In this document: positions 1 to 64,000 of the stretch, in pieces | How positions within the stretch are numbered: position 1 is the stretch's first letter | Layout of the letters: each line of letters opens with the position of its first letter | Assembly (NCBI RefSeq): GCF_001889005.1 | Contig: NZ_CP018153.1 | Span: forward strand, 526,001 to 590,000 | Reading direction: 5' to 3' | DNA from: Christiangramia salexigens | GTDB lineage: Bacteria; Bacteroidota; Bacteroidia; Flavobacteriales; Flavobacteriaceae | Length of the DNA: 64,000 nt | Position numbers and translations under genes: made by a program | Notes under the pieces: generated by a model | What the model saw: only the letters and a program-made list of their open reading frames with translations | The model's database searches: none | Told to the model about the DNA's origin: nothing

Positions 1-614
1 GACCTTTACGCGGTGTGGAGGGATATGCTCAGATAATAAAAGAAGATTATTTTGATGTGCTGGATAAGGATGGTAAGCAAGCCGTAGAAACCATTTTGAA
101 ATCATCTTCAGACATGAGGGATATTATAGATAATATTCTCTCTTTTGCCGGAATTTCCAGCAAGAATATTAAACGCAAATCTTTCAATTTGAACTCCTTG
201 TTGGACAGTCTTATCAATACTACGAATCCTTCAGTAAACTATCCAAATACGACAGTAAAAATAGCAAATGATCTTCCGAATATGAGAGGAGATAAAAAGA
301 TGATTGCCCGTGTATGGTCTAATCTTTTATCTAATGCATTTAAATATTCCGAATTTGAGGATAAACCAGAGATTGAGATAGGAAGCACCGAAAAGAAAGG
401 GAAAGTGATCTATTTTATCCGGGACAACGGCGTGGGAATTGATCCAGCTAATTCTGAAAAGATTTTCAACCTCTTTTCAAGGTTTTCAGGTAGTAAATTC
501 AAGGGAACAGGAATTGGCCTCGCAATAGCACATAAGATCATAGAAAAGCATCAGGGAAAGATTTGGGTTGAGAGCGAAACAGGCAAGGGCTCTACCTTCT
601 ATTTCCACGTTTAA
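1..614 (+). CDS. Sensor histidine kinase, C-terminal part (probable bacteriophytochrome)
   Basis: The gene enters from outside the window; the reading frame is open from base 3 and begins with PLRGVEGYAQ, the stretch just after the phospho-accepting His of a HisKA box. The rest is a HATPase domain: N box around RVWSNLLSNAFKYS, G1 box DNGVGID, and G2 box GTGIGLAIAHKIIEKHQG near the C-terminus. The sensory half is not visible. The next two genes are a single-domain response regulator and a heme oxygenase, which makes biliverdin, so I infer that this is a bacteriophytochrome kinase using biliverdin as chromophore. Kinase identity is certain from motifs; the phytochrome call rests on context. Confidence 0.75.
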   Translation, partial: PLRGVEGYAQIIKEDYFDVLDKDGKQAVETILKSSSDMRDIIDNILSFAGISSKNIKRKSFNLNSLLDSLINTTNPSVNYPNTTVKIANDLPNMRGDKKMIARVWSNLLSNAFKYSEFEDKPEIEIGSTEKKGKVIYFIRDNGVGIDPANSEKIFNLFSRFSGSKFKGTGIGLAIAHKIIEKHQGKIWVESETGKGSTFYFHV

Positions 615-682
615 CAGTTCTAAATTGGTTGTTAAACTGGAATATTTTATTTTCGTTAGGTTTTACTGATATAATCGAACGA

Positions 683-1240
683 ATGATTAAAATTCCATTG
701 AGAATATTGCTTGTAGAGGACCTGGAGTCTGATGTTGCTCTGATAAAAAGGCAAATTCGCAAAATAGTTGAAAGCCCAGTCATTGAAGTGACCGATAATC
801 TCTCAGATTGTCATGATTTGCTGATTAATTTCGCGCCAGACATTGTTTTATCAGATTATAATCTGCCTAATTGCACTGGTTTGGATATTATGGAGCTGGT
901 GAAGAATTTTGATGAAAGTATCGATTTTATTTTCATTACGGGAACTATAGATGATGAGGAACTGGCAGCAAATACTATACTTAACGGAGCTTCGGGTTAT
1001 ATTCTGAAAAAGCACATGAATAACCTTTCCGAAAAGCTGAAGCCTTATTTCAAGAAGCTCATATTTAATATGACCGCCAGAGATGATCTGCGTGAAAGGA
1101 TTAGAAATAATAAAATTACGGTTAATCAGATCTATGATTACTTAGATAAGATCAATGCCGATAATGCAGAGCAAAAGGAGAATATTGCGAAAATAAGAAG
1201 TGCAATTAATTTGTTTAATATGGATGAGGATGCTGAGTAG
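683..1240 (+). CDS. Single-domain response regulator (CheY-like, phytochrome partner)
   Basis: A receiver domain fills most of the protein: acidic start LLVEDLESD, phospho-acceptor Asp in DIVLSDYNLPN, the Thr switch residue in FITGTIDDE and the conserved Lys in GYILKKH. No output domain follows; the last 60 residues look helical and could pair with the kinase. I chose the ATG at 683 because it is followed directly by the first receiver strand; an upstream TTG at 629 would add 18 residues that fit no domain. The gene lies 68 bases after the kinase gene and overlaps the heme oxygenase gene. By analogy with Rcp1-type regulators it probably takes phosphate from the phytochrome kinase. Confidence 0.85.
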   Translation: MIKIPLRILLVEDLESDVALIKRQIRKIVESPVIEVTDNLSDCHDLLINFAPDIVLSDYNLPNCTGLDIMELVKNFDESIDFIFITGTIDDEELAANTILNGASGYILKKHMNNLSEKLKPYFKKLIFNMTARDDLRERIRNNKITVNQIYDYLDKINADNAEQKENIAKIRSAINLFNMDEDAE

Positions 1241-1784
1241 GTTAAGGGAAGCAACGGCACAACAACATAAGGATCTTGAGAAAGAAAATCTTGCCAATAA
1301 GATCATGGATCACTCCATAGATATTGAGGAATATAAATTACTGCTATTTCAAAACTATCTTGCATACTGTAAAGTTGAAAAGGAACTTGTAAAATATCTT
1401 GACAGTTACGAACCGGTTAAAACTAGAAAGCTGAAGAAGGATCTTATGAATTTGGGAATTGAAGATCTGGATTGTGAAGATTTTGCTGAATTCTACTGTA
1501 AAAATGAAGCAGAAGCCATGGGAGCAGCCTATGTTGTGGAAGGTTCTGCGATGGGAGGAATGTTAATTGGAAAAGAGATAACTGCTTGCGAAAATCTGCG
1601 ATCCGTTGGGGAGCAGAACTTTTTTGATGGTAAAAGAGAAAGTATCAAAAATTGGAATGATTACCTTAAACTTCTCAGATCTCGTGATTTTACACAAGAT
1701 GAAATAGAAGCTGCGGCAAAAAAGGCTGTTGAAACTTTTGAATTATTCGGTAAAGCTTTTTCTGTAAGTTTTAGCCAATATTAA
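1230..1784 (+). CDS. Biliverdin-producing heme oxygenase
   Basis: Matches the bacterial heme oxygenase family: N-terminal LREATAQQHKDLE contains the proximal heme-ligand His, and VVEGSAMGGMLIGKEI is the flexible Gly-containing distal helix over the heme. About 184 residues is slightly short but typical of BphO-type enzymes. The reaction opens heme to biliverdin, CO and iron; biliverdin is the chromophore of bacteriophytochromes. The start is ambiguous: ATG at 1224 or 1230, both overlapping the end of the regulator gene, which implies translational coupling. A longer frame from 1200 only translates regulator sequence. Together with the two upstream genes this forms a complete light-sensing operon. 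Confidence 0.85.
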   Translation: MLSRLREATAQQHKDLEKENLANKIMDHSIDIEEYKLLLFQNYLAYCKVEKELVKYLDSYEPVKTRKLKKDLMNLGIEDLDCEDFAEFYCKNEAEAMGAAYVVEGSAMGGMLIGKEITACENLRSVGEQNFFDGKRESIKNWNDYLKLLRSRDFTQDEIEAAAKKAVETFELFGKAFSVSFSQY

Positions 1785-1811
1785 TGTTTTTAGGGTTCTT
1801 TAAGTCCTGGT

Positions 1812-2384
1812 CTATAGCCGAACCTTTTCCAGTTCCTTAACTTCTCCCGGTTGCATATTTTCCAGCATTTCGTTTCCTATTCTTACTCTAACTAATCGTA
1901 AGGTTGGGTAACCTACCGCTGCTGTCATTTTCTTTACCTGACGAAATTTTCCCTCGGTTAAAGTAATACTGATCCAACTGGTAGGTCCATGTCTCGGATC
2001 TCTTATCTTTTTTGCCCTTTCCGGAAATTCTGGTGCTTCTTCCAATTTAAAGGCTTTGCATGGAATTGTTTGATAGCTTTTTCCCTGAATACTGATCTCA
2101 ACTCCCTTTTCAAGGAGCTTTACTTTTTCATCCGGTATTATGCCATCTACCTGTACATAATATTCCTTTTCAGAATTACCTGCTGTAATCTTAGTGCTAA
2201 GCTTCCCATTAGTAGTTAATAATAAAAGACCCTCTGAATCCTTGTCCAGTCGTCCTACTGCCATCGTGCCCTCAGGAAAATCATGTAACTCACCTAATAA
2301 TTTAAATTTCTTTGCCGCTTTCTGATTGGTGATGAACTGGCTTAGAAAGCCATAAGGCTTATATATTTTAAAATGTTGTGCCAT
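1812..2384 (-). CDS. rRNA large subunit pseudouridine synthase, RluE/RsuA family
   Basis: The motif GRLDKDSEGLLLLTTNG carries the catalytic Asp of the RsuA/RluB/E/F pseudouridine synthases, and KIYKPYGFLSQF and GKFRQVKKMTAAVG are further family blocks. The protein begins directly with the catalytic domain, without the N-terminal S4 RNA-binding domain, as in RluE, which modifies 23S rRNA. I place the start at the ATG at 2384 (MAQHFKIYKPYG); the open frame extends to 2447, but the extra 21 residues are not family-like and run into the promoter of the divergent gene. The exact target uridine cannot be read from sequence. Confidence 0.85.
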   Translation of the reverse strand: MAQHFKIYKPYGFLSQFITNQKAAKKFKLLGELHDFPEGTMAVGRLDKDSEGLLLLTTNGKLSTKITAGNSEKEYYVQVDGIIPDEKVKLLEKGVEISIQGKSYQTIPCKAFKLEEAPEFPERAKKIRDPRHGPTSWISITLTEGKFRQVKKMTAAVGYPTLRLVRVRIGNEMLENMQPGEVKELEKVRL

Positions 2385-2442
2385 GGGTGTAAATATGCAA
2401 AATTCACCATTTTTAAGTATTGCTGCAAATTTAACTAGCATA

Positions 2443-2450
2443 TACATTTG
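2443..2450 (+). promoter_or_regulatory. Bacteroidota-type -7 promoter element
   Basis: TACATTTG fits the TAnnTTTG -7 consensus. ATTG at 2419-2422 lies 20 bases upstream where TTTG is expected at -33. Transcription would start about 24 bases before the ATG of the outer-membrane protein gene. Confidence 0.45.
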
Positions 2451-2478
2451 ATATGAATAATTAAACTTAATTCATTAA

Positions 2479-3090
2479 ATGAAAAACTTATTTGTCGCTT
2501 TTATCGTTTTAATAACCGGTTTTAGCGTTAATTCCCAGGAATTACCAAAAAGGATCGGGGTGAAAACCGGATTCCCGAACGGTATGGGAGTAAATTTTGA
2601 ATACGTAACCAATTTGCTGGAAGGGAAACTGGCCCCTAATGCCGAATTTTCTGTGATCCCGGTTAAACATTGGATGGCTAAGAGTCTTTCAGACAGAGAT
2701 GGTACGATATATTATTATCAGGCTGGAATGAACTATTATATTCTTGAACCTGGTAAAGGTTTCTATGGGAACCTAAGCTATGGCTATCTTAAAGGCGATG
2801 GTGTTGCCTATAATGTACGCGCTGAAAATCGTAATGCACTTGGACAATACCCTGTGGGAACCGGATATTTTAAAGAGAGTAATCACTCAATAAACTTAAA
2901 GGCTGGAAATAAGATTGGAAACAAATATTATTTTAGACCAGAGGTTGGCTATGCATTCAATAATTTGCCTAAAGAGTACGCTGTGGATGTTAGGTTTCAG
3001 GATGAAACATCAGAAGTTCAATATGAATCCATTCCCGGAGTTTTTACCAAAGGAATATTATTTAATATTGGTGCTGGAATAGCATTCTAA
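2479..3090 (+). CDS. Putative outer-membrane beta-barrel protein
   Basis: A signal peptide (MKNLFVAFIVLITGFSVNSQ, cut before or after the Gln) is followed by about 180 residues rich in aromatic and glycine residues in an alternating pattern (YYYQAGMNYYILEPGKGFYGNLSYGY style), with a C-terminal strand ending in Phe, as in small outer-membrane barrels. No enzymatic motif is visible and I do not recognise a named family. It is a single-gene unit: its own promoter lies at 2443 and a strong terminator lies three bases past the stop. Function unknown. Confidence 0.7.
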   Translation: MKNLFVAFIVLITGFSVNSQELPKRIGVKTGFPNGMGVNFEYVTNLLEGKLAPNAEFSVIPVKHWMAKSLSDRDGTIYYYQAGMNYYILEPGKGFYGNLSYGYLKGDGVAYNVRAENRNALGQYPVGTGYFKESNHSINLKAGNKIGNKYYFRPEVGYAFNNLPKEYAVDVRFQDETSEVQYESIPGVFTKGILFNIGAGIAF

Positions 3091-3092
3091 GT

Positions 3093-3117
3093 AAAGAGCC
3101 GAAAGGCTCTTTTTTTA
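3093..3117 (+). terminator. Intrinsic terminator after the outer-membrane protein gene
   Basis: AAAGAGCC-GAAA-GGCTCTTT stem with a stable GAAA tetraloop, followed by a T run. It also separates this gene from the convergent LuxR gene that ends at 3118. Confidence 0.85.
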
Positions 3118-3801
3118 TTATATAAGGTCGAATGCCTGCGCATATTGAGTAAATCCATAGGTGCTTTTGATCTTCAATTTTTCCTTGATATTAGTTCTAT
3201 GAGTATTTACAGTATCAAACGAAATATGCAATTCATCTGCGATCTCTGCAGAACTTTTTCCAACAGCTACAAGACTAAGGACTTCTTTTTCTCTTTTTCC
3301 TAATAGAATAAATTTTTCAAGATTTTGTTTGAAGAAAACATTTTCAGCCACCAGCCGATTCATTTTTTTAGGAATATGTGTCAGTTGATCAATCGGGTTA
3401 GCAATCGTTATTAAATATTCCGGACCAGATGGATCTATATGGAATAATTTAGCCGAGCAATTATGCCAGAACCAGTCCTCGAGTTTTGATGACCATATCT
3501 GCTGAAAAAAGTGGATCTCCGGATCTTTTTTTTTGGGTTGGGTTAATATTTTTATCTGCTCTTCGAAATCATCAATATCTTCATTTCGGAAAAATGAGTT
3601 ATAAAGGGGGTGTTCTTCTCCCCAAACTTGCTTTAGGTCACACCCGATAAATTTTAATCCCCTCTTGGAAATAAAAACGGGCTTAAAAGAATCCAATTCC
3701 CGGATAATTATAATACCCGGAAGCTGGTTTTCTACATTTTGAATATCTTTTATTTTTTCCTGAAGAGAATTCACTTTTAAATTTTTATTTAATGCTATCA
3801 A
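3118..3801 (-). CDS. LuxR-family transcriptional regulator with PAS-like N-terminus
   Basis: The last 65 residues are a LuxR/GerE helix-turn-helix: LGKREKEVLSLVAVGKSSAEIADELHIS, then TVNTHRTNIKEKL. The first 150 residues resemble a PAS fold (PGIIIIRELDSFKPVFISKRG, and an aromatic stretch around WFWHNCSAKLFHI), so it probably senses a small ligand or redox state; there is no receiver Asp. The start overlaps the 3' end of the M3 peptidase gene by 17 bases, so the two are likely cotranscribed. Target genes unknown. Confidence 0.8.
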   Translation of the reverse strand: MIALNKNLKVNSLQEKIKDIQNVENQLPGIIIIRELDSFKPVFISKRGLKFIGCDLKQVWGEEHPLYNSFFRNEDIDDFEEQIKILTQPKKKDPEIHFFQQIWSSKLEDWFWHNCSAKLFHIDPSGPEYLITIANPIDQLTHIPKKMNRLVAENVFFKQNLEKFILLGKREKEVLSLVAVGKSSAEIADELHISFDTVNTHRTNIKEKLKIKSTYGFTQYAQAFDLI

Positions 3802-5944
3802 CAGGGAAACCGCGATCGCGCATTAATGCATCGATCTTCGCCTCTCTGCCACGAAATTTTTTATAAGCTTCGGCTGGGTCCATTGCGTTTCTGGGAGCAA
3901 AAAGATACTTCACAAGTTTGTGCGCAAGTTCTTTATCATAATAACCCTGGGGCGCATTAGCAAAGGCTTCGGCGGCATCGGCTGTTAAAACATCAGCCCA
4001 AAGGTATCCATAGTAACCTGCTGCATAACCTTCACCGGAAAAAATATGGCTGAAATGCGGTGTCCTGTGACGCATTACGATCTCTTCCGGCATATTTAAT
4101 TCTTTCAGGGTCTCTCGCTCAAAGTTCTCTATATCTATTTTTTCAGGATCTGTAGTATGGTATTTCATATCCATGATCGCAGACGCTAAAAATTCTGTAG
4201 TTGCAAACCCCTGATTAAAGGTGGAGGCCTTTCTTATTTTTTCTACCAGGGATTGTGGAATAACCTCATTGGTTTCATGATGACGAAGAAATTTATCAAT
4301 GATTTTATCTGTAGATAGCCAGCGCTCAAGTAATTGAGACTGGAATTCGGTATAATCACGAACTCCACCATTCAAAGTAGGGTATTCCACATTAGCTGAA
4401 AGAAAATGCAATGCGTGTCCAAATTCATGAAAGAAGGTGGTCGCATCATCCCAGGAAACCAGAACAGGTTCCTCCGGAGCGGGCGCAATGAAATTAGAAT
4501 TGTTTGAGGCAAGAACTGGTTTTTCTCCTGTTAACTTATTATAACCGCGATAGGTAGTTGCCCAGGCACCAGATCTTTTGCCTTGTCTTGCATAGGGATC
4601 CAGATACCAAAGACCAATCACTTTTTGTGAAGATTTATCGCGAACTTCCCAAACTTTTACATCTTTATGAAATACCGGGACCGTGTTTTCCTCAACCGCT
4701 TTAAATTCATAATTGAATAGCTCTTCGGCGGCAAAGAAAAGGGCCTGTGTTAAGTTGGTTAATTCCAGATATTGCTTTATTTCCTCCCCATCCAGATCAT
4801 ATCTTTGCTTTCTCACCTTCTCAGCATAAAACCGGTAATCCCATGGTTCAATCTTTATATTATCGCCTTCCTGTTCAGCCAGCCTCTGCATGTCTTGAAC
4901 TTCTTCTTTAACCCTGGCAAGCGCGGCAGGCCAGACCTTTAGCATAAGATCCATCGCATTTTCAGGAGTTTTTGCCATTCTGTTTTGCAATCGCCATTCC
5001 GCATAATTCTCATAACCGAGTAATGCTACTCTCTTATCTCTAAGTTTCAATATTTTTGAGATGATCTCTTTATTATCAAATTCATCATTATTATCTCCAC
5101 GGGAATAATACTTCCTCCATACTTGTTCCCTTAACTTTCTCTCGGTAGAATAAGTGAGAAATGGATCCATTGAGGAGCGTGTATTGGTGATGGCGTATTT
5201 CCCTTCATTTCCTCTATCTAAAGCAGCCTTGGCAGCCGACTTTTTAAAAGAATCTGGCAAACCACCAAGTTGGTCCTCATCTAAATAAGTAACGTAGTTC
5301 TCCTCATCTGCCAGGATATTACTCGAAAATTGAGTATATAAGGCTGAAAGTTCCTTGTTGATCTGTGCATAACGTTCTTTATCTGCCTTGTTCAGGTTGG
5401 CGCCTTGCATAGCAAACTCTTCGTAAATAAGGTTTAAGGTGCGTTGTTCTGCGTCGGGTAATGGATTTTGTTGGGACTTATCATACATCTTTTTAATTCT
5501 TAGAAATAATTTCTCATTCTGATTTATAGCCGATTGATAATCAGAAATTTCGGGAGCAAGTTCTTTCTGAACTTTTCTGAATTCAGGTGTGGAGATATTA
5601 CTACTAAAAATTCCATAGTAAACGAAGACCCGTTCCAGATCATTGCCGGCTTCTTCCAGAGGAATTATAGTGTTTTCAAAATTTGCTGCTTCCGGATTTT
5701 CTGTGATTTTATCAATTTCAGCAAGATGGAGCTTAATACCTTTCCGTATTGCAGGCTTAATAATTTCGACATTCATTTCATCAAAGGCCGAAACTCCCTG
5801 ATACGGTCCCGTCCAGTCACTCAGCATTGGGTTCTTCATATCGATATTTTGATTGTTTGTTTCAGGAATATTGGCGCATCCTGTTGTAATAGCGAGGCAA
5901 AATATGCCTATTCTTTGTTTAATCTTTGATTTTTTCAAGACCAT
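3785..5944 (-). CDS. M3-family zinc metallopeptidase (Dcp/oligopeptidase-like), lipoprotein
   Basis: The protein of 719 residues has the full length of the M3 family (thimet oligopeptidase, OpdA, Dcp). The zinc site is FFHEFGHALHFL near residue 505 (HExxH with catalytic Glu); the third ligand is probably in the following helix with FQSQLLERWL. The C-terminal block FSHIFSGEGYAAGYYGYLWADV is the conserved substrate-binding region. The N-terminus is a lipoprotein signal with Cys in TTGCAN, so the enzyme is likely anchored on the periplasmic side and degrades short peptides. It is the first gene of a unit with the LuxR gene. Dcp versus oligopeptidase specificity cannot be told. Confidence 0.9.
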   Translation of the reverse strand: MVLKKSKIKQRIGIFCLAITTGCANIPETNNQNIDMKNPMLSDWTGPYQGVSAFDEMNVEIIKPAIRKGIKLHLAEIDKITENPEAANFENTIIPLEEAGNDLERVFVYYGIFSSNISTPEFRKVQKELAPEISDYQSAINQNEKLFLRIKKMYDKSQQNPLPDAEQRTLNLIYEEFAMQGANLNKADKERYAQINKELSALYTQFSSNILADEENYVTYLDEDQLGGLPDSFKKSAAKAALDRGNEGKYAITNTRSSMDPFLTYSTERKLREQVWRKYYSRGDNNDEFDNKEIISKILKLRDKRVALLGYENYAEWRLQNRMAKTPENAMDLMLKVWPAALARVKEEVQDMQRLAEQEGDNIKIEPWDYRFYAEKVRKQRYDLDGEEIKQYLELTNLTQALFFAAEELFNYEFKAVEENTVPVFHKDVKVWEVRDKSSQKVIGLWYLDPYARQGKRSGAWATTYRGYNKLTGEKPVLASNNSNFIAPAPEEPVLVSWDDATTFFHEFGHALHFLSANVEYPTLNGGVRDYTEFQSQLLERWLSTDKIIDKFLRHHETNEVIPQSLVEKIRKASTFNQGFATTEFLASAIMDMKYHTTDPEKIDIENFERETLKELNMPEEIVMRHRTPHFSHIFSGEGYAAGYYGYLWADVLTADAAEAFANAPQGYYDKELAHKLVKYLFAPRNAMDPAEAYKKFRGREAKIDALMRDRGFPVDSIK

Positions 5945-6016
5945 TCAGGTTAGAACCCTGAATATACAAACAATTAAATATTTTAATTATCCGGAGAGAT
6001 ACTTTATATGAATAGA

Positions 6017-6046
6017 AAAACATCCCGTTGATGAATGGGATGTTTT
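6017..6046 (-). terminator. Intrinsic terminator
   Basis: Perfect 10-bp stem (AAAACATCCC with GGGATGTTTT) with a 10-base loop. On the minus strand the stem ends in TTTTT. It lies 600 bases beyond the AraC gene, so it more likely ends the candidate small RNA. Confidence 0.7.
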
Positions 6047-6240
6047 ACATAGATGAAAATCCGGAAATGTTGGTTAGGTCGTTACCTATTTTAAGTTACT
6101 CGGGTATTGAGAAAAGTTCTAAAAATTAGCTTTTCCAATCCTTCTGGGTTTTGTTATTCCCTTGCACATTTGATTGATGAATGATTACCCGTTCATGCTT
6201 TCCAGCGGTTACTAATAGGTAAAAAACCGGATTTTCATCG
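6017..6240 (-). ncRNA. Candidate structured small RNA with own terminator
   Basis: Nested complementary segments span 6052-6239. The outer arms 6052-6064 and 6227-6239 are a perfect 13-bp inverted repeat (GATGAAAATCCGG). Inside are 6082-6090 with 6214-6222 (9 bp, TTACCTATT), 6101-6106 with 6186-6191 (6 bp), and a terminal hairpin 6111-6116/6130-6135 stacked on 6119-6122/6126-6129. Read on the minus strand, the structure is followed within 6 bases by a 10-bp terminator hairpin and a T run, which decides the strand. The long rod of about 188 nt with internal loops is the shape of 6S-like RNAs, but I cannot assign a family, and I see no clear TAnnTTTG promoter upstream. Inference from pairing only. 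Confidence 0.45.
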
Positions 6241-6593
6241 CTTTGAGGAATTAATGATTAAGATCCTGTGAATTCATACAGAACGAAATTCCCTGTTGCT
6301 AGATCTTAGAATCTTTAATTTGAAAAATTCCTTCTGTCATGCCAACAATCCCTGTAATTGGCCTTTCGGCGATTTAAAAAAGGTTTATAATGATTATGTA
6401 AACCCGGGCTTGTGTCTCTAAAGTTTTCACTGATGTTTGAAAAAACTGTCATAATTGATGAATTTGAGTGATGATTTAATGATAGATGATTTCCTGTTTA
6501 AAGATCTCCAGGAACAAGGGTTCAAAATAGGGGGGAGGAACTAGAAATTCGATTTATTTCTAAGGCTAAATTAGCTGAAAATACCTAATTGGG

Positions 6594-6613
6594 AAAGGGG
6601 ATAATTCCCCTTT
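6594..6613 (-). terminator. Possible terminator of the AraC-family gene
   Basis: AAAGGGGA-TAAT-TCCCCTTT, an 8-bp stem with a 4-base loop 46 bases beyond the stop of the AraC gene. The T tract on the minus strand is short and interrupted by C, so termination strength is uncertain. Confidence 0.4.
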
Positions 6614-6658
6614 TCTTAGCGAAAAGGATTATCGCTTACTTGTGCCTGCTAAGAAATT

Positions 6659-7678
6659 TTAATGAGCCGAAACTTTATGTTTCATGATATGTCTTGGTGA
6701 AACTCCGTATTTTTCTTTAAAGATCTTGGAAAAATAGCTGCGGCTAGAAAGGCCTAATTCATACACCACTTCACTTACATTCTTCCTACCCGAAGAGAGC
6801 AGATCAAGCGCTTTTGTTAAACGAATATCCCTTATATATTCATTCACCGTTTTGCCATAAACAGCTTGAAATCCTTCCTGTAATTTGTTCGAATTCATGC
6901 CTGCAATTTCTGAAAGCTCTTGAACGGTACCTGCTTTAGCTATATTCAGGTTTATTTGTTCTATAGCTTTTTCCAACCCCTTTCTATCGGTATCTCTTAA
7001 AGTCTCAGAACCTGGGTTTTTACTCTCTTTTTGAAAACGTGTGAGCATATAGCTTAGGACTTCCAGTGCTTTTGCTCCTAGAAAGGCAACCCTTGGAAAT
7101 CCGGAAAGTTTACAATTTCCTATTTCCCTTATGATATCGGAGACCTTCAGACTAAATTTTCCGGTTCTATGAATTTCATTTTTCGACTCGATATCACTGA
7201 ATATCTTATAAAAAACAGGATCTACTTCATTTAAATTGAAGGATAAATAATTCTGAAATTTTTTTCGGTCAATTTCCAGATAGCAAAGCCCGATCTCTTT
7301 ATTTTCCGGTAAAATAATAGTTTGATTATTATCTTTTTTTGCGGCCGCAATGAGATATTGATGATCTCTTACTTCTTGCAGGTTCTCCTTACGCTCAGTA
7401 TAGCTCGAGAATTCACCATTTATACAATACAAGAATCGCAAGGTGCTTATATTAAGATGCCTAAGGGAAATAGCAGTTTTTTCCCGGAATTTAATCTGAT
7501 AAGTGTAGAGCCCAATTCCATTTGGAAAATTTATACCATGAACTTTTCCGGCACCGATCTCACCTGGAATTTCCATAGAGTATTCTCCCAATTTTTGATA
7601 ATAACCAGTTCCCAGTTTTTTTGAAAATTCCGGGATAAAATCATCTACATCATTTAATTCCAGATGGTATTTCACCAT
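6659..7678 (-). CDS. AraC-family transcriptional regulator
   Basis: The C-terminal 100 residues are a double helix-turn-helix of the AraC/XylS type: first helix pair AGTVQELSEIAGMNSNKLQEGFQAVYG, then the signature SEVVYELGLSSRSYFSKIFKEKYGVSPRH. The N-terminal 230 residues are beta-rich at first and do not match a ligand domain I can name; they may be a cupin-like or dimerisation domain. It stands alone, flanked by a long noncoding region downstream and a divergent YihY gene upstream, so its target may be the YihY gene or something distant. Confidence 0.85.
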   Translation of the reverse strand: MVKYHLELNDVDDFIPEFSKKLGTGYYQKLGEYSMEIPGEIGAGKVHGINFPNGIGLYTYQIKFREKTAISLRHLNISTLRFLYCINGEFSSYTERKENLQEVRDHQYLIAAAKKDNNQTIILPENKEIGLCYLEIDRKKFQNYLSFNLNEVDPVFYKIFSDIESKNEIHRTGKFSLKVSDIIREIGNCKLSGFPRVAFLGAKALEVLSYMLTRFQKESKNPGSETLRDTDRKGLEKAIEQINLNIAKAGTVQELSEIAGMNSNKLQEGFQAVYGKTVNEYIRDIRLTKALDLLSSGRKNVSEVVYELGLSSRSYFSKIFKEKYGVSPRHIMKHKVSAH

Positions 7679-7925
7679 GCTCTTATAAGGTTTAGTAGTT
7701 GTGTTATTAAAATTAATTACTTCAGAGGTCCTGTAATATTTTAAGTAGTTAAAATTCTATTAATGTGTAGGTTTCTCTCGGTTTGAAATTGAAAATTTTT
7801 TACAAAAACCTTTTTTAATTACTGACTTCTCGTATCTGTTACTATAAATTTATAATAATTATAACACCCTGATTCCTATGCATTTTTAATTTAAAGCTTT
7901 ACTAATTATTAAATAGAAATATAGA

Positions 7926-8882
7926 ATGAAGAAATCTGGAAGAGGACATTATGCTGAAGTTCCAAATGATATACCCGCCCGGGGATGGAAGGATATCGGA
8001 AAAAGAATTATTAGTCAGGTAAAAGATGATCATGTTCAAATAGTATCTGCAGGAATTGGCTTTTATTTTTTCTTAGCATTATTCCCTGCTATCGCTGCTT
8101 TGGTTTCTATTTATAGTTTAGTACTTGATCCTCTTCAGGTTCAGGAACAAATGGCAAGCTTAACTGAAATTCTACCTTCACAGGCTCACGAAATAATATC
8201 TGGTATTCTGGAACGCATGGCAAATGAACCGGATCAAAAACTGGGCTGGAGTATGGCTTTCGGGCTGTTATTAAGTCTTTGGAGTGCGAATAAAGGTACT
8301 GCAGCATTGTTTGAAGGGATCAATATCGCCTATAATGAGTCAGATTCAAGAAACTTTTTTAAGAAGAAAGCTCTTACCCTGCTTTTTACTCTGGGAGGCA
8401 TATTAATGGGGATATTGGGAGTGCTTATAGTGATCCTGTTTCCGGCCTTTATCGAGAAATTTTATCTACCGGATACCCTACAAAATCTCTTAGGCGTTTT
8501 GCGCTGGGTGATTATAGGATCATTGTTGGTCTTTGGTTTAGATCTTATATATAAGGTCGCTCCACATCGTGACAATCCAAGATTTAGTTGGGTTACCTGG
8601 GGGGCGGTTATTGCTACGTTTTTATGGATTGGTGGCTCATTATTATTTTCCTGGTATGTAAATAATTTTGGAAGTTATGGTGATCTCTACGGTAGTTTCG
8701 CTGCAGTAATTATTTTGCTTCTATGGTTCTTTCTAACCTCGTTTGTAGTTCTTTTGGGTGCGGAAATCAACTCAGAAATGGAACATCAAACCAGAAAAGA
8801 TACAACTGTGGGTGAAAAGCAACCTATGGGAGAAAGAGGGGCGTATCATGCAGACCATGTAGCAGGAGATGACCTGAAATAA
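7926..8882 (+). CDS. YihY/BrkB-family inner-membrane protein
   Basis: The pattern VSAGIGFYFFLALFPAIAALVSIYS near residue 40 is the hallmark of the YihY/BrkB family, as is LWSANKGTAALFEGINIAYNE further on. About six membrane helices can be seen (near residues 40-65, 110-125, 150-175, 190-215, 235-255 and 260-285), with a hydrophilic tail of about 35 residues. Length (318 residues) is normal. The family is integral to the inner membrane; its role is not settled, and the old RNase BN label for it is wrong. Transcribed alone, divergently from the AraC gene. Confidence 0.85.
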   Translation: MKKSGRGHYAEVPNDIPARGWKDIGKRIISQVKDDHVQIVSAGIGFYFFLALFPAIAALVSIYSLVLDPLQVQEQMASLTEILPSQAHEIISGILERMANEPDQKLGWSMAFGLLLSLWSANKGTAALFEGINIAYNESDSRNFFKKKALTLLFTLGGILMGILGVLIVILFPAFIEKFYLPDTLQNLLGVLRWVIIGSLLVFGLDLIYKVAPHRDNPRFSWVTWGAVIATFLWIGGSLLFSWYVNNFGSYGDLYGSFAAVIILLLWFFLTSFVVLLGAEINSEMEHQTRKDTTVGEKQPMGERGAYHADHVAGDDLK

Positions 8883-9144
8883 ATGCTCAGTATGCCGTAT
8901 TTGTAATAAAGAAAAATTCCTCTAATGACATCTTTCCCATAAAATGCTACAGTAATTACTATCCAAAATTAGATTAGAATGCTTATTAATTGTCGAGATG
9001 CAGTTTTTAAGATTATTCTTGATTTACTCTAGGCATGAAGATTAAGGATAATTCAGGTCTATTGATGAACAAGTTTAAATCAACTCGTTGAAAATATATC
9101 AGCTTATTGGTTAAAATGAGATATAAGCAACGTTTCTTTGCAAA

Positions 9145-10233
9145 ATGTGGGAGAAAGCAATAAATGCAATAAAAGAAAATGACCTTGATTGGATAAAAGA
9201 AAACAGGTCAGACTTCCGTAACTTTTTCAAAGAAGAGAATACGTTACCTCAGGGGAAATTATCTTGTAATGCCCTTGAGGAGCATTATAAGAATAAATTG
9301 TTCAAAATGTTTCTACCCTCTTCTTTAGGTGGTTTGGCCATTGATCTTGGAGAGGGAGCCCGATTACTTGAAAATGCTTCCCGGCTAAATGGAAGTTGGG
9401 GCTGGTTGTTGGCCATTGGTGTAGGGGGAGCTTATTTCGCAGAATATCTAATGGAACCGCTTAGGAGTGATTTGTTTCTACCGGCAGAGGCACTCGTTGC
9501 CGGAAGCGGAAAACCATCAGGCATAGCCGTTAAGGTTGGTGAGCAGTGGGAAGTAAATGGAAGCTGGGATTACTGCAGCGGAAGCGAACAGGCTTCCTTA
9601 TTTACGGGTGTTACCCGTGTAGATGGAGTTCTCAAAGCTATAATTCTGCCAAAGGATCAGGTTACTATTCACAGAAATTGGAATACCATTGGGCTAAAAT
9701 TAACCTGTAGTCACACTATTCTTGCAGAGAATGTGAAGATACCTTCCGATCATATTTTTGATCTTTCAGATATACCACGTCCGTCAGATTATCCGCTTTC
9801 AAATTATCCATTTGATCTTTTCGCCAGGATTTGCTTTGTTCCTGTAATTATAGGATTGAGTAAAGCATTATGGGTGGAGATTAATAATATGAGCCTGGAG
9901 CGAATGCCTGTATGGCAAAATTTTCAGCCTGAAAAATATCATAAAGTTCAAAACCTGATCTCAGATTTTGAAAGAAAATTCGATTCACAAACAGCGAATT
10001 TTTATACTGTAGTCGCAAAGAGCTGGGACAATCACAAAAGGCATAAAAATATAAATGTAAATGAGGTTCAGAAAGTTAGCCTGGAGCTTAGTAAATTATG
10101 TTATAGCGCCGGATCTGAAATCCTGCCTTTTCTTGGTATGGAGGTCATGAACAAAGAACATCCGATACAAATCTGTTGGAAAGACCTTAGAACCGCCTAT
10201 CAACACATGATCTTTAGAGATTACTCACTTTAG
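9145..10233 (+). CDS. Acyl-CoA dehydrogenase-like flavoprotein
   Basis: The fold is recognisable by the N-terminal helical segment with FLPSSLGGLAIDLGEGARLLENASRLNGSWGW, the middle beta domain with VNGSWDYCSGSEQASLFTGVTR, and the C-terminal helical segment. At 362 residues it is close to the family length (about 380). The Gly-Ser-Trp pattern in the beta domain is more like the flavin monooxygenase (HpaB/DszC-like) branch than fatty acyl-CoA dehydrogenases, and I do not see the catalytic Glu block. It stands alone and converges with the ABC permease gene, three bases apart. Substrate unknown. Confidence 0.65.
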   Translation: MWEKAINAIKENDLDWIKENRSDFRNFFKEENTLPQGKLSCNALEEHYKNKLFKMFLPSSLGGLAIDLGEGARLLENASRLNGSWGWLLAIGVGGAYFAEYLMEPLRSDLFLPAEALVAGSGKPSGIAVKVGEQWEVNGSWDYCSGSEQASLFTGVTRVDGVLKAIILPKDQVTIHRNWNTIGLKLTCSHTILAENVKIPSDHIFDLSDIPRPSDYPLSNYPFDLFARICFVPVIIGLSKALWVEINNMSLERMPVWQNFQPEKYHKVQNLISDFERKFDSQTANFYTVVAKSWDNHKRHKNINVNEVQKVSLELSKLCYSAGSEILPFLGMEVMNKEHPIQICWKDLRTAYQHMIFRDYSL

Positions 10234-10235
10234 TT

Positions 10236-12791
10236 TTAATTTAATTCCTTACGCAAAACTTCAAGTGGTGGACTTTTTATCACACTAAGGCTGTTACTAA
10301 TTCCTATAAGCATTACCAGTATAGTAACTCCTGGGAGTATCACTAAAAATGGAATGAAAGAGGGAATAAAACTGGTTTCGAAAACGAACAAGGCCAGTAA
10401 CTGACTACTAATAAGGGATAATAGAATTCCGGAAGTGCTTCCAAGAATTCCCAGATAGAAATACTCCATAGCAAGGATACGGATGATCTGATCACTTCTC
10501 GCGCCTAGTGTTCGTAGAAGTACACTCTCTCTGGCACGTTGATATTTACTTGTTCTTACCGCGCCAAGCAGCACAATGATTCCAGTTATTAAACTAAAGA
10601 ATGCCATAAAATTAATTAGCCAGGAAATTCTGGAAAGTACATTTTCAATAACTGATAGTACTTGCCTTAGATCCAACACTGAAATATTAGGAAATTCTTT
10701 TACGAGTTCTCTTTGTAGTTGTGCAGAAGAAGCTTCATTTGGAGTTCGTGTAGTAAGTACCCTGAATTGCGGTGCATCTTCCAAAATACCTGCGGGAAAT
10801 ACGATAGAAAAATTTAACTGCATCCGGCTCCAGTCTACAGCACGTATGCTACCAATCTTGGTTTCCAGTAGTACGCCCTGCACATTGAAATTTATTATAT
10901 CACCTATCTCAACCTGAGCATCTTCAGCAAAATTACTGCTCACAGAAATAGGGATGATCCCGTTGCCGTCGGTTTGGCTCGTCCAAACACCTTCTTCGAT
11001 AATTTCAGAAGATATAATGGAATCCCTGTAAGTGGTTCGGAATTCATGGTTTAGAACCCAGGTATTGATTTCTGAAGTAGTGTCTTTTCTAATTTCGTTT
11101 ACCGGTACACCTTTTATACTATTTACCCGCATTGTGACTATAGGAATATCTTCCAAAACTTTCAGGTCGTTATTCGATATACTTAAAGCAACAGAATCGG
11201 TTTGCTGGGATTGAACGTCAAGTAATATCAAATTTGGGTTATTACCCTGATCATCTATCGAAGCTTGTGCCAGCAACAGATCTTTGGTGAAATAAAGTGT
11301 GCTTAGTAAAAAGGTTGCAATTCCAATCACCAGGATCAGGATCAAAGTCTGATTCTGAGGCCTGAAAAGATTCAATAAGCTCTGCCGGGAGACAAATCCC
11401 CATGAGGCCGGAAAATATTTTTTTATGGCTCTCATAAACAGATTAGCGATCCCGGCAATAATCATGAAAGTAACTAAGGTGCCAGCTACGAAAACCAGAG
11501 AATATTGCCAGTTGCGTAAAAGCCAGAAAGCAAAAAGATAAATAAAAATAAATATAGCTGTGAGTACGAAGAGACCTGCATTTTTGGACCTTAAGCTTGT
11601 TTTGAGTTGAACTCTTAAGGCTTGTAAAGGAGAAATGTATAAGGTGCTTATTAAAGGATAACTGGCAAATAGGATGGACATGACCACACCTAGAATAATA
11701 CCCATAATAATAACCTGAGAAATAAATACAATTTCAATATCTACAGGCAATAGATCCTTAATTATTATTGGAAATAACTCCTGTAGCAAGAGTCCGGCCA
11801 TAGTTCCCAATAAGCCTCCTATCAAACCTATAAATGAGATCTGTATGAGGTAAATATAAAAGGTTTGTTTTCGGGTGGCTCCCAAGCATTTTAAAATGGC
11901 TATAGCACTTAGTTTTTCTTTAATATAAATATTTATAGCACTGGCAATCCCTATACATCCCAATAGCAATGCGATAAAAGCAACAAGGTTCAAAAATTTT
12001 CCAAAATTCTGAAATCTACGTCCCAAACGTTCACTTGTGGATAGATGGGTGTCGAGGTCTGCATTTTCGGCATCCAGGATGGGGTCCAGGTTCTTATCCA
12101 GAAGTTCGAGGTCCATTTCCGGTGGGGCTACGAAATAATAATCATAATTTATACGACTGCCGGTTTGAACAAGACCGGTTTTATCTATAAATGAGTGGGG
12201 AATTATTACCGGTGGAGCGATGGAACTAAAAATGCCGGAACTTCCCGGTGAAGCTTTTAAGGCTCCAATAACAGGAAGTTGGATATTCCCTATTTTAATG
12301 CTGTCTCCAGGTTGAATATCGAGTTGCAACATTAGTGTAGCATCCACGAGGGCACCACCTTTACCCTGATATTCTGAAGCCGCATTTATAGGTTCGGTTT
12401 CAATTTTACCATAAAAAGGGAAGCCTTCGGTTATTCCTTTGACCTGAACCAGCTTAGTACTGCCGTTTTTAGGAAAGGCGGCCATAGAGGCAAAACCAAC
12501 AGATTTTGCATCTTCACCTCCAAGTGAATCTATTATCGAAGTAACTCTTTCGTTGATTGGTTTATCACTGTCAATAATATAATCTGCGCCCATCAAGGAC
12601 TTGGATTGAAGTGATATATTATTTTTAAGGTTTTCTGAAAAGGATTGGATGGATACAACGGCGGCGATTCCTAGAACTATCGAAGCTATAAATAAGACAA
12701 GTTTTTTTCGGCTTGCCTTACCATCGCGCCAGGCCATTTTAAACAACCAGCCTGCACCTGTTTTTATATTCCTATTTTCGTCGTTATCCAT
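10236..12791 (-). CDS. ABC transporter permease, YbbP-like (double FtsX)
   Basis: The protein of 851 residues has one N-terminal membrane helix (KKLVLFIASIVLGIAAVVSI), a large periplasmic part, and two FtsX-type bundles: three or four helices around residues 260-400, a middle pair around 410-490, and a last bundle after residue 720 ending with LEVLRKEL. Length and layout match E. coli YbbP. It overlaps the ATPase gene start by 8 bases. In E. coli ybbA-ybbP is transcribed away from tesA, and the same divergent pair is seen here, so I infer a lysophospholipid or envelope-related export or lipid-handling function; the substrate is unknown. Confidence 0.85.
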   Translation of the reverse strand: MDNDENRNIKTGAGWLFKMAWRDGKASRKKLVLFIASIVLGIAAVVSIQSFSENLKNNISLQSKSLMGADYIIDSDKPINERVTSIIDSLGGEDAKSVGFASMAAFPKNGSTKLVQVKGITEGFPFYGKIETEPINAASEYQGKGGALVDATLMLQLDIQPGDSIKIGNIQLPVIGALKASPGSSGIFSSIAPPVIIPHSFIDKTGLVQTGSRINYDYYFVAPPEMDLELLDKNLDPILDAENADLDTHLSTSERLGRRFQNFGKFLNLVAFIALLLGCIGIASAINIYIKEKLSAIAILKCLGATRKQTFYIYLIQISFIGLIGGLLGTMAGLLLQELFPIIIKDLLPVDIEIVFISQVIIMGIILGVVMSILFASYPLISTLYISPLQALRVQLKTSLRSKNAGLFVLTAIFIFIYLFAFWLLRNWQYSLVFVAGTLVTFMIIAGIANLFMRAIKKYFPASWGFVSRQSLLNLFRPQNQTLILILVIGIATFLLSTLYFTKDLLLAQASIDDQGNNPNLILLDVQSQQTDSVALSISNNDLKVLEDIPIVTMRVNSIKGVPVNEIRKDTTSEINTWVLNHEFRTTYRDSIISSEIIEEGVWTSQTDGNGIIPISVSSNFAEDAQVEIGDIINFNVQGVLLETKIGSIRAVDWSRMQLNFSIVFPAGILEDAPQFRVLTTRTPNEASSAQLQRELVKEFPNISVLDLRQVLSVIENVLSRISWLINFMAFFSLITGIIVLLGAVRTSKYQRARESVLLRTLGARSDQIIRILAMEYFYLGILGSTSGILLSLISSQLLALFVFETSFIPSFIPFLVILPGVTILVMLIGISNSLSVIKSPPLEVLRKELN

Positions 12792-13473
12792 TATTTACAG
12801 ATTGCATTTCAAGAATCTTACCCCCTTTTAATTTTAGGATCCGTTGGGTTTTTCTGGCTAGCTCCACGTCATGTGTTACGATCACAAGTGTAGTTCCAGA
12901 TTCTTTATTTAAGTTTAAAAGAAGTTCTATTACTTTTTTACCGGTCTCCTCATCCAGATTTCCTGTGGGCTCATCTGCAAATAGTATGGAAGGTTTATTG
13001 CTAAATGCTCTCGCCAATGCCACTCTTTGCTGTTCACCTCCCGACAATTGAGACGGATAATGATCATGCCTGTCTGAAAGTCCGACCTTTTCCAATAATT
13101 CCATACTGATCTTCATGGCATTTTTTTCTCCTCTGAGTTCCAGTGGAACCGCAACATTTTCCAAAGCAGTAAGGGTAGGTAATAGCTGAAAGTTTTGAAA
13201 AACAAAACCCACTTTTTCATTTCTTAGAATGGCCCTTTGATCCTCTGAAAGGCTGCTTAAATTTGAACCGCAAAGCTCAATAGTCCCCGATTCAGACTGG
13301 TCCAGGCCTGCACAAAGACCAAGCAAGGTTGTTTTTCCACTACCAGAAGGACCAACGATGGCAAAGCTTTCTTTCTCCTCAACACTAAAATTAATGTCCT
13401 GAAGAACCGTTAGCTTTTTTGAACCACTGTTATAGCTCTTCTTTAAATTTTGTACGTTTAATATCTTTGCCAT
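12784..13473 (-). CDS. ABC transporter ATP-binding protein, YbbA-like
   Basis: A complete small ATPase of the LolD/MacB class: Walker A GPSGSGKTTLLG, Q loop FVFQNFQLLPTLTALENV, signature LSGGEQQRVALARAF, Walker B ILFADEPTGNLD and H loop VIVTHDVELA. It pairs with the overlapping permease gene. The start ATG at 13473 leaves 68 bases to the divergent GDSL lipase gene, so both promoters are packed in that gap. The gene order lipase, ATPase, permease copies tesA-ybbA-ybbP. Confidence 0.92.
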   Translation of the reverse strand: MAKILNVQNLKKSYNSGSKKLTVLQDINFSVEEKESFAIVGPSGSGKTTLLGLCAGLDQSESGTIELCGSNLSSLSEDQRAILRNEKVGFVFQNFQLLPTLTALENVAVPLELRGEKNAMKISMELLEKVGLSDRHDHYPSQLSGGEQQRVALARAFSNKPSILFADEPTGNLDEETGKKVIELLLNLNKESGTTLVIVTHDVELARKTQRILKLKGGKILEMQSVNNG

Positions 13474-13541
13474 CTTTACTGAATATTTCCGGTGGAGTGG
13501 GTAACAAATTAAAGAAATGATTTTGATTAAATAGGTGTGTT

Positions 13542-14228
13542 ATGAGAAGCTTAATAATTGTTTGCATTATGGCCTTGATGTTTTTCTCCTGTGGTGAAGA
13601 GCAAAGGAAGAAGTCAGATTCTGAGCGTTCTGCTGTGGAAGAAAGCCTTACTGCAGAAGATACAAAGGAGACATCGGGTATTATACTTTTTTTTGGCAAC
13701 AGTCTTACTGCCGGAATGGGACTTGAACCAGATGAAGCTTTCCCGGCGATTATTCAGAATAAATTAGATTCTCTTAACCTCGACTATAAAGTGATCAATG
13801 CTGGGCTTAGTGGCGAAACAACTGCAGGTGGAAAGAACCGTCTTAGCTGGGTATTAAAACAAGATATTGAAGTTTTTGTTTTGGAACTTGGTGCGAATGA
13901 TGGCTTACGCGGAATACCACTTGAAGAAACCAGGGCCAATCTTCAGGAAATTATAGATTTTGTTCGCAGGAAGAACCCTGAGACCAAGATCATACTGACA
14001 GGAATGCAAATCCCTCCAAATCTTGGACAGGATTATACTTCCGGTTTTAAAAAGATCTTCCCCGAATTGGCTGAAAAGAATGATATCTATTTGATTCCTT
14101 TTTTACTTGAAGATGTTGCCGGTGTTCCAGAATTAAATCAAAAAGATGGAATTCACCCCACCGCTGACGGTCAAAAGATTTTGGCTGATAATGTTTGGGA
14201 AGTACTTAAGCAGGCTATTAACCAATAA
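13542..14228 (+). CDS. tesA: Arylesterase / lysophospholipase of the GDSL family (TesA-like), lipoprotein
   Basis: SGNH-hydrolase blocks are all present: block I LFFGNSLTAGMG with the nucleophile Ser, block II Gly in INAGLSGETTAGG, block III ELGANDGLRG with Asn, and block V DGIHPTADG with Asp and His. The N-terminus is a lipoprotein signal with Cys in MFFSCGEE, unlike the cleaved signal of E. coli TesA, so the enzyme is likely tethered in the periplasm or outer membrane. Between residues 20 and 45 lies an acidic linker. Divergent from the YbbA/YbbP-like transporter genes. Acyl-ester hydrolysis is secure; the natural substrate is not known. Confidence 0.88.
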   Translation: MRSLIIVCIMALMFFSCGEEQRKKSDSERSAVEESLTAEDTKETSGIILFFGNSLTAGMGLEPDEAFPAIIQNKLDSLNLDYKVINAGLSGETTAGGKNRLSWVLKQDIEVFVLELGANDGLRGIPLEETRANLQEIIDFVRRKNPETKIILTGMQIPPNLGQDYTSGFKKIFPELAEKNDIYLIPFLLEDVAGVPELNQKDGIHPTADGQKILADNVWEVLKQAINQ

Positions 14229-14239
14229 GAATTAAGAGG

Positions 14240-14926
14240 TTACAAAGGGGTTCTCGGGTAATTATGGATCTCCTTAACCTCACCTTCAGTCCTTTCACTT
14301 AAAACACGGCTTGGTTTATTACCTTCAGCGATCTGAATGGCCATTTTAATAGCTTCTTCTTCGTCCTCATAATTTCTCACAACAGAATTATTGTGATCCA
14401 GAACATGCCAGTGTTGCTCTTCATCTATCCATTTAACCTGGTAGGTCCTTTCTTTAATAACGTCCTGCTTATTTTTTATAAGGTCCCAGACAATCTTTCC
14501 GTCGCTGTAATTGCCATCAGGATAGGGCATAGGAAGAATGGCGAAAAAGATATAATACCATGAAAAATAAGTAAACTGATAGGTGAAAATATTTGCTTCG
14601 AGAACATCGTGCTGTATAAGCAGGCCGATGGCAGCGATGCCAATGATATTAAATAAGACACCACCCGAAAAAATCAGAATGTTACCAAAGCGTTCCCTTT
14701 TTGGAAGATTTTCGAAGGTGCATAGCCCGTACCAGAAATAATATTGCCTAATATCCAGCATTCCAATTTTAAAAATAGATTTTCCAGAGCCAATGCTCAC
14801 CTTAATATTTTTTCCTCCCATGATCCAGGCAAAAAAAACATGACCAAATTCGTGTAAAATGGAGATCACCGGAAGCACAATAAAGAAGGCGAGTATAAAC
14901 TTAGGGACATCAGATAATCCAAACAT
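14240..14926 (-). CDS. M50-like membrane metalloprotease (site-2 protease family), putative
   Basis: The first helix contains ISILHEFGHVFFAWIMGG, an HExxH zinc motif within the membrane as in M50 proteases, and a later segment reads FFAILPMPYPDGNYSDGK, resembling the NxxPxxxxDG third-ligand motif though the Asn is replaced. Four membrane helices fit in residues 5-165. The last 70 residues are soluble (about KERTYQVKWIDEEQHWHVLDHNN) and look like a small beta domain. The gene stands alone. The usual PDZ domain is absent. Protease function is inferred from motifs; the substrate is unknown. Confidence 0.6.
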   Translation of the reverse strand: MFGLSDVPKFILAFFIVLPVISILHEFGHVFFAWIMGGKNIKVSIGSGKSIFKIGMLDIRQYYFWYGLCTFENLPKRERFGNILIFSGGVLFNIIGIAAIGLLIQHDVLEANIFTYQFTYFSWYYIFFAILPMPYPDGNYSDGKIVWDLIKNKQDVIKERTYQVKWIDEEQHWHVLDHNNSVVRNYEDEEEAIKMAIQIAEGNKPSRVLSERTEGEVKEIHNYPRTPL

Positions 14927-15038
14927 TGCTAATGAATTATAAATTTAAAATCGCAAGTTACTGATTGAGGATGCCTTTTTTTTAAAAATTTAGTTAAGAC
15001 CTTAGGAATCGTTAAAGTGGAAATTAAATGGGAAGCAA

Positions 15039-15419
15039 TTACTGTTTTATTAATTGGTATAATCCCACACTTACAAGTACAGATATGGCAGCCGTAGTCC
15101 CAAGTGCACCTCCGAAACCTTTAAAGAACGGACTGCCTAGATAGTAAATCAAAACGAAAACTAGGGCGGCAAGTATTAAATAGATATAATTTCCCAATAC
15201 CTTAAAAGATACCATGCCGATAAATGAAGCACCGAAAAATACTAACGGAATTTCCTTAGTAAGTTCGGGAGATAAGATATTAGGGAAGAAAAAAAAGAAC
15301 AGGCCTATCGGGAATGATAATAACGCTGAAGCTTTTACGGGGCCCATTTTAAAGTGGTTATTCAGAATATGAGTGAGAATAGCCGATAATATTCCGGTAA
15401 ATAATAAAATGACTATCAT
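15039..15419 (-). CDS. Small polytopic membrane protein, paralogue of its neighbour
   Basis: The protein of 126 residues is almost entirely hydrophobic, with about four helices (residues 1-18, 28-47, 56-72, 75-95 and a last one after 103). The segment SPFFKGFGGALGTTAAIS aligns with ILIGFGGKLGTVAFGG near the end of the upstream protein, and LVFFGASFIGMVS aligns with AIYCGTFTGMTS, so the two are paralogues. Start and stop of the pair overlap in ATGA, implying translational coupling and probably a heteromeric membrane complex. No family recognised. Confidence 0.7.
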   Translation of the reverse strand: MIVILLFTGILSAILTHILNNHFKMGPVKASALLSFPIGLFFFFFPNILSPELTKEIPLVFFGASFIGMVSFKVLGNYIYLILAALVFVLIYYLGSPFFKGFGGALGTTAAISVLVSVGLYQLIKQ

Positions 15420-15964
15420 GCTAATAGATACATTATTATTGAAGTGGTGGTAACTCCTCCAAATGCAACAGTTCCTAATTTACCTCCGAAGCCTATCAAA
15501 ATATTTTTCGACATCACCAGAAGAAGACCTGTAAGAGAGCCTGAAATTAATATGAATTCTATTCCTTCTGCGAGCATAGGGGAGGTCATTCCAGTAAATG
15601 TTCCGCAATAGATAGCTGCAGGTAAACTTTTCAAGATGTTCGAATCCTTTTTTATATCCGGAAGAAATGATCCCAGTAATCCAATCCCGGCCGCTGCCAG
15701 CACAGAACCTGTTTCAAACTTTAGGTTGACTAAGTAAGTAGTCGTAGCGCCAATGATCGCAAATAGAATGATAAGAATATCACCTGCGGTGTGAGTGGTC
15801 TCAGATCTTGGGGTTTTATAGTAGGCCAGACCAATTAATCCAGCCATGATGCATATTAGAACCCAACTCGAATATGAATGCTCCTGATTCAGGCCAACCG
15901 AAGCAATAAATATCAGATGTAATAGCAACAGAAAAATAAACGAAATGCGCCGGAAAATTATCAT
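15416..15964 (-). CDS. Polytopic membrane protein, paralogue of its neighbour
   Basis: The protein of 182 residues has about six hydrophobic helices. Its C-terminal 100 residues share the GFGGkLGT and GtFtGM motifs and the same spacing with the downstream 126-residue protein; an extra N-terminal pair of helices (residues 8-45) makes it longer. The stop codon overlaps the start of the smaller gene by four bases. The glycine-rich conserved turns suggest re-entrant loops, as in small transporters, but no function can be assigned. Confidence 0.7.
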   Translation of the reverse strand: MIIFRRISFIFLLLLHLIFIASVGLNQEHSYSSWVLICIMAGLIGLAYYKTPRSETTHTAGDILIILFAIIGATTTYLVNLKFETGSVLAAAGIGLLGSFLPDIKKDSNILKSLPAAIYCGTFTGMTSPMLAEGIEFILISGSLTGLLLVMSKNILIGFGGKLGTVAFGGVTTTSIIMYLLA

Positions 15965-16018
15965 AGATTTTTTCTTGGGCGCAAAGATAAAATTTTGAAA
16001 ATGAACAGAACTGAAATT

Positions 16019-16444
16019 TTAATCTGAAGGTTTAGACCGCTTTAATGGGGAGTCGCAGTTGCCTTCCATGATCTCATCAAAATGATTCATGAGATCAAAA
16101 GGATCTTCTTCAGAGATCCTCCATTTACCTCTTTTAAATTGGAAGGTGTAGGTATAGGTTTTTTAATCGGACTTTTCAGAATCATTAATTACAATAAGGA
16201 TTTTGTCCTTTGATTTAAAATTTGTCTGAAAATCGAAGGCATCAGGTTCATTTAGCCTAAAAAGCAAGGTTGACTCATTAATAACAAAGTCGCTGTCCAT
16301 GAGATAAGTAGGCATTACTGGCTCCCCCATAGCAAATTCCTCTATATTCTTATTGTACCGGAAATGTACCCAGTAGTGCTTATAGCCATCCTTCTTTTTA
16401 AGCTTACAACTGCAGAATTTGATTTTATCTGAAATCTTACACAT
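16019..16444 (-). pseudogene. Small conserved-looking gene interrupted by an in-frame TAA
   Basis: From ATG 16444 the frame encodes 93 residues (MCKISDKIKFCSCKLKKKDG...NDSEKSD) and stops at TAA 16163-16165. In the same frame, with no shift, 47 more codons follow to TAA at 16019-16021, beginning KTYTYTFQFKRGKWRISEED. This tail looks like genuine protein (alternating beta strand, then acidic helix) and has no start codon of its own near the break. One base change, for example CAA, AAA or GAA to TAA, would explain it. Alternatives are a naturally short protein with a fossil tail, a sequence error, or readthrough. Function unknown. Confidence 0.5.
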
Positions 16445-16557
16445 TTATATTCCTTATAAGAGTAAGAAATGAATTTAAGTGAATTGACTCTAATTATGAG
16501 AATTCAGGTAGACGAAGTCTTATAAACTGGTAGATCTCAAAAACACATGCCTTGTGC

Positions 16558-16767
16558 CTAACTCAGACCAGGGATTTCGATCATTTTCCCATTCTTTAAC
16601 TGGCCTAAAACGATCACATCTTTACTTTCCTTATATTCTTCTATAGCGATCTCTAATTGTTCTTTAGTATCGCGACGGATTTTCACACCGTTCTTCTGAT
16701 TTTTATTGCGGACTTCAATGTAAAATCCGTCTCTTAAATCCTTTGGTTTTGTTGAAGGTCTTCCCAT
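16558..16767 (-). CDS. Small hypothetical protein with basic N-terminus
   Basis: The protein has 69 residues. It begins MGRPSTKPKDLRDGFYIEVRN, where GRPSTKP is AT-hook-like, followed by a strand and a charged helix (KEQLEIAIEEYKESKDV) and a short strand pair. A compact nucleic-acid-binding fold is possible but is my inference. On the minus strand a TATATTTG element lies 7 bases upstream of the ATG, which would give a nearly leaderless mRNA. Confidence 0.6.
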   Translation of the reverse strand: MGRPSTKPKDLRDGFYIEVRNKNQKNGVKIRRDTKEQLEIAIEEYKESKDVIVLGQLKNGKMIEIPGLS

Positions 16768-16773
16768 AACTTA

Positions 16774-16781
16774 CAAATATA
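16774..16781 (-). promoter_or_regulatory. Possible -7 promoter element of the 69-residue protein gene
   Basis: TATATTTG on the minus strand fits the Bacteroidota -7 consensus. It is only 6 bases from the ATG, so the transcript would be leaderless or nearly so. No matching TTTG at -33 is seen. Confidence 0.3.
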
Positions 16782-17067
16782 TAATTTTCCAATATATAAG
16801 TTAGAAAATCTTTATTTACAAATATCATTTTGAATAGATTTTAAGAATTGTTTCGTCCTATTACCGATTAAAAAATACACGATGAATTTTATAAACATTA
16901 CTTGTTTAACGGAGATTTGGCATATTTTTTAAGTGCAGTAGTGTAATTCTATATATACTTTTTATGTTTTTTAAAAGCCCAGAAAGTTTTTTAGGGCCCT
17001 CTGAGACGGATTTATCAAAAAACGAATAGTTACACAAGCGTTAATTAACACTTAAACTTTCATATTA

Positions 17068-17084
17068 TAATAGTAATACTATTA
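17068..17084. promoter_or_regulatory. Candidate TetR operator
   Basis: TAATAGTAATACTATTA is a perfect 17-bp palindrome around a central A, 23 bases before the GTG start of the TetR-family gene. Position and symmetry fit an autoregulatory operator of the exporter operon. Confidence 0.5.
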
Positions 17085-17107
17085 ATTTAGCAGCAAATAC
17101 ATGAATT

Positions 17108-17794
17108 GTGGATGAGCTATTAAAAAATGTGAATATTTCGGTCAACTCCGAATTGTATCTCAAAGATCCCGAATCCAGTGCTTTGGGGAAGAAGATCGTA
17201 GGGCATGGGATTCATTTGATGGATCGTGTTGGTTTTGAAAAATTCACCTTCAAAAAGCTGGGTGTGGAGATAAATTCCAACGAGAGCTCGATATACCGCT
17301 ATTTTGAGAACAAACATAAATTTTTGGTTTATATCACCAACTGGTTCTGGGGCTGGAAGGAATTTCAAATGACCGTATCCACGTTTGGAATAAGTGATCC
17401 CGAAGAAAAGCTAATTAAAGGTATTGAAGTGATGACGCATCCCGTTGTTGAGGACATTCGTTTCAAGCATATCAATGAAGTCGCTTTAAATAAGATCATT
17501 ATTAACGAATCATCCAAATCCTATCTTACCAAGGAGGTAGACTCAGAGAATAAGGACGGTTATTTTTCGGTGTATAAGAGATTAGTGAAACGTACGGCGG
17601 CTATGATAAATGAGGTTGCGCCAGATTATCGTTTTCCTCTTAGTCTTTCCAGCATGATCCTGGATGGAGCGCTTCATCAGAATTTTTTAAAAGAACATTT
17701 TACTTCGATCACAGATTGTAACCAGAATGTTAGGGCTTCAGATTATTTTAAAGATCTGGTTATAAAAACTTTAAATATGAAAGATAATGGCTGA
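17108..17794 (+). CDS. TetR/AcrR-family transcriptional regulator
   Basis: The N-terminal helix-turn-helix reads VGHGIHLMDRVGFEKFTFKKLGVEINSNESSIYRYFENKHKFL, the usual TetR DNA-binding unit with the conserved aromatic YRYF turn. The C-terminal 140 residues are the helical ligand and dimer domain. Start: a stop codon lies two codons upstream in frame, so GTG at 17108 is the first possible start. It heads a four-gene unit; its end overlaps the ABC transporter gene by 8 bases. It most likely represses this exporter operon through the palindrome at 17068. Confidence 0.85.
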   Translation: MDELLKNVNISVNSELYLKDPESSALGKKIVGHGIHLMDRVGFEKFTFKKLGVEINSNESSIYRYFENKHKFLVYITNWFWGWKEFQMTVSTFGISDPEEKLIKGIEVMTHPVVEDIRFKHINEVALNKIIINESSKSYLTKEVDSENKDGYFSVYKRLVKRTAAMINEVAPDYRFPLSLSSMILDGALHQNFLKEHFTSITDCNQNVRASDYFKDLVIKTLNMKDNG

Positions 17795-19451
17795 AGATAA
17801 ACGTACTACGTGGCAAAGATTTATAGGTCTGCTGAAACTTGAAAAAAAAGATTTCCTGCAGATCCTGTATTATGCAATTTTCGCCGGACTTGTGAATCTT
17901 TCGGTGCCCCTTGGGATCCAGGCGATCGTAAACCTTATTCAGGGCGCACGTATTACGACATCCTGGATCGTTCTTGTAGTGCTGGTTACCCTTGGCGTTG
18001 CTTTTGTTGGTGTTTTACAGTTAATGCAAATTCGGATCCTGGAAAACATTCAGCAGAAAATATTTACGAGAGCATCTTTTGAATTCACTTATCGCTTTCC
18101 TAAAATAAAGATGTCTGAACTTAAGAATTTTTATCCTCCGGAACTTGCGAATCGATTTTTCGATGTGATTACCATTCAGAAAGGGATCTCTAAACTTGTG
18201 CTGGATTTTCCCGCAGCAGTCCTGCAGATCATATTTGGTTTGATTCTTCTTTCCCTTTACCATCCGTTCTTTATTTTTTACGGAATTCTACTGATTTTTC
18301 TTATCTATCTGGTTTTCCTGTTTACGGCAAGAAAGGGGTTGAATACCAGTATTCTAGAGTCCAAAATGAAGTACCGGATTGCGCACTGGATCCAGGAAGT
18401 TGCCAGAACTCTTATAAGCTTTAAAATATCGGGGAAAACTCAGCACGCTATCAATAAAAATGATGCTTTAGTAAGTAAATATCTTGATGCCCGCGAAAGC
18501 CATTTTCAGATTTTGAAGTTACAGTTCATCCAGATGATAGGTTTTAAGACTTTGGTAACTGCCGGATTACTGGTAATAGGTGGAGTATTGGTTCTAAATC
18601 AACAAATGAATATTGGACAATTTGTGGCTGCAGAGATCATCATACTATTAATCATAAGCTCTGTTGAAAAGATGATCATTGGGCTTGAGAATTTTTATGA
18701 TCTGTTAACCTCTTTGGAAAAATTAGGGGAAGTGGTAGATAAGAAACTGGAGCCGGTTGGAGGAGACAGAAGCTTTGCAGATAATCACTCTCTTGAGATC
18801 GAATTAAAGAATGTTGGATTCACAGGTTTTGACGGGAGAGAAATTCTTAAAGATATTAACCTTACTATCCGGCCTGGTGAAAAAATATATCTGGGTGGTT
18901 TAAATGGTTCAGGAAAATCTATCCTGCTTAAGATCATTGCAGGATTAATCGAACCGGATAAAGGGAAGATATATGTGAACGGGATTTCTCTCAAGAACCT
19001 TGATCTTAATTATTATCGTTCTCTTGTAGGCCAATCCCTTACTGAAGAGTCTTTGTTTGAAGGTACCCTCCTAGATAACATTACTTTTGGGGATACTACA
19101 ATTAATCAGGCCGAGATATCCGAAATTCTTGAAAAAACCGGATTGAAAAAATTTGTGCGAGAACAACCGGACGGCCTGGATACATTTATTTTTCCGGAAG
19201 GAATACAACTCCCACATACTATTGCTAAGAAGATTATACTGGCCAGAAGCCTTATTAGGAAACCTAAATTATTGATCCTTAATGAACCCTTACATCAGGT
19301 AGATCGTGAAGACGAGATGAAGATCATCAATCATTTATTTGATATGGATAATGAAGTGGCTATTATTGTTTCGAGCAGGGATAATATATGGCAGGAGAAA
19401 TGTGAACGCCATATTTTTATTGATAATGGAATAATTCAAAATAAATCCTGA
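17787..19451 (+). CDS. ABC exporter half-transporter with degenerate ATPase motifs
   Basis: Residues 1-310 form a type I exporter membrane domain (helices near 20-40, 50-75, 135-175, 245-285), residues 330-554 an ATPase domain. Walker A is normal (GLNGSGKS, near 371) and the Q loop is present. The LSGGQ signature is replaced by QLPHTIAKKIILARS near 475, Walker B reads LLILNEP with Asn instead of Asp near 497, and the H-loop His is missing (IIVSSRDN near 529). ATP hydrolysis may be weak or atypical. The HlyD and TolC genes follow, so this is the inner-membrane part of a type I secretion-like exporter. Cargo unknown; no peptidase domain is present. Confidence 0.85.
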   Translation: MAEDKRTTWQRFIGLLKLEKKDFLQILYYAIFAGLVNLSVPLGIQAIVNLIQGARITTSWIVLVVLVTLGVAFVGVLQLMQIRILENIQQKIFTRASFEFTYRFPKIKMSELKNFYPPELANRFFDVITIQKGISKLVLDFPAAVLQIIFGLILLSLYHPFFIFYGILLIFLIYLVFLFTARKGLNTSILESKMKYRIAHWIQEVARTLISFKISGKTQHAINKNDALVSKYLDARESHFQILKLQFIQMIGFKTLVTAGLLVIGGVLVLNQQMNIGQFVAAEIIILLIISSVEKMIIGLENFYDLLTSLEKLGEVVDKKLEPVGGDRSFADNHSLEIELKNVGFTGFDGREILKDINLTIRPGEKIYLGGLNGSGKSILLKIIAGLIEPDKGKIYVNGISLKNLDLNYYRSLVGQSLTEESLFEGTLLDNITFGDTTINQAEISEILEKTGLKKFVREQPDGLDTFIFPEGIQLPHTIAKKIILARSLIRKPKLLILNEPLHQVDREDEMKIINHLFDMDNEVAIIVSSRDNIWQEKCERHIFIDNGIIQNKS

Positions 19452-19456
19452 AGATC

Positions 19457-20803
19457 ATGCTGAATATTACTAATAACTCATTGCACGAAAAGGTGGATCT
19501 TTCCAGGTATAAAGCCGGTCAAAAGGTTTTTCATAAGAAGTATTATAAATATTTTAACCGGTTCCTTAAATTCTTTGCTCTATTTGGAGTAGTGGTGCTT
19601 TTTTTACCCTGGACTCAGACCATTTCCGGAACAGGCTCAGTTACAACGCTTGGTCCTGAACAGCGACCACAAACTATACAGTCGGTAATTCCGGGACAGA
19701 TCAACAAATGGTATGTAAATGAAGGTGATTTTGTAAATAAAGGAGACACGATTCTTCATATTACAGAAGTTAAGGACGAATATTTTGATCCATCGCTTAT
19801 TGAAAGAACGGGAGATCAGGTAAGAGCTAAATCCAATTCATTAAATTCCTATGATCAGAAGCTAAGTGCATTAAATACACAGTTGGCAGCACTTCGCGAG
19901 GAAAGGGAATTAAAACTTGAACAAGCCAAAAATAAGTTGGAGCAAGCCAGGTTAAAAACAAAGAGTGACAGTATAGATCTGGAAGCGGCGAAAACCAATT
20001 TGAATATTGCTGAAACTCAATTTAACAGAACTAAATTACTACAGCAGGAAGGCTTGAAAGCCATGACCGATGTTGAAGAGAAAAAACTGAAATTACAGGA
20101 GACACAGGCGAAATTGATATCTCAGGAAAACAAATTAATGGCCAGTCGTAATGATATTATTAATGCGAGGATAGAGATCAACAGGACCAAGGCAGAATAC
20201 AGTGATAAAATTTCAAAAACTATAAGTGAGAGGTCTTCTGCCCAGTCTGGTCGATTTGACGCAGAAGCTGAGGTTAGCAAACTTCAGAATGCTTACACGA
20301 ATTATGAAATGCGAAAAGACCTTTATTATGTGCGTGCTCCTCAGGATGGGTATATCAACAAAGCGATTAAAGCCGGAATAGGCGAAACCTTCAAAGAAGG
20401 GGAGAAATTGGTAAATATTATGCCGGCATCCTATGATCTGGCAGTAGAAACTTATGTAAAACCTTTGGATCTTCCATTACTGCATAAAGGTGAAAAAGTA
20501 AGGGTGAGGTTTGATGGTTGGCCGGCAATTGTTTTTAGTGGTTGGCCCAATGTTTCCTATGGAACTTATGGAGCTAAGGTGGTTGCTATAGAAAATTTTA
20601 TTAGCCCGAATGGGAAATACAGGGTTTTACTGGCACCAGATGAAGAAGATCATCCCTGGCCTACAGCCCTGCGGGTTGGTTCGGGAGCCAATACGCTTGC
20701 GCTTCTTGAGGATGTGCCAATCTGGTATGAGATATGGAGACATTTAAATGGTTTTCCTCCTAATTATTATAAGCCTGAATCTGAAAACTCCGAATCTAAA
20801 TGA
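19457..20803 (+). CDS. HlyD-family periplasmic adaptor protein
   Basis: One N-terminal membrane helix (FLKFFALFGVVVLFLPW, near residues 38-55) is followed by half a lipoyl domain (IQSVIPGQINKWYVNEGDFVNKGDTIL), a long coiled coil of about 175 residues rich in Glu, Lys and Gln, the second lipoyl half (VRAPQDGYINKAIKAGIGETFKEGEKLVNI) and a beta-barrel domain. This is the membrane fusion protein linking the ABC exporter to the TolC-like protein. It starts 5 bases after the exporter gene and overlaps the TolC gene by 4 bases, in a single operon. Confidence 0.92.
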   Translation: MLNITNNSLHEKVDLSRYKAGQKVFHKKYYKYFNRFLKFFALFGVVVLFLPWTQTISGTGSVTTLGPEQRPQTIQSVIPGQINKWYVNEGDFVNKGDTILHITEVKDEYFDPSLIERTGDQVRAKSNSLNSYDQKLSALNTQLAALREERELKLEQAKNKLEQARLKTKSDSIDLEAAKTNLNIAETQFNRTKLLQQEGLKAMTDVEEKKLKLQETQAKLISQENKLMASRNDIINARIEINRTKAEYSDKISKTISERSSAQSGRFDAEAEVSKLQNAYTNYEMRKDLYYVRAPQDGYINKAIKAGIGETFKEGEKLVNIMPASYDLAVETYVKPLDLPLLHKGEKVRVRFDGWPAIVFSGWPNVSYGTYGAKVVAIENFISPNGKYRVLLAPDEEDHPWPTALRVGSGANTLALLEDVPIWYEIWRHLNGFPPNYYKPESENSESK

Positions 20804-22191
20804 TACGTATGAACATGAGGTTTGTCTGGCTCATTTTTTTGCCATTATTCGGTTTAGCGCAACAGCAGGATAGTCTTTATCTTGGGTTTGAAGAATACCT
20901 GGAGATGGTTAAAATGTACCATCCGGTGGTTAAACAGGCAAAATTATTAGGCGAACGGGGAGAGGCAGATCTTTTGAAAGCGAGAGGTGGTTTTGATCCT
21001 AAGCTCGAAGCCGGGTATAACCGGAAGGACTTTAAGGATACCCGATATTATGATCTTTTTAATTCAACTTTTAAGGTTCCTACCTGGTATGGTGTAGAAC
21101 TGAAAGCCAAATTCGAAAAAAATGAAGGTGTTTATCTAAATCCGCAGAATAAGGTTCCTGAGGAGGGCTTATTTGCAGCGGGAATTTCTGTTCCCGTAGG
21201 TCAGGGTTTATGGATCAATGAGCGCATGGCTGCATTGAAAAAGGCGAAAGCATATCGGCAGCAAATCAGAGCAGACCAACAGTTGGCCGTTAACGAGATA
21301 CTATATGAAGCTTCATTAGCATATTTCGAATGGTTTGCGAAATACAAGGAACTTTATCTATACGAGAATTTTATAGAGAATGCAGAAAGACGTTATAACG
21401 GAATCTTGAAATCTTATAGGGCTGGTGATAAACCTGCGATTGATACCCTGGAAGCCAATATTCAGATTCAGGATAGAGGCCTTAGTTTGGAACAGGCTCA
21501 ACTGGAATTTTTTAAAGCTTCCATGAATTTAGGCACATTTTTATGGGCAGATGAGAATACGCCTTTGGAGCTACAGGAGCAAGTTTACCCATCACCCAAG
21601 CTTGGGGAGGATATCATGAATTCTGGTGGACTATATTTTGAAGAGGAGCTCGCCGGTCATCCGAAACTAAGGTCACTGGAATATAAATTGGAAATATTGG
21701 AATTTGATAAAAAATTGAAGGCGAACAAGCTGTTACCTAAGCTCGATCTGGAATACAACTTCTTGAGTGGTGATCCAGATATATTACGAAGCTATGTGAA
21801 TGAGAATTATAAGATCGGTTTCAATTTTAGTATTCCCCTGTTTTTAAGAAAAGAGCGAGGAGATCTAAAGTTATCTCAGCTAAAACTTGAGAATGCAGAA
21901 CTTGAGTTAATGAGTCAGGAACTACAATTGCGAAATAAGATCAGATCCCTCCGTGAGCAATTCGCCTCATACCTAGAACAGGTAGAAATGATCAATGCAC
22001 TTGTGGATAGTTATACCAGCATGTTGAAAGCAGAAGAGAGGAAACTGGAACTGGGAGAAAGTTCGGTGTTCCTTGTCAACACTCGTGAAAAGAGTTTAAT
22101 ATCTGCACGCCTCAAACAGATTGCTATAAAACAGAAGTTATGGGATACCCGGGCCGAGCTTAAAAAGGTTCTTGCTCTTTATGAGGGGTAA
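20800..22191 (+). CDS. TolC-family outer-membrane efflux protein
   Basis: A signal peptide ends near LFGLAQQQ. The rest shows the two internal repeats of the TolC family with long helices, for example LYLYENFIENAERRYNGILKSYRAGDKPAIDTLEANIQIQDRGLSLEQAQLE in the first half and a matching ERKLELGESSVFLVNTREKSLISARLKQ block in the second. Length 463 is normal. It completes the tripartite exporter with the HlyD and ABC proteins. Two other ATGs lie 4 and 6 codons downstream of the first. Confidence 0.9.
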   Translation: MIRMNMRFVWLIFLPLFGLAQQQDSLYLGFEEYLEMVKMYHPVVKQAKLLGERGEADLLKARGGFDPKLEAGYNRKDFKDTRYYDLFNSTFKVPTWYGVELKAKFEKNEGVYLNPQNKVPEEGLFAAGISVPVGQGLWINERMAALKKAKAYRQQIRADQQLAVNEILYEASLAYFEWFAKYKELYLYENFIENAERRYNGILKSYRAGDKPAIDTLEANIQIQDRGLSLEQAQLEFFKASMNLGTFLWADENTPLELQEQVYPSPKLGEDIMNSGGLYFEEELAGHPKLRSLEYKLEILEFDKKLKANKLLPKLDLEYNFLSGDPDILRSYVNENYKIGFNFSIPLFLRKERGDLKLSQLKLENAELELMSQELQLRNKIRSLREQFASYLEQVEMINALVDSYTSMLKAEERKLELGESSVFLVNTREKSLISARLKQIAIKQKLWDTRAELKKVLALYEG

Positions 22192-22333
22192 CAATTAGTT
22201 AGAGTATTTTTTCTGAATTAATGAGGTGAAGTTTGAAAGTGCATCCTTATTATTTTCTTCTCATTTTAACCCGATTTTAAGCTCTTTTAATCTTGCTATA
22301 TTTATTTTTCAGAAAAAGAAACCATCAGCCTTT

Positions 22334-25300
22334 ATGCGCATCAAAAATGCTCACCAAAACAATCTCAAGAATATAGATCTAAGCATTCCTGAAAATCAAC
22401 TCATCGTTATGACCGGTTTATCAGGTTCGGGGAAATCTTCTCTGGCCATGGACGTGATCGCTAATGAAGGTTATCGTTACTTTCTAGAGAGTTTACCGGC
22501 TTATAATCAGCAAAATGCCCAAATGATTCCTACGGCTGAGGTGGATGATATTGAAGCGCTACCACCTGTGATCAGGGTGGAGCAGTCAAAACGCTTTCAA
22601 TCCATTAATACCACTTTCGGTACTCTCTCAGAGCTTATTGCGATCTTCAGAATTTTATTAGCCCGCTATTCAGCTGAAGAAACCATGAGCAAATCACTGT
22701 TTTCTTTCAATCATCCAAAAGGTGCTTGTGAACATTGTCATGGGATTGGAGAGGCTGAATATATCGACCTTGATAAACTGGTGGGAGATGAGAACAAAAC
22801 CCTAAGGGAAGGAGCGATCGTTACTACTTTGCCCAACGGCTATATCGTATATTCTCAGATCACCGTTGATGAATTGAATAAAGTATGTAAGGCACATGGT
22901 TTTAGCGTGGACGTGCCCTGGAAAGATTTATCGGAAGGACAAAAGGATGTGGTTCTATACGGAAGTGATCGTATTAAGGTCTTTTTCGGGAAGCATACCC
23001 TGGAGTCCCGGCTTCGATGGGAAGGCTTGAAAGCAAAGCCTCGCGAGGAAGGGTATTATAAAGGGATACTCCCCATTATGAAAGATATTCTGAAAAGGGA
23101 TCGTAATCCAAATATCTTGAAATTTGCCAGTTCCAGCATTTGTCCCAGTTGTAAGGGAGCACGGATTAAGGCTGATCATTTGAAATATAAGTGGAAAGGG
23201 CTGAATTTTCAGGAATGGATGGAGCTGCCTTTAAACGAATTATATGACAGGCTGAAAAACCAGAAATTGAAACCTGGAGAACAAGTCCTGATTGAAAAGA
23301 TCTGTACGCAATTATTCGATCTCATTCGGCTGGGAATGGAGGAATACCAATTGAGCACACCGAGTATGGAGATTTCTTCCGGTGATGCTCAGCGCATCAA
23401 ATTGATCAGGCAGGTAAACAGTAACCTGCAGGGAATTCTTTATGTATTTGATGAGCCTTCCATCGGTCTTTCTGAAGACTATCAACTTTATTTGCTTCAT
23501 ATCCTGAAGCGTTTGATTAGTAAGGGGAATACGGTCATGGTAGTGGAACACGACCTGAATTTTATCCGCACTGCAGACTGGATCGTGGAATTAGGACCAG
23601 CCGCCGGAGTTCATGGTGGTGAAATAATTTATAACGGACCCACAGAGGAGTTTTTAAATGCGGAAGGCCTCTCAAGTCCCACTCTGGCCGAATTGAAAAA
23701 GGAAACATCTGATTCTGCTAAGAACCCTAAAAGCGAAACAGCAGATTCTTTTCAACCTCAAATTGGGGAATTGACGGTGGTGAGCCGAAAAACTCCTCAG
23801 CTTCTGCAAATACTTTCAGACTACTCTGAAAAAGAGGACCTAAAAATGCTGAGGGTGTCAGATCAGCCCATCGGTAAAACACCAAGAAGCAATCCGGCTA
23901 CTTATACAGGTTTAGCCGATAAAATTCGGGATCTACTGGCGAAATCTCCGGAAGCTAAATCCTTAAAACTGGCCAAAGGAGCCTTTTCTTTTAATAACAA
24001 AACCGGAAGATGTGAAACCTGCGAAGGGGCAGGGGTGATTACTCTTTCCATGAATGTGATGGGCGCCATAAATCAGGTTTGTCCTACCTGTAACGGGAAG
24101 CGGTTTAAGCCGGAAGTGTTGCAGGTGCATTGGAAGGATAAAAATATTTCTGACATCTATGATTTGAGTATAGAAGAAGCTTTTGACTTCTTTAGTGAGG
24201 AGAAGAAGATTACCAAAATATTGTCTTTGATGTTGCAACTGGGGCTGGGTTATATCAAACTCGGCCAGCCTTCCAACACCTTATCTGGCGGGGAAGCACA
24301 GCGTATTAAGCTTACAAAGCATTTCGCCAAACAATCAAAAAAGACCCTGTTATTACTGGAAGAGCCCAGTATTGGCTTGCATCAGCAAAATGTACGGCAG
24401 TTGTTAAAAGCCTTGCATCAGCTTAAAGATCAAACGGCAGGTATTATTTGCTTTGAGAATCATCAGCTTTTTAAAGCCTCATGTGATACACTGGTGGATA
24501 ATTCCCTGAAGGCCGAAACCCTGGAACTGAAAGAAGTTTCAGATAAACGATTAGACAGAATCTCCATAAAGGGAGCCAGAACACATTACCTCAAAGACCT
24601 GGATTTGGATCTGCCTAAAAATAAATTGACTGTGATCACGGGAATTTCGGGTTCAGGAAAATCTTCTTTGATAATAGATACGCTGAATGCTTATGGACAA
24701 CAGGAAATGACCAAACAATTTTCTGCCTATCAGCAATCCAGGGTAGGCGTAAATTTTCAAATGGAGGTAGATAATATTGATGGCCTTAGTCCCACAATTT
24801 GTATCACCCGAAAAGAAAAGAGCTTTACCGGGCGTTCAGATATTTCCAAGCAAACGGGGATAGATAAGATCCTGCGTTTTGCCTTCTCCAGAAAAGCGCA
24901 GTTTGAAGAAAAGGAATTATCTGCCAGTCATTTTTCTAATAATCATGAGTTGGGGAAATGTGCTGTTTGTGATGGTCTGGGTGCGGAGTTGCTTCCAGAT
25001 CTGGATAAAATAGTTCTGGATCAGGATAAAAGTATTGCTGACGGTTTGTTTGAGCACAACAAAGCCCTGGCTTATTACGGGCAGGCAGACAGTCAGTATA
25101 TGGCGATCTTGAAAGAACTGGGAGCCACCTACGGGTTTAGTCTGGAAACTGCTTTTAAGAAACTTTCAGACCAACAAAAAGATATTCTGTTCAATGGCGC
25201 AGGCGATACGGTGTGGAAAACCGATTGGCAATTCAAAACCAAAACCAGAGTAGGTACTCAGGAAATAAAAATGCAATGGAAAGGACTTTTCCATTATTTA

Positions 25301-26821
25301 AATGAGGAATATTTTAAGACCCGGAAAAATAAGAATATTGAAAAGCTGAAGTCTCTCTTTTCCCCTGCAGAATGTAGTCATTGTGAAGGAAGTGGCTTAA
25401 AGCCCGAACGATTAGAATTCAAGATAGGAGGAAAATCTATTCATGACATAAAATCCATGGATTTTAATGCCCTGGAAATCTGGCTGACTTCCGATCTTAA
25501 AGAGGAAATAGATCAAAAACTTATCTCTAAGATCCAGCCTTATTTGATGAACACTATTAAGCGGGCGAAGCAGCTACATATAGATCATCTGCAACTTAAT
25601 CGAAAATCTACCACTCTTTCCGGAGGAGAAAATCAAAGGGTAGCACTTATCAAACAGCTGAATTCTCCCTTAAAAGGGATTACCTATCTGTTAGATGAAC
25701 CTTCCGCAGGATTAAGCAATGACAATATTCCAGATTTGATCAATATCCTAAAAGAACTCATTGAAAAGGATAACACCGTTATGGTGATCGAGCACAACAA
25801 GGAGATCATTCTGGCGGCAGATGAACTGATCGAAATGGGACCACAGGCGGGAAAACTGGGTGGGAATATCACTTTTCAGGGCACACCTCAGAAATTTATA
25901 AAACAATCCGACACTCATCCTTTCCTGAAATCGGCGTCCAATCCTGTAAAGTTAAAAGGGGGAGATAAGACTATTGCCATCAGAAATTTGTCCAAGCATA
26001 CCTTAGTGAAAGAATCACTGGATGTCCAGGTTGGTGGGATCACGACCATTAGCGGTAAGTCTGGAATCGGAAAAACCACTTTAGTTAAGGAGATCCTGTT
26101 GCCAGGTATAAACTCCGGTAATGCGGTTAATTGCGAAAGCATTGAATTTCCCAAGGAATATTCGGGTGCGTATTATTTTGAGTCTAAAAAGCTACGCTCG
26201 TATGCCAATACTTTATTAGTCTCTTATCTGGATCTGCTGAAAGAGATTAGCAAGATCTTTGCTGCTGAAACGGGACTTAAACCTCGTGACTTTTCATATA
26301 AGACCAAAACAAGTCAGTGTCCTAATTGCAAAGGCAGGAGTTATCTGGAAACCAGTCTGGATGTTGCCGCCAATGCGATCGAAATCTGTGAAACCTGTAA
26401 GGGGCAACGCTATCAGGAGCATATCCTGGCGCTTAGAGTTGAATCCAAAAATATCGCTGAGGTTCTCTCTCTGGATATGAGGGAGTTAAAGGAATGGTTA
26501 GGAGAGAAAAATATTTCCTCTAAAACTCTTGAGTTTTTGAGTCAGTTAGAAGAGATTGGCTTAGCTCATTTAAGCCTGGACCAGCCGGTACAATCTTTGT
26601 CTTCAGGAGAAAAGCAGCGCTTATTATTACTTAACTGGCTGCAGGATCAAATTACCGATGCGCTTTATATTTTAGATGAACCAAGCACCGGCTTGCATTT
26701 TGCCGATATTGATCTTTTATATGCGATCCTTCAAAAGCTTAGTGAAGCAAATGATATTTTGATCATCGATCACAACCCTTATTTACTGGAAAAAATAGGA
26801 GTGGGGATGGTTCTCGAATAA
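22334..26821 (+). CDS. Double-length UvrA-like ABC ATPase (four ABC modules)
   Basis: Two UvrA-like units are fused in 1495 residues (numbered from ATG 22334; the frame is open from 22226 but the first 36 residues are not family-like). Unit 1: Walker A GLSGSGKSS at 28, zinc pairs CEHC 132 and CPSC 270, signature SSGDAQR near 348; then a module with CETC 560, CPTC 583, LSGGEAQR 650 and LLEEPS, but no Walker A. Unit 2: Walker A GISGSGKSS at 770, CAVC 876, CSHC 1014, LSGGENQR 1095; then Walker A GKSGIGKTT at 1241, CPNC 1329, CETC 1352, LSSGEKQR 1422. Single UvrA has two modules. Role in repair, or in handling of DNA-bound drugs, is inferred. Confidence 0.9.
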   Translation: MRIKNAHQNNLKNIDLSIPENQLIVMTGLSGSGKSSLAMDVIANEGYRYFLESLPAYNQQNAQMIPTAEVDDIEALPPVIRVEQSKRFQSINTTFGTLSELIAIFRILLARYSAEETMSKSLFSFNHPKGACEHCHGIGEAEYIDLDKLVGDENKTLREGAIVTTLPNGYIVYSQITVDELNKVCKAHGFSVDVPWKDLSEGQKDVVLYGSDRIKVFFGKHTLESRLRWEGLKAKPREEGYYKGILPIMKDILKRDRNPNILKFASSSICPSCKGARIKADHLKYKWKGLNFQEWMELPLNELYDRLKNQKLKPGEQVLIEKICTQLFDLIRLGMEEYQLSTPSMEISSGDAQRIKLIRQVNSNLQGILYVFDEPSIGLSEDYQLYLLHILKRLISKGNTVMVVEHDLNFIRTADWIVELGPAAGVHGGEIIYNGPTEEFLNAEGLSSPTLAELKKETSDSAKNPKSETADSFQPQIGELTVVSRKTPQLLQILSDYSEKEDLKMLRVSDQPIGKTPRSNPATYTGLADKIRDLLAKSPEAKSLKLAKGAFSFNNKTGRCETCEGAGVITLSMNVMGAINQVCPTCNGKRFKPEVLQVHWKDKNISDIYDLSIEEAFDFFSEEKKITKILSLMLQLGLGYIKLGQPSNTLSGGEAQRIKLTKHFAKQSKKTLLLLEEPSIGLHQQNVRQLLKALHQLKDQTAGIICFENHQLFKASCDTLVDNSLKAETLELKEVSDKRLDRISIKGARTHYLKDLDLDLPKNKLTVITGISGSGKSSLIIDTLNAYGQQEMTKQFSAYQQSRVGVNFQMEVDNIDGLSPTICITRKEKSFTGRSDISKQTGIDKILRFAFSRKAQFEEKELSASHFSNNHELGKCAVCDGLGAELLPDLDKIVLDQDKSIADGLFEHNKALAYYGQADSQYMAILKELGATYGFSLETAFKKLSDQQKDILFNGAGDTVWKTDWQFKTKTRVGTQEIKMQWKGLFHYLNEEYFKTRKNKNIEKLKSLFSPAECSHCEGSGLKPERLEFKIGGKSIHDIKSMDFNALEIWLTSDLKEEIDQKLISKIQPYLMNTIKRAKQLHIDHLQLNRKSTTLSGGENQRVALIKQLNSPLKGITYLLDEPSAGLSNDNIPDLINILKELIEKDNTVMVIEHNKEIILAADELIEMGPQAGKLGGNITFQGTPQKFIKQSDTHPFLKSASNPVKLKGGDKTIAIRNLSKHTLVKESLDVQVGGITTISGKSGIGKTTLVKEILLPGINSGNAVNCESIEFPKEYSGAYYFESKKLRSYANTLLVSYLDLLKEISKIFAAETGLKPRDFSYKTKTSQCPNCKGRSYLETSLDVAANAIEICETCKGQRYQEHILALRVESKNIAEVLSLDMRELKEWLGEKNISSKTLEFLSQLEEIGLAHLSLDQPVQSLSSGEKQRLLLLNWLQDQITDALYILDEPSTGLHFADIDLLYAILQKLSEANDILIIDHNPYLLEKIGVGMVLE

Positions 26822-26845
26822 TTGGCGTGAGAGATAAACATCAAA

Positions 26846-26884
26846 AAAAGACGGCAATCCCGGGAAGGACTGCCGTCTTTTTAA
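26846..26884. terminator. Bidirectional intrinsic terminator
   Basis: AAAAGACGGCA stem with a 14-base loop and TGCCGTCTTTT, flanked by A run and T run. It serves the UvrA-like gene on the plus strand and the PLP-enzyme gene on the minus strand. Confidence 0.88.
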
Positions 26885-26901
26885 AATACTATAGGTTGTA
26901 C

Positions 26902-28752
26902 TTAGATCTGCGCTACAAAATCTGAAAATACCTTTTTATGCAGTTCCATATCCAGATCTGGGGAAACCGATACCCGGGCTATATAATCCTTGTCCTCTTC
27001 CTTGGTGGTGCCTTGTGTTGAGGTTGCCGGGATCGTCCAGTAACAGCCTTTTAACTGGCCATAACTCACACAATACTTACTTTCATTCGGGATCTCAGTG
27101 ATCATCATATCGATAAGCTTCTGGTTCAGTGCTCTTTTATAGATTTCCCGCTCTTTTTCAGTATTTCCTTTGGTAGGCAGATCCAATGAAAACACCGAAG
27201 GAGTAAAGCCTTCATTCGCCAGTTCTTCTGAAACAAAATTGATCTTTGCTTCCGGTAAAACCTCTCTTATAAAGTTTACAAACTCACGGGTATTCTTATA
27301 GGCATCTTTGATCCTTTGATTCATGGATGGCAGCTGCTCCGCAAGTATTTCTACCTGAAGAGCAGTAGCTTCGTTATCGCAAAGTTTTATATGCTTTTCG
27401 ATATTGTGCATCAGAGATTCCGCCTTTTTGTTGGCCACGGCGTAACCGGCAGTACATTTCCCTCCACTTGGAAATTTCGAGCCGCTCACATAGGAAATAG
27501 TTCGGATAGAGGAGAGGATACCATCTTCTCCACAAAATTGTACATTCGGGCAAAAGGTTTGATCCAGAATAAATACAGGATCTATCGCCACCGCTTCGGA
27601 AGCAGTTTTTCGTTCCTTATTTAAAGCTTCCCTTAGTTTTTCCAGGTCGGGCACTTCAACTCTGGGGTTGGTAGGAATTTCAGCGATTATAAATGGAACG
27701 GCATCTGTATTTGCAACCTGTTGCAGTACTTTATCTGTGCTCTGAACCATATTGTTATTCCCGTCCACTGGAAGATCCAGGATCTCCACATTTTCCAAAC
27801 ATGCCGCAACCCGTCTCGCCTGATCATTGGTGCCGCCATAGCAGTTTGGAGGAACAATGATCTTTATTTGTTTTCCCGGATGCTTTTCAAGGGCCTCATC
27901 AATAAGTCCCATCATAATGGCATATTGGACCGAAAGTCCGCAGGAACCAAGTACCACTTTGGATTCTGTTGCGGTGATCCCGTGAACCGACTTTACGACA
28001 CTTTCTCTGTTCACTTCGAAATTGCTTGCCTCTGTCGAAACCGACTTGCCTAATAATTGTTTCAACGCTGTAAAACAATCAGCCGGAGTCATGGCGATGG
28101 TTTCACGCCTTCTTACATGCTGAATTTCGGAAATGTAAATCTCATTTTCAGTTCCGTTAACTACGATAACGCTGCCCAGTTCGCCCTGCAGACTAACCAG
28201 AAAATCTATATTTGAAGCAAGCTTTATATCACTCAAATCATCCTGTTGTGATATGAAAACTGTACTGCCGCTGAAGCTGGAAATATCCGCTACACTTTTC
28301 ACCTGCCTTAACTCGAAATTATAGCCGTAAACATTTTTCAAAGTTTCAAAATCAAAACAATCCGGTAATTCACCGGTATATGCGATCTGCGTATTTCTGC
28401 TCTCCAGTAAATTCTTTCTCAAAACTGCTAAAACGGGAGTCGTTTTAGATGAAAAACTGATGACGTTATCTGGTTTAAAATCATTCAGCTTAGCAATTCC
28501 CCATTCCAATACTGTGGATAGTGGGTGCCCTAACCTGATATAATCAAAAGCTGTAGGTAATTCACCAAGCGCCGACTTTTCAGAATTATTGGTATTGTAA
28601 AAGTTTTCAAACCGTTCTAGAAATTCGGTTTTAGCCAGGTCTTCATTATAAATATCCAGTCGATGGGTTGTTAGTTTCAACCAATCTAAAGGCATGTTCT
28701 TCAATACGTTTTCTAAATAAACGGTCACATTATTCTCTGGCATGATCTTCAA
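26902..28752 (-). CDS. PLP-dependent enzyme of the cystathionine gamma-synthase-like fold
   Basis: The C-terminal half resembles Cys/Met-metabolism PLP enzymes: IIAEIPTNPRVEVPDLEKLREAL, then FILDQTFCPN (the Asp that contacts the pyridine nitrogen) and SYVSGSKFPSGGKCTAGYAV, where the Lys near residue 430 should hold PLP. The N-terminal 250 residues are an extra region; a glycine/serine segment (VVLGSCGLSVQYAIMMGL) precedes the core. At 616 residues it is much longer than the usual 400. It has its own terminator and no operon partner. Substrate cannot be deduced; a sulfur amino-acid lyase or transferase is the most likely class. Confidence 0.7.
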   Translation of the reverse strand: MKIMPENNVTVYLENVLKNMPLDWLKLTTHRLDIYNEDLAKTEFLERFENFYNTNNSEKSALGELPTAFDYIRLGHPLSTVLEWGIAKLNDFKPDNVISFSSKTTPVLAVLRKNLLESRNTQIAYTGELPDCFDFETLKNVYGYNFELRQVKSVADISSFSGSTVFISQQDDLSDIKLASNIDFLVSLQGELGSVIVVNGTENEIYISEIQHVRRRETIAMTPADCFTALKQLLGKSVSTEASNFEVNRESVVKSVHGITATESKVVLGSCGLSVQYAIMMGLIDEALEKHPGKQIKIIVPPNCYGGTNDQARRVAACLENVEILDLPVDGNNNMVQSTDKVLQQVANTDAVPFIIAEIPTNPRVEVPDLEKLREALNKERKTASEAVAIDPVFILDQTFCPNVQFCGEDGILSSIRTISYVSGSKFPSGGKCTAGYAVANKKAESLMHNIEKHIKLCDNEATALQVEILAEQLPSMNQRIKDAYKNTREFVNFIREVLPEAKINFVSEELANEGFTPSVFSLDLPTKGNTEKEREIYKRALNQKLIDMMITEIPNESKYCVSYGQLKGCYWTIPATSTQGTTKEEDKDYIARVSVSPDLDMELHKKVFSDFVAQI

Positions 28753-28955
28753 TTTTAAATCGGGTGGGAATATAGCAGAATTGGGGTGGTTATAAAAGAA
28801 ATATGAAGGGTATTCTAAGGAAGTTTTGATAGTTTACTGGACCTGTGCTGTTCTGCAAATTTAAATTCTATTAAGCAGATCCATATCGATATTAAGATTA
28901 CGTGTTAGATTTTATTTATATTGAATTTTACTCAAAAAAATATTAAAAAATAAAA

Positions 28956-29411
28956 ATGAAAAATTCCTTTACCAGCTTATTATTACTGTTAGTACTATTC
29001 ACCACCTCATGCGCAAAAGAACCCGAAATTAAAAAAGTTAGATACCAATGGGCAGGTATGGGAAATTTTACATTTAAAATGTATGGAGACTTGGCAGGAA
29101 CATATATTCTAAGATCAAATTCAGACCTTGAAAACCTGAAAGAAGCAACCAATGGTGATATTAATATTCTGGGGGATTACATAGTAGAGGTTAATTTTGA
29201 CGAAAAAATGATAGTAGGGATAATTGGCGAAATTATATATGAAGAGGATATAGCTATTATATTTAAGGATATGGTAGAAACCGAAGATCATATTACAATA
29301 AACACTTTTGAAAAAATTAATGACATTGAAGAAACCGAAGGAGAAACTCAACCATATTCTTTTGCTATTATAAACAAAACGTATAAGTCAATTATTTTCA
29401 ATTATAACTAG
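28956..29411 (+). CDS. Small lipoprotein of unknown function
   Basis: Begins with a lipoprotein signal, MKNSFTSLLLLLVLFTTSC, with the lipid-modified Cys in TTSC. The mature part (about 130 residues) is acidic and rich in Ile and Asn, with alternating short strands. No motif or family is recognised. It is AT-richer than its neighbours, has a terminator directly downstream, and lies alone between the PLP enzyme and SRPBCC genes, which suggests a locally acquired or fast-evolving gene. Confidence 0.65.
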   Translation: MKNSFTSLLLLLVLFTTSCAKEPEIKKVRYQWAGMGNFTFKMYGDLAGTYILRSNSDLENLKEATNGDINILGDYIVEVNFDEKMIVGIIGEIIYEEDIAIIFKDMVETEDHITINTFEKINDIEETEGETQPYSFAIINKTYKSIIFNYN

Positions 29412-29436
29412 TCAGTTATCAAATTAAGTTTAAATA

Positions 29437-29470
29437 AAACCTCCAGTTCATGCTGGAGGTTTCTTGTTGG
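29437..29470 (+). terminator. Intrinsic terminator after the lipoprotein gene
   Basis: Perfect 10-bp stem AAACCTCCAG / CTGGAGGTTT with loop TTCATG, followed by TTCTTG. Confidence 0.8.
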
Positions 29471-29589
29471 TTTTATTTCAGGGCATATTTCACAGCTGTT
29501 AATAATATTGATTAACCTTCCACCTTGTTAAGCATGTCTAATATTTCACTGAATTACCTAATTTGTGGGGACAATTATAATGAAATCAT

Positions 29590-30072
29590 ATGCCCGTAAT
29601 TCAGTTAGATACTATAATAAAAGCAGAGCAGGAAATAGTTTTTGACCTGGCCAGAAGTATCGACTTTCAATCGAAAGCGGTAACCTCTTCCAGCGAGAAA
29701 GCGGTAGCGGGAAGAACTAGCGGATTGATTCGCTTAGGTGAAACTGTAACCTACCGGGGAAAACATTTAGGGGTTAAGCAAAGCCTTACCACAAAGGTTA
29801 CAGAATTTGACCGGCCATATTTTTTTGTAGATGAAATGGTAAAAGGAGCTTTTAAGAGTATTCGGCATGAACATTATTTCGAACGAACGAACGATGGAAC
29901 ACTAATGAGGGATGTTTTTAAATTCGAGGCTCCGCTCGGAGTATTTGGATGGGCCGCTAGTACATTGTTTCTGAAATCTTACATGACTAACTTCCTCAAA
30001 GGTCGCAACAAAACGCTGAAGGAATATGCCGAAACTGGCAAATGGAAGGAAATTTTGACGGAAAATTATTAA
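29590..30072 (+). CDS. SRPBCC-family (START-like) ligand-binding protein
   Basis: The 160 residues start with a strand and the phrase IIKAEQEIVFDLARSIDFQSKAVTSSSEKAVAG, which is typical of SRPBCC proteins related to cell-division-inhibitor-like and cyclase-like members, and end with the long C-terminal helix (FLKSYMTNFLKGRNKTLKEYAETGKW). HEHYF and MRDVFKFEAPLG are the central strands of the hydrophobic cavity. Function unknown; such proteins bind or turn over a hydrophobic ligand. It stands alone with no terminator visible. Confidence 0.8.
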   Translation: MPVIQLDTIIKAEQEIVFDLARSIDFQSKAVTSSSEKAVAGRTSGLIRLGETVTYRGKHLGVKQSLTTKVTEFDRPYFFVDEMVKGAFKSIRHEHYFERTNDGTLMRDVFKFEAPLGVFGWAASTLFLKSYMTNFLKGRNKTLKEYAETGKWKEILTENY

Positions 30073-30107
30073 TGAAAATCAGCTCAGGTAAAGTGATATT
30101 TTCTTAA

Positions 30108-30233
30108 CTATCTTCTTTGCGAAGAATTTTGCTTAAAGGATCTCTTGATCTTTGCTTTTTCACTGGATAAATACTTTATGAACTCCAGGCTGTAGCTTCT
30201 TAACCTTGATCCTTGCAGTAGGTTATAAGCCAT
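30108..30233 (-). CDS. Possible 41-residue basic small protein
   Basis: ATG at 30233 opens a frame of 41 codons ending TAG at 30108. It reads MAYNLLQGSRLRSYSL then a lysine- and serine-rich tail ending SSQRR. It is basic and partly amphipathic. It lies in the gap between the SRPBCC gene and the rhodanese gene. A frame this short can occur by chance in AT-rich DNA, so support is weak. Confidence 0.3.
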   Translation of the reverse strand: MAYNLLQGSRLRSYSLEFIKYLSSEKAKIKRSFKQNSSQRR

Positions 30234-30264
30234 TAGAAACTGCGAAAATTAGCCAGTGTTTTTA

Positions 30265-30630
30265 TCACTGGTAATTATGGTAACCTCCTTTTAGGTCATA
30301 GATTTTTTTAAAGCCAATTTTCTTTAAAATTTGAGCTGCACTTCTGCTTCTGCCTCCTGCCTGACAGTATACATAAATGGGCTCTTCTTTATCAAAATTT
30401 TCAAGACCTTCTAAAAATGCCTTTTTTTGATAAATATCCAGATTAGTAGCATTATTTATATAACCCTTATTAAACTCCTGGGAAGTACGAACATCGATTA
30501 ATTGTACATCCTTATGATCTGTACAGGACTTGAATTCAGCCGGCGAAAGCAGTTCTATTCCATTATCAGTCTGGGCGACTGCTCCAAAAATTGTGCTGAA
30601 AAAAGATATTATAAATACTATAATTTTCAT
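30265..30630 (-). CDS. Periplasmic single-domain rhodanese
   Basis: A signal peptide (MKIIVFIISFFSTIFGAVAQ) precedes a single rhodanese domain: VQLIDVRTSQEFNKGYINNATNLDI and the active-site loop YCQAGGRSRSAAQIL, where the first Cys is the persulfide-forming nucleophile. The loop CQAGGRS is of the 6-residue sulfurtransferase type. At 121 residues it is a minimal domain. It is the last gene left of the island and lies where mnmE's downstream neighbour would be before integration. Confidence 0.88.
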   Translation of the reverse strand: MKIIVFIISFFSTIFGAVAQTDNGIELLSPAEFKSCTDHKDVQLIDVRTSQEFNKGYINNATNLDIYQKKAFLEGLENFDKEEPIYVYCQAGGRSRSAAQILKKIGFKKIYDLKGGYHNYQ

Positions 30631-30782
30631 TGGAAATAGATATAAAAAATTAATGCTATATATGGTTGTGGTTGTTTAAGTGATGGAATTAACTATTGCA
30701 CAACTGGCAATTTTTCATGATTCGAATATTCGTACTCATAATATGTGTTTGAAATGGTAGAACCATTGAACAAAGAACTTTT

Positions 30783-30801
30783 TTACTTTCCAATACAGAA
30801 A
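30783..30801. repeat. attL candidate, 19-bp direct repeat
   Basis: TTACTTTCCAATACAGAAA, identical to the 43623-43641 copy; the flanking bases differ on both sides (TT/G here, GC/T there). This is the remote copy created by integration. Confidence 0.85.
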
Positions 30802-30837
30802 GTAACCTAATAGTGTTTACGGGGATTCACCATTTAT

Positions 30838-30857
30838 GAGGTACAAATAGGGTACAA
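30838..30857. repeat. Left arm-type integrase site candidate
   Basis: GAGGTACAAATAGGGTACAA, 37 bases inside attL. It has two GGTACAA boxes and matches the right copy at 43481-43500 in 18 of 20 positions in the same orientation. Confidence 0.5.
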
Positions 30858-31013
30858 TTGCATGTGTAAGAGTATGATCAAGAAAGTAATTTAAGGTTTT
30901 TACTCGTGCACAAACAAAAACAGCTAATAGAAATTAATAATTGATTGTAAACCAGAATAATAAATGTATTTTTAAGGTAATAAGAATATAGGAACTTTTA
31001 ACTATAAATCCGT

Positions 31014-31157
31014 ATGAAAAAGAAACTGCCAGCACTTTCTCCTGCTATGAGGAGTTTCCTTCAGCTAAAAGTAGGTAGGAAGATGGAAGCCAACCCGGAA
31101 TTTGCTGAAAGAGTACTGAATATGGTAAAAAGAAAGAAAGAGAACGGTAGCAAATAG
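31014..31157 (+). CDS. Small basic island protein (47 residues)
   Basis: ATG at 31014 to TAG at 31155-31157. It begins MKKKLPALSPAMRSFLQLKV, is followed by a helix with GRKMEANPEFAERVLNMVKRKK and ends NGSK. Net charge is strongly positive and the helix is amphipathic; the composition suits a nucleic-acid-binding or regulatory peptide. It is the only island gene on the plus strand and lies convergent to hsdR, 57 bases apart. No homologue recognised. Confidence 0.45.
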   Translation: MKKKLPALSPAMRSFLQLKVGRKMEANPEFAERVLNMVKRKKENGSK

Positions 31158-31214
31158 AAAACTGGGTTATTTCCATTTATATTTCTACCTCAACATAATT
31201 TTGTTCACAAACCC

Positions 31215-34200
31215 TTATCCTGTTATTTCCTTTGCAATCATTTCAGCCTGTTTTAATACGGTTTCAGTAGCCAGCTTTTGCATGTCTGGGGGATAACCAT
31301 ATTGCCTTAAGGTTCGTTTGATGATAACTTTTAGTTTTGCTCGTACACTTTCCTTTATTGTCCAATCGATGGAGGCATTTTGCTTTACACGCTCCGTCAG
31401 AATTACCGCTAATTCTCTCAACTTTTCCTGTTGCATAAGTTGTGTGGCAGAATGATTATTTGCTACTGCAGTATAGAAAGCATATTCAAAGTCAGTCAAA
31501 CCAAGCTTTTTAGCCTCACTGTCCATGTTGACAATTTCCTTACTCAATTTAATGAGTTCATCCATAACTTCAGCAGCAGTCAAAATCTTGTTGTGGTACT
31601 TATTAATGGAACTCTCCAGCATCTCCTTTAGAGATTTACTTTTAATAAGGTTTCTTTTAGACCTTGCTTTAATCTCATCATTTAGCAACTTTCTCAATAC
31701 TTCTAAAGCCACATTCTTATGTTCCATTCCTTTGAGTTCCATTAGGAATTCTTCGGAAAGAATAGAAATGTCTGGTTTCTTAATACCTGCAGCATCAAAA
31801 ACATCAATTACTTGTTCAGAAACTAAAGCCTGGTCAATGACTTGTCTGATGGTCGTTTCAATTTCTTCATCGGTTCTACCAGCCCCTGTACCGTCGAACT
31901 TGGCTAATCTTGCTTTTACAGCTTGAAAAAAGGAAACTTCTTCTTTCACGTCCATAGCTTGTTCATGAGGCACGGCAATAGCATAAGCTTTCGACAAAGC
32001 AGTTACTTCATTAATGTATCGTTTTTTACCGTCTTCTAATCCGAGAATATGTTCTTCGGCTGCAAGAATTAAGGAAAGCTTTTTTCCTGTATCCGCTTGA
32101 AAATAATCTTCATAAGGGAATCCCTCATACATCTGAGATACAACTTCCAGTTTTTCTAGCACTAATTGAACAGCTTGCTCTTGCGCAATGGTTGGATCAC
32201 CTTTTCCTCCGGAATCTGAATAGAAAGATAGTGCCTTTTTTAAGTCTGAAGCTATACCCAAGTAATCCACCACCAAACCACCGGGTTTGTCCTTATAAAC
32301 CCGATTCACTCTTGCAATGGCTTGCATTAAATTGTGACCTTTCATTGGTTTATCGATGTATAGCGTGTGCATACTCGGTGCATCAAAACCAGTAAGCCAC
32401 ATATCCCGAACAATTACCAGCTTTAATTCATCATCTGGATCTTTCATTCGGTCGGCAAGCGTTCTTCTTTGTTGTTTGGTTGTATGATGTTTGGCAATTT
32501 TTGGTCCATCGGAAGAAGAAGATGTCATTACAACTTTTATAACTCCTTTATCCAAATCATCGGAATGCCATTCTGGTTTTAGGTTGATTATTTCTTCATA
32601 TAAATCAGCAGCAATTCTTCTGGACATGGCCACAATCATTCCTTTGCCTTCGAAAACTTCCTGGCGTTGGTTAAAATGCTGAATGATATCGTTGGCAACA
32701 TTCTTTACTCTATTTCCACTTCCGATTAAAGCTTCTAATTGTGTCCATTTGGCTTTTGCTTTCTGAGTCTCAGTGAGTTCATCTCCATCTAGTTCCTCAT
32801 CCAAATCCTCAACCAGTTTTTTACCCTCTTCAGTAAGGTTCACTTTAGCTAAACGGCTCTCATAGTAAATACGAACAGTTGCGCCATCTTCAACTGCCTG
32901 AGCAATGTCATACACATCAATATAATTCCCGAAAACTGCAGGTGTATTAACATCGGAACTTTCAATTGGCGTTCCAGTAAAACCAATATAAGTGGCATTG
33001 GGTAAAGCATCACGCATGTACTTAGCGAAGCCATAAACGGTTTTTTTACCTATCACGTTGCCATGCTCGTCCTTCTCATCTACTGTTTTAGCTTTGAAAC
33101 CATATTGCGTTCGATGGGCTTCATCGGCAAGAACTACTATATTTTCCCGTTCCGAAAGGGTTTCATATATATTACCATCTTCAGGTGAGAATTTTTGGAT
33201 TGTTGTAAAGATCACTCCACCAGAAGCTACTTTCAGTTTTTCCTTTAAGTCCTTTCGGTCTTCAATTTGCTTGGGGTCTTGTCTTAAAAGCTGTTTGGAT
33301 GAAGCAAAGGTGTCATAGAGTTGATCGTCCAAATCGTTTCGGTCGGTGATGACCACAATAGTTGGGTTGTCTAAGGCCAGCACAATTTTACCTGTGAAGA
33401 AAACCATGGAAAGGGATTTACCACTTCCCTGGGTATGCCAAACAACACCACCACGGCGATCACCCTTTGGTTGTGTTTTTACACCTCTTAACCCATAGCT
33501 CTCTGGTGATTCCATCACCGTATTGTTAATTGACTTTTTTTCTACTGTATAACCTGTGGCGCGCATTGCAGATTCCACAGCTCGGTTTACAGCATAATAC
33601 TGATGATAGGCGGCTAATTTTTTGACAGTCGAAATTGAGGTTACGCCTGTTTTAGAATCTTCCTTTTTTGATTTTTCAAAGACAATGAAATGCCGAACCA
33701 AATCCAACAGGGTTTCTTTGTTGAGCATACCTTTGATGAGCGTTTCCATTTGACTTACCAAGTTTGATGCTTCTTCTTTTCCGTCTTCTGATTTCCATGC
33801 CATGAAACGACTCATGCCCGAGGAAACTGTTCCTGCTCTGGCTTCTAATCCATCCGAAATAACTGTAAATGCATTATAAGTAAACAGACTCGGAATTACC
33901 GCTTTGTAAGTTTCTATTTGGCGAAAAGCAGATTTTATGGTGGCATTTTCATCTGCCGCATTTTTGAGTTCGATAACCACCAATGGGATACCGTTGACAA
34001 ACAGAATAACATCAGGCCGTTTGTTTACGCCATCTTCTACTATTGTAAACTGATTGGCAGCAATAAAGTCGTTGTTTTCGGGTGTATTGAAGTCGATTAA
34101 CCAAACTAAATCTCCTCTTTGCTGACCATCTTTCTGATAGCTGATTTTGACCCCTTCGGTCAATAAGCGATGAAAACTTTCATTATTGGTCAACAACTCA

Positions 34201-34439
34201 GGCGAATGGATACGTTGAATTTCTTTTAAGGCTTCTTCCTGGGCAGCTGGCGGAACGGTTGGGTTGATTCTTCTCACTGCCTCAGACAAGCGATGGGTGA
34301 GCAAGGTTTCTTCATATGTATTACGCTCAGGTTTTTCACCATCATGAGCAATGCTTGGAGCATAGATGTACTCATAGCCCAAATTCTCCAAAAGTTTGAT
34401 TGCAAAATCTTCTATGCTATGTTCAGTTATTCTTGTCAT
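31215..34439 (-). CDS. hsdR: Type I restriction endonuclease subunit R
   Basis: The protein of 1074 residues has the layout of HsdR. The N-terminal nuclease shows RPDVILFVNG at 141 and VIELKN with Glu157 and Lys159 (PD-ExK). The translocase motor has GSGKS near 335, DEAHRT in motif II, TGTPIES in motif III, and the last motor motifs around QAIARVNRVYK. The C-terminus is helical and should bind HsdM-HsdS. It needs the methylase complex for DNA recognition, translocates DNA with ATP and cuts at distant sites. It is the last gene of the operon and overlaps the preceding Abi-like gene in ATGA. Confidence 0.95.
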   Translation of the reverse strand: MTRITEHSIEDFAIKLLENLGYEYIYAPSIAHDGEKPERNTYEETLLTHRLSEAVRRINPTVPPAAQEEALKEIQRIHSPELLTNNESFHRLLTEGVKISYQKDGQQRGDLVWLIDFNTPENNDFIAANQFTIVEDGVNKRPDVILFVNGIPLVVIELKNAADENATIKSAFRQIETYKAVIPSLFTYNAFTVISDGLEARAGTVSSGMSRFMAWKSEDGKEEASNLVSQMETLIKGMLNKETLLDLVRHFIVFEKSKKEDSKTGVTSISTVKKLAAYHQYYAVNRAVESAMRATGYTVEKKSINNTVMESPESYGLRGVKTQPKGDRRGGVVWHTQGSGKSLSMVFFTGKIVLALDNPTIVVITDRNDLDDQLYDTFASSKQLLRQDPKQIEDRKDLKEKLKVASGGVIFTTIQKFSPEDGNIYETLSERENIVVLADEAHRTQYGFKAKTVDEKDEHGNVIGKKTVYGFAKYMRDALPNATYIGFTGTPIESSDVNTPAVFGNYIDVYDIAQAVEDGATVRIYYESRLAKVNLTEEGKKLVEDLDEELDGDELTETQKAKAKWTQLEALIGSGNRVKNVANDIIQHFNQRQEVFEGKGMIVAMSRRIAADLYEEIINLKPEWHSDDLDKGVIKVVMTSSSSDGPKIAKHHTTKQQRRTLADRMKDPDDELKLVIVRDMWLTGFDAPSMHTLYIDKPMKGHNLMQAIARVNRVYKDKPGGLVVDYLGIASDLKKALSFYSDSGGKGDPTIAQEQAVQLVLEKLEVVSQMYEGFPYEDYFQADTGKKLSLILAAEEHILGLEDGKKRYINEVTALSKAYAIAVPHEQAMDVKEEVSFFQAVKARLAKFDGTGAGRTDEEIETTIRQVIDQALVSEQVIDVFDAAGIKKPDISILSEEFLMELKGMEHKNVALEVLRKLLNDEIKARSKRNLIKSKSLKEMLESSINKYHNKILTAAEVMDELIKLSKEIVNMDSEAKKLGLTDFEYAFYTAVANNHSATQLMQQEKLRELAVILTERVKQNASIDWTIKESVRAKLKVIIKRTLRQYGYPPDMQKLATETVLKQAEMIAKEITG

Positions 34440-35080
34440 TCTTCAGTTTCGGTATATGCTTTATATTCGTTTACATACGCTTGTTTATCTACGTTGAAAA
34501 GTATTTCACTTGCTGGATATGAGTAATCGCTCATTTTGAACTCTCCGTACGAATCGTCCCAATACTCATTGAAGTCATCAGCTTCCCAATAATCCAATGT
34601 ACCTTCTAGTTGTTCAGTAGCTTTTTTTTCTTTTTTGCTTTCATAATTGCGAATGATGAATACACAAACCGTTTCAACGGTGTCCATCAAAAAATCTTTA
34701 GTTAGTACATCTACTTTACTATTACGCTGTTTAATTTCTTCTAACGATTTACCGTGGGACGTTAAACCAATATCGTTTCTTAATTCGCCGACCTGCTGAG
34801 CTATAGTCGCCAAAGCTGATGAAACTTGATTGACTAAAGTGCCATTTGCGTATCCCATTGAAGAGAAACACTTTTTTAGAATACTATTCACAGATGGTTT
34901 TACACCTAATTCAACGCCATTTTTATCACAGATTTCTTTTCCAATACTTTCTAAAAGTGCTTTGGCATTTTCAAGGGAATGACTGAAATCTATTTCAATG
35001 TGGGTTTCTATGCGGTCTATGTAAGTTGATAAACCAGCCCAACTGCGATATTCTTCAATTGCAGTTTTGAGTTTATCCAT
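34436..35080 (-). CDS. Abortive-infection C-terminal-domain (Abi_C-like) protein in the R-M operon
   Basis: The protein of 214 residues has a central block ATIAQQVGELRNDIGLTSHGKSLEE followed by a helix, which resembles the Abi_C-type (HEPN-like) signature with RN and HG residues. The N-terminal 100 residues are helical (LLESIGKEICDKNG). The C-terminal 70 are acidic and aromatic (YWEADDFNEYWDDS). The gene is coupled by overlaps to both hsdS (8 bases) and hsdR (4 bases), so it is an integral part of this operon and likely a second layer of phage defence. A nuclease activity is not shown. Confidence 0.65.
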   Translation of the reverse strand: MDKLKTAIEEYRSWAGLSTYIDRIETHIEIDFSHSLENAKALLESIGKEICDKNGVELGVKPSVNSILKKCFSSMGYANGTLVNQVSSALATIAQQVGELRNDIGLTSHGKSLEEIKQRNSKVDVLTKDFLMDTVETVCVFIIRNYESKKEKKATEQLEGTLDYWEADDFNEYWDDSYGEFKMSDYSYPASEILFNVDKQAYVNEYKAYTETEE

Positions 35081-36296
35081 CTGTGTTAATGCTTATTTCG
35101 CCACCCATCAATTTTGGTAGAAGAGTATTTCTCAGTGCATCTAGTTTTTGTATCTGACCTAAATTGAATATCACTTTTTCATAGAGTGGTGCAAGTTGAT
35201 TAGAATACTCAACTATTTCTTGCTCGGTGATTGCAGGAAATTCGCAATTCTCTATTCCTGTGCCGCTAATGTTGGGCTGTGCACTTCCTGTAGCTGTGTT
35301 TTCTATGTAGTCTTTGCCGTAATCAGATTTTAAATGCAGATATGCTAAGAAGCGAGAACCATAATATTTCTCTTTGAATAGGCCAACTCGCTGATTTAAC
35401 CAAAGTTTGTAATCCGTCTTTGGAATTATCCCCATCTTACCAATTTTTGCCCCAGTCATGGCAAATAGTATATCGCCAGTTGATATAGAGAATTTTTCAT
35501 CCAGATTCTCAACCGTTTCATGACTCACAAAATCGGTAGTTTCAATATCTACAATACCGCCAGAAATATTTTTGATTTTCAAGACTCGGTCTTCGCCTAA
35601 ATCTTGGAAACTTTTGCTTTTAAAAGCGTATCCGTTTTGAAGGTCAATTAAATCACTTACTCTGCTTGTAAAATCACTTTCCTCAAACCAAGCATCATAA
35701 AGCGTCTCCGCCATTTGCTCAAGGGTTTGGTTTTGGCGGTACAGCAGGTCTATTTTATCATCTAAGCTGGAAAGAACTTCAGCAATAGACTTTTGTTCTT
35801 CAAAAGGAGGCAAGAAAACCAGCATATTGTGAATGTCCGCTTTGCCAACATTTTCCTGTGCCGACTGATTTTGATTAGCCATTATCTGGTAATATGTGTT
35901 TTCAGTCGTTAAGAAATAGTAGAAATAATCTTTCATTATTATTTTTTCATCGAGAGGAATGAAGTTACCAACGCGATAGTTCTGCAATACAACTTCATTA
36001 GACCTAAACCTTCCAATTTTACCTATCGTAGCGCCCGAAAGCGCCATCAAAATATCACCATTTTTAATGATGTTGTTTGTAAATGATTCAAGTCGAGATT
36101 CATCGATAAAACTACATGACGACAAATCAATGCTACCGTCACTTTTTATTTGTGTTATTTTAAAAACTTTAATTCCTGACTCTGTAAAATCATTTGTTCG
36201 GAACTGATATCCATGTTTTAACTCAGCGACCGAACTAAACTTTACAACCTGCCAATGGGCAGGGCAAGTGCCAATATCGGTTTCTTGCTTACTCAT
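35073..36296 (-). CDS. hsdS: Type I restriction specificity subunit
   Basis: Two target-recognition domains can be seen: the first starts near [24 protein letters not shown], the second near [22 protein letters not shown]. They are separated by the helical spacer [39 protein letters not shown], and the second helical repeat ends the protein ([22 protein letters not shown]). Length 407 is normal. The recognised bipartite sequence cannot be read. The gene overlaps hsdM by 8 bases. The specificity domains are the most variable part of such operons. Confidence 0.93.
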
Positions 36297-37836
36297 TCAT
36301 TTTCACTTTTTGCAGGTTAGTGGCAATTCGTTCGTTGAGTTCGGCTTCTTCTTTCAATTGGGCTTCAAACTCGGCTTTTAGGCTGGTAAAGCGTTCGGCA
36401 AAGTCAAAATCATCTTCTTCCTCTGCCAAGCCTACATAGCGGCCCGGGGTGAGTACATAGTCCAGCTCGGCTACCCGTTCTTTGTTGGCTGAAGCACAGA
36501 AGCCTTTTACATCTTCGTAATTTCCACTAGTATTTCGCCAATTGTGGTAGGTGCTGGTAATCTGGTCAATATCTTCCTGAGAAAGCACTTTGGTTCTGCG
36601 GTTAATCAAATGCCCCAAGTTGCGGGCATCAATAAAAAGAATTTCGCCTGTACGGTTTCGGAATTTCCCATTACTACGGTTACGGCTCATAAACCACAGT
36701 GAAGCAGGAATCTGAGTATTCAAAAACAACTTGGCAGGAAGGTTTACAATGCAGTCAATCAAATCGGCTTCCACAAGTTCTTTTCTGATGTCGCCTTCAC
36801 CGCCACTTTTAGAAGTCAAAGCTCCTTTTGCCAAAACAAAACCGGCTTGTCCGCTAGGTGCAAGATGATATAGGAAATGTTGAATCCATGCATAGTTGGC
36901 ATTGCTTGTAGGCGGTGTGCCGTATTTCCAGCGTCCATCTGTTCGCAGTAAATCACCGCTCCAATCGCTCACGTTAAATGGCGGGTTGGCAATGATATAA
37001 TCAGCTTTTAAGTCTGGATGGGCATCATTCAAAAATGAGCCTTCGTTGTTCCATTTCACTTGTGAGCTGTCGATCCCTCTAATGGCTAAATTCATTTTTG
37101 CCAGTCTCCAGGTAGTTTGGTTGCTTTCCTGTCCATAAATGGAAATATCATTGATTTTTCCTTGATGGCTAGTTACAAACTCTTCGGACTGCACGAACAT
37201 TCCGCCGGAGCCACAGCAGGGGTCAAATACCCTTCCTTTGTAGGGTTCGAGCATTTCTACCAAGAGTTCTACTACACTTCTTGGAGTATAGAATTGGCCA
37301 CCCTTTTTCCCCTCTGCCAATGCGAATTCACCAAGGAAATATTCAAAGACATGGCCAAGAATATCAGCACTCCGGGCTTTGGCATCCCCTAACGCAATGT
37401 TACCTATAAGGTCTATAAGTTCACCCAAACTTGTGGGGTCAAGATTTTGACGAGCATAGACTTTAGGTAAGACACCTTTTAAAGAAGGGTTTTCCTTTTC
37501 TATCATGTCCATAGCTTCATCAATAGATTTTCCTATAGTTGGTTGCTTAGCCTGAGAAAGGAGGTGAGACCAGCGAGCCTTTTCAGGTACAAAAAAGACA
37601 TTTTCCGCTTTATACTCTTCTTTATCCTCGGGATCTGCAAATTCGTATTCCCCATCAGTTGCGTCCAGCTTCTCATACAGCTCTTCAAAAGCATCTGATA
37701 TATATTTTAGGAAGATCAATCCAAGAACTACATGTTTATATTCTGCAGCATCAATATTTTTTCTCAGCTTGTCAGCTGATTTCCAAAGTTGTTTTTCTAA
37801 AGGCTCCTCTTTGACCTTTACTTTCTTTTTTGCCAT
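36289..37836 (-). CDS. hsdM: Type I restriction-modification DNA methyltransferase
   Basis: N-terminal helical domain ([15 protein letters not shown]), then an N6-adenine methylase domain: [17 protein letters not shown], motif [18 protein letters not shown] near 205, motif [17 protein letters not shown] near 282. The C-terminus ends in a coiled region ([23 protein letters not shown]), as usual. With HsdS it methylates adenine in the recognition sites and so protects the host DNA. It is the first gene of the operon hsdM-hsdS-abi-hsdR; an inverted repeat lies in its leader. Confidence 0.95.
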
Positions 37837-38145
37837 TTACTTTCTGGGTAGGTTTGATTAACTCTTTCTGTTGTTGGTTTCTTAGTTCTAGCCAACAACC
37901 GGGTTGGGAAGTTAAAAAACTTTTATGATTCTCGGGCAATTTTTCCTCAAGCTTTTAGCAAAACGGTCATGAGTGCAAAAAAAATGAATTTTAGTCTATA
38001 TGCGGAACGTTGAGATTGATATACTGCACTTAGAAGATTCAGGACAAATGAAAACCGAAAAATTTTGGGTATGGGGTTTTTCAGCTGAATTTCGTTCCTA
38101 AAGGTTCAGGTTTTTGAAGTGGTAATCTGAACCCAAGAATGGTAT
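37837..38145. promoter_or_regulatory. Leader of the hsd operon with overlapping inverted repeats
   Basis: No gene in these 309 bases. On the hsdM side, GTTGTTGG at 37870-37877 and CCAACAAC at 37892-37899 form an 8-bp inverted repeat, 34 bases upstream of the hsdM ATG. CCAAC at 37892-37896 can also pair with GTTGG at 37903-37907. The two hairpins exclude each other, so an operator or attenuator for the hsd operon is possible. A clear -7 box is not seen. Confidence 0.35.
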
Positions 38146-39153
38146 CTATGTTTCAAGTTCTGATTTCCGAAAATTTCTCCAATCAAGCTTAATTAAAAAG
38201 TCTGCAATATCCTCCCCATTTTTCTTTGACTCTTCAGTAGCTAATTGCTCCAGGAGGTTAGAAACTTCGAAAGTCGTTGAAGGTATTTTAATTTGAAGCT
38301 CATCAGCTTTATTCTTCCAAAGTTTGAAAGATTTACCGTCTTCTGAAAGATCAGGAAAAAGAACTACTCTTCGGTGTTCTAGAACTTTACATTTGTTATA
38401 ATTCAAACTACTAAGGTTATAAACTGCCAACCAGAGTAAATTGCTTTCACAAGGCAGACCAAAATATAATGAAGCAATAATAGCTGTTTTAGGGGCTTCT
38501 ACAAGGCATACAGTATGCGAAGGGTATTTGTCTAATAAATGTTCGCCAAATAAACAGGAAACTTTCTTATCGTTCTTTAAATACATTTTCAGCCATCCAG
38601 GTTTCGGTTTGGAATTCCTATCATAATACTTTTCCAAAATAGAATGGAGGAAATCATTTTTCTTCCTATGGTTTTCCTCATCAAATAGGCTAACCTGTAT
38701 TGTTCTAACATTTCCTTTCCTGTCGATATAAGGAAAAGTAATAGCCCCCTTTCTATAACCATTACTAATGGTTCCCAGCTGATAAAGGTGAATGACCTCC
38801 TTTACAAACTTTCCAGGGAAAGGGTACTCTAATCTGTGAAACAAATTTTTAACAAAGACATTTCGATCATAGTTTTTAAACGTTTTTGCTAGAACTTCAT
38901 TTGGGATGAAAACATCAATTGGTGAGTTTTGGAAGGAAAAAAAAGCATCTTTCTTTATCCTTTTTAGCTTGGTTTGTTGACGTGGTTTACTATGATAGCC
39001 GCATTTAGCCTCCCTGTCGCATCTCCCAAAATGTTGGGGAAGAAGTTCATCAGTTTGTGAATCTAGGTAACGGACAAATCTTTTATGGTTACAGGCTGGA
39101 CATATATATTTTTTGCTGGACCTATCTAAACTGAACCTATACTTACTAGCCAT
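38146..39153 (-). CDS. Primase-like protein with zinc finger and Toprim-like region
   Basis: The N-terminus has a CHC2-like zinc site, YICPACNHKRFVRY and later GRCDREAKCGYHSK. The C-terminal half contains HTVCLVEAPKTAIIASLYFGLPC and RRVVLFPDLSEDGKSFKLWKNKA, resembling the Toprim Glu and Asp motifs of primases (DUF6371-type proteins). It follows the RepA-like ATPase gene across a repeat array, a typical replication module. I infer that it primes replication of the excised island. The catalytic residues fit only partly, so a regulatory or degraded primase is also possible. Confidence 0.65.
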   Translation of the reverse strand: MASKYRFSLDRSSKKYICPACNHKRFVRYLDSQTDELLPQHFGRCDREAKCGYHSKPRQQTKLKRIKKDAFFSFQNSPIDVFIPNEVLAKTFKNYDRNVFVKNLFHRLEYPFPGKFVKEVIHLYQLGTISNGYRKGAITFPYIDRKGNVRTIQVSLFDEENHRKKNDFLHSILEKYYDRNSKPKPGWLKMYLKNDKKVSCLFGEHLLDKYPSHTVCLVEAPKTAIIASLYFGLPCESNLLWLAVYNLSSLNYNKCKVLEHRRVVLFPDLSEDGKSFKLWKNKADELQIKIPSTTFEVSNLLEQLATEESKKNGEDIADFLIKLDWRNFRKSELET

Positions 39154-39175
39154 TCTAAAAAGATGCTTGAATTGT

Positions 39176-39235
39176 GTTCATGATGTTCACGATGTTCACC
39201 CATATTCCAGAGTGAACAGAGTGAACAGAGTGAAC
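39176..39235. repeat. Iteron-like array with 9-bp period, inverted halves
   Basis: Left half: GTTCATGAT, GTTCACGAT, GTTCACCCA starting at 39176, 39185 and 39194. Right half: three exact tandem AGAGTGAAC units at 39209, 39218 and 39227. The hexamer GTTCAC and its complement GTGAAC repeat with the same 9-bp period, so the halves are a large imperfect inverted repeat around 39203-39208. It lies between the ATPase and primase-like genes: candidate replication origin, operator or RNA hairpin. Confidence 0.6.
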
Positions 39236-39246
39236 ATTACCCGAGT

Positions 39247-40377
39247 TTAAAGTCTACAATACTTGTTTACTGAACCTAAAGAAATTCCCAGTTTGGCAGC
39301 AATCTCCCGTTGGGACATGCCATTTTGATTAAGAGCCTTTACCTCCTCAATTAATTTATCTCGGTCATCATCTGTAATTTGTTTTAGATGTTCTCCTTCA
39401 GAGGTAAACTTTATAAAGTCAAATTTTAAGAAGTTCTCCTGTTTAAGAATCTGAAAAGTTGCTACTTTTTCGGAATCGTAAACAATTTCGGTATTCCGAG
39501 CTTTAATTTGCTTGAGGTAACGAAGGTGTGTATCCTGATGGCTTTCTCCAATAGTAAAGCAGCTGTCTACAAAATTTATCAACATTTTGCTTCCCTGAAG
39601 ATCATTCCTGGTTATAGGCTTGCTAAGATCTCGTTTGGGGGTGTGGGCTAATGCAAGAAGTGATAAGTCATACTTACTTTTTAAGGCTTTTAGTTTTTTC
39701 ATCATCGGTAAAACATCCCTAGCCTTTTCATTCTCATGGTTGAGGTAAGTAATATTGTCAATGATTAAGATTTTAGCCTGAGTTTCGACGATACTTTTTT
39801 CCAGGGAGTCATTGAGATGTTCCTCAAAACCTTTGCCTTCAGGAATTTCAGCATCCGGGTTTATTTCCACTCGATTGAAGTTAGTGTCAAAGTTGAAGTG
39901 GTCTACTAAATATTCTCCATCTTCGGATTTTTTACTATACCGAATCTCGAACTGTTTAGAGGTGAGTTCAAAGTCGAAATAAAGAACTTGCTGTTTTTCC
40001 TGTTCTAGTTTAAAATTTCCTATAGCCAACCCCTTGCTTATACTATTGCCAATCTGTACCGCCAAAATGGATTTTCCTAGGTTGGTATCGGCAAAAAGAA
40101 TACAAAGTTCGTTAGTGTGCCAAAATTCACCAAAAAGCATCTTGGGGGGCTTTTGAGATTTGGCCTCAGTAAGCCAGTCATTAGCAGACTTGATTTTGAA
40201 GAATTGTCTGGAAAGCTCCTTAGCCTTAGAAGTATCTTCCATTTCTTTGATATGTTCTTTCCAAACTTCGGGGTTTGCCAGATCGCATATCTTGGATGGG
40301 TAGACTTCCTTACTATTAATTAAATGCTTATCTTGACTTGGCAAATTGTTAGGGCTGTTTTCGTGTTTATTTTCCAT
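39247..40377 (-). CDS. RepA-like AAA/RecA-fold ATPase
   Basis: A RecA-type core: Walker A CILFADTNLGKSILAVQIGNSI (variant A-D-T-N-L-G-K-S, Gly lost at the first position), Walker B QAKILIIDNITYL, and ALAHTPKRDLSKPITRNDLQGSKMLINFVDSCFTIG with the sensor and hexamer-interface features of RepA-like helicases. The C-terminus is a helix-turn-helix, GMSQREIAAKLGISLGSVNKYC, which could bind the adjacent 9-bp repeats. It overlaps the excisionase-like gene by 11 bases, so the replication genes are one unit. Likely acts in replication of the excised element; helicase activity is inferred. Confidence 0.75.
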   Translation of the reverse strand: MENKHENSPNNLPSQDKHLINSKEVYPSKICDLANPEVWKEHIKEMEDTSKAKELSRQFFKIKSANDWLTEAKSQKPPKMLFGEFWHTNELCILFADTNLGKSILAVQIGNSISKGLAIGNFKLEQEKQQVLYFDFELTSKQFEIRYSKKSEDGEYLVDHFNFDTNFNRVEINPDAEIPEGKGFEEHLNDSLEKSIVETQAKILIIDNITYLNHENEKARDVLPMMKKLKALKSKYDLSLLALAHTPKRDLSKPITRNDLQGSKMLINFVDSCFTIGESHQDTHLRYLKQIKARNTEIVYDSEKVATFQILKQENFLKFDFIKFTSEGEHLKQITDDDRDKLIEEVKALNQNGMSQREIAAKLGISLGSVNKYCRL

Positions 40378-40756
40378 GATTCAGCCCTTTTTCTAGATTC
40401 AACAAGTAAGTCTCAGCTTCTACTGCTAGTTCTTCTTCGGATTTCCTTTTACCCCTTTTTAAGTATTCCAATAGTTCCAGTTTGGAGAAATAGAGTCTTT
40501 TTCCTCGTTTCATTACAGGCAATTCACCTCTAGAAACTTTACTATACACTGTAGATAAAGTTAGGTGTAGGAATTTTGAAGCCTCCGAAACGGTTAGGAA
40601 TTCTTCTTTGTCTAGGTTACCATTTGGTTCTTTTTGAACTACCTTAAGAATGTTTGCTGTAACCTCATTAACAATTTTCTCGATAAGTTTGTCCGGATCG
40701 ATCGGACTTAATACGTAATTGTACATATAGTCAACTTTTAAAATTATTGACAGCAA
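40367..40756 (-). CDS. Excisionase-type HTH protein
   Basis: Residues 50-100 hold a MerR/excisionase-type helix-turn-helix: EEFLTVSEASKFLHLTLSTVYSKVSRGELPVMKRGKRLYFSKLELLEYL. The first ATG is at 40756; a second in-frame ATG at 40726 (MYNYVLSPIDPDKL) gives a plausible start too. It lies before the RepA-like ATPase and after the unknown 263-residue gene, and may act as recombination directionality factor or as a repressor of the replication module. Confidence 0.7.
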   Translation of the reverse strand: MLSIILKVDYMYNYVLSPIDPDKLIEKIVNEVTANILKVVQKEPNGNLDKEEFLTVSEASKFLHLTLSTVYSKVSRGELPVMKRGKRLYFSKLELLEYLKRGKRKSEEELAVEAETYLLNLEKGLNHGK

Positions 40757-40783
40757 TTACGTGGAGCGCTTAAATAGTTATTT

Positions 40784-40806
40784 AAAGGGCGACGCCCTTT
40801 TTTCGC
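40784..40806. repeat. AAAGGGCG palindrome with extra half-site
   Basis: AAAGGGCG-A-CGCCCTTT at 40784-40800, then TTTT and another CGCCCTTT at 40804-40811. It lies between the stop of the 263-residue gene and the start of the excisionase-like gene. On the plus strand the T run makes it terminator-like, but the genes here run on the minus strand; a binding site is an alternative. Confidence 0.4.
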
Positions 40807-40809
40807 CCT

Positions 40810-41601
40810 TTATAATTTTTTTTGATGTAAATATTCTTGTAAGAGTTCTGGGTTTTGGGTCAAAGATAAAATGGTTTCCTTCCATGAAGATCCCAATAAA
40901 TGCTTGAGACATTCTTCTCTATTAAGATCCTTCTTAATGACCTCATTAAAAACTTTATAAAACCTGTTGCCCTTTCCAGGTCCCATTCGTTGGTTTCCGA
41001 TCCGTTCTAATTCTTTTTTAGAACCCAGTGGAGGTATTTCACCCTTGGCGTAACAATCCAAAATATATGTTATTACAAAATCTCTTGTTTTAAATATTCT
41101 TTTCTTTCTACCGAGGTTCCCAGGTAGATAGTAGGTAATATAATGTTGGATGTCTTCAATTATTGACTGGCAGTAGAAAAATAAAATGGTGGGGTCTAAT
41201 TCAGTTATAAACAATTTGTGTGCAAAACTGAAATCTTTTGGACGATCAACCCACATAAAATTTTCATTATTAAAACTTCGCCAAATTTTGATGCGTCTAT
41301 ATTCATAGCAAGTTTTTAGTTCTTCCATTTCGTTTAACAAGGGGGTTATCTGCTTTTTAATAAATTGTTTACTGTCAAAGCAACCATGTTCTAATTCAAA
41401 TTTTGTCTTGCAATAGTGCATTAAGTTCAGTTTCTCCTCGTGGGTAGGTATATTGATTTGAACAATAGGCCAGAAAGTTCGTTTAATGAAAAGAAAATCT
41501 TCTTCCGATAAATTGTATTCCTGCCGGATGGTAACAAAATCTTTAAAATTCACATGAAAAAAAATCTCATAGAAATCTCGGGGTAGTCTAGGCTGGTTCA
41601 T
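40810..41601 (-). CDS. Island protein of unknown function
   Basis: The protein has 263 residues, rich in aromatic and charged residues, without signal peptide or membrane helix. Segment YNLSEEDFLFIKRTFWPIVQINIPTHEEKLN and FYCQSIIEDIQHYITYYLPG are strongly helical; the C-terminal GNQRMGPGKGNRFYKVFNEVIKKDLNREE may contact nucleic acid. I recognise no family. It lies between the integrase and the excisionase-like genes, 28 bases after the integrase stop, so it is likely cotranscribed and part of the recombination or regulation module. Confidence 0.65.
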   Translation of the reverse strand: MNQPRLPRDFYEIFFHVNFKDFVTIRQEYNLSEEDFLFIKRTFWPIVQINIPTHEEKLNLMHYCKTKFELEHGCFDSKQFIKKQITPLLNEMEELKTCYEYRRIKIWRSFNNENFMWVDRPKDFSFAHKLFITELDPTILFFYCQSIIEDIQHYITYYLPGNLGRKKRIFKTRDFVITYILDCYAKGEIPPLGSKKELERIGNQRMGPGKGNRFYKVFNEVIKKDLNREECLKHLLGSSWKETILSLTQNPELLQEYLHQKKL

Positions 41602-41628
41602 TTAGGGGGTGTTAAAATCGCAGTTAGA

Positions 41629-42783
41629 TTAGAAGTTTAACTTTATTTTTTCTGACGCCTGTCTTTTCTCTTCATTAACAATTTTAGCATACACCTGGGT
41701 GGTCTTTATATTCTTATGACCAAGAAGCTTTGAGATAGTGTACAGGTCAGTTCCCTTAGTAAGATGTAACGTCGCGTAGGTATGTCGAAAGCAATGGAAA
41801 GTTATTTTTCTTTCTATACCAGCCTTTTTCACCCAATCAGCCAAATGTTTGTTTTGATAGGCTGAATATTTCAAACCTTTAAAAACAAAATGGGAACCAG
41901 GCATCCTCTTAGGATTCTTATCTCCATCGGTAAGGAAATATGCCTGTTTCCCAATTGGATGGTGTTCTATCCTCTTAGTCTTCTTCTGTTTAAATTTCAA
42001 GGTATAACCATCCCCCTGAATATACATTATTTCTTGCCACTTCAATTTCTGAATATCCGAAAACCTAAGACCTGTTAATGCAGAAAACAAGGCAGCCCGT
42101 TTTAGGATAGGAACCTTACAATCAGTTTCCACCAACCTGTTCAGCTCTTCCAGTGTAAGGTATTCCCTAGTGGTATCTTCAGGTTCAATAGCCCTAATTT
42201 TAGCATGCAAATTTTCTTGAATATAGCCATCCTTATATGCTTGTTTAAGTGTTGCCTTGACCTTATTAAAATATGAAACAGCAGTATTTCGGGCTATAAT
42301 ACGTTTTGTACTGCGCCTACTTTTAGCTGAAAGTAAAAAGGTCTTGAAGTTCTCAAAATAACCTTCATTGAGTTGGTTGAACTTAAGGTCTCGACCGGCG
42401 AATTGCTTCAAATAACTGTATGCGGAAAGCCAAATGTTTCGATTAGAACCATATTTTTTATCGGACTGTTCTAAAAAATAGGTTAAGAAGCTTTGGTTGC
42501 CAATTTCTTTACGACGAATTTGTTCCCGCTCAAAGTCACTATATATTTCCGGTTTGTTCAGTTGGTTTTCCCTTCTTTGCCGGATACTATTTGCAATTAT
42601 GAGTTTTTCTTTATTGTACTGTTTATCCATCAAAGTCTTAGGCTTCTCAATGATATAAAGTTTCAAGAATTGTCTCCTGGTTGGTTTACGTGTGGTCGGG
42701 TTTTCGATGGGGGGATAAAAATCCAAATAAAGGCTTCTCCTTCCTTTTGAGATTTTTTTGGACCTTAAACTTACTTTTATCAT
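41629..42783 (-). CDS. int: Tyrosine recombinase (integrase)
   Basis: Core SAM-like domain around 100-190 and catalytic domain at the C-terminus. The Arg of box I lies in ALFSALTGLRFSDIQKLKW (near 233), box II is ITFHCFRHTYATLHLTKGTDLYTISKLLGHKNIKTTQVYAKI with His-x-x-Arg near 331, the second His in LGH and the nucleophile Tyr near 365. The basic N-terminus (KVSLRSKKISKGRRSLYLDF) is the arm-binding domain of Bacteroidota integrases. It is close to the right end and should recombine the 19-bp repeats. Confidence 0.93.
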   Translation of the reverse strand: MIKVSLRSKKISKGRRSLYLDFYPPIENPTTRKPTRRQFLKLYIIEKPKTLMDKQYNKEKLIIANSIRQRRENQLNKPEIYSDFEREQIRRKEIGNQSFLTYFLEQSDKKYGSNRNIWLSAYSYLKQFAGRDLKFNQLNEGYFENFKTFLLSAKSRRSTKRIIARNTAVSYFNKVKATLKQAYKDGYIQENLHAKIRAIEPEDTTREYLTLEELNRLVETDCKVPILKRAALFSALTGLRFSDIQKLKWQEIMYIQGDGYTLKFKQKKTKRIEHHPIGKQAYFLTDGDKNPKRMPGSHFVFKGLKYSAYQNKHLADWVKKAGIERKITFHCFRHTYATLHLTKGTDLYTISKLLGHKNIKTTQVYAKIVNEEKRQASEKIKLNF

Positions 42784-42812
42784 GACACAAAATTTTGACC
42801 GCGAAAAGACTA

Positions 42813-43370
42813 TTATGAAAAAAGATCATCAATTGGTTTTCTTGGGATGAAAACCTTCTTACCCTTCTTATATTTAGGGATTGATTTTCGAGCAATAATG
42901 TTGCGTAAGGTAGTAGGGGAGATTCCAAATTTTTCATGAGCTTCAGAAATGGTATAGTATTCAGTTTCTCTTTCTGGAACAAGCTTACCTACGTCTTCGG
43001 TGGAGTGGGGGGTATCTTCAGTCTTGAAAAGACTTTCTATGTCTGACCTTCTTATGATAGTCCTTCGGCCAAATTTAGCAGCATTAAGCCTGTTAGTTTT
43101 AATAGCACGCCAGATTGTCCATCTACTAACTGAAAGAAGTTTACAGGTTTCGGAAATGGTTAAAAAATCTTTGTTAGCTAGAGCCTTTATCTCTTCTTCT
43201 TGTAGTCGGTTTACCTCTTTACCGGCTTCTAAAATTACTTTCTTTCTTTTTCGTGCTTTGTAAGCCTTTTTTGCGCAGGAGTCAGAACAATACTTTGTAA
43301 CGGTAGTTCTGGCAGTGAACTGCTTTTTACAATGTTGGCAAATTCGTTTGACCTTAATGTTACTACTCAT
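42813..43370 (-). CDS. Zinc-finger protein with two HTH domains
   Basis: A zinc-binding start with RICQHCKKQFTAR and TKYCSDSCAKKAYKARKRKK (two Cys pairs) is followed by a first excisionase-type HTH (FLTISETCKLLSVSRWTIWRAIKTNRLNAAKFGRRTIIRRSDI) and a second one (YYTISEAHEKFGISPTTLRNIIARKSIPKYKKGKKVFIPRKPI). It is the island gene nearest the right end and is transcribed into the integrase gene. A regulator of integration, or of the island promoter, is likely. The combination of a zinc finger with two HTH domains is unusual. Confidence 0.72.
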   Translation of the reverse strand: MSSNIKVKRICQHCKKQFTARTTVTKYCSDSCAKKAYKARKRKKVILEAGKEVNRLQEEEIKALANKDFLTISETCKLLSVSRWTIWRAIKTNRLNAAKFGRRTIIRRSDIESLFKTEDTPHSTEDVGKLVPERETEYYTISEAHEKFGISPTTLRNIIARKSIPKYKKGKKVFIPRKPIDDLFS

Positions 43371-43480
43371 TTTTTATTCTTATTAGGCTTTGTAGTGCAT
43401 CTTGTTTCACATTGTGTCTTAATGTTGCTTAATGTTGCAAGAGCCTGAAAAATGAGCTAAAAAAATGGCTCATTTAGACC

Positions 43481-43500
43481 GAGGTACAACTAAGGTACAA
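43481..43500. repeat. Right arm-type integrase site candidate
   Basis: GAGGTACAACTAAGGTACAA, 122 bases inside attR, with two GGTACAA boxes as at the left end. The arm-binding domain of the integrase could bind here. Confidence 0.5.
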
Positions 43501-43622
43501 ATCCGATCCAAATAAGCCTATAGTATCGCAAAATAAATGCAAAAATGCCATAAAGCCTTTATGCTGTATATGTCTAGGTTTCTGTTATCTTTCTGTTTTG
43601 TTTATGTTTTATTCTGTGAAGC

Positions 43623-43641
43623 TTACTTTCCAATACAGAAA
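43623..43641. repeat. attR candidate, 19-bp direct repeat inside mnmE
   Basis: The same 19-bp sequence; the first 18 bases are the last six codons of mnmE including the TAA stop, on the minus strand. Integration thus keeps the conserved C-terminal FCIGK. Confidence 0.85.
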
Positions 43642-45035
43642 TTCGCAAAAATATTTCCTAAAAGATCATCGTTAGTGATTTCCCCCGTGATCTCCCCAAA
43701 ATAATATAAGGCCTGGCGGATGTCTATCGCCAGAAGATCTCCCGATAAATCAGCATTTAAGCCGTCTTCAACTTTATTGATCTCCTCCAGTGCTTTAAGC
43801 AGGGAAGCGTAATGGCGGCTATTAGTGACTATGGTATCACTATTTCTTAAAGCTCCGGTATTCACGAATTCCAGTAGCTTTTCCTTGAGTTCTTCAACAC
43901 CATTTCCGGTCTTGGCAGATAAAAGTTGCAAACTGGTATGCGAAATATTTCCAATCTCAGATTTTATATGTTCAATTTCCCCTTCCGTTAATTGGTCGGT
44001 CTTATTGGCGATGATCACCAATGGTTTCTGAGGAAATTTATTCTTGATCTTTTCAATTTCTATATGAACTTCTCTTAAACGCTTTTCATCAGATTTAATT
44101 CTTGAACTGTCCACGAGATAAACTACAACCTGTGCCTGACTTATTTTTTCAAATGTCTTCTTGATACCTATACTTTCCACCACATCTTTGGTTTCCCGGA
44201 TTCCGGCGGTATCTATAAATCTGAAGCCAACGCCACCAATGCTCATTTCATCCTCAATTGTATCTCGGGTAGTTCCGGCGATCTCTGAAACGATCGCTCT
44301 TTCTTCGTTAAGAAGAGCATTAAGTAAGGTGGATTTACCAACATTGGGCTCGCCTACGATAGCTACCGGAATACCATTCTTAAGTACATTTCCTGTAGCA
44401 AAGGAATCGATTAGCCTTTTAAGTACGGTCTGTATCTTGGAAACCAGTCCTTTGAATTGATCTCTGTTAGCAAACTCTACATCTTCTTCGGCAAAATCCA
44501 GTTCAAGCTCTATTAAGGAAGCAAAATTGAGCAGTTCTTCTCTTAGCTTTTGAATCTCATTCGAAAAACCACCGCGCATTTGTTGCATCGCCATCTGGTG
44601 AGATGCTGCATTTTCAGAATTAATAAGGTCGGCAACAGCTTCAGCCTGACTCAGATCCATTTTTCCGTTAAGGAATGCTCGTAAGGTAAATTCACCGGCT
44701 TCAGCAGCCCTGCAGCCTTTTCTTATCATTAGCTGAATGATCTCCTGCTGAATGAATGGGCTTCCATGACAGGAAATTTCCACAGTCTCTTCCCCGGTAT
44801 AGGATTTAGGAGCTCTGAATACCGATACCAAAACCTCATCTAAAGTTCTTTCGCCATCCATGATATTCCCTAAATGTAAAGTATGGGTGGGTTGATCCTG
44901 AAGTGGTTTTTTGCTCTTAGCACTAAATAATGGCGAGACTATGTTGAGAGCATCGGGACCCGAAACCCTAACAATTGCAATTGCTCCTGCACCCGAAGGA
45001 GTAGCGAGCGCGACAATGGTATCGTTCAATTTCAT
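43623..45035 (-). CDS. mnmE: tRNA uridine-5-carboxymethylaminomethyl(34) synthesis GTPase
   Basis: A full-length MnmE (470 residues): N-terminal formyl-folate-binding domain (MKLNDTIVALATPSGAGAIAIVRVSG), helical domain, and a G domain with GEPNVGKSTLLNALLNEERAIVSEIAGTTRDTIED, DTAGIRE and NKTDQ. The C-terminus FANFCIGK carries the conserved catalytic Cys. With MnmG it modifies the wobble U of tRNAs. Its last 18 bases are the island attachment site; because the element carried the same sequence, the coding end is unchanged. Confidence 0.97.
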   Translation of the reverse strand: MKLNDTIVALATPSGAGAIAIVRVSGPDALNIVSPLFSAKSKKPLQDQPTHTLHLGNIMDGERTLDEVLVSVFRAPKSYTGEETVEISCHGSPFIQQEIIQLMIRKGCRAAEAGEFTLRAFLNGKMDLSQAEAVADLINSENAASHQMAMQQMRGGFSNEIQKLREELLNFASLIELELDFAEEDVEFANRDQFKGLVSKIQTVLKRLIDSFATGNVLKNGIPVAIVGEPNVGKSTLLNALLNEERAIVSEIAGTTRDTIEDEMSIGGVGFRFIDTAGIRETKDVVESIGIKKTFEKISQAQVVVYLVDSSRIKSDEKRLREVHIEIEKIKNKFPQKPLVIIANKTDQLTEGEIEHIKSEIGNISHTSLQLLSAKTGNGVEELKEKLLEFVNTGALRNSDTIVTNSRHYASLLKALEEINKVEDGLNADLSGDLLAIDIRQALYYFGEITGEITNDDLLGNIFANFCIGK

Positions 45036-45142
45036 GCGGCAAATTTAAAAAAGAATTTATAGCTGCGTCTAATTATGTAACAAAGCTGCTATTTGGTCGT
45101 CTATTATTATAGAACAATCAGCTAATCATCAAAAAACAATTA

Positions 45143-45481
45143 ATGAGAGAAGACAATCAATTACTGGTGATCACTCATCTAACTCAGTTACTTGACCTGA
45201 TTACCGGGATAGGAGGTTTTATTGTGCCACTTATTTTATGGATAACTCAAAAAGATAAAGTTGCCGGTATGGACATGCACGGGAAAATGATCCTGAACTT
45301 TCAGATAAGCCTTTTCATATACTCAATTATAAGTATTCCGCTTATCATTTTATTTGGTCTGGGAATTTTGATCCTTATCGTGATAGGTCTTATAGCTTTC
45401 ATATTCCCAATACTGAATGCAATTAAAGTTAGCAATGGCGAATTACCATACTATCCTTTGAGCATTCAGTTCTTAAAATGA
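45143..45481 (+). CDS. DUF4870-family membrane protein
   Basis: Typical of this small family: N-terminal HLTQLLDLITGIGGFIVPLILWI with a first membrane helix, DMHGKMILNFQISLFIYSIISIPLI as second, and two more helices near residues 70-98. The C-terminus NAIKVSNGELPYYPLSIQFLK is a family hallmark. At 112 residues length is normal. Function unknown. Transcribed alone, with a strong terminator after it. Confidence 0.82.
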   Translation: MREDNQLLVITHLTQLLDLITGIGGFIVPLILWITQKDKVAGMDMHGKMILNFQISLFIYSIISIPLIILFGLGILILIVIGLIAFIFPILNAIKVSNGELPYYPLSIQFLK

Positions 45482-45514
45482 AAATCACGTCTTGATTTTA
45501 TATAGTTAGTAAGA

Positions 45515-45547
45515 AAAAAGCCCGTTCAGATTCTGAACGGGCTTTTT
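45515..45547. terminator. Bidirectional intrinsic terminator
   Basis: Long perfect stem AAAAAGCCCGTTCAGA with the complementary TCTGAACGGGCTTTTT, A run at one side and T run at the other. It separates the DUF4870 gene and convergent dnaN. Confidence 0.9.
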
Positions 45548-45568
45548 CATTATTATATGTGAGGCAGA

Positions 45569-46687
45569 TTAGCTGTTAAGCATAACCGGCATTACAAGCA
45601 TTGTGATCTTTTCACCCTTATCTAATCCGTCTACAGGTGTTAGGATTCCTGCTCTGTTAGGAAGGCTCATTTCCAGCATTACTTCATCTGCAGTAAGGTT
45701 TCCAAGCATTTCTATTAGAAATCTTGAGTTGAACCCAATCTGCATGTCGTCACCCTGGTAGGCACAGGTTAAACGCTCTTCAGCCTTGTTGCTGTAGTCT
45801 ACGTCTTCTGCTGAAATATTCAATTCTGCACCGGCGATCTTTAATCTTACCTGGTGAGTGGTTTTATTAGAGAAAATAGAAACCCTTCTTACAGAACTTA
45901 AGAATTGATTACGCTCTATAGTAAGTTTGTTAGGATTCTCCTTTGGAATTACAGCCTCGTAATTTGGATACTTTCCATCTATTAAACGACAGATAAGCTG
46001 AGTATCATCAAAAGTGAACTTGGCATTAGAGTCATTGTATTCTATCAAGACTTCACTGTCGCTTCCTGCCAGAATACCTTTTAAAAGATTTAAAGGCTTC
46101 TTAGGCATGATAAACTCTGTATCCTGAGTCGCTGTGATGTCCTCTCTGGAATACTTAACAAGCTTATGCGCATCTGTAGCTACAAATGTAAGTCCGTCTT
46201 CTTTAAACTGGAAGAAAACTCCACTCATTACAGGTCTCAGGTCGTCGTTTCCTGATGCAAATATGGTTTTAGAAATAGCAGAAGCTAAAATATCGGCTTC
46301 TACCACCGTACTGTTAGGGTCCTCAAGTTCTACAGGGTTTGGAAACTCCTCACCATCGGCATATGCCAGGGCATATTTACCATGATTAGAACTTAGCTCA
46401 ATTGTATTGTTATCTTCAACTACAAATGTGAGAGGTTGTTCTGGAAAAGTCTTTAGAGTGTCTAAAAGCAATTTAGCAGGAACTGCGATCTTACCTTCAG
46501 AATCTGATTCAACCTTTAGTTTTGCAGACATTGTGGTCTCAAGATCGGATGCAGAAACTGTTAATTCATCATTTTTAAGATCGAATAGAAAATTGTCTAA
46601 TATAGGTAGGGTGTTGTTGTTATTAATTACCCCTCCAAGTATTTGAAGCTGTTTCAGCAGGTAATTGCTGGATACAATAAATTTCAT
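45569..46687 (-). CDS. dnaN: DNA polymerase III subunit beta (sliding clamp)
   Basis: The protein of 372 residues has the three-domain clamp: MKFIVSSNYLLKQLQILGGVI at the start, RPVMSGVFFQFKEDGLTFVATDAHKLVKY in the middle (the strong clamp signature), and the C-terminal MLVMPVMLNS. It forms a ring around DNA and tethers the replicative polymerase. Here dnaN stands alone and not next to dnaA. A -7-like box lies 32 bases upstream. Confidence 0.97.
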   Translation of the reverse strand: MKFIVSSNYLLKQLQILGGVINNNNTLPILDNFLFDLKNDELTVSASDLETTMSAKLKVESDSEGKIAVPAKLLLDTLKTFPEQPLTFVVEDNNTIELSSNHGKYALAYADGEEFPNPVELEDPNSTVVEADILASAISKTIFASGNDDLRPVMSGVFFQFKEDGLTFVATDAHKLVKYSREDITATQDTEFIMPKKPLNLLKGILAGSDSEVLIEYNDSNAKFTFDDTQLICRLIDGKYPNYEAVIPKENPNKLTIERNQFLSSVRRVSIFSNKTTHQVRLKIAGAELNISAEDVDYSNKAEERLTCAYQGDDMQIGFNSRFLIEMLGNLTADEVMLEMSLPNRAGILTPVDGLDKGEKITMLVMPVMLNS

Positions 46688-46718
46688 CGGCTTTTATTGA
46701 TTTATTTTGAATCAATTA

Positions 46719-46726
46719 CAAATATA
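46719..46726 (-). promoter_or_regulatory. -7 promoter element of dnaN
   Basis: TATATTTG on the minus strand, 32 bases before the dnaN ATG. A TTTG box is not seen at the right distance upstream; the element is part of a palindromic CAAATATATTTG. Confidence 0.4.
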
Positions 46727-46888
46727 TTTGAATATGTCAAAAATGGAAGCCGACTGGCTGAGTTTTTATTAACAGTAAAAGTTGATTAATAAGTTGTAAT
46801 TAACTGGTAATCATTTAAATAGATATATGATGCTAATTAAAATTGTTAATATGTAAACTTTGTCCTTAATGGCAGGAATCTAAGATGT

Positions 46889-48559
46889 CTATCTTAGGTA
46901 TTTATGCCTTCTGTAGAAGCCGAAAGCTATACCAAAGAGGACTAAAACAAGCAGTGGTCCGATAAGATTGATCAATTGCCATTTCAGTCTGTTTTCTGCT
47001 ACCTTTTCGGTATCAAGAAATGCCAGACTTATCTCCTTGGATCTGATATCTATTAATCCGTTATCATCGAGCAGGTAATTCACAGAGTTTAAAAGAAATT
47101 CCTTATTTCCGTAGGTGTTTCCGGTATATCGCTGAAATCCTAATTCCAGTGCCTCACCCTTTTGTACCTCATTTTTAATCACGTCCCCATCAGAAATAAC
47201 CAACATTTTTGTGGGTTCACTAAGCTCTTTAGGCTTGTTAATATTAAAAGGTTTGATCCTGTTCTTATAAACCGATTTGAATTTACCCTCTAGTAAAACT
47301 GCAAGTGGTTTTTCGCCGGAATTGTAGGACGCCATATCAGGTTTTCTACCAACCATTTCCAGACTTATCCTTGAAGGCACCGCTTCAAGTTTTGTTTTAG
47401 GTGAGCTGCTTAGTAAAACTGTTTTTTTAAGGTCATTCTTAAGAGTATCTATCGGGTTTGCATACTCGAATTTAACAGCCTCAATATTGTTGATAATAGG
47501 GTGGTTGTTGGGTGAACTTGTAAGCGGGCTGTAGAACCATGGGTAAGGATTAAATCTGGTGTTGTTTCCCGAACCGCTAGCAAGAATGATTGGAGCAGAG
47601 TAAAGGTCGTTAACCAATTCGGGGTTTAGCCTAACTCCATAGGAAAAGAAGAAATCACCAAGATTAAGATCTCTGGGTAGGGTGTATGCAGTGCCTTTCT
47701 CATTTAGAAGGCTGTCCGTTTCCATATTGGTAACCTCTGCTAACCAAAGCATTTTACCACCTTCCATGATATATTGATCAAGTATATATTTTTCCTTTTC
47801 AGTATAGGCTTGAGTGGGTTTAGATTCAATTACCAGGTCATATTTCCTGAGGTCGTTTAGAGTCTTCACCGGATTTGCTTCAGCAGAATCCAGGGTGAAG
47901 GGAGCTACATAATAGTATTCCTGTACAGATCTAATGAAATCGGCGATATTGGCATCGGGTAATTCGCCATTTCCACGCATCATCGCGATCTTTTTCTGTT
48001 TTGGGTATATCAGTTTGCTTATTCCGTTAGCGAAGGCATATTCAAGTTGTTGTACAGAGGCACTCACGCGTTCTTCATCACTAGCACCGATCTGATTCTT
48101 TAACAACGGAATTTTTACGGTTTCATCGCCATAATTCGCTATCGCCCAGGGGAAAATTATACTTTCACTATTCTTACCATTTTCCTTAACATTCAATCTG
48201 GCTGGCGTCATTCCCAGATTATAGAATTCTTCGGCTATGGCATTAGCATCATCACCATCTTCTAATGGGTTAATGAAATTGAATTTAATATTCCGGTTAT
48301 AGGCCGCGAATTCTTCAAGCATCATTCTGGTCTCATTCCTCAACCTTCTGAATTCAGCTGGAAAACTCCCCTCAAGAAATACATCGATGATCACCGGCTC
48401 CTCCACATCTGTAATAATACTTCGTGCTGCAGGGGAGAGGCTGTACCTCTGGTCTTCTGTTAGATCTATTCTGGTGTAAAATCTTGATGATATGTAATTG
48501 GCTCCAATTAAGATTAAAAGGAGTATTACCAGTGATTTTATTTGACCTGAAAATTTCAC
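46889..48559 (-). CDS. gldG: Gliding-motility ABC transporter substrate-binding protein GldG
   Basis: GldG family: an N-terminal helix (SLVILLLILIGANYISSRF), RIDLTEDQRYSLSPAARSIITDVEEPVIIDVFLEGSFPAEFRRL, a long periplasmic domain including FVISDGD-type segment MLVISDGDVIKNE, and a C-terminal helix (INLIGPLLVLVLFGIAFGFYRR). At 556 residues it is the usual length. It shares the last base of the gldF stop. GldF and GldG work with the ATPase GldA, which is not in this window, in gliding motility of Bacteroidota. Confidence 0.92.
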   Translation of the reverse strand: MKFSGQIKSLVILLLILIGANYISSRFYTRIDLTEDQRYSLSPAARSIITDVEEPVIIDVFLEGSFPAEFRRLRNETRMMLEEFAAYNRNIKFNFINPLEDGDDANAIAEEFYNLGMTPARLNVKENGKNSESIIFPWAIANYGDETVKIPLLKNQIGASDEERVSASVQQLEYAFANGISKLIYPKQKKIAMMRGNGELPDANIADFIRSVQEYYYVAPFTLDSAEANPVKTLNDLRKYDLVIESKPTQAYTEKEKYILDQYIMEGGKMLWLAEVTNMETDSLLNEKGTAYTLPRDLNLGDFFFSYGVRLNPELVNDLYSAPIILASGSGNNTRFNPYPWFYSPLTSSPNNHPIINNIEAVKFEYANPIDTLKNDLKKTVLLSSSPKTKLEAVPSRISLEMVGRKPDMASYNSGEKPLAVLLEGKFKSVYKNRIKPFNINKPKELSEPTKMLVISDGDVIKNEVQKGEALELGFQRYTGNTYGNKEFLLNSVNYLLDDNGLIDIRSKEISLAFLDTEKVAENRLKWQLINLIGPLLVLVLFGIAFGFYRRHKYLR

Positions 48560-49296
48560 TAACTAAGATTTTTTTCGTTTCTAAGTGTCATCTGAGTAAG
48601 TTTCAGAAAGAGGAATATTAAACTCACAAAGTAGATAAGATCCCGGGTGTCAATTACACCGCGACTAATGCTTTTATAATGAAAATTAATTCCGAAAGAT
48701 TCTAAAATATAACCAGAGCTTCCAAGAAAATTGATCTCACCCAAGGCTTCAAAAGCATAAAAACAAAAGAAGCAAAGGAATACACTAAGTAAAAAGGAAA
48801 CGATCTGATTAGACGAAAGGCTGGAAGCAAAGATCCCGATAGCGGAATAACATCCACCTAACAAGATTAGACCAAGATAAGATCCTAAGCTGGCACCCAG
48901 ATCCCAGTTACCTTCAGGCTTTCCTAATTCGTTTATGGTATAAATGAATAATAGGCTGGGTATGATAGCCATGATCACCAATAACAACACTCCAAGATAT
49001 TTACCCAGGATTAATTTCCAAAGTCCTATGGGTTTAGTGAGGAGTAACTCCATCGTTCCCATTTTCTTCTCATCGGCAAATGATTTCATGCTGATAGCCG
49101 GTATAAGGAAGATGAAGATCCATGGTGCCAGATCAAAAAATGGTTTTAGATCGGCAAAGCCTGCATCCAGTATGTTATAACTGCCAGAGAATACGAATAG
49201 AAAAAGTGAACTTACCAGAAGAAAAATACCAATCACAAGGTATCCTGAAATGGAAGAGAAAAAGGATCGTATTTCTTTATTTAAGATGGCAAGCAT
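48559..49296 (-). CDS. gldF: Gliding-motility ABC transporter permease GldF
   Basis: The protein of 245 residues with six membrane helices begins MLAILNKEIRSFFSSISGYLVIGIFLLVSSLFLFVF, the standard ABC-2 permease start of the family; SMKSFADEKKMGTMELLLTKPI is the cytoplasmic coupling stretch. The gene is followed directly by gldG. The pair sits downstream of an ABM-domain gene (3 bases) and a SAM hydroxide adenosyltransferase gene, so four genes form one apparent unit. Confidence 0.92.
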   Translation of the reverse strand: MLAILNKEIRSFFSSISGYLVIGIFLLVSSLFLFVFSGSYNILDAGFADLKPFFDLAPWIFIFLIPAISMKSFADEKKMGTMELLLTKPIGLWKLILGKYLGVLLLVIMAIIPSLLFIYTINELGKPEGNWDLGASLGSYLGLILLGGCYSAIGIFASSLSSNQIVSFLLSVFLCFFCFYAFEALGEINFLGSSGYILESFGINFHYKSISRGVIDTRDLIYFVSLIFLFLKLTQMTLRNEKNLS

Positions 49297-49298
49297 TT

Positions 49299-49598
49299 CT
49301 AACTGTCTAAAGTATCGATTTTATCTACGCTCCACGCCTCGGGTTTTTCATTAAAAAGGACCTTGGTGGCAGCCCAAACATTTTTAAAAAGCTCAGAATG
49401 ACGATAATTTTCCAGAGCTTCTTCATCTTTCCAGTAACTATACGTGAAAAAACGATTCGTATTGTGTTTATCTCTATAGAGTTCCAGAAATTCACAACCT
49501 TCAAAACCTCTGATCTTAGTTTTGTTCTCTTCAAAATTCTGAAGGAACTGATCTATTTTATCCGGTTCAAACCCCATTTTCACTATTCTTACAAACAT
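49299..49598 (-). CDS. Antibiotic-biosynthesis-monooxygenase-fold (ABM) protein
   Basis: The protein of 99 residues has the dimeric alpha+beta barrel pattern: MFVRIVKMGFEPDKIDQFLQNFEENKTKIRGFEGCEFLELYRDKHNTNRFFTYSYWKDEEALENYRHSELFKNVW. The ABM domain is found in heme-degrading enzymes and quinone-type monooxygenases; no specific residues can decide the role. It abuts the SAM-enzyme gene without any spacer and is 3 bases before gldF. Confidence 0.8.
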   Translation of the reverse strand: MFVRIVKMGFEPDKIDQFLQNFEENKTKIRGFEGCEFLELYRDKHNTNRFFTYSYWKDEEALENYRHSELFKNVWAATKVLFNEKPEAWSVDKIDTLDS

Positions 49599-50432
49599 CT
49601 ACTCAAAATTTATGGTTACAGTGTCTCTATTCTCCAGCCCAAATAAACTCGCGGCACTACCCACGGTGCTCGGATTACTTTTGTAAATAGCCAGTTCTAT
49701 ATAGCCTGCAGAATTAAAGACGGCAAGTTTTTTGCCATCCTCTTCCTTGCGTTTTTCCTTTTCTACATTAAAATTAATGGCATGACTATATGTGTGGTGT
49801 ACTTCATTGAAAGTGACCATACGGGCCTTGATCGTAAAGTCTCTTCCTTTGCCAACATTTTCAAAGAGTTTCCTGGAAATATTGGTTATAACATTGCCGT
49901 AGTTATCAATATAAATTACATGACCTATGATCTGGTCTTTCTCAGAATTAATAATAGGTTCGAACTGTTTTAAATACCTGATATCACTAACGCTTTTACC
50001 TATCACTTCCAGCGTGCCGCCACGAGCTAAATGGCAGGCTACTTTAACGAAAACGTCCAGAACCGGGAAATTGGTCTGTATCTTATCGTGAATATTGATC
50101 TCTACGATCTTCTCTGGTTTTATTTCTGAAGCTAATAAGGAGAGGATCCCATTATTCGCGCAGATAAAATAATGCTCATCGAGTTTTACTGCTAGATGCT
50201 TGTTTTCCGGAGTAAGTTCAGAATCTATGCCTATAATATGAATGCTGCCTTTTGGAAAGCTCTTATACGCATTTTTAATAATATAAGAGGCCTCACTAAT
50301 ATGAAATGGAGAAACCGAATGTGAAATATCAACAATTCTTACATCGTTTAGCTCACTATATATAGCACCTTTAACCGCACCAGCGAAGTAATCCTTTTCC
50401 CCGAAATCGGTGGTTAACGTAATGATGGCCAT
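49599..50432 (-). CDS. SAM hydroxide adenosyltransferase / chlorinase-fluorinase family protein (DUF62)
   Basis: Starts MAIITLTTDFGEKDYFAGAVKGAIYSE, with the conserved Asp of TTDFG, and continues ISHSVSPFHISEASYIIKNAYKSFPKGSIHIIGIDSE and ICANNGILSLL, the substrate site of the family. The C-terminal domain ends with EIAIYKSNPSTVGSAASLFGL. Most bacterial members hydrolyse S-adenosylmethionine to adenosine and methionine. It is the first gene of the unit leading to gldF-gldG; in other Bacteroidota these genes lie together as well, which I recall rather than can show. Confidence 0.88.
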   Translation of the reverse strand: MAIITLTTDFGEKDYFAGAVKGAIYSELNDVRIVDISHSVSPFHISEASYIIKNAYKSFPKGSIHIIGIDSELTPENKHLAVKLDEHYFICANNGILSLLASEIKPEKIVEINIHDKIQTNFPVLDVFVKVACHLARGGTLEVIGKSVSDIRYLKQFEPIINSEKDQIIGHVIYIDNYGNVITNISRKLFENVGKGRDFTIKARMVTFNEVHHTYSHAINFNVEKEKRKEEDGKKLAVFNSAGYIELAIYKSNPSTVGSAASLFGLENRDTVTINFE

Positions 50433-50641
50433 AGGCGATTGTTAATATTTTTTTGATCTGAGACTGGTAATTTTCCTTAAGTTTGTATAGATGGCGAATA
50501 TAATTTTAATTTTAAAAATTCGTCCAAAATAAAAGGTAAAACCGCTTACATTCTGGTCCAAAATTAGGATATTGAACATCCAGTTACAAATAAAAACGAC
50601 CTATATAATTTCATAATGCTTCAACTTAAAACTTATAGCTT

Positions 50642-51595
50642 TTGAACGAACTTCTTATAGAACTCTCAGAAATCAGCCCACGCGAATTTTTCGGGCAGCA
50701 GAATGAACACATTGAACTTTTAAAAAAGTATTTCCCAAAGCTTAAGATCGTTGCCCGTGGCAGTAAGATCAGAGTTTTTGGTGATGAAGAAATGCTTGAA
50801 GAATTTGATAAGCGGTTCTCAATGCTAATGGATCATTTTGGAAAATACAACAAGCTGGATGAAAATACCATTGAGCGTGTTTTGACCAGCGAGAGTGAGG
50901 AAGATTATGAAACTTCACACGAGAGTGGCGAAACTCTGGTGCATGGAGTGAGCGGGAAAGCGATAAAAGCTCAAACTGCCAACCAGAGAAAGCTTGTAGA
51001 ACTTTCTAAAAAGAATGATCTGGTTTTTGCCATTGGACCTGCAGGTACCGGTAAAACCTACACCGGTGTGGCACTTGCTGTGAAAGCGCTTAAAGAAAAG
51101 CAGGTTAAAAGGATCATACTAACCCGTCCTGCAGTTGAGGCAGGGGAGAACCTTGGATTTTTGCCGGGTGACCTGAAGGAAAAGCTGGATCCATATATGC
51201 AGCCATTATATGATGGTCTAAGGGATATGATTCCACATGAGAAACTTGAAACCTTTATTGAAAAAGGGATCATTCAAATTGCTCCATTGGCGTTCATGAG
51301 AGGACGAACTCTGGATAATGCTTTTGTGATCCTTGATGAAGCGCAAAACACCACCCATGCCCAAATGAAGATGTTTTTAACCCGTATGGGTAAAAATGCC
51401 AAATTTGTTATTACCGGTGATCCGGGCCAGATCGATCTGCCTAGAAGAGTGATCTCGGGACTAAAAGAGGCCCTTCTTATACTAAAGGATGTGAAAGGCG
51501 TTGGGATCGTATATCTGGATGACAAAGATGTGATTCGTCACAGACTTGTGAAAAAGATCATTTCGGCTTATAAAACTATTGAACATACAGATTAA
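50642..51595 (+). CDS. PhoH-family ATPase
   Basis: An N-terminal KH-like region (ELLIELSEISPREFFGQQNEHIELLKKYFPKLKIVARG) is followed by the PhoH ATPase: Walker A VFAIGPAGTGKTYTGVALAVKAL, Walker B FVILDEAQNTT, sensor TGDPGQIDLP. Start: TTG at 50642; the codon TAG lies at 50636-50638 in the same frame, so TTG is the only start that keeps the normal N-terminus. PhoH-like proteins are linked to RNA metabolism; function not defined. It runs with purC, 24 bases apart. Confidence 0.9.
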   Translation: MNELLIELSEISPREFFGQQNEHIELLKKYFPKLKIVARGSKIRVFGDEEMLEEFDKRFSMLMDHFGKYNKLDENTIERVLTSESEEDYETSHESGETLVHGVSGKAIKAQTANQRKLVELSKKNDLVFAIGPAGTGKTYTGVALAVKALKEKQVKRIILTRPAVEAGENLGFLPGDLKEKLDPYMQPLYDGLRDMIPHEKLETFIEKGIIQIAPLAFMRGRTLDNAFVILDEAQNTTHAQMKMFLTRMGKNAKFVITGDPGQIDLPRRVISGLKEALLILKDVKGVGIVYLDDKDVIRHRLVKKIISAYKTIEHTD

Positions 51596-51619
51596 ATTGA
51601 ATAAAGCTCCCTACTTTTT

Positions 51620-52567
51620 ATGAGTAATACAATTATCAAAACCGATTTCAACTTCCCCGGACAGGAATCCGTTTATAAAGGTAAAGTCCGGGATGTATAT
51701 AGTCTTAAAAATGACCGCTTGCTAATGATCGCAACAGACAGGCTTTCAGCTTTTGATGTTGTGATGCCAAAGGGAATTCCATTTAAGGGGCAGATCTTAA
51801 ACCAGATCGCTACCAAGATGATGGAGAAGACAGAAGATATCGTTCCTAATTGGCTGGAAGCTACACCAGATCCTAATGTGGCAGTTGGAAGAAAATGCGA
51901 ACCTTTTAAGGTTGAAATGGTAATTCGCGGATATCTTTCAGGGCATGCAGCAAGGGAATACAAAGCCGGTAAGAGAGAATTATGTGGTGTACCCATGCCG
52001 GAGGGGATGAAAGAAAATGATAAATTCCCTGAGCCAATTATCACTCCTGCGACCAAGGCAGAAATGGGGGAACACGATGAAGATATTTCAAGAGAAGATA
52101 TTCTTAAAAGAAATATTGTTTCTGAAGAGGATTATATTCAGCTGGAAGATTATACCAGGAAATTATTTCAGCGTGGTACCGAATTGGCGGATAAGCAAAA
52201 CCTAATTTTGGTAGATACTAAATATGAATTTGGTAAAACTTCTGATGGCCAGATCGTTTTGATCGATGAGATCCATACACCCGATTCTTCAAGGTATTTT
52301 TATAAGGAAGGTTATCAGGAAAGACAGGATATAGGAGAGGCCCAAAAACAACTTTCCAAGGAATTCGTTAGGCAATGGCTTATTTCTAATGGTTTTCAGG
52401 GGAAAGAGGGACAACAGGTGCCCCAAATGAGTGATGAATATATTCAATCGGTTTCGGACAGATATGTTGAACTTTATGAAAATATTACTGGTGAAAAATT
52501 CATCAAATCTGATGTATCCAATATCGAATCTCGTATACAGTCTAATGTTGAGAGATTCTTGAGCTAG
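51620..52567 (+). CDS. purC: Phosphoribosylaminoimidazolesuccinocarboxamide synthase
   Basis: Full-length SAICAR synthetase of the 300-residue class: [51 protein letters not shown] near the start, [16 protein letters not shown] in the middle, and [33 protein letters not shown] for substrate binding. It joins CAIR and aspartate in purine synthesis using ATP. It follows the PhoH gene in the same direction; a terminator lies 87 bases later. Confidence 0.97.
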
Positions 52568-52653
52568 TAATTAAAGTATAAATAAGCATCAAATTAGAAG
52601 CATTTAACGATTCATGTTTTTTTGATTGCTTCTGTTTTAATATTTTTAAAAGC

Positions 52654-52676
52654 AAAACCGGTTTATACCGGTTTTC
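52654..52676 (+). terminator. Intrinsic terminator after purC
   Basis: AAAACCGG stem, six-base loop TTTATA, CCGGTTTT, then C and T-rich sequence. It separates purC from acs. Confidence 0.7.
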
Positions 52677-52706
52677 TTATTTACAGACTTAAACCAGCAT
52701 TAAATT

Positions 52707-54614
52707 ATGAGTAGTTACCACATAAAAAACCTGGAAGAATATTTTCAGGTTTACAGAAAGTCAATTAGAGAGCCGGAGAATTTTTGGCAGGAAATAGCAG
52801 AGGAGCATTTTGTTTGGCGGAAAAAGTGGGATAATGTACTGAGCTGGGATTTCTCAAAACCAGAAGTAAAATGGTTCGAAAATGCAAAACTTAATATTAC
52901 AGAGAATTGTATAGACAGGCATCTTCTAACCAAAGGTGATAAAACTGCAATTATCTGGGAGCCTAATGACACCGAAGAAAAAGCGGTTAAAATTTCATAC
53001 AGGGAACTTCATGAGAAGGTTAATCAATTTGCGAATGTTCTAAAAGCTAACGGCATTGAGAAAGGAGACAGGGTTTGTATCTATTTGCCAATGATCCCGG
53101 AATTGACCTATGCAGTATTGGCTTGCGCAAGAATTGGAGCTATTCATTCGGTTGTTTTTGCGGGCTTTTCGTCCTCTGCCCTTGCAACCCGAACGAATGA
53201 TGCAGATTGTAAATTATTGATCACCTCCGATGGGTCTTTCCGCGGTGATAAAACCATAGATCTTAAAAAAATTGTAGATAAGGCTTTGGAAGAATGCCCT
53301 GGTGTACAAACGGTTCTGGTAGCTAAAAGAACAGGAGGCGAAGTTAATATGAAGGAGGGGCGTGATAAATGGCTTCAACCTTTAATGGAAGAGTCTTCAA
53401 CCAAATGTGATCCCGAAATTATGGATGCCGAAGATCCTCTGTTTATCCTCTATACTTCAGGTTCTACTGGAACTCCAAAGGGGATGTTGCATACCACAGC
53501 AGGGTATATGGTCTATTCAGCCTATACGTTTAAGAATATTTTTAATTATCAGAATGACGATGTGTACTGGTGCACAGCAGATATTGGTTGGATAACGGGG
53601 CATTCATATATCGTCTATGGCCCGCTACTGAATGGTGCCACCACAGTGATGTTTGAAGGTGTGCCTTCCTATCCGGATTTTGGAAGATTCTGGGAAATCG
53701 TTGAGAAACATAAGATCAATCAATTTTATACCGCCCCAACTGCGATTAGGGCGTTAGCAAAACGAAATCTTGAATTCGTAGAAAAATATGATTTGTCTTC
53801 CCTAAAAGTTTTAGGTACAGTTGGTGAACCGATCAATGAAGAAGCCTGGCACTGGTATAATGACAATATAGGAAAGAACAAAAGTCCGATAGTAGATACC
53901 TGGTGGCAGACAGAAACCGGTGGGATCATGATCTCGCCAATTCCTTTTGCGACCCCTACAAAACCGACTTTTGCTACTTTGCCATTTCCCGGGATTCAGC
54001 CCGCGCTAATGGACGAGAATGGCCAGGAATTAGAAGGTCATCAGGTAGATGGAAGATTATGTATCAAGTTCCCGTGGCCTTCTATGGCGAGAACAATTTG
54101 GGGAAATCATGACAGATATCGTGACACCTATTTTTCAGCATTTAAAGACAAATACTTTACAGGTGATGGTGCCTTGCGTGATGAGGTTGGATATTACCGA
54201 ATTACAGGTAGAGTAGATGATGTGATCATAGTTTCAGGTCATAATCTTGGAACTGCACCTATAGAAGATGCAATCAATGAACATCCTGCGGTGGCAGAAT
54301 CTGCTATTGTTGGATTTCCTCACGATGTGAAAGGAAATGCCTTATATGGCTTTGTTATTTTGAAAGAGGTTGGCGAAACCAGGAAAAAGGAGAATTTAAT
54401 AAAAGAGATTAATCAGCAGATCGCAGATAAAATAGGCCCCATTGCAAAACCGGATAAGATCCAATTCGTTGATGGGCTACCAAAAACCCGAAGCGGGAAG
54501 ATCATGCGAAGGATCTTAAGAAAGATCGCTTCAAAAGATACCTCAAACCTGGGAGATACATCTACCTTACTGAATCCTGAAGTTGTGCAGGATATCATTC
54601 ACGGAGCACTATAA
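52707..54614 (+). CDS. acs: Acetate--CoA ligase (acetyl-CoA synthetase)
   Basis: All Acs motifs are present: PMIPELTYAVLACARIGAIHSVVFAGFSSSALA, the AMP-binding loop LYTSGSTGTPKGMLHT, WWQTETGG, RITGRVDDVIIVSGHNLGTAPIE, and the C-terminal PKTRSGKIMRRILRKI containing the Lys that is acetylated to inactivate the enzyme in other bacteria. Length 635 is normal. It activates acetate to acetyl-CoA. A terminator follows. The two genes downstream on the other strand encode an exonuclease and a cNMP/CBS/DUF294 protein, a pairing also seen near acs in other bacteria. Confidence 0.97.
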   Translation: MSSYHIKNLEEYFQVYRKSIREPENFWQEIAEEHFVWRKKWDNVLSWDFSKPEVKWFENAKLNITENCIDRHLLTKGDKTAIIWEPNDTEEKAVKISYRELHEKVNQFANVLKANGIEKGDRVCIYLPMIPELTYAVLACARIGAIHSVVFAGFSSSALATRTNDADCKLLITSDGSFRGDKTIDLKKIVDKALEECPGVQTVLVAKRTGGEVNMKEGRDKWLQPLMEESSTKCDPEIMDAEDPLFILYTSGSTGTPKGMLHTTAGYMVYSAYTFKNIFNYQNDDVYWCTADIGWITGHSYIVYGPLLNGATTVMFEGVPSYPDFGRFWEIVEKHKINQFYTAPTAIRALAKRNLEFVEKYDLSSLKVLGTVGEPINEEAWHWYNDNIGKNKSPIVDTWWQTETGGIMISPIPFATPTKPTFATLPFPGIQPALMDENGQELEGHQVDGRLCIKFPWPSMARTIWGNHDRYRDTYFSAFKDKYFTGDGALRDEVGYYRITGRVDDVIIVSGHNLGTAPIEDAINEHPAVAESAIVGFPHDVKGNALYGFVILKEVGETRKKENLIKEINQQIADKIGPIAKPDKIQFVDGLPKTRSGKIMRRILRKIASKDTSNLGDTSTLLNPEVVQDIIHGAL

Positions 54615-54618
54615 TCAT

Positions 54619-54648
54619 AAAGACCCTCATAACAGAGGGTCTTTTTTT
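54619..54648. terminator. Bidirectional intrinsic terminator
   Basis: AAAGACCCTC stem, six-base loop, GAGGGTCTTT, then a run of T. It is shared between acs and the convergent exonuclease gene, whose stop lies at 54647. Confidence 0.85.
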
Positions 54649-55324
54649 AAACTTTATATTTCAGAAGGTCCTTCAAACGCAAGTCTTTGGATTTGTAATA
54701 CTTTCCTAATAATCTCATTAAAATAAGTGCGGTGATATAAGCGTCCCCAGATGCCGTATGCCTGTCAGAAAGGTCAAAGTTATAAGCTTCGGCTATTTCG
54801 TCCAGAGAGTAGATCTTCTCACGATCAATAAAATTGGATATGATCCTGGTTTTCTTATAAAGTACAGCCGTATCAAGAATGCTATTCTTTAACTTGGGTA
54901 ATCCTTGCCTGTTAAGCGCATTATTGATCATTTTAAGATCAAAACCTGCATGATGAGCTACCAGAACAGAATCTTCAATATATTCTATGAATTTTTGAAG
55001 TGCTTCATATTCTGAAAGCTTATTTACCTTTTCATTCCGGATGATACCGTGTATTTGAACGGTTTCGGGATTGAATTTATCCTGCTGTAGAAAGATCTCG
55101 AAGTTATCTTTTATTTCTATGCTTTTATTTTGCACGTTTACCGCCCCGATACTTAAGATTCTATCATCATCAAAATCGAATCCCGTAGTTTCGGTATCAA
55201 AAACAACAAATCTGGTGTCTTCGATTTTTTCAGGTCGTTTTTTTTCGAATTTATCTGAATACTCCCTCCAGAAATCCGGAAGATCTGAGTATTTCTCCTT
55301 TTTTTTAAACCAATCGAAGATCAT
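54647..55324 (-). CDS. 3'-5' exonuclease (DNA polymerase III epsilon-like)
   Basis: DEDDh-type exonuclease: first motif FVVFDTETTGFDFDDDRILSIGAVNV with Asp and Glu, second LVAHHAGFDLKMINNALNR with Asp, last DRHTASGDAYITALILMRLL with His and Asp. The first 35 residues are an extra region rich in Lys and aromatic residues. At 225 residues it is a short stand-alone exonuclease and not a full proofreading subunit. The gene overlaps the upstream cNMP/CBS gene by 4 bases, so the two are one unit. Confidence 0.88.
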   Translation of the reverse strand: MIFDWFKKKEKYSDLPDFWREYSDKFEKKRPEKIEDTRFVVFDTETTGFDFDDDRILSIGAVNVQNKSIEIKDNFEIFLQQDKFNPETVQIHGIIRNEKVNKLSEYEALQKFIEYIEDSVLVAHHAGFDLKMINNALNRQGLPKLKNSILDTAVLYKKTRIISNFIDREKIYSLDEIAEAYNFDLSDRHTASGDAYITALILMRLLGKYYKSKDLRLKDLLKYKV

Positions 55325-57243
55325 AAATAATAGGTGGTTTCAAACCTTAATTTAATGAGTTCCTGAATTTCCTTTATCGTTTTGAAACAACGTTTCAGTT
55401 TTATTTTGTCTTCCTTGCTTAGATATTCAAGATTGATGAACCGCCCACTGTCCTTATTAAGTAATCCCTGTTTGGTTCTGAATTTTATCAAGGCCTTTGA
55501 AGAATAGGCACAGGCATCATAGATCTCCTTATTGTTGGGCTCGAGTTGCGCCAGTTTTTCAAATCTTTCAGCCGTATTACTGATGTTTTTCACCCTGTGT
55601 TCAAGGATCAATAATCTTCCGGCATCGGTTAGGGGCATGATTCCACGCTTTTTGATATCGAAAAAGTCCTTGTTCTCACCATCCTGTTCTACAAGGAATT
55701 GCCTGAAGAAGCCTAATGGTGAAGGATTGCGAAGAGCTTGTGCCGCTAATTTGCTTAAAAACACTTTATTTCCTTTAAGGATATCAAAAATATGATCTGA
55801 AATTGCATTGGTAAGCCTGGAATCTCCAAAGGCAATATCAAAATCAAAAAATATCTGGCAAAGCAGGATCTCATCATTCCCAGAAGCGGTGACCCATTTA
55901 GAAAACTGATCTTTCCATTCGCTGGTAGATAAACAGTATTGCGGATTCCTTGCCATCATATCTGCCGGACAAAAATCGTAACCTATGATGTTGAGTCTTT
56001 TAGTGACTTTTGTGGCAAGCTTTAAGAAATATGCTCTTGTTTCTTCCAGTTTTTCTTCGGGCACATCTTCAAATACCAAAGCATTATCCTGATCTGTATG
56101 AAGCAATTGCTCTTTTCTTCCCTGACTTCCCAGTGACATCCATGCAAATTGTACAGGGGGAGGAGTGTCCATTTTTAAAAGACACCTTTGGATAGTTCTT
56201 TTTATGGTTGCGTCGTTAAGTTCAAAGATAATTTTTGAAATATGAGTAAGGGGTATATTACTTTTTAAATAGCCTTCCAGCAACAACATGATCTTGCTGC
56301 GTATTCTGTTCAATTTGCTGGTACTGTTGGCTCTGTTTATAGCCTTCATCAAAACCGAAGGATTATTTCCCTGCGATACCATTATATCATGTTCAGAAAC
56401 AATTCCCTTGACCTTAGTATTTGGTGTCCCGTCTTTGGTAATACAAATATGATTAATATTATGCTTCATCATCATCAACTGAGCCTGTGCAATGGTGATC
56501 TTTTTTGAATGGCATATTACAGGTGAGATCATGATATCGCTTATAAAATCATCGATGGAGATATTACCGGTTACAACCTCCTCTCTAAAGTTCACATCGG
56601 TCACTATTCCCACAGGTTTTTTATCCACAACCACGATCACTGAACCCACCCGCTTTTTACTCATTAAAGTTGCAGCTTTCTTAATGCTCGTCTCGGGAGA
56701 AACCGTAACTATTTTCTTTACTATAGGAATAGGATGAAGATCAAATAAAGCCTCCTTCTTAAAACCTATTCCCTCTTCTTCGGAAATTAATTTACCGCGA
56801 TGATCAATTGAATATGGATTTCGCGTATTGGAGGCGAAACTTTCCATTAGAAAATTTCCTACCTGCTCATTACTTATGGCAAGTGGTTTAAATTCATTAA
56901 TAGGAATGGCGTAAACTACGCTTTCTTCATCTGTTACCGCATTTATCTGATAATTTTCGCCTGCGAAGAGGGGTCTTAATCCAAATACATCACCTTCATC
57001 ACATTTATCGATGGTTTCAGGTTCCTGATTTTCGGTAACCTTCTGAAGGTCTACCGCCCCCTTATGTACTATATAAAAAAAGTCATGTGCTTTTTCATTC
57101 TTAGTGAAAATGGCTTTTCCCTGTTCGTAATAATTTACCCGAACCACACTTGCAATTTTGATGAGTTGATCTTTTTCCAACAGAGAAAAAGGGGGGAAGT
57201 TGCTAAGGAAGTCTGAGATTCGTGCTGCTATGGTATTCGTCAT
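55321..57243 (-). CDS. cNMP-binding / CBS / DUF294 nucleotidyltransferase-like signalling protein
   Basis: Domains in order: cyclic-nucleotide-binding-like region (about 15-125, FPPFSLLEKDQLIKIASVVRVNYYEQGKAIF), a CBS pair (about 175-300, ISPVICHSKK and VSEHDIMVSQ), then a DUF294 nucleotidyltransferase domain with WMSLGSQGRKEQLLHTDQDNALVFED near 370 (Gly-Ser, then two acidic Asp), and a helical C-terminus. Length 640 fits the family. It is coupled to the exonuclease gene and lies next to acs on the opposite strand; I infer a sensor of adenine-nucleotide state. No catalytic activity can be proved from sequence. Confidence 0.88.
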   Translation of the reverse strand: MTNTIAARISDFLSNFPPFSLLEKDQLIKIASVVRVNYYEQGKAIFTKNEKAHDFFYIVHKGAVDLQKVTENQEPETIDKCDEGDVFGLRPLFAGENYQINAVTDEESVVYAIPINEFKPLAISNEQVGNFLMESFASNTRNPYSIDHRGKLISEEEGIGFKKEALFDLHPIPIVKKIVTVSPETSIKKAATLMSKKRVGSVIVVVDKKPVGIVTDVNFREEVVTGNISIDDFISDIMISPVICHSKKITIAQAQLMMMKHNINHICITKDGTPNTKVKGIVSEHDIMVSQGNNPSVLMKAINRANSTSKLNRIRSKIMLLLEGYLKSNIPLTHISKIIFELNDATIKRTIQRCLLKMDTPPPVQFAWMSLGSQGRKEQLLHTDQDNALVFEDVPEEKLEETRAYFLKLATKVTKRLNIIGYDFCPADMMARNPQYCLSTSEWKDQFSKWVTASGNDEILLCQIFFDFDIAFGDSRLTNAISDHIFDILKGNKVFLSKLAAQALRNPSPLGFFRQFLVEQDGENKDFFDIKKRGIMPLTDAGRLLILEHRVKNISNTAERFEKLAQLEPNNKEIYDACAYSSKALIKFRTKQGLLNKDSGRFINLEYLSKEDKIKLKRCFKTIKEIQELIKLRFETTYYL

Positions 57244-57294
57244 ATTCCAAATTTATTTCAAATATGATAAAGAACGGGGTATATAGCAGATATT

Positions 57295-58377
57295 TTAGTC
57301 CTCGATCTCGATCTGGTAATCTTTGATGAGTTGGGAAATCGCCTTCTCGGTTTGTGAAAGTTCTGTGTAGTCCGGTTCACCCTCCATGGAAATCGCTTTG
57401 AAATAGGGTTTTATTTCTCCGGTTTCATAGGTTTCCGGAACTTTTGGATGAACATAATAACTTCTGCATACTGCTCTGGTATTTCCTAAACCTTCCGCAG
57501 CCGAATCAAATGCCTGAAGAATATTCTTTTTTATTTCTTTTTCATCTTCAGTGTATCCTAATTCCTGCAGGGTTTCAAAGAATATTTTAGTGGCAGACCA
57601 GGTCCTGAAATCCTTAGCTGAAAACATATCTCCGCTTATCTCATGTATATAATCATTGATCATTCCGCTATCAATGCTCTGTTTAGCTCCCGTTTCATCA
57701 TAGAACTTAAAAAGCTCCCATCCGGGAATCTCTTCACATTGATTTATAAGGTCTACCAGATTTCGGTTTTCCACTGTAATGCTATGTTCTTTACCTTTTT
57801 TGCCTACGAATTCGAATTTAATTCCGTCCTCAAAGGTTTTTACATGTTTTGTTCTAAAGGTGGAAAGACCATAGGTCTTATTGTTCTTGGCGTAGTAATG
57901 ATTTCCTATTCTTATATGCGTTTCTTCCATTAGTCTTATCACCAGTGCCAGTACCTTTCTTTTAGGCATGCCTTTAAGATCAAGATCTTTATTTACCTGT
58001 TGTCTGATCTTGGGAAGAACCTCTGCAAAGGAGATCATCTTGAAAAATTTAGTCTGATTCCTGATTTTTGACCATACGGGATGGTATAAATACTGCTTTC
58101 GATCCTTTTCATCTCTGCCAACTACCTGTAGGTGGCCGTTTTTAAGATGGGTAATTTTTACATTTTTCCAGGCAGGAGGAATAACAAGCTTTTTGATCCG
58201 ATCCAGGGTTTTCCCGTCGGATAATTTCTTTTCCTCCTTATAGTAAGCAAAACCACGCCCTACTTTCTTTCTGCGAATGGAAAGTTGAGCCTCCGAGACA
58301 TATACGAGATTAGCCAATTTAATCGCTTCATTCGGCTCGTTTATTATAGTATCAATATCATCGGGGGATAAGGTCAT
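57295..58377 (-). CDS. DNA topoisomerase IB
   Basis: The poxvirus-like type IB enzyme: RIKKLVIPPAWKNVKITHLKNGHLQVVGRDEKDRKQYLYH in the N-terminal part, FRTWSATKIFFETL with the catalytic Arg region, and the nucleophile Tyr in AVCRSYYVHPKV. Start: ATG at 58377 (MTLSPDDIDTI); the frame continues to 58416, but the added residues are not conserved-looking. About 360 residues is the bacterial type. It relaxes supercoils by a single-strand nick through a 3'-phosphotyrosine. A terminator lies just upstream between it and the M42 gene. Confidence 0.9.
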   Translation of the reverse strand: MTLSPDDIDTIINEPNEAIKLANLVYVSEAQLSIRRKKVGRGFAYYKEEKKLSDGKTLDRIKKLVIPPAWKNVKITHLKNGHLQVVGRDEKDRKQYLYHPVWSKIRNQTKFFKMISFAEVLPKIRQQVNKDLDLKGMPKRKVLALVIRLMEETHIRIGNHYYAKNNKTYGLSTFRTKHVKTFEDGIKFEFVGKKGKEHSITVENRNLVDLINQCEEIPGWELFKFYDETGAKQSIDSGMINDYIHEISGDMFSAKDFRTWSATKIFFETLQELGYTEDEKEIKKNILQAFDSAAEGLGNTRAVCRSYYVHPKVPETYETGEIKPYFKAISMEGEPDYTELSQTEKAISQLIKDYQIEIED

Positions 58378-58456
58378 AGATTTTTTTTCTAAAGATAAAG
58401 GGAATAAAAACCGCACATATTTAAATAATTGTGAAACTTCTCGGGTATAAACAAAA

Positions 58457-58482
58457 AAACTCCCTAAAGTTTAGGGAGTTTT
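58457..58482 (-). terminator. Intrinsic terminator of the M42 peptidase gene
   Basis: AAACTCCCTA / TAGGGAGTTT, 5-base loop; on the minus strand it is followed by a T run. It lies about 26 bases after the stop of the M42 peptidase gene. Confidence 0.8.
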
Positions 58483-58507
58483 AATATTCTATTCTATTGG
58501 ACTGTGC

Positions 58508-59596
58508 TTATTCGAAATAGCTGAAGCTCTCTCCAGACTTAATCTTTAGTAATGATTCATATATAAGTTTTATCACATTCTCTACATCATCACGATGAAC
58601 CATTTCCACTGTGGTGTGCATATAACGCAATGGAAGTGAAATCAGGGCAGAAGGTACACCACCATTACTGTATGCAAATGCATCTGTATCTGTTCCTGTA
58701 AATCTGGATGAAGCATTTCTTTGGAATGGAATCTTTTTCTCCTCTGCAGTACCAATTATTAACTCTCTTAGGTTGTTTTGAACTGCAGGAGCGTAGGATA
58801 TTACTGGTCCAGCTCCAATTTTATTCAATCCGTTGGTTTTCTTTTCTATCATTGGGGTAGTAGTGTCGTGAGTAACATCTGTTACTATGGCGACATTAGG
58901 CTTGATCCTGTGTGTGATCATTTCAGCTCCCCTTAATCCAATTTCTTCCTGAACCGAATTTGTAATATAAAGTCCAAAAGGAAGTTTCTCCTTATTCTCT
59001 TTAAGTAGCTTTGCTACCTGCGCGATCATAAAGCCGCCAACACGGTTATCTAAAGCCCGGCAAACGAATTTATCGTCATTAAGAATGAAGAATTCATCAG
59101 GGTAAGTGATCACACAACCAACATGAACTCCAAGTTTTTCTACTTCCTCTTTAGAGCTGCATCCAACATCAATGCAGATATTGTCCATTTTTGGAGCCTG
59201 CTCTTTATCCTTATTTCGGGTGTGAATTGCCGGCCAACCGAAAACTCCTTTTACTATACCTTTTTTAGTATGTATGTTTACACGTTTAGAAGCTGCGATC
59301 TGATGATCACTACCCCCGTTTCTTATTACATATATAAAGCCTTCATCTGTGATATAATTTACGTACCATGAAATTTCATCGGCGTGACCTTCTATCACTA
59401 CCTTATATTCGGCTTCAGGATTAATAACTCCAACGGCAGTTCCGTAGGTGTCGGTTATAAACTCATCCACATAAGGTTTAAGGTAGTCCATCCATAATTT
59501 CTGACCTTCAGATTCATATCCTGTAGGTGCGGCATTATTTAAATAAGTTTCCAGAAATGTGAGTGACTTTTTGTCAAGTATTTTCGATTCCTTCAT
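58508..59596 (-). CDS. M42-family zinc aminopeptidase (glutamyl aminopeptidase-like)
   Basis: Two-zinc site residues are seen: VVIEGHADEISWYVNY (His, Asp), VCRALDNRVGG (Asp), NSVQEEIGLRGAE (Glu-Glu, base and ligand) and IVTDVTHD (Asp), MHTTVEMVHRDD (His near the end). At 362 residues it is typical of M42 (YsgG/FrvX-like). These form large cytoplasmic tetrahedral complexes cleaving peptides. Transcribed alone; DUF4294 gene is divergent. Confidence 0.92.
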   Translation of the reverse strand: MKESKILDKKSLTFLETYLNNAAPTGYESEGQKLWMDYLKPYVDEFITDTYGTAVGVINPEAEYKVVIEGHADEISWYVNYITDEGFIYVIRNGGSDHQIAASKRVNIHTKKGIVKGVFGWPAIHTRNKDKEQAPKMDNICIDVGCSSKEEVEKLGVHVGCVITYPDEFFILNDDKFVCRALDNRVGGFMIAQVAKLLKENKEKLPFGLYITNSVQEEIGLRGAEMITHRIKPNVAIVTDVTHDTTTPMIEKKTNGLNKIGAGPVISYAPAVQNNLRELIIGTAEEKKIPFQRNASSRFTGTDTDAFAYSNGGVPSALISLPLRYMHTTVEMVHRDDVENVIKLIYESLLKIKSGESFSYFE

Positions 59597-59710
59597 AATT
59601 CATAAATTTTAGCGAAATTAAGAAGATTTGGATGGAAGGCAACAGCCGAATGATTAATTTTGGAATGATTTTAGTGAATTAAATACCTAATATTAGAAAC
59701 TAATAGTATA

Positions 59711-60421
59711 GTGATAAAATATATTTTCTTTTTAACTCTTCTATCTGGCATTTCCGGGTTCGCTCAGGTAAGTGTATCGCGTGCGATAGATACGGTGCAG
59801 CATGATACTGTGGAAAAGAAGTATATGATCATTGCCGGGGATTCCGTGCCGCGAGAAACTATAGACCTGGAAGAAGTCATATTATTAAGGAAGCTGAAGT
59901 TTGATGATATTAATGACCGCAGACGATATTTAATTCTTAGAAGAAAGACACGAAAGGTATATCCTTATGCAAAACTGGCTTCTGAAAGATTGGTAGACCT
60001 TAACTCGAGACTGGATCAGATAAAGTCCAGACGTGCCCGAAAAAAATACACTAAAATAGTACAGGACTATATTGAGGATGAATTTTCTACAGAGCTGAAA
60101 AAGCTAACCCGAACAGAAGGGCAGATCCTCGTGAAACTTATTCACAGGCAAACCGGTACTACGGCCTTTAATCTTGTTAGAAATTTAAAAAGTGGCTGGA
60201 GGGCGTTCTGGTATAATACTACAGCGAGTATGTTCGATATTTCCTTAAAAGAAGAATATGATCCTGAATTCAATCAGGAAGACTTCCTTATAGAGGACAT
60301 ATTACAAAGATCGTTTCGGGATAATATTTTAGAGAGGCAGGCCTCTGCACTTAAATTTGAATACCTTGATCTTACCGATAAATGGAATAATTCTGATTCT
60401 CAGAAAAAAAGAAGTAGGTGA
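59711..60421 (+). CDS. DUF4294-family protein
   Basis: GTG at 59711 starts a signal peptide (MIKYIFFLTLLSGISGFAQ). The mature part contains DLEEVILLRKLKFDDINDRRRYLILRRKTRKVYPYAKLASERLVDLNSRLDQIKSRRARKKYTK, then LTRTEGQILVKLIHRQTGTTAFNLVRNLKSGWRAFWYNTTASMF, the family core with very many Arg and Lys. The protein is exported and its role is unknown; the family seems limited to Bacteroidota. It lies immediately before the rRNA promoters. Confidence 0.82.
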   Translation: MIKYIFFLTLLSGISGFAQVSVSRAIDTVQHDTVEKKYMIIAGDSVPRETIDLEEVILLRKLKFDDINDRRRYLILRRKTRKVYPYAKLASERLVDLNSRLDQIKSRRARKKYTKIVQDYIEDEFSTELKKLTRTEGQILVKLIHRQTGTTAFNLVRNLKSGWRAFWYNTTASMFDISLKEEYDPEFNQEDFLIEDILQRSFRDNILERQASALKFEYLDLTDKWNNSDSQKKRSR

Positions 60422-60496
60422 TTCCACCTATTGAATATTGAATTCCAGATACTTATATTATATTCTTAAAATTTCCTAAAAAAAGTCCGGTTTTAA

Positions 60497-60529
60497 TTTG
60501 GCTGAAAGAAAAAAACAGGCGTATATTTG
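60497..60529 (+). promoter_or_regulatory. rRNA promoter P1
   Basis: TTTG at 60497-60500, exactly 21 bases, then TATATTTG at 60522-60529, the Bacteroidota -33 and -7 elements. First of four tandem units; the following sequence is GCAGCCGCTTTCAA. Confidence 0.8.
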
Positions 60530-60632
60530 CAGCCGCTTTCAAGGGAAGCATATGTTCACTGATAGTAATGATGACAAGGGTTTAGCACGAAAAGCCGCTT
60601 AAAAAAATAAATTAAAATTTTATTGATTTTAA

Positions 60633-60665
60633 TTTGGCGGTAAGAGAAAAGTTAGAGTATATTTG
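60633..60665 (+). promoter_or_regulatory. rRNA promoter P2
   Basis: TTTG at 60633-60636 and TATATTTG at 60658-60665 with the same 21-base spacer as P1. It is followed by GCAGCCGCTTTCAAACGAAG, closely matching the initial region of P1. Confidence 0.8.
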
Positions 60666-60769
60666 CAGCCGCTTTCAAACGAAGGCGAATGTTCACTGAA
60701 ACTAATGATAGTAGGGCTTAAGCAAAGAAACGTTTATCAAAAATTAAATTAAAATTTTATTAAATTTTA

Positions 60770-60802
60770 TTTGGTTGGAGAGCAGAAGTCGTTTTATATT
60801 TG
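60770..60802 (+). promoter_or_regulatory. rRNA promoter P3
   Basis: TTTG at 60770-60773, then TATATTTG at 60795-60802, 21-base spacer. It is followed by GCACCCGCTTTGGAAACGAAG. Confidence 0.8.
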
Positions 60803-60908
60803 CACCCGCTTTGGAAACGAAGTGTTGTTCATTAGAGAGGTTGAAGGGTTTGTGTTAAAGGCGCTGATTTTACTTCAAAAAAATAATTAAAATTTTTTTC
60901 AAAAAAGT

Positions 60909-60941
60909 TTTGGTTGGGAAGAAAAAAGGGTTGTATATTTG
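60909..60941 (+). promoter_or_regulatory. rRNA promoter P4
   Basis: TTTG at 60909-60912 and TATATTTG at 60934-60941, 21-base spacer. It is followed by GCACCCGCTTTGAGACAGAG and lies about 260 bases before 16S. Confidence 0.85.
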
Positions 60942-61069
60942 CACCCGCTTTGAGACAGAGCAGCCGTTCAGAAGTATACTGAAAAACAAGTAAGACCGCC
61001 GGATGGGGCGATAATTTAGAGAGGTTCGAGTCCTTTGGTTTTAACAAGACATGATTGGGGAACCGATCA

Positions 61070-61089
61070 AAGTTCATTGATATATTGAA
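61070..61089 (+). promoter_or_regulatory. boxA-like antitermination element in the 16S leader
   Basis: AAGTTCATTGATATATTGA in the leader recurs almost identically before 23S (one T/C difference in the aligned core). Position and form fit the boxA element used in rRNA antitermination. Confidence 0.55.
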
Positions 61090-61202
61090 TTGACAAGGAA
61101 TTATATTTTTAGCGAGATATAATTCAAGTGTATAAGAATTAAGACTAGAATAAAGTCATACTGAGCAATTTCTTTAGTAGTTGTTGAATATATTTAAGAT
61201 TT

Positions 61203-62735
<1,533 letters not shown>

Positions 62736-62834
62736 AGAGCTTTGCATCTATAAGATGCTAGCGACAATTAGTAAGGGAAGTTCAGCTAAGACCGTTTTGG
62801 TCTTGATTCTTATCGTCAATTCGATTATATGGAC

Positions 62835-62908
62835 AGTCTCATAGCTCAGCTGGTTAGAGCGCTACACTGATAATGTAGAGGTCGGCAGTTCGAGTCTGCC
62901 TGAGACTA
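62835..62908 (+). tRNA. tRNA-Ile (anticodon GAT)
   Basis: Acceptor AGTCTCA pairs with TGAGACT, D arm TAGCTCAGCTGGTTAGAGC, anticodon stem CTACA-CTGATAA-TGTAG with GAT, T arm GCAGTTCGAGTCTGC. CCA is not fully encoded. It lies in the usual place in the 16S-23S spacer. Confidence 0.97.
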
Positions 62909-63018
62909 CAAGAGGGTCATCAGGCCAAGAAGTTCATTTGAAATAGGAAATTTTAGAGGTTGAGTAGCCGTTATAAGTACTGTTAACTGATAACTGGTTA
63001 GCAATTTTACTAAGATAC

Positions 63019-63092
63019 GGGGGATTAGCTCAGCTGGCTAGAGCGCCTGCCTTGCACGCAGGAGGTCATCGGTTCGACTCCGATATTCTCCA
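63019..63092 (+). tRNA. tRNA-Ala (anticodon TGC)
   Basis: Acceptor GGGGGAT pairs with ATTCTCC (two G-U pairs), D arm TAGCTCAGCTGGCTAGAGC, anticodon stem CCTGC-CTTGCAC-GCAGG with TGC, T arm ATCGGTTCGACTCCGAT. CCA is not encoded. Second tRNA of the rRNA spacer. Confidence 0.97.
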
Positions 63093-63192
63093 CAATCCTT
63101 AGATAGAGTAGGGATAGATGTTTTAAACAACCAGGGATACTTAGAGTATTTTAGTTTAAGGGATCATCGAAGCTTTATTGTTAGAGAGGAAA

Positions 63193-63212
63193 AAAGTTCA
63201 TTGACATATTGA
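63193..63212 (+). promoter_or_regulatory. boxA-like element before 23S
   Basis: AAAGTTCATTGACATATTGA repeats the element of the 16S leader, 110 bases before 23S. Confidence 0.55.
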
Positions 63213-63324
63213 GAAACACATAATACGAGAAAGCTATTATAGATAGAAATATATTATAATAATACATTAAGAATACATTTATCTAGACTTCGGTTTAGAT
63301 AAACGAGCATAAAGCAAAACGCAT

Positions 63325-64000
<676 letters not shown>

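Follow-up and report, generated by a model that had tools for sequence, protein, structure and literature searches.

Organization of the island at the 3' end of mnmE

The stretch of DNA analysed here (the window) is 64,000 nt long and belongs to a host genome assembled as a single contig of 2.98 Mb; all coordinates are positions in the window. The last 19 bp of mnmE (also called trmE or thdF), TTACTTTCCAATACAGAAA, recur as a perfect direct repeat at 30783–30801 and 43623–43641, and this repeat bounds 12,840 bp. The features of the region are as follows.

30783–30805, minus: putative attR, the 19-bp repeat with an extension, forming a perfect 8-7-8 inverted repeat, TTACTTTC-N7-GAAAGTAA
30839–30857, minus: a pair of arm-type repeats within the attR end, TTGTACCT/TTGTACCC
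31215–34439, minus: HsdR, type I restriction subunit (profile matches)
34436–35080, minus: Abi_C protein within the hsd operon (PF14355, E 5.7e-8), overlapping hsdS by 8 bp and hsdR by 4 bp
35073–36296, minus: HsdS, specificity subunit, with an 8-bp overlap with hsdM
36289–37836, minus: HsdM, type I R-M methylase, cargo (profile matches)
38146–39153, minus: Zn-ribbon and DUF6371 primase
39175–39236, no strand: iteron array, proposed replication origin, three TGTTCA-type and three TGAACA-type units head-on
39247–40377, minus: RepA-like AAA_25 ATPase with a C-terminal HTH, proposed origin-binding protein
40367–40756, minus: xis, excisionase-like HTH_17 protein (E 2.3e-8 to the xis of CP103138.1)
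40810–41601, minus: protein X, 263 aa, at the position of Tn4555 TnpC
41629–42783, minus: tyrosine integrase (motifs TGLRFSD, HCFRH, LLGHK and VYAK present)
42813–43370, minus: Zn-finger protein with two HTH_17 domains, upstream of int, counterpart of TnpA, the Tn4555 targeting protein (Pfam/NCBIfam; BLASTP against the CP103138.1 HTH protein, E 5.5e-16)
43482–43500, minus: a pair of arm-type repeats within the attL end, TTGTACCT, 11 bp apart
43623–43641, minus: putative attL, the 19-bp direct repeat on the integrase side, left half GCGAATTTC the same as in mnmE
43623–45035, minus: mnmE, open reading frame of 470 aa

The repeat copy on the mnmE side encodes FCIGK*, the last codons of a gene that is 83–91% identical across 21 genus relatives. 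The first-pass annotation had placed the boundary at this repeat and the target at the 3' end of mnmE, and both placements are borne out. Repeat copies at unrelated places, which it had named as evidence against an island, were absent: even with up to two mismatches allowed, the whole genome contains only the two copies, and the backwards pattern gave none. The island ends look like attL and attR, judged from their sequence anatomy. A tyrosine integrase beside an att site and direct-repeat ends are both present. The arm-type consensus TTGTACCY lies close to both ends, and the attL arm repeats occur at a comparable offset in several relatives. The G+C content of the island is not distinct from that of the surrounding DNA. 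An inverted 19/21 match between 31055–31075 and the integrase gene was put down to chance, and the ORF of 47 aa at 31014–31157 matches GyrB weakly, which was not taken as real.

The same annotation had described a compact integration-replication module and a defence operon. Profile matches support the former (integrase, two-HTH Zn protein, excisionase-like HTH_17 protein, RepA-like ATPase and primase, together with the repeat array) as well as the latter (HsdM, HsdS, Abi_C and HsdR). Protein X, between the integrase and xis, is an addition to its list. Mainly the last ~95 residues of protein X are conserved, with 70 of 74 homologs aligning from residue 140 onward, and it has neither a Pfam match nor similarity to its positional counterpart in CP103138.1.

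As the annotation had also stated, no relaxase, conjugation or phage structural family was matched by the ten island proteins in Pfam or NCBIfam; the seven scanned against PHROGs yielded one weak small-terminase match, of the RepA-like protein (E 0.0034). No packaging or capsid-redirecting gene was found with the same libraries (PHROGs for seven of the ten proteins). Neither the conjugation machinery expected of an ICE nor the virion genes expected of a prophage were found in these scans.

The repeat array and the RepA-like protein

Immediately upstream of the primase gene is the repeat array; the arrangement recurs in relatives, where a word of at least four copies was found upstream of the primase gene at 47 of 70 loci. 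The same test upstream of other genes gave 2/40 for repA, 4/87 for int, 6/70 for xis and 25/77 for the Zn/HTH gene, repeats thus being common before the last as well, as arm sites would lead one to expect. Where the cores of two RepA proteins share at least 80% identity, their C-termini were 84% alike in pairs with the same word (53 pairs) and 30% alike in pairs with different words (40 pairs, all of which include one of the five rows L119, L144, L174, L208 and L221). L226 has a GTTCAC-type RepA helix, yet carries no array upstream of its primase gene. The recurrence of the array in relatives and the covariation of its word with the C-terminal helix of RepA make it the probable replication origin.

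That the array instead forms an RNA hairpin attenuating primase expression seems unlikely to us. The hairpin z value of −3.2 at the window's junction, with −2.7 to −4.5 in several relatives and −0.9 in L118, would fit such a structure, but the covariation of the word with the RepA helix argues against it, as do L081 and L178, in which DUF3987 replaces RepA and the repeats, lying on one strand, form no such hairpin. As for the proteins, PDB sequence searches with RepA and with the primase alignment gave no useful match; structure prediction for the DUF6371 protein yields the catalytic fold of the DnaG and T7 gp4 primases.

Related integrases occupy mnmE across the Bacteroidota

In 52 of 62 family hits the integrase gene adjoins mnmE on the same strand; of 427 relatives in named genomes, the best 80 include 72 in which it lies just downstream of mnmE. 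An attR-like site was found in 28 of these 72 mnmE-linked loci, and the backwards pattern in none (0/72). Integrases that are 96% alike can adjoin mnmE proteins only 49–54% alike, as in the pair from Pedobacter (L164) and Vaginella (L167), with 96.3% identity in the integrase and 53.8% in mnmE; among the 25 most alike integrase pairs, 18 have an mnmE identity of at most 60%. Near-identical integrases beside such divergent mnmE genes imply that the elements move between distant hosts. The sister group of the window's clade in the integrase tree consists of eight rows that are not at mnmE; use of mnmE is therefore not universal among the relatives.

Two metagenomic circles, L107 (7.7 kb, 127-bp terminal repeat) and L118 (7.1 kb, 114-bp terminal repeat), carry the TnpA-Int-X-Xis-RepA-primase backbone and one mnmE-type attP core without mnmE. 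Their RepA proteins are 64% and 59% identical, respectively, to that of the island, and their attP matches the attR inverted repeat of the window. Relatives of the island therefore exist, as read from these sequences, as free circles with a reunited attP.

The first-pass annotation had expected related genomes in which mnmE is followed directly by the rhodanese gene. No such empty site was found in the regions (up to 20 kb) of 20 relatives, nor was any flank alignable to the rhodanese side of the window; this flank is not conserved. In a genome of the same genus (G313), the gene that lies at 22334–26815 of the window comes ~0.8 kb after mnmE; in G307 that gene, 68% identical, is separated from mnmE by a 6.6-kb island. 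Within the genus, 10 of 22 mnmE loci have no such integrase within 1.5 kb.

It had further proposed that a flavobacterial element converged on the site of SGI1-type islands. This is too narrow, because related integrases occupy mnmE across the Bacteroidota. SGI1-related islands of Gammaproteobacteria likewise integrate at the 3' end of trmE/mnmE, with an island-encoded end GGGAAGTAA, as described in PMC9035990, versus GGAAAGTAA in the window's island; compared by family matches, the ten island proteins match no transfer, mobilization or Rep_3 family (Pfam, NCBIfam). Among the papers listed from the open-licence literature searched, islands at mnmE/trmE are named solely in Gammaproteobacteria, which is no proof of absence from print. 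The dusA-associated integrases described in PMC4482086 are also tied to one tRNA-modification gene in islands and prophages alike, but at the 5' end of dusA in Proteobacteria. As far as their accessible text goes, the Charybdis-element paper does not describe elements of this kind and the Riemerella 50K island sits at a tRNA, not mnmE; the jumbo-phage island paper mentions neither mnmE nor "Bacteroid-".

A Tn4555-type module with proposed helper-dependent transfer

The gene order TnpA-Int-TnpC-Xis-AAA-DUF6371 of the island, with protein X assigned by position only and without detectable similarity, is that of Tn4555, given in PMC13183296 as TnpA-int-TnpC-xis-AAA-DUF6371-hyp-CfxA. The Bacteroides fragilis circle CP103138.1, which we infer from its gene order and cfxA to be of the Tn4555 type, shares this order with homologous HTH/TnpA, integrase (36.6%, E 9e-69), xis, AAA ATPase (41.6%, 1e-75) and DUF6371 (31.7%, 4e-38) proteins. 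The island differs in lacking a mob gene, in its type I R-M/Abi_C cargo, in an integrase of another clade, and in residing at mnmE, whereas the site choice of Tn4555 is described as less strict (PMC5704250).

We consider it likely that the island is an integrative mobile element with a Tn4555-type module, targeted to mnmE and endowed with an iteron origin, defence cargo and helper-dependent transfer. The targeting protein, Int, X and Xis would integrate it site-specifically at the last mnmE codons, rebuilding the end of the gene, and Int and Xis would excise it as a circle. The circle would replicate from the array, bound by RepA through its C-terminal helix and primed by the DnaG-like primase, although the replication genes could be a remnant. 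As the scans found no relaxase, coupling protein or virion gene, spread from cell to cell would depend on a helper.

Packaging of the circle in helper-phage particles, in the manner of the minimalist PICMI satellites, has in our estimate somewhat less than an even chance of being the transfer route. Relatives speak for it: a 12.2-kb circle (L245) has the same targeting-integration module, head, head-protease and tape-measure-like genes, and an mnmE-type core with one mismatch; L077 (G326), whose far end was not found within 20 kb, has the same module and, 5.3 kb beyond mnmE, a Terminase_3 gene; and a contig with an integrase of the window's clade (L106) has phage-like genes by reading. RepA-primase relatives with other integrases carry a small terminase (L119) or a tape measure gene (L120), and a relaxase occurs in just 2 of 44 members of the window's class. 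PICMI of Vibrionaceae, as described in PMC10803314, are small and combine int, an AlpA/HTH_17 regulator, a DUF3987 primase and defence genes without capsid-remodelling genes. The island likewise holds a PICI/PICMI-type module (int, AlpA-like HTH_17, primase/replication) without a full virion set, and many of its relatives carry DUF3987. However, phylum and site differ, and the HTH_8 (Fis) domain required of PICMI appears here only below cutoff. Moreover, the window's element itself carries neither a terminase nor a capsid gene nor any known packaging gene; of 62 genomes, a single one gave a Terminase_3 match, three phage queries matched 0 of 80 loci, and no helper and no cos or pac site was identified. 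The first-pass term "satellite-like" is thus plausible, because terminase, capsid or tape-measure genes are present in some relatives, but unproven, the nearest named backbone being of the Tn4555 type minus mob.

Conjugation in trans, via an unrecognised oriT or relaxase, is a possible route that we entertain tentatively. The island would then be a relaxase-less integrative mobilizable element of the iOriT type (a class described in PMC11389934), a Tn4555-like descendant minus mob moved by a resident conjugative element. The homologous order in CP103138.1 (HTH-int-X-xis-AAA-DUF6371-mob-cfxA) agrees with this, as do relaxase-bearing elements with a related integrase at the same mnmE site (14/18). 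Against it, the whole host genome has no match to TIGR03783 (TraG) or the PF03432 relaxase, which leaves the host at present without a resident helper of this sort, and the ORFs of L107 and L118, read by eye, have no mob match either. The host also has no PF04466 match, and neither the mob protein of CP103138.1 nor the relaxase/MobC of NZ_OY725959.1 matched in the island; Mob_Pre (PF01076) had no match in 43 genomes, but the controls were silent too, which makes this result uninformative on absence. Transfer by other routes we judge unlikely. An immobile relic or domesticated defence island kept at a hotspot is quite improbable: there are no transfer genes, and L064, which has no integrase match, retains its arm repeats downstream of mnmE, but all backbone ORFs of the island are open and the family appears active, since alike integrases occur in distant hosts and relatives are circular.

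Defence cargo and implications

In the mobile element with a Tn4555-type module that we favour, the type I R-M and Abi_C operon would be cargo protecting the host against phages. Among 299 family genomes, the window's own copy is the only Abi_C at E 1e-5; a large protein set contains 982 homologs, the best non-self one at 93%. PADLOC and Pfam were applied to 55 of the 69 cargo ORFs of 28 bounded relatives, the 14 copies of a ~195-aa hallmark being left out. Two members match type IIG R-M models and one matches HSDR_N, with PADLOC listing 25 of 67 families. Defence cargo is therefore not general in the small elements.

It is conceivable, though doubtful at present, that these elements constitute a phylum-wide, previously unnamed satellite class of the Bacteroidota, with a shared mnmE-directed module, replication modules exchanged under a compatibility code between RepA helix and iteron word, and forms ranging from minimal circles devoid of virion genes to those with their own capsid. 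If the proposed reading is true, the elements, lacking conjugation genes themselves, would offer defence genes a route among Bacteroidota, and mnmE would be a single chromosomal address for harvesting them. Satellites in Bacteroidota would become directly testable, and the pairing of RepA helix and iteron would provide a simple in vitro handle on origin specificity.

Island ends and attachment sites

The 12,840-bp island at the 3' end of mnmE carries genes for a Zn/HTH protein, an integrase, protein X, an excisionase (xis), RepA (AAA_25), a DUF6371 primase, HsdM, HsdS, Abi_C and HsdR. The relevant features of the window are as follows.

30783-30801, 19-bp direct repeat, one island end
43623-43641, 19-bp direct repeat, other island end
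39175-39236, iteron array, flanked by repA and the primase gene
26902-30630, rhodanese, SRPBCC-like, 151-aa and 616-aa proteins, between the island and position 26815
60491-60822, 136-137-bp unit in about 2.4 repeats, just upstream of the rRNA operon

The 19-bp direct repeat described by the first-pass annotation was borne out: the copies are identical, and the copies at unrelated places that it had named as a refutation are absent from the entire single-contig genome (2,978,889 bp) at up to two mismatches. The mnmE-side copy forms the final codons of the open mnmE frame (FCIGK*) and has GCGAATTTC as its left half, whereas the far copy widens into a perfect 8-7-8 palindrome, TTACTTTC-N7-GAAAGTAA. 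The left halves thus differ, and the pair has the hybrid make-up predicted for attL and attR. The arm-type repeat TTGTACCY occurs 6 times in the 64 kb, as compared to an average of 2.7 in shuffles (6 was reached in 5 of 100), and four of the six form pairs with 11-bp spacing just inside both island ends. Such pairs were also seen at a similar offset past mnmE in several relatives. The G+C content of the island is not unusual. Two other loci look like remnants or tandem elements: L064, with arm-type repeats after mnmE and no integrase match, and L079, with two consecutive att-like cores.

Evidence for mobility

We compared integrase with mnmE identities, over matched segments, for 68 of the 72 linked loci. 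The 25 listed pairs with the most similar integrases were 93-98% identical in that protein, while their mnmE proteins were 44-60% identical in 18 pairs and 63-96% in seven; in an example from isolates, Pedobacter and Vaginella share 96.3% of the integrase and 53.8% of the mnmE protein. Two IMG/VR contigs, L107 and L118, are circles, as their ends repeat exactly over 127 and 114 bp. They have the gene order of the island, one attP core each and RepA proteins 64% and 59% identical to that of the window; neither has a match to mnmE. L244 resembles a third such circle, lacking the terminal repeat.

Within the genus, such an integrase lies within 1.5 kb of mnmE at 12 of the 22 mnmE loci and is missing from the other 10; the Zn/HTH gene is also present in three of the 12, including the window. 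In genome G313, mnmE is followed after about 0.8 kb by a counterpart of the gene at window 22334-26815, and in G307 a 6.6-kb island separates mnmE from a gene of this type (68% identical over 1495 residues). The empty site anticipated by the first-pass annotation, with mnmE directly followed by the rhodanese gene, was not found: the rhodanese gene is not beside mnmE in the 20 relatives' regions searched, and no empty site exact to the base is therefore available. None of the genes of 26902-30630 turned up next to mnmE in the genus relatives fetched, apart from the 616-aa gene, 11 kb away in L069; thus the flank on the rhodanese side is variable too. There is good support for reading the island as a site-directed mobile element that has a replication module of its own.

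Integration at mnmE and the targeting module

Queried with the window's integrase alone, 60 of 299 same-family genomes (host included) gave matches at E 1e-40 or better. Of the 62 non-self matches, 52 are found on the strand of mnmE, 165-1108 bp downstream of it; the remaining 10 are on a contig other than that of mnmE or belong to a genome without detected mnmE. A search of named genomes with an alignment of six integrases gave 427 relatives, and 72 of the best 80 retained follow mnmE at a distance of 2.5 kb or less, a count biased by the origin of all six queries in mnmE-linked or mnmE-type attP elements; one locus, L222, appears to duplicate a genome of the same-family set. By record titles, the hosts of the linked loci include members of the Bacteroidota classes Flavobacteriia, Cytophagia, Chitinophagia, Sphingobacteriia, Saprospiria and Bacteroidia.

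In a tree of 48 selected integrases, the clade that includes the window's integrase (19 rows, support 100/97) comprises rows linked to mnmE, contigs carrying an attP core of the mnmE type and, apart from these, the phage-like contig L106. The picture is not a simple one, however: the remaining mnmE-linked integrases fall into two more groups, and the sister of the window's clade is an eight-row group not at mnmE, including two contigs beside dnaK. Given these further groups and the non-mnmE sister, target choice has changed at least once. In the viral-collection contigs L108 and L110, a relative of the Zn/HTH-integrase pair directly follows a dnaK ORF, and a human-faecal record, L117, holds a pair of this type plus a relaxase; related modules thus use other sites and transfer genes.

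A Bacteroides fragilis circle with cfxA (CP103138.1, 10,057 bp), read as Tn4555-type, is annotated with an HTH protein, integrase, 'transposase', excisionase, AAA ATPase, DUF6371, mobilization protein and CfxA. Five homologous proteins occur in the same order in this circle and the island; however, no homolog of its mobilization protein was found in the island. For Tn4555, one source gives the order TnpA, integrase, TnpC, excisionase, AAA, DUF6371, hypothetical and CfxA (PMC13183296), and another states that insertion is essentially random once tnpA, upstream of int, is deleted (PMC5704250). By analogy with this deletion, the window's Zn/HTH protein, the TnpA counterpart, is best read as a targeting factor.

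Replication module

Relatives have an array at the same place, immediately upstream of the primase gene, but its word differs between lineages (GTTCAC, TGTAAC, CGTAAC, AGTAAC, TCGTAC, TCGTAA, TGTCCC or TTTGCA); the arrays may resemble the alpha iteron of phage P4. Scored as a 6-mer with at least four copies, both strands summed, in the 130 bp upstream of the gene, an array was present in 47 of 70 loci, which include those where the pattern first showed: 36 of 40 with RepA and 11 of 30 without. The control upstream regions gave 2/40 for repA, 4/87 for int, 6/70 for xis and 25/77 for Zn/HTH, the last including arm sites. The counts leave out minus-strand matches and any gene whose start is no more than 130 bp from a contig end.

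Words were assigned from an eight-word list compiled after the sequences were seen, and removing L153, L226 and L236, which have no clear word, reduced the 41 RepA rows to 38. L226 has a GTTCAC-type helix, yet its primase upstream region lacks an array. Among RepA pairs whose cores share at least 80% identity, C-terminal identity is 84% for the 53 pairs that have a common word and 30% for the 40 that do not (all of these 40 involve L119, L144, L174, L208 or L221 and are hence few independent cases); a control core stretch is 87% identical in the same 40. None of 5000 label shuffles reached the observed residual difference. This variation with the array word points to reading of the array by the C-terminal helix of RepA, and so to an exchangeable origin-specificity unit.

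Transfer and phage genes

Sixty-two mnmE-linked elements were sorted on the distance from mnmE to the integrase gene; in the short-gap class (<450 bp) this leaves no space for the Zn/HTH gene. A PF03432 relaxase lies within 30 kb downstream in 14 of 18 short-gap elements, but in only 2 of 44 in the window's class (G021 and G245; Fisher p 1e-8, not corrected for relatedness). TraG (TIGR03783) was found within 100 kb downstream of a single mnmE-linked element, at 93 kb. Five mobilization or relaxase and three phage queries, of limited sensitivity, matched none of the 80 named loci in fetched flanks of up to 10 kb, and PF03432, TIGR03783 and PF04466 had no match in the whole host genome. Six loci of the same genus (L062, L068, L071, L072, L074 and L076) hold a second element class at the same mnmE site, with a related integrase, a PF03432 relaxase about 6-7 kb past mnmE and no Zn/HTH match between mnmE and int.

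Phage genes accompany some related modules. L245, an IMG/VR contig, forms a circle of 12,198 bp that combines the targeting-integration module with an mnmE-type core bearing one mismatch; five of its proteins match PHROGs (major head, E 2.4e-14; head protease, 1.5e-6; tape-measure-like, 1.2e-8; O-like, 1.5e-12; DnaC-like, 3.7e-15), none of them with a Pfam match. L077 has Terminase_3 after mnmE-Zn/HTH-int, with no far end found within 20 kb, and RepA-primase relatives with other integrases include L119 (small terminase) and L120 (tape measure). L077:1-20000, from another family, also contains ORFs read by eye as ATPase/HNH (Septu-like) and reverse transcriptase. For the island itself, the gene content forces the use of a helper.

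Cargo

A protein of about 195 aa (L107:4582-5175 and 27 other loci) is encoded downstream of int at 23 of the 50 named loci whose downstream sequence spans 7 kb or more. The window has no copy, and neither Pfam nor PHROG matches the one in L107. L251, a 4,851-bp circle with a 121-bp terminal repeat, carries the ~195-aa protein, a Rep-like gene and a restriction-like ORF (read by eye), with no integrase match.

Type I R-M genes also occur in RepA-primase islands at other sites, with hsd matches downstream in 6 of 18 fetched regions (L146, L147 with hsdM only, L148, L150, L153 and L156). The small mnmE elements mostly lack such genes: among their 55 scanned cargo ORFs, type IIG R-M models matched two and HSDR_N one. 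The window thus couples a backbone of the mnmE type to a defence load shared by a third of the RepA regions fetched.
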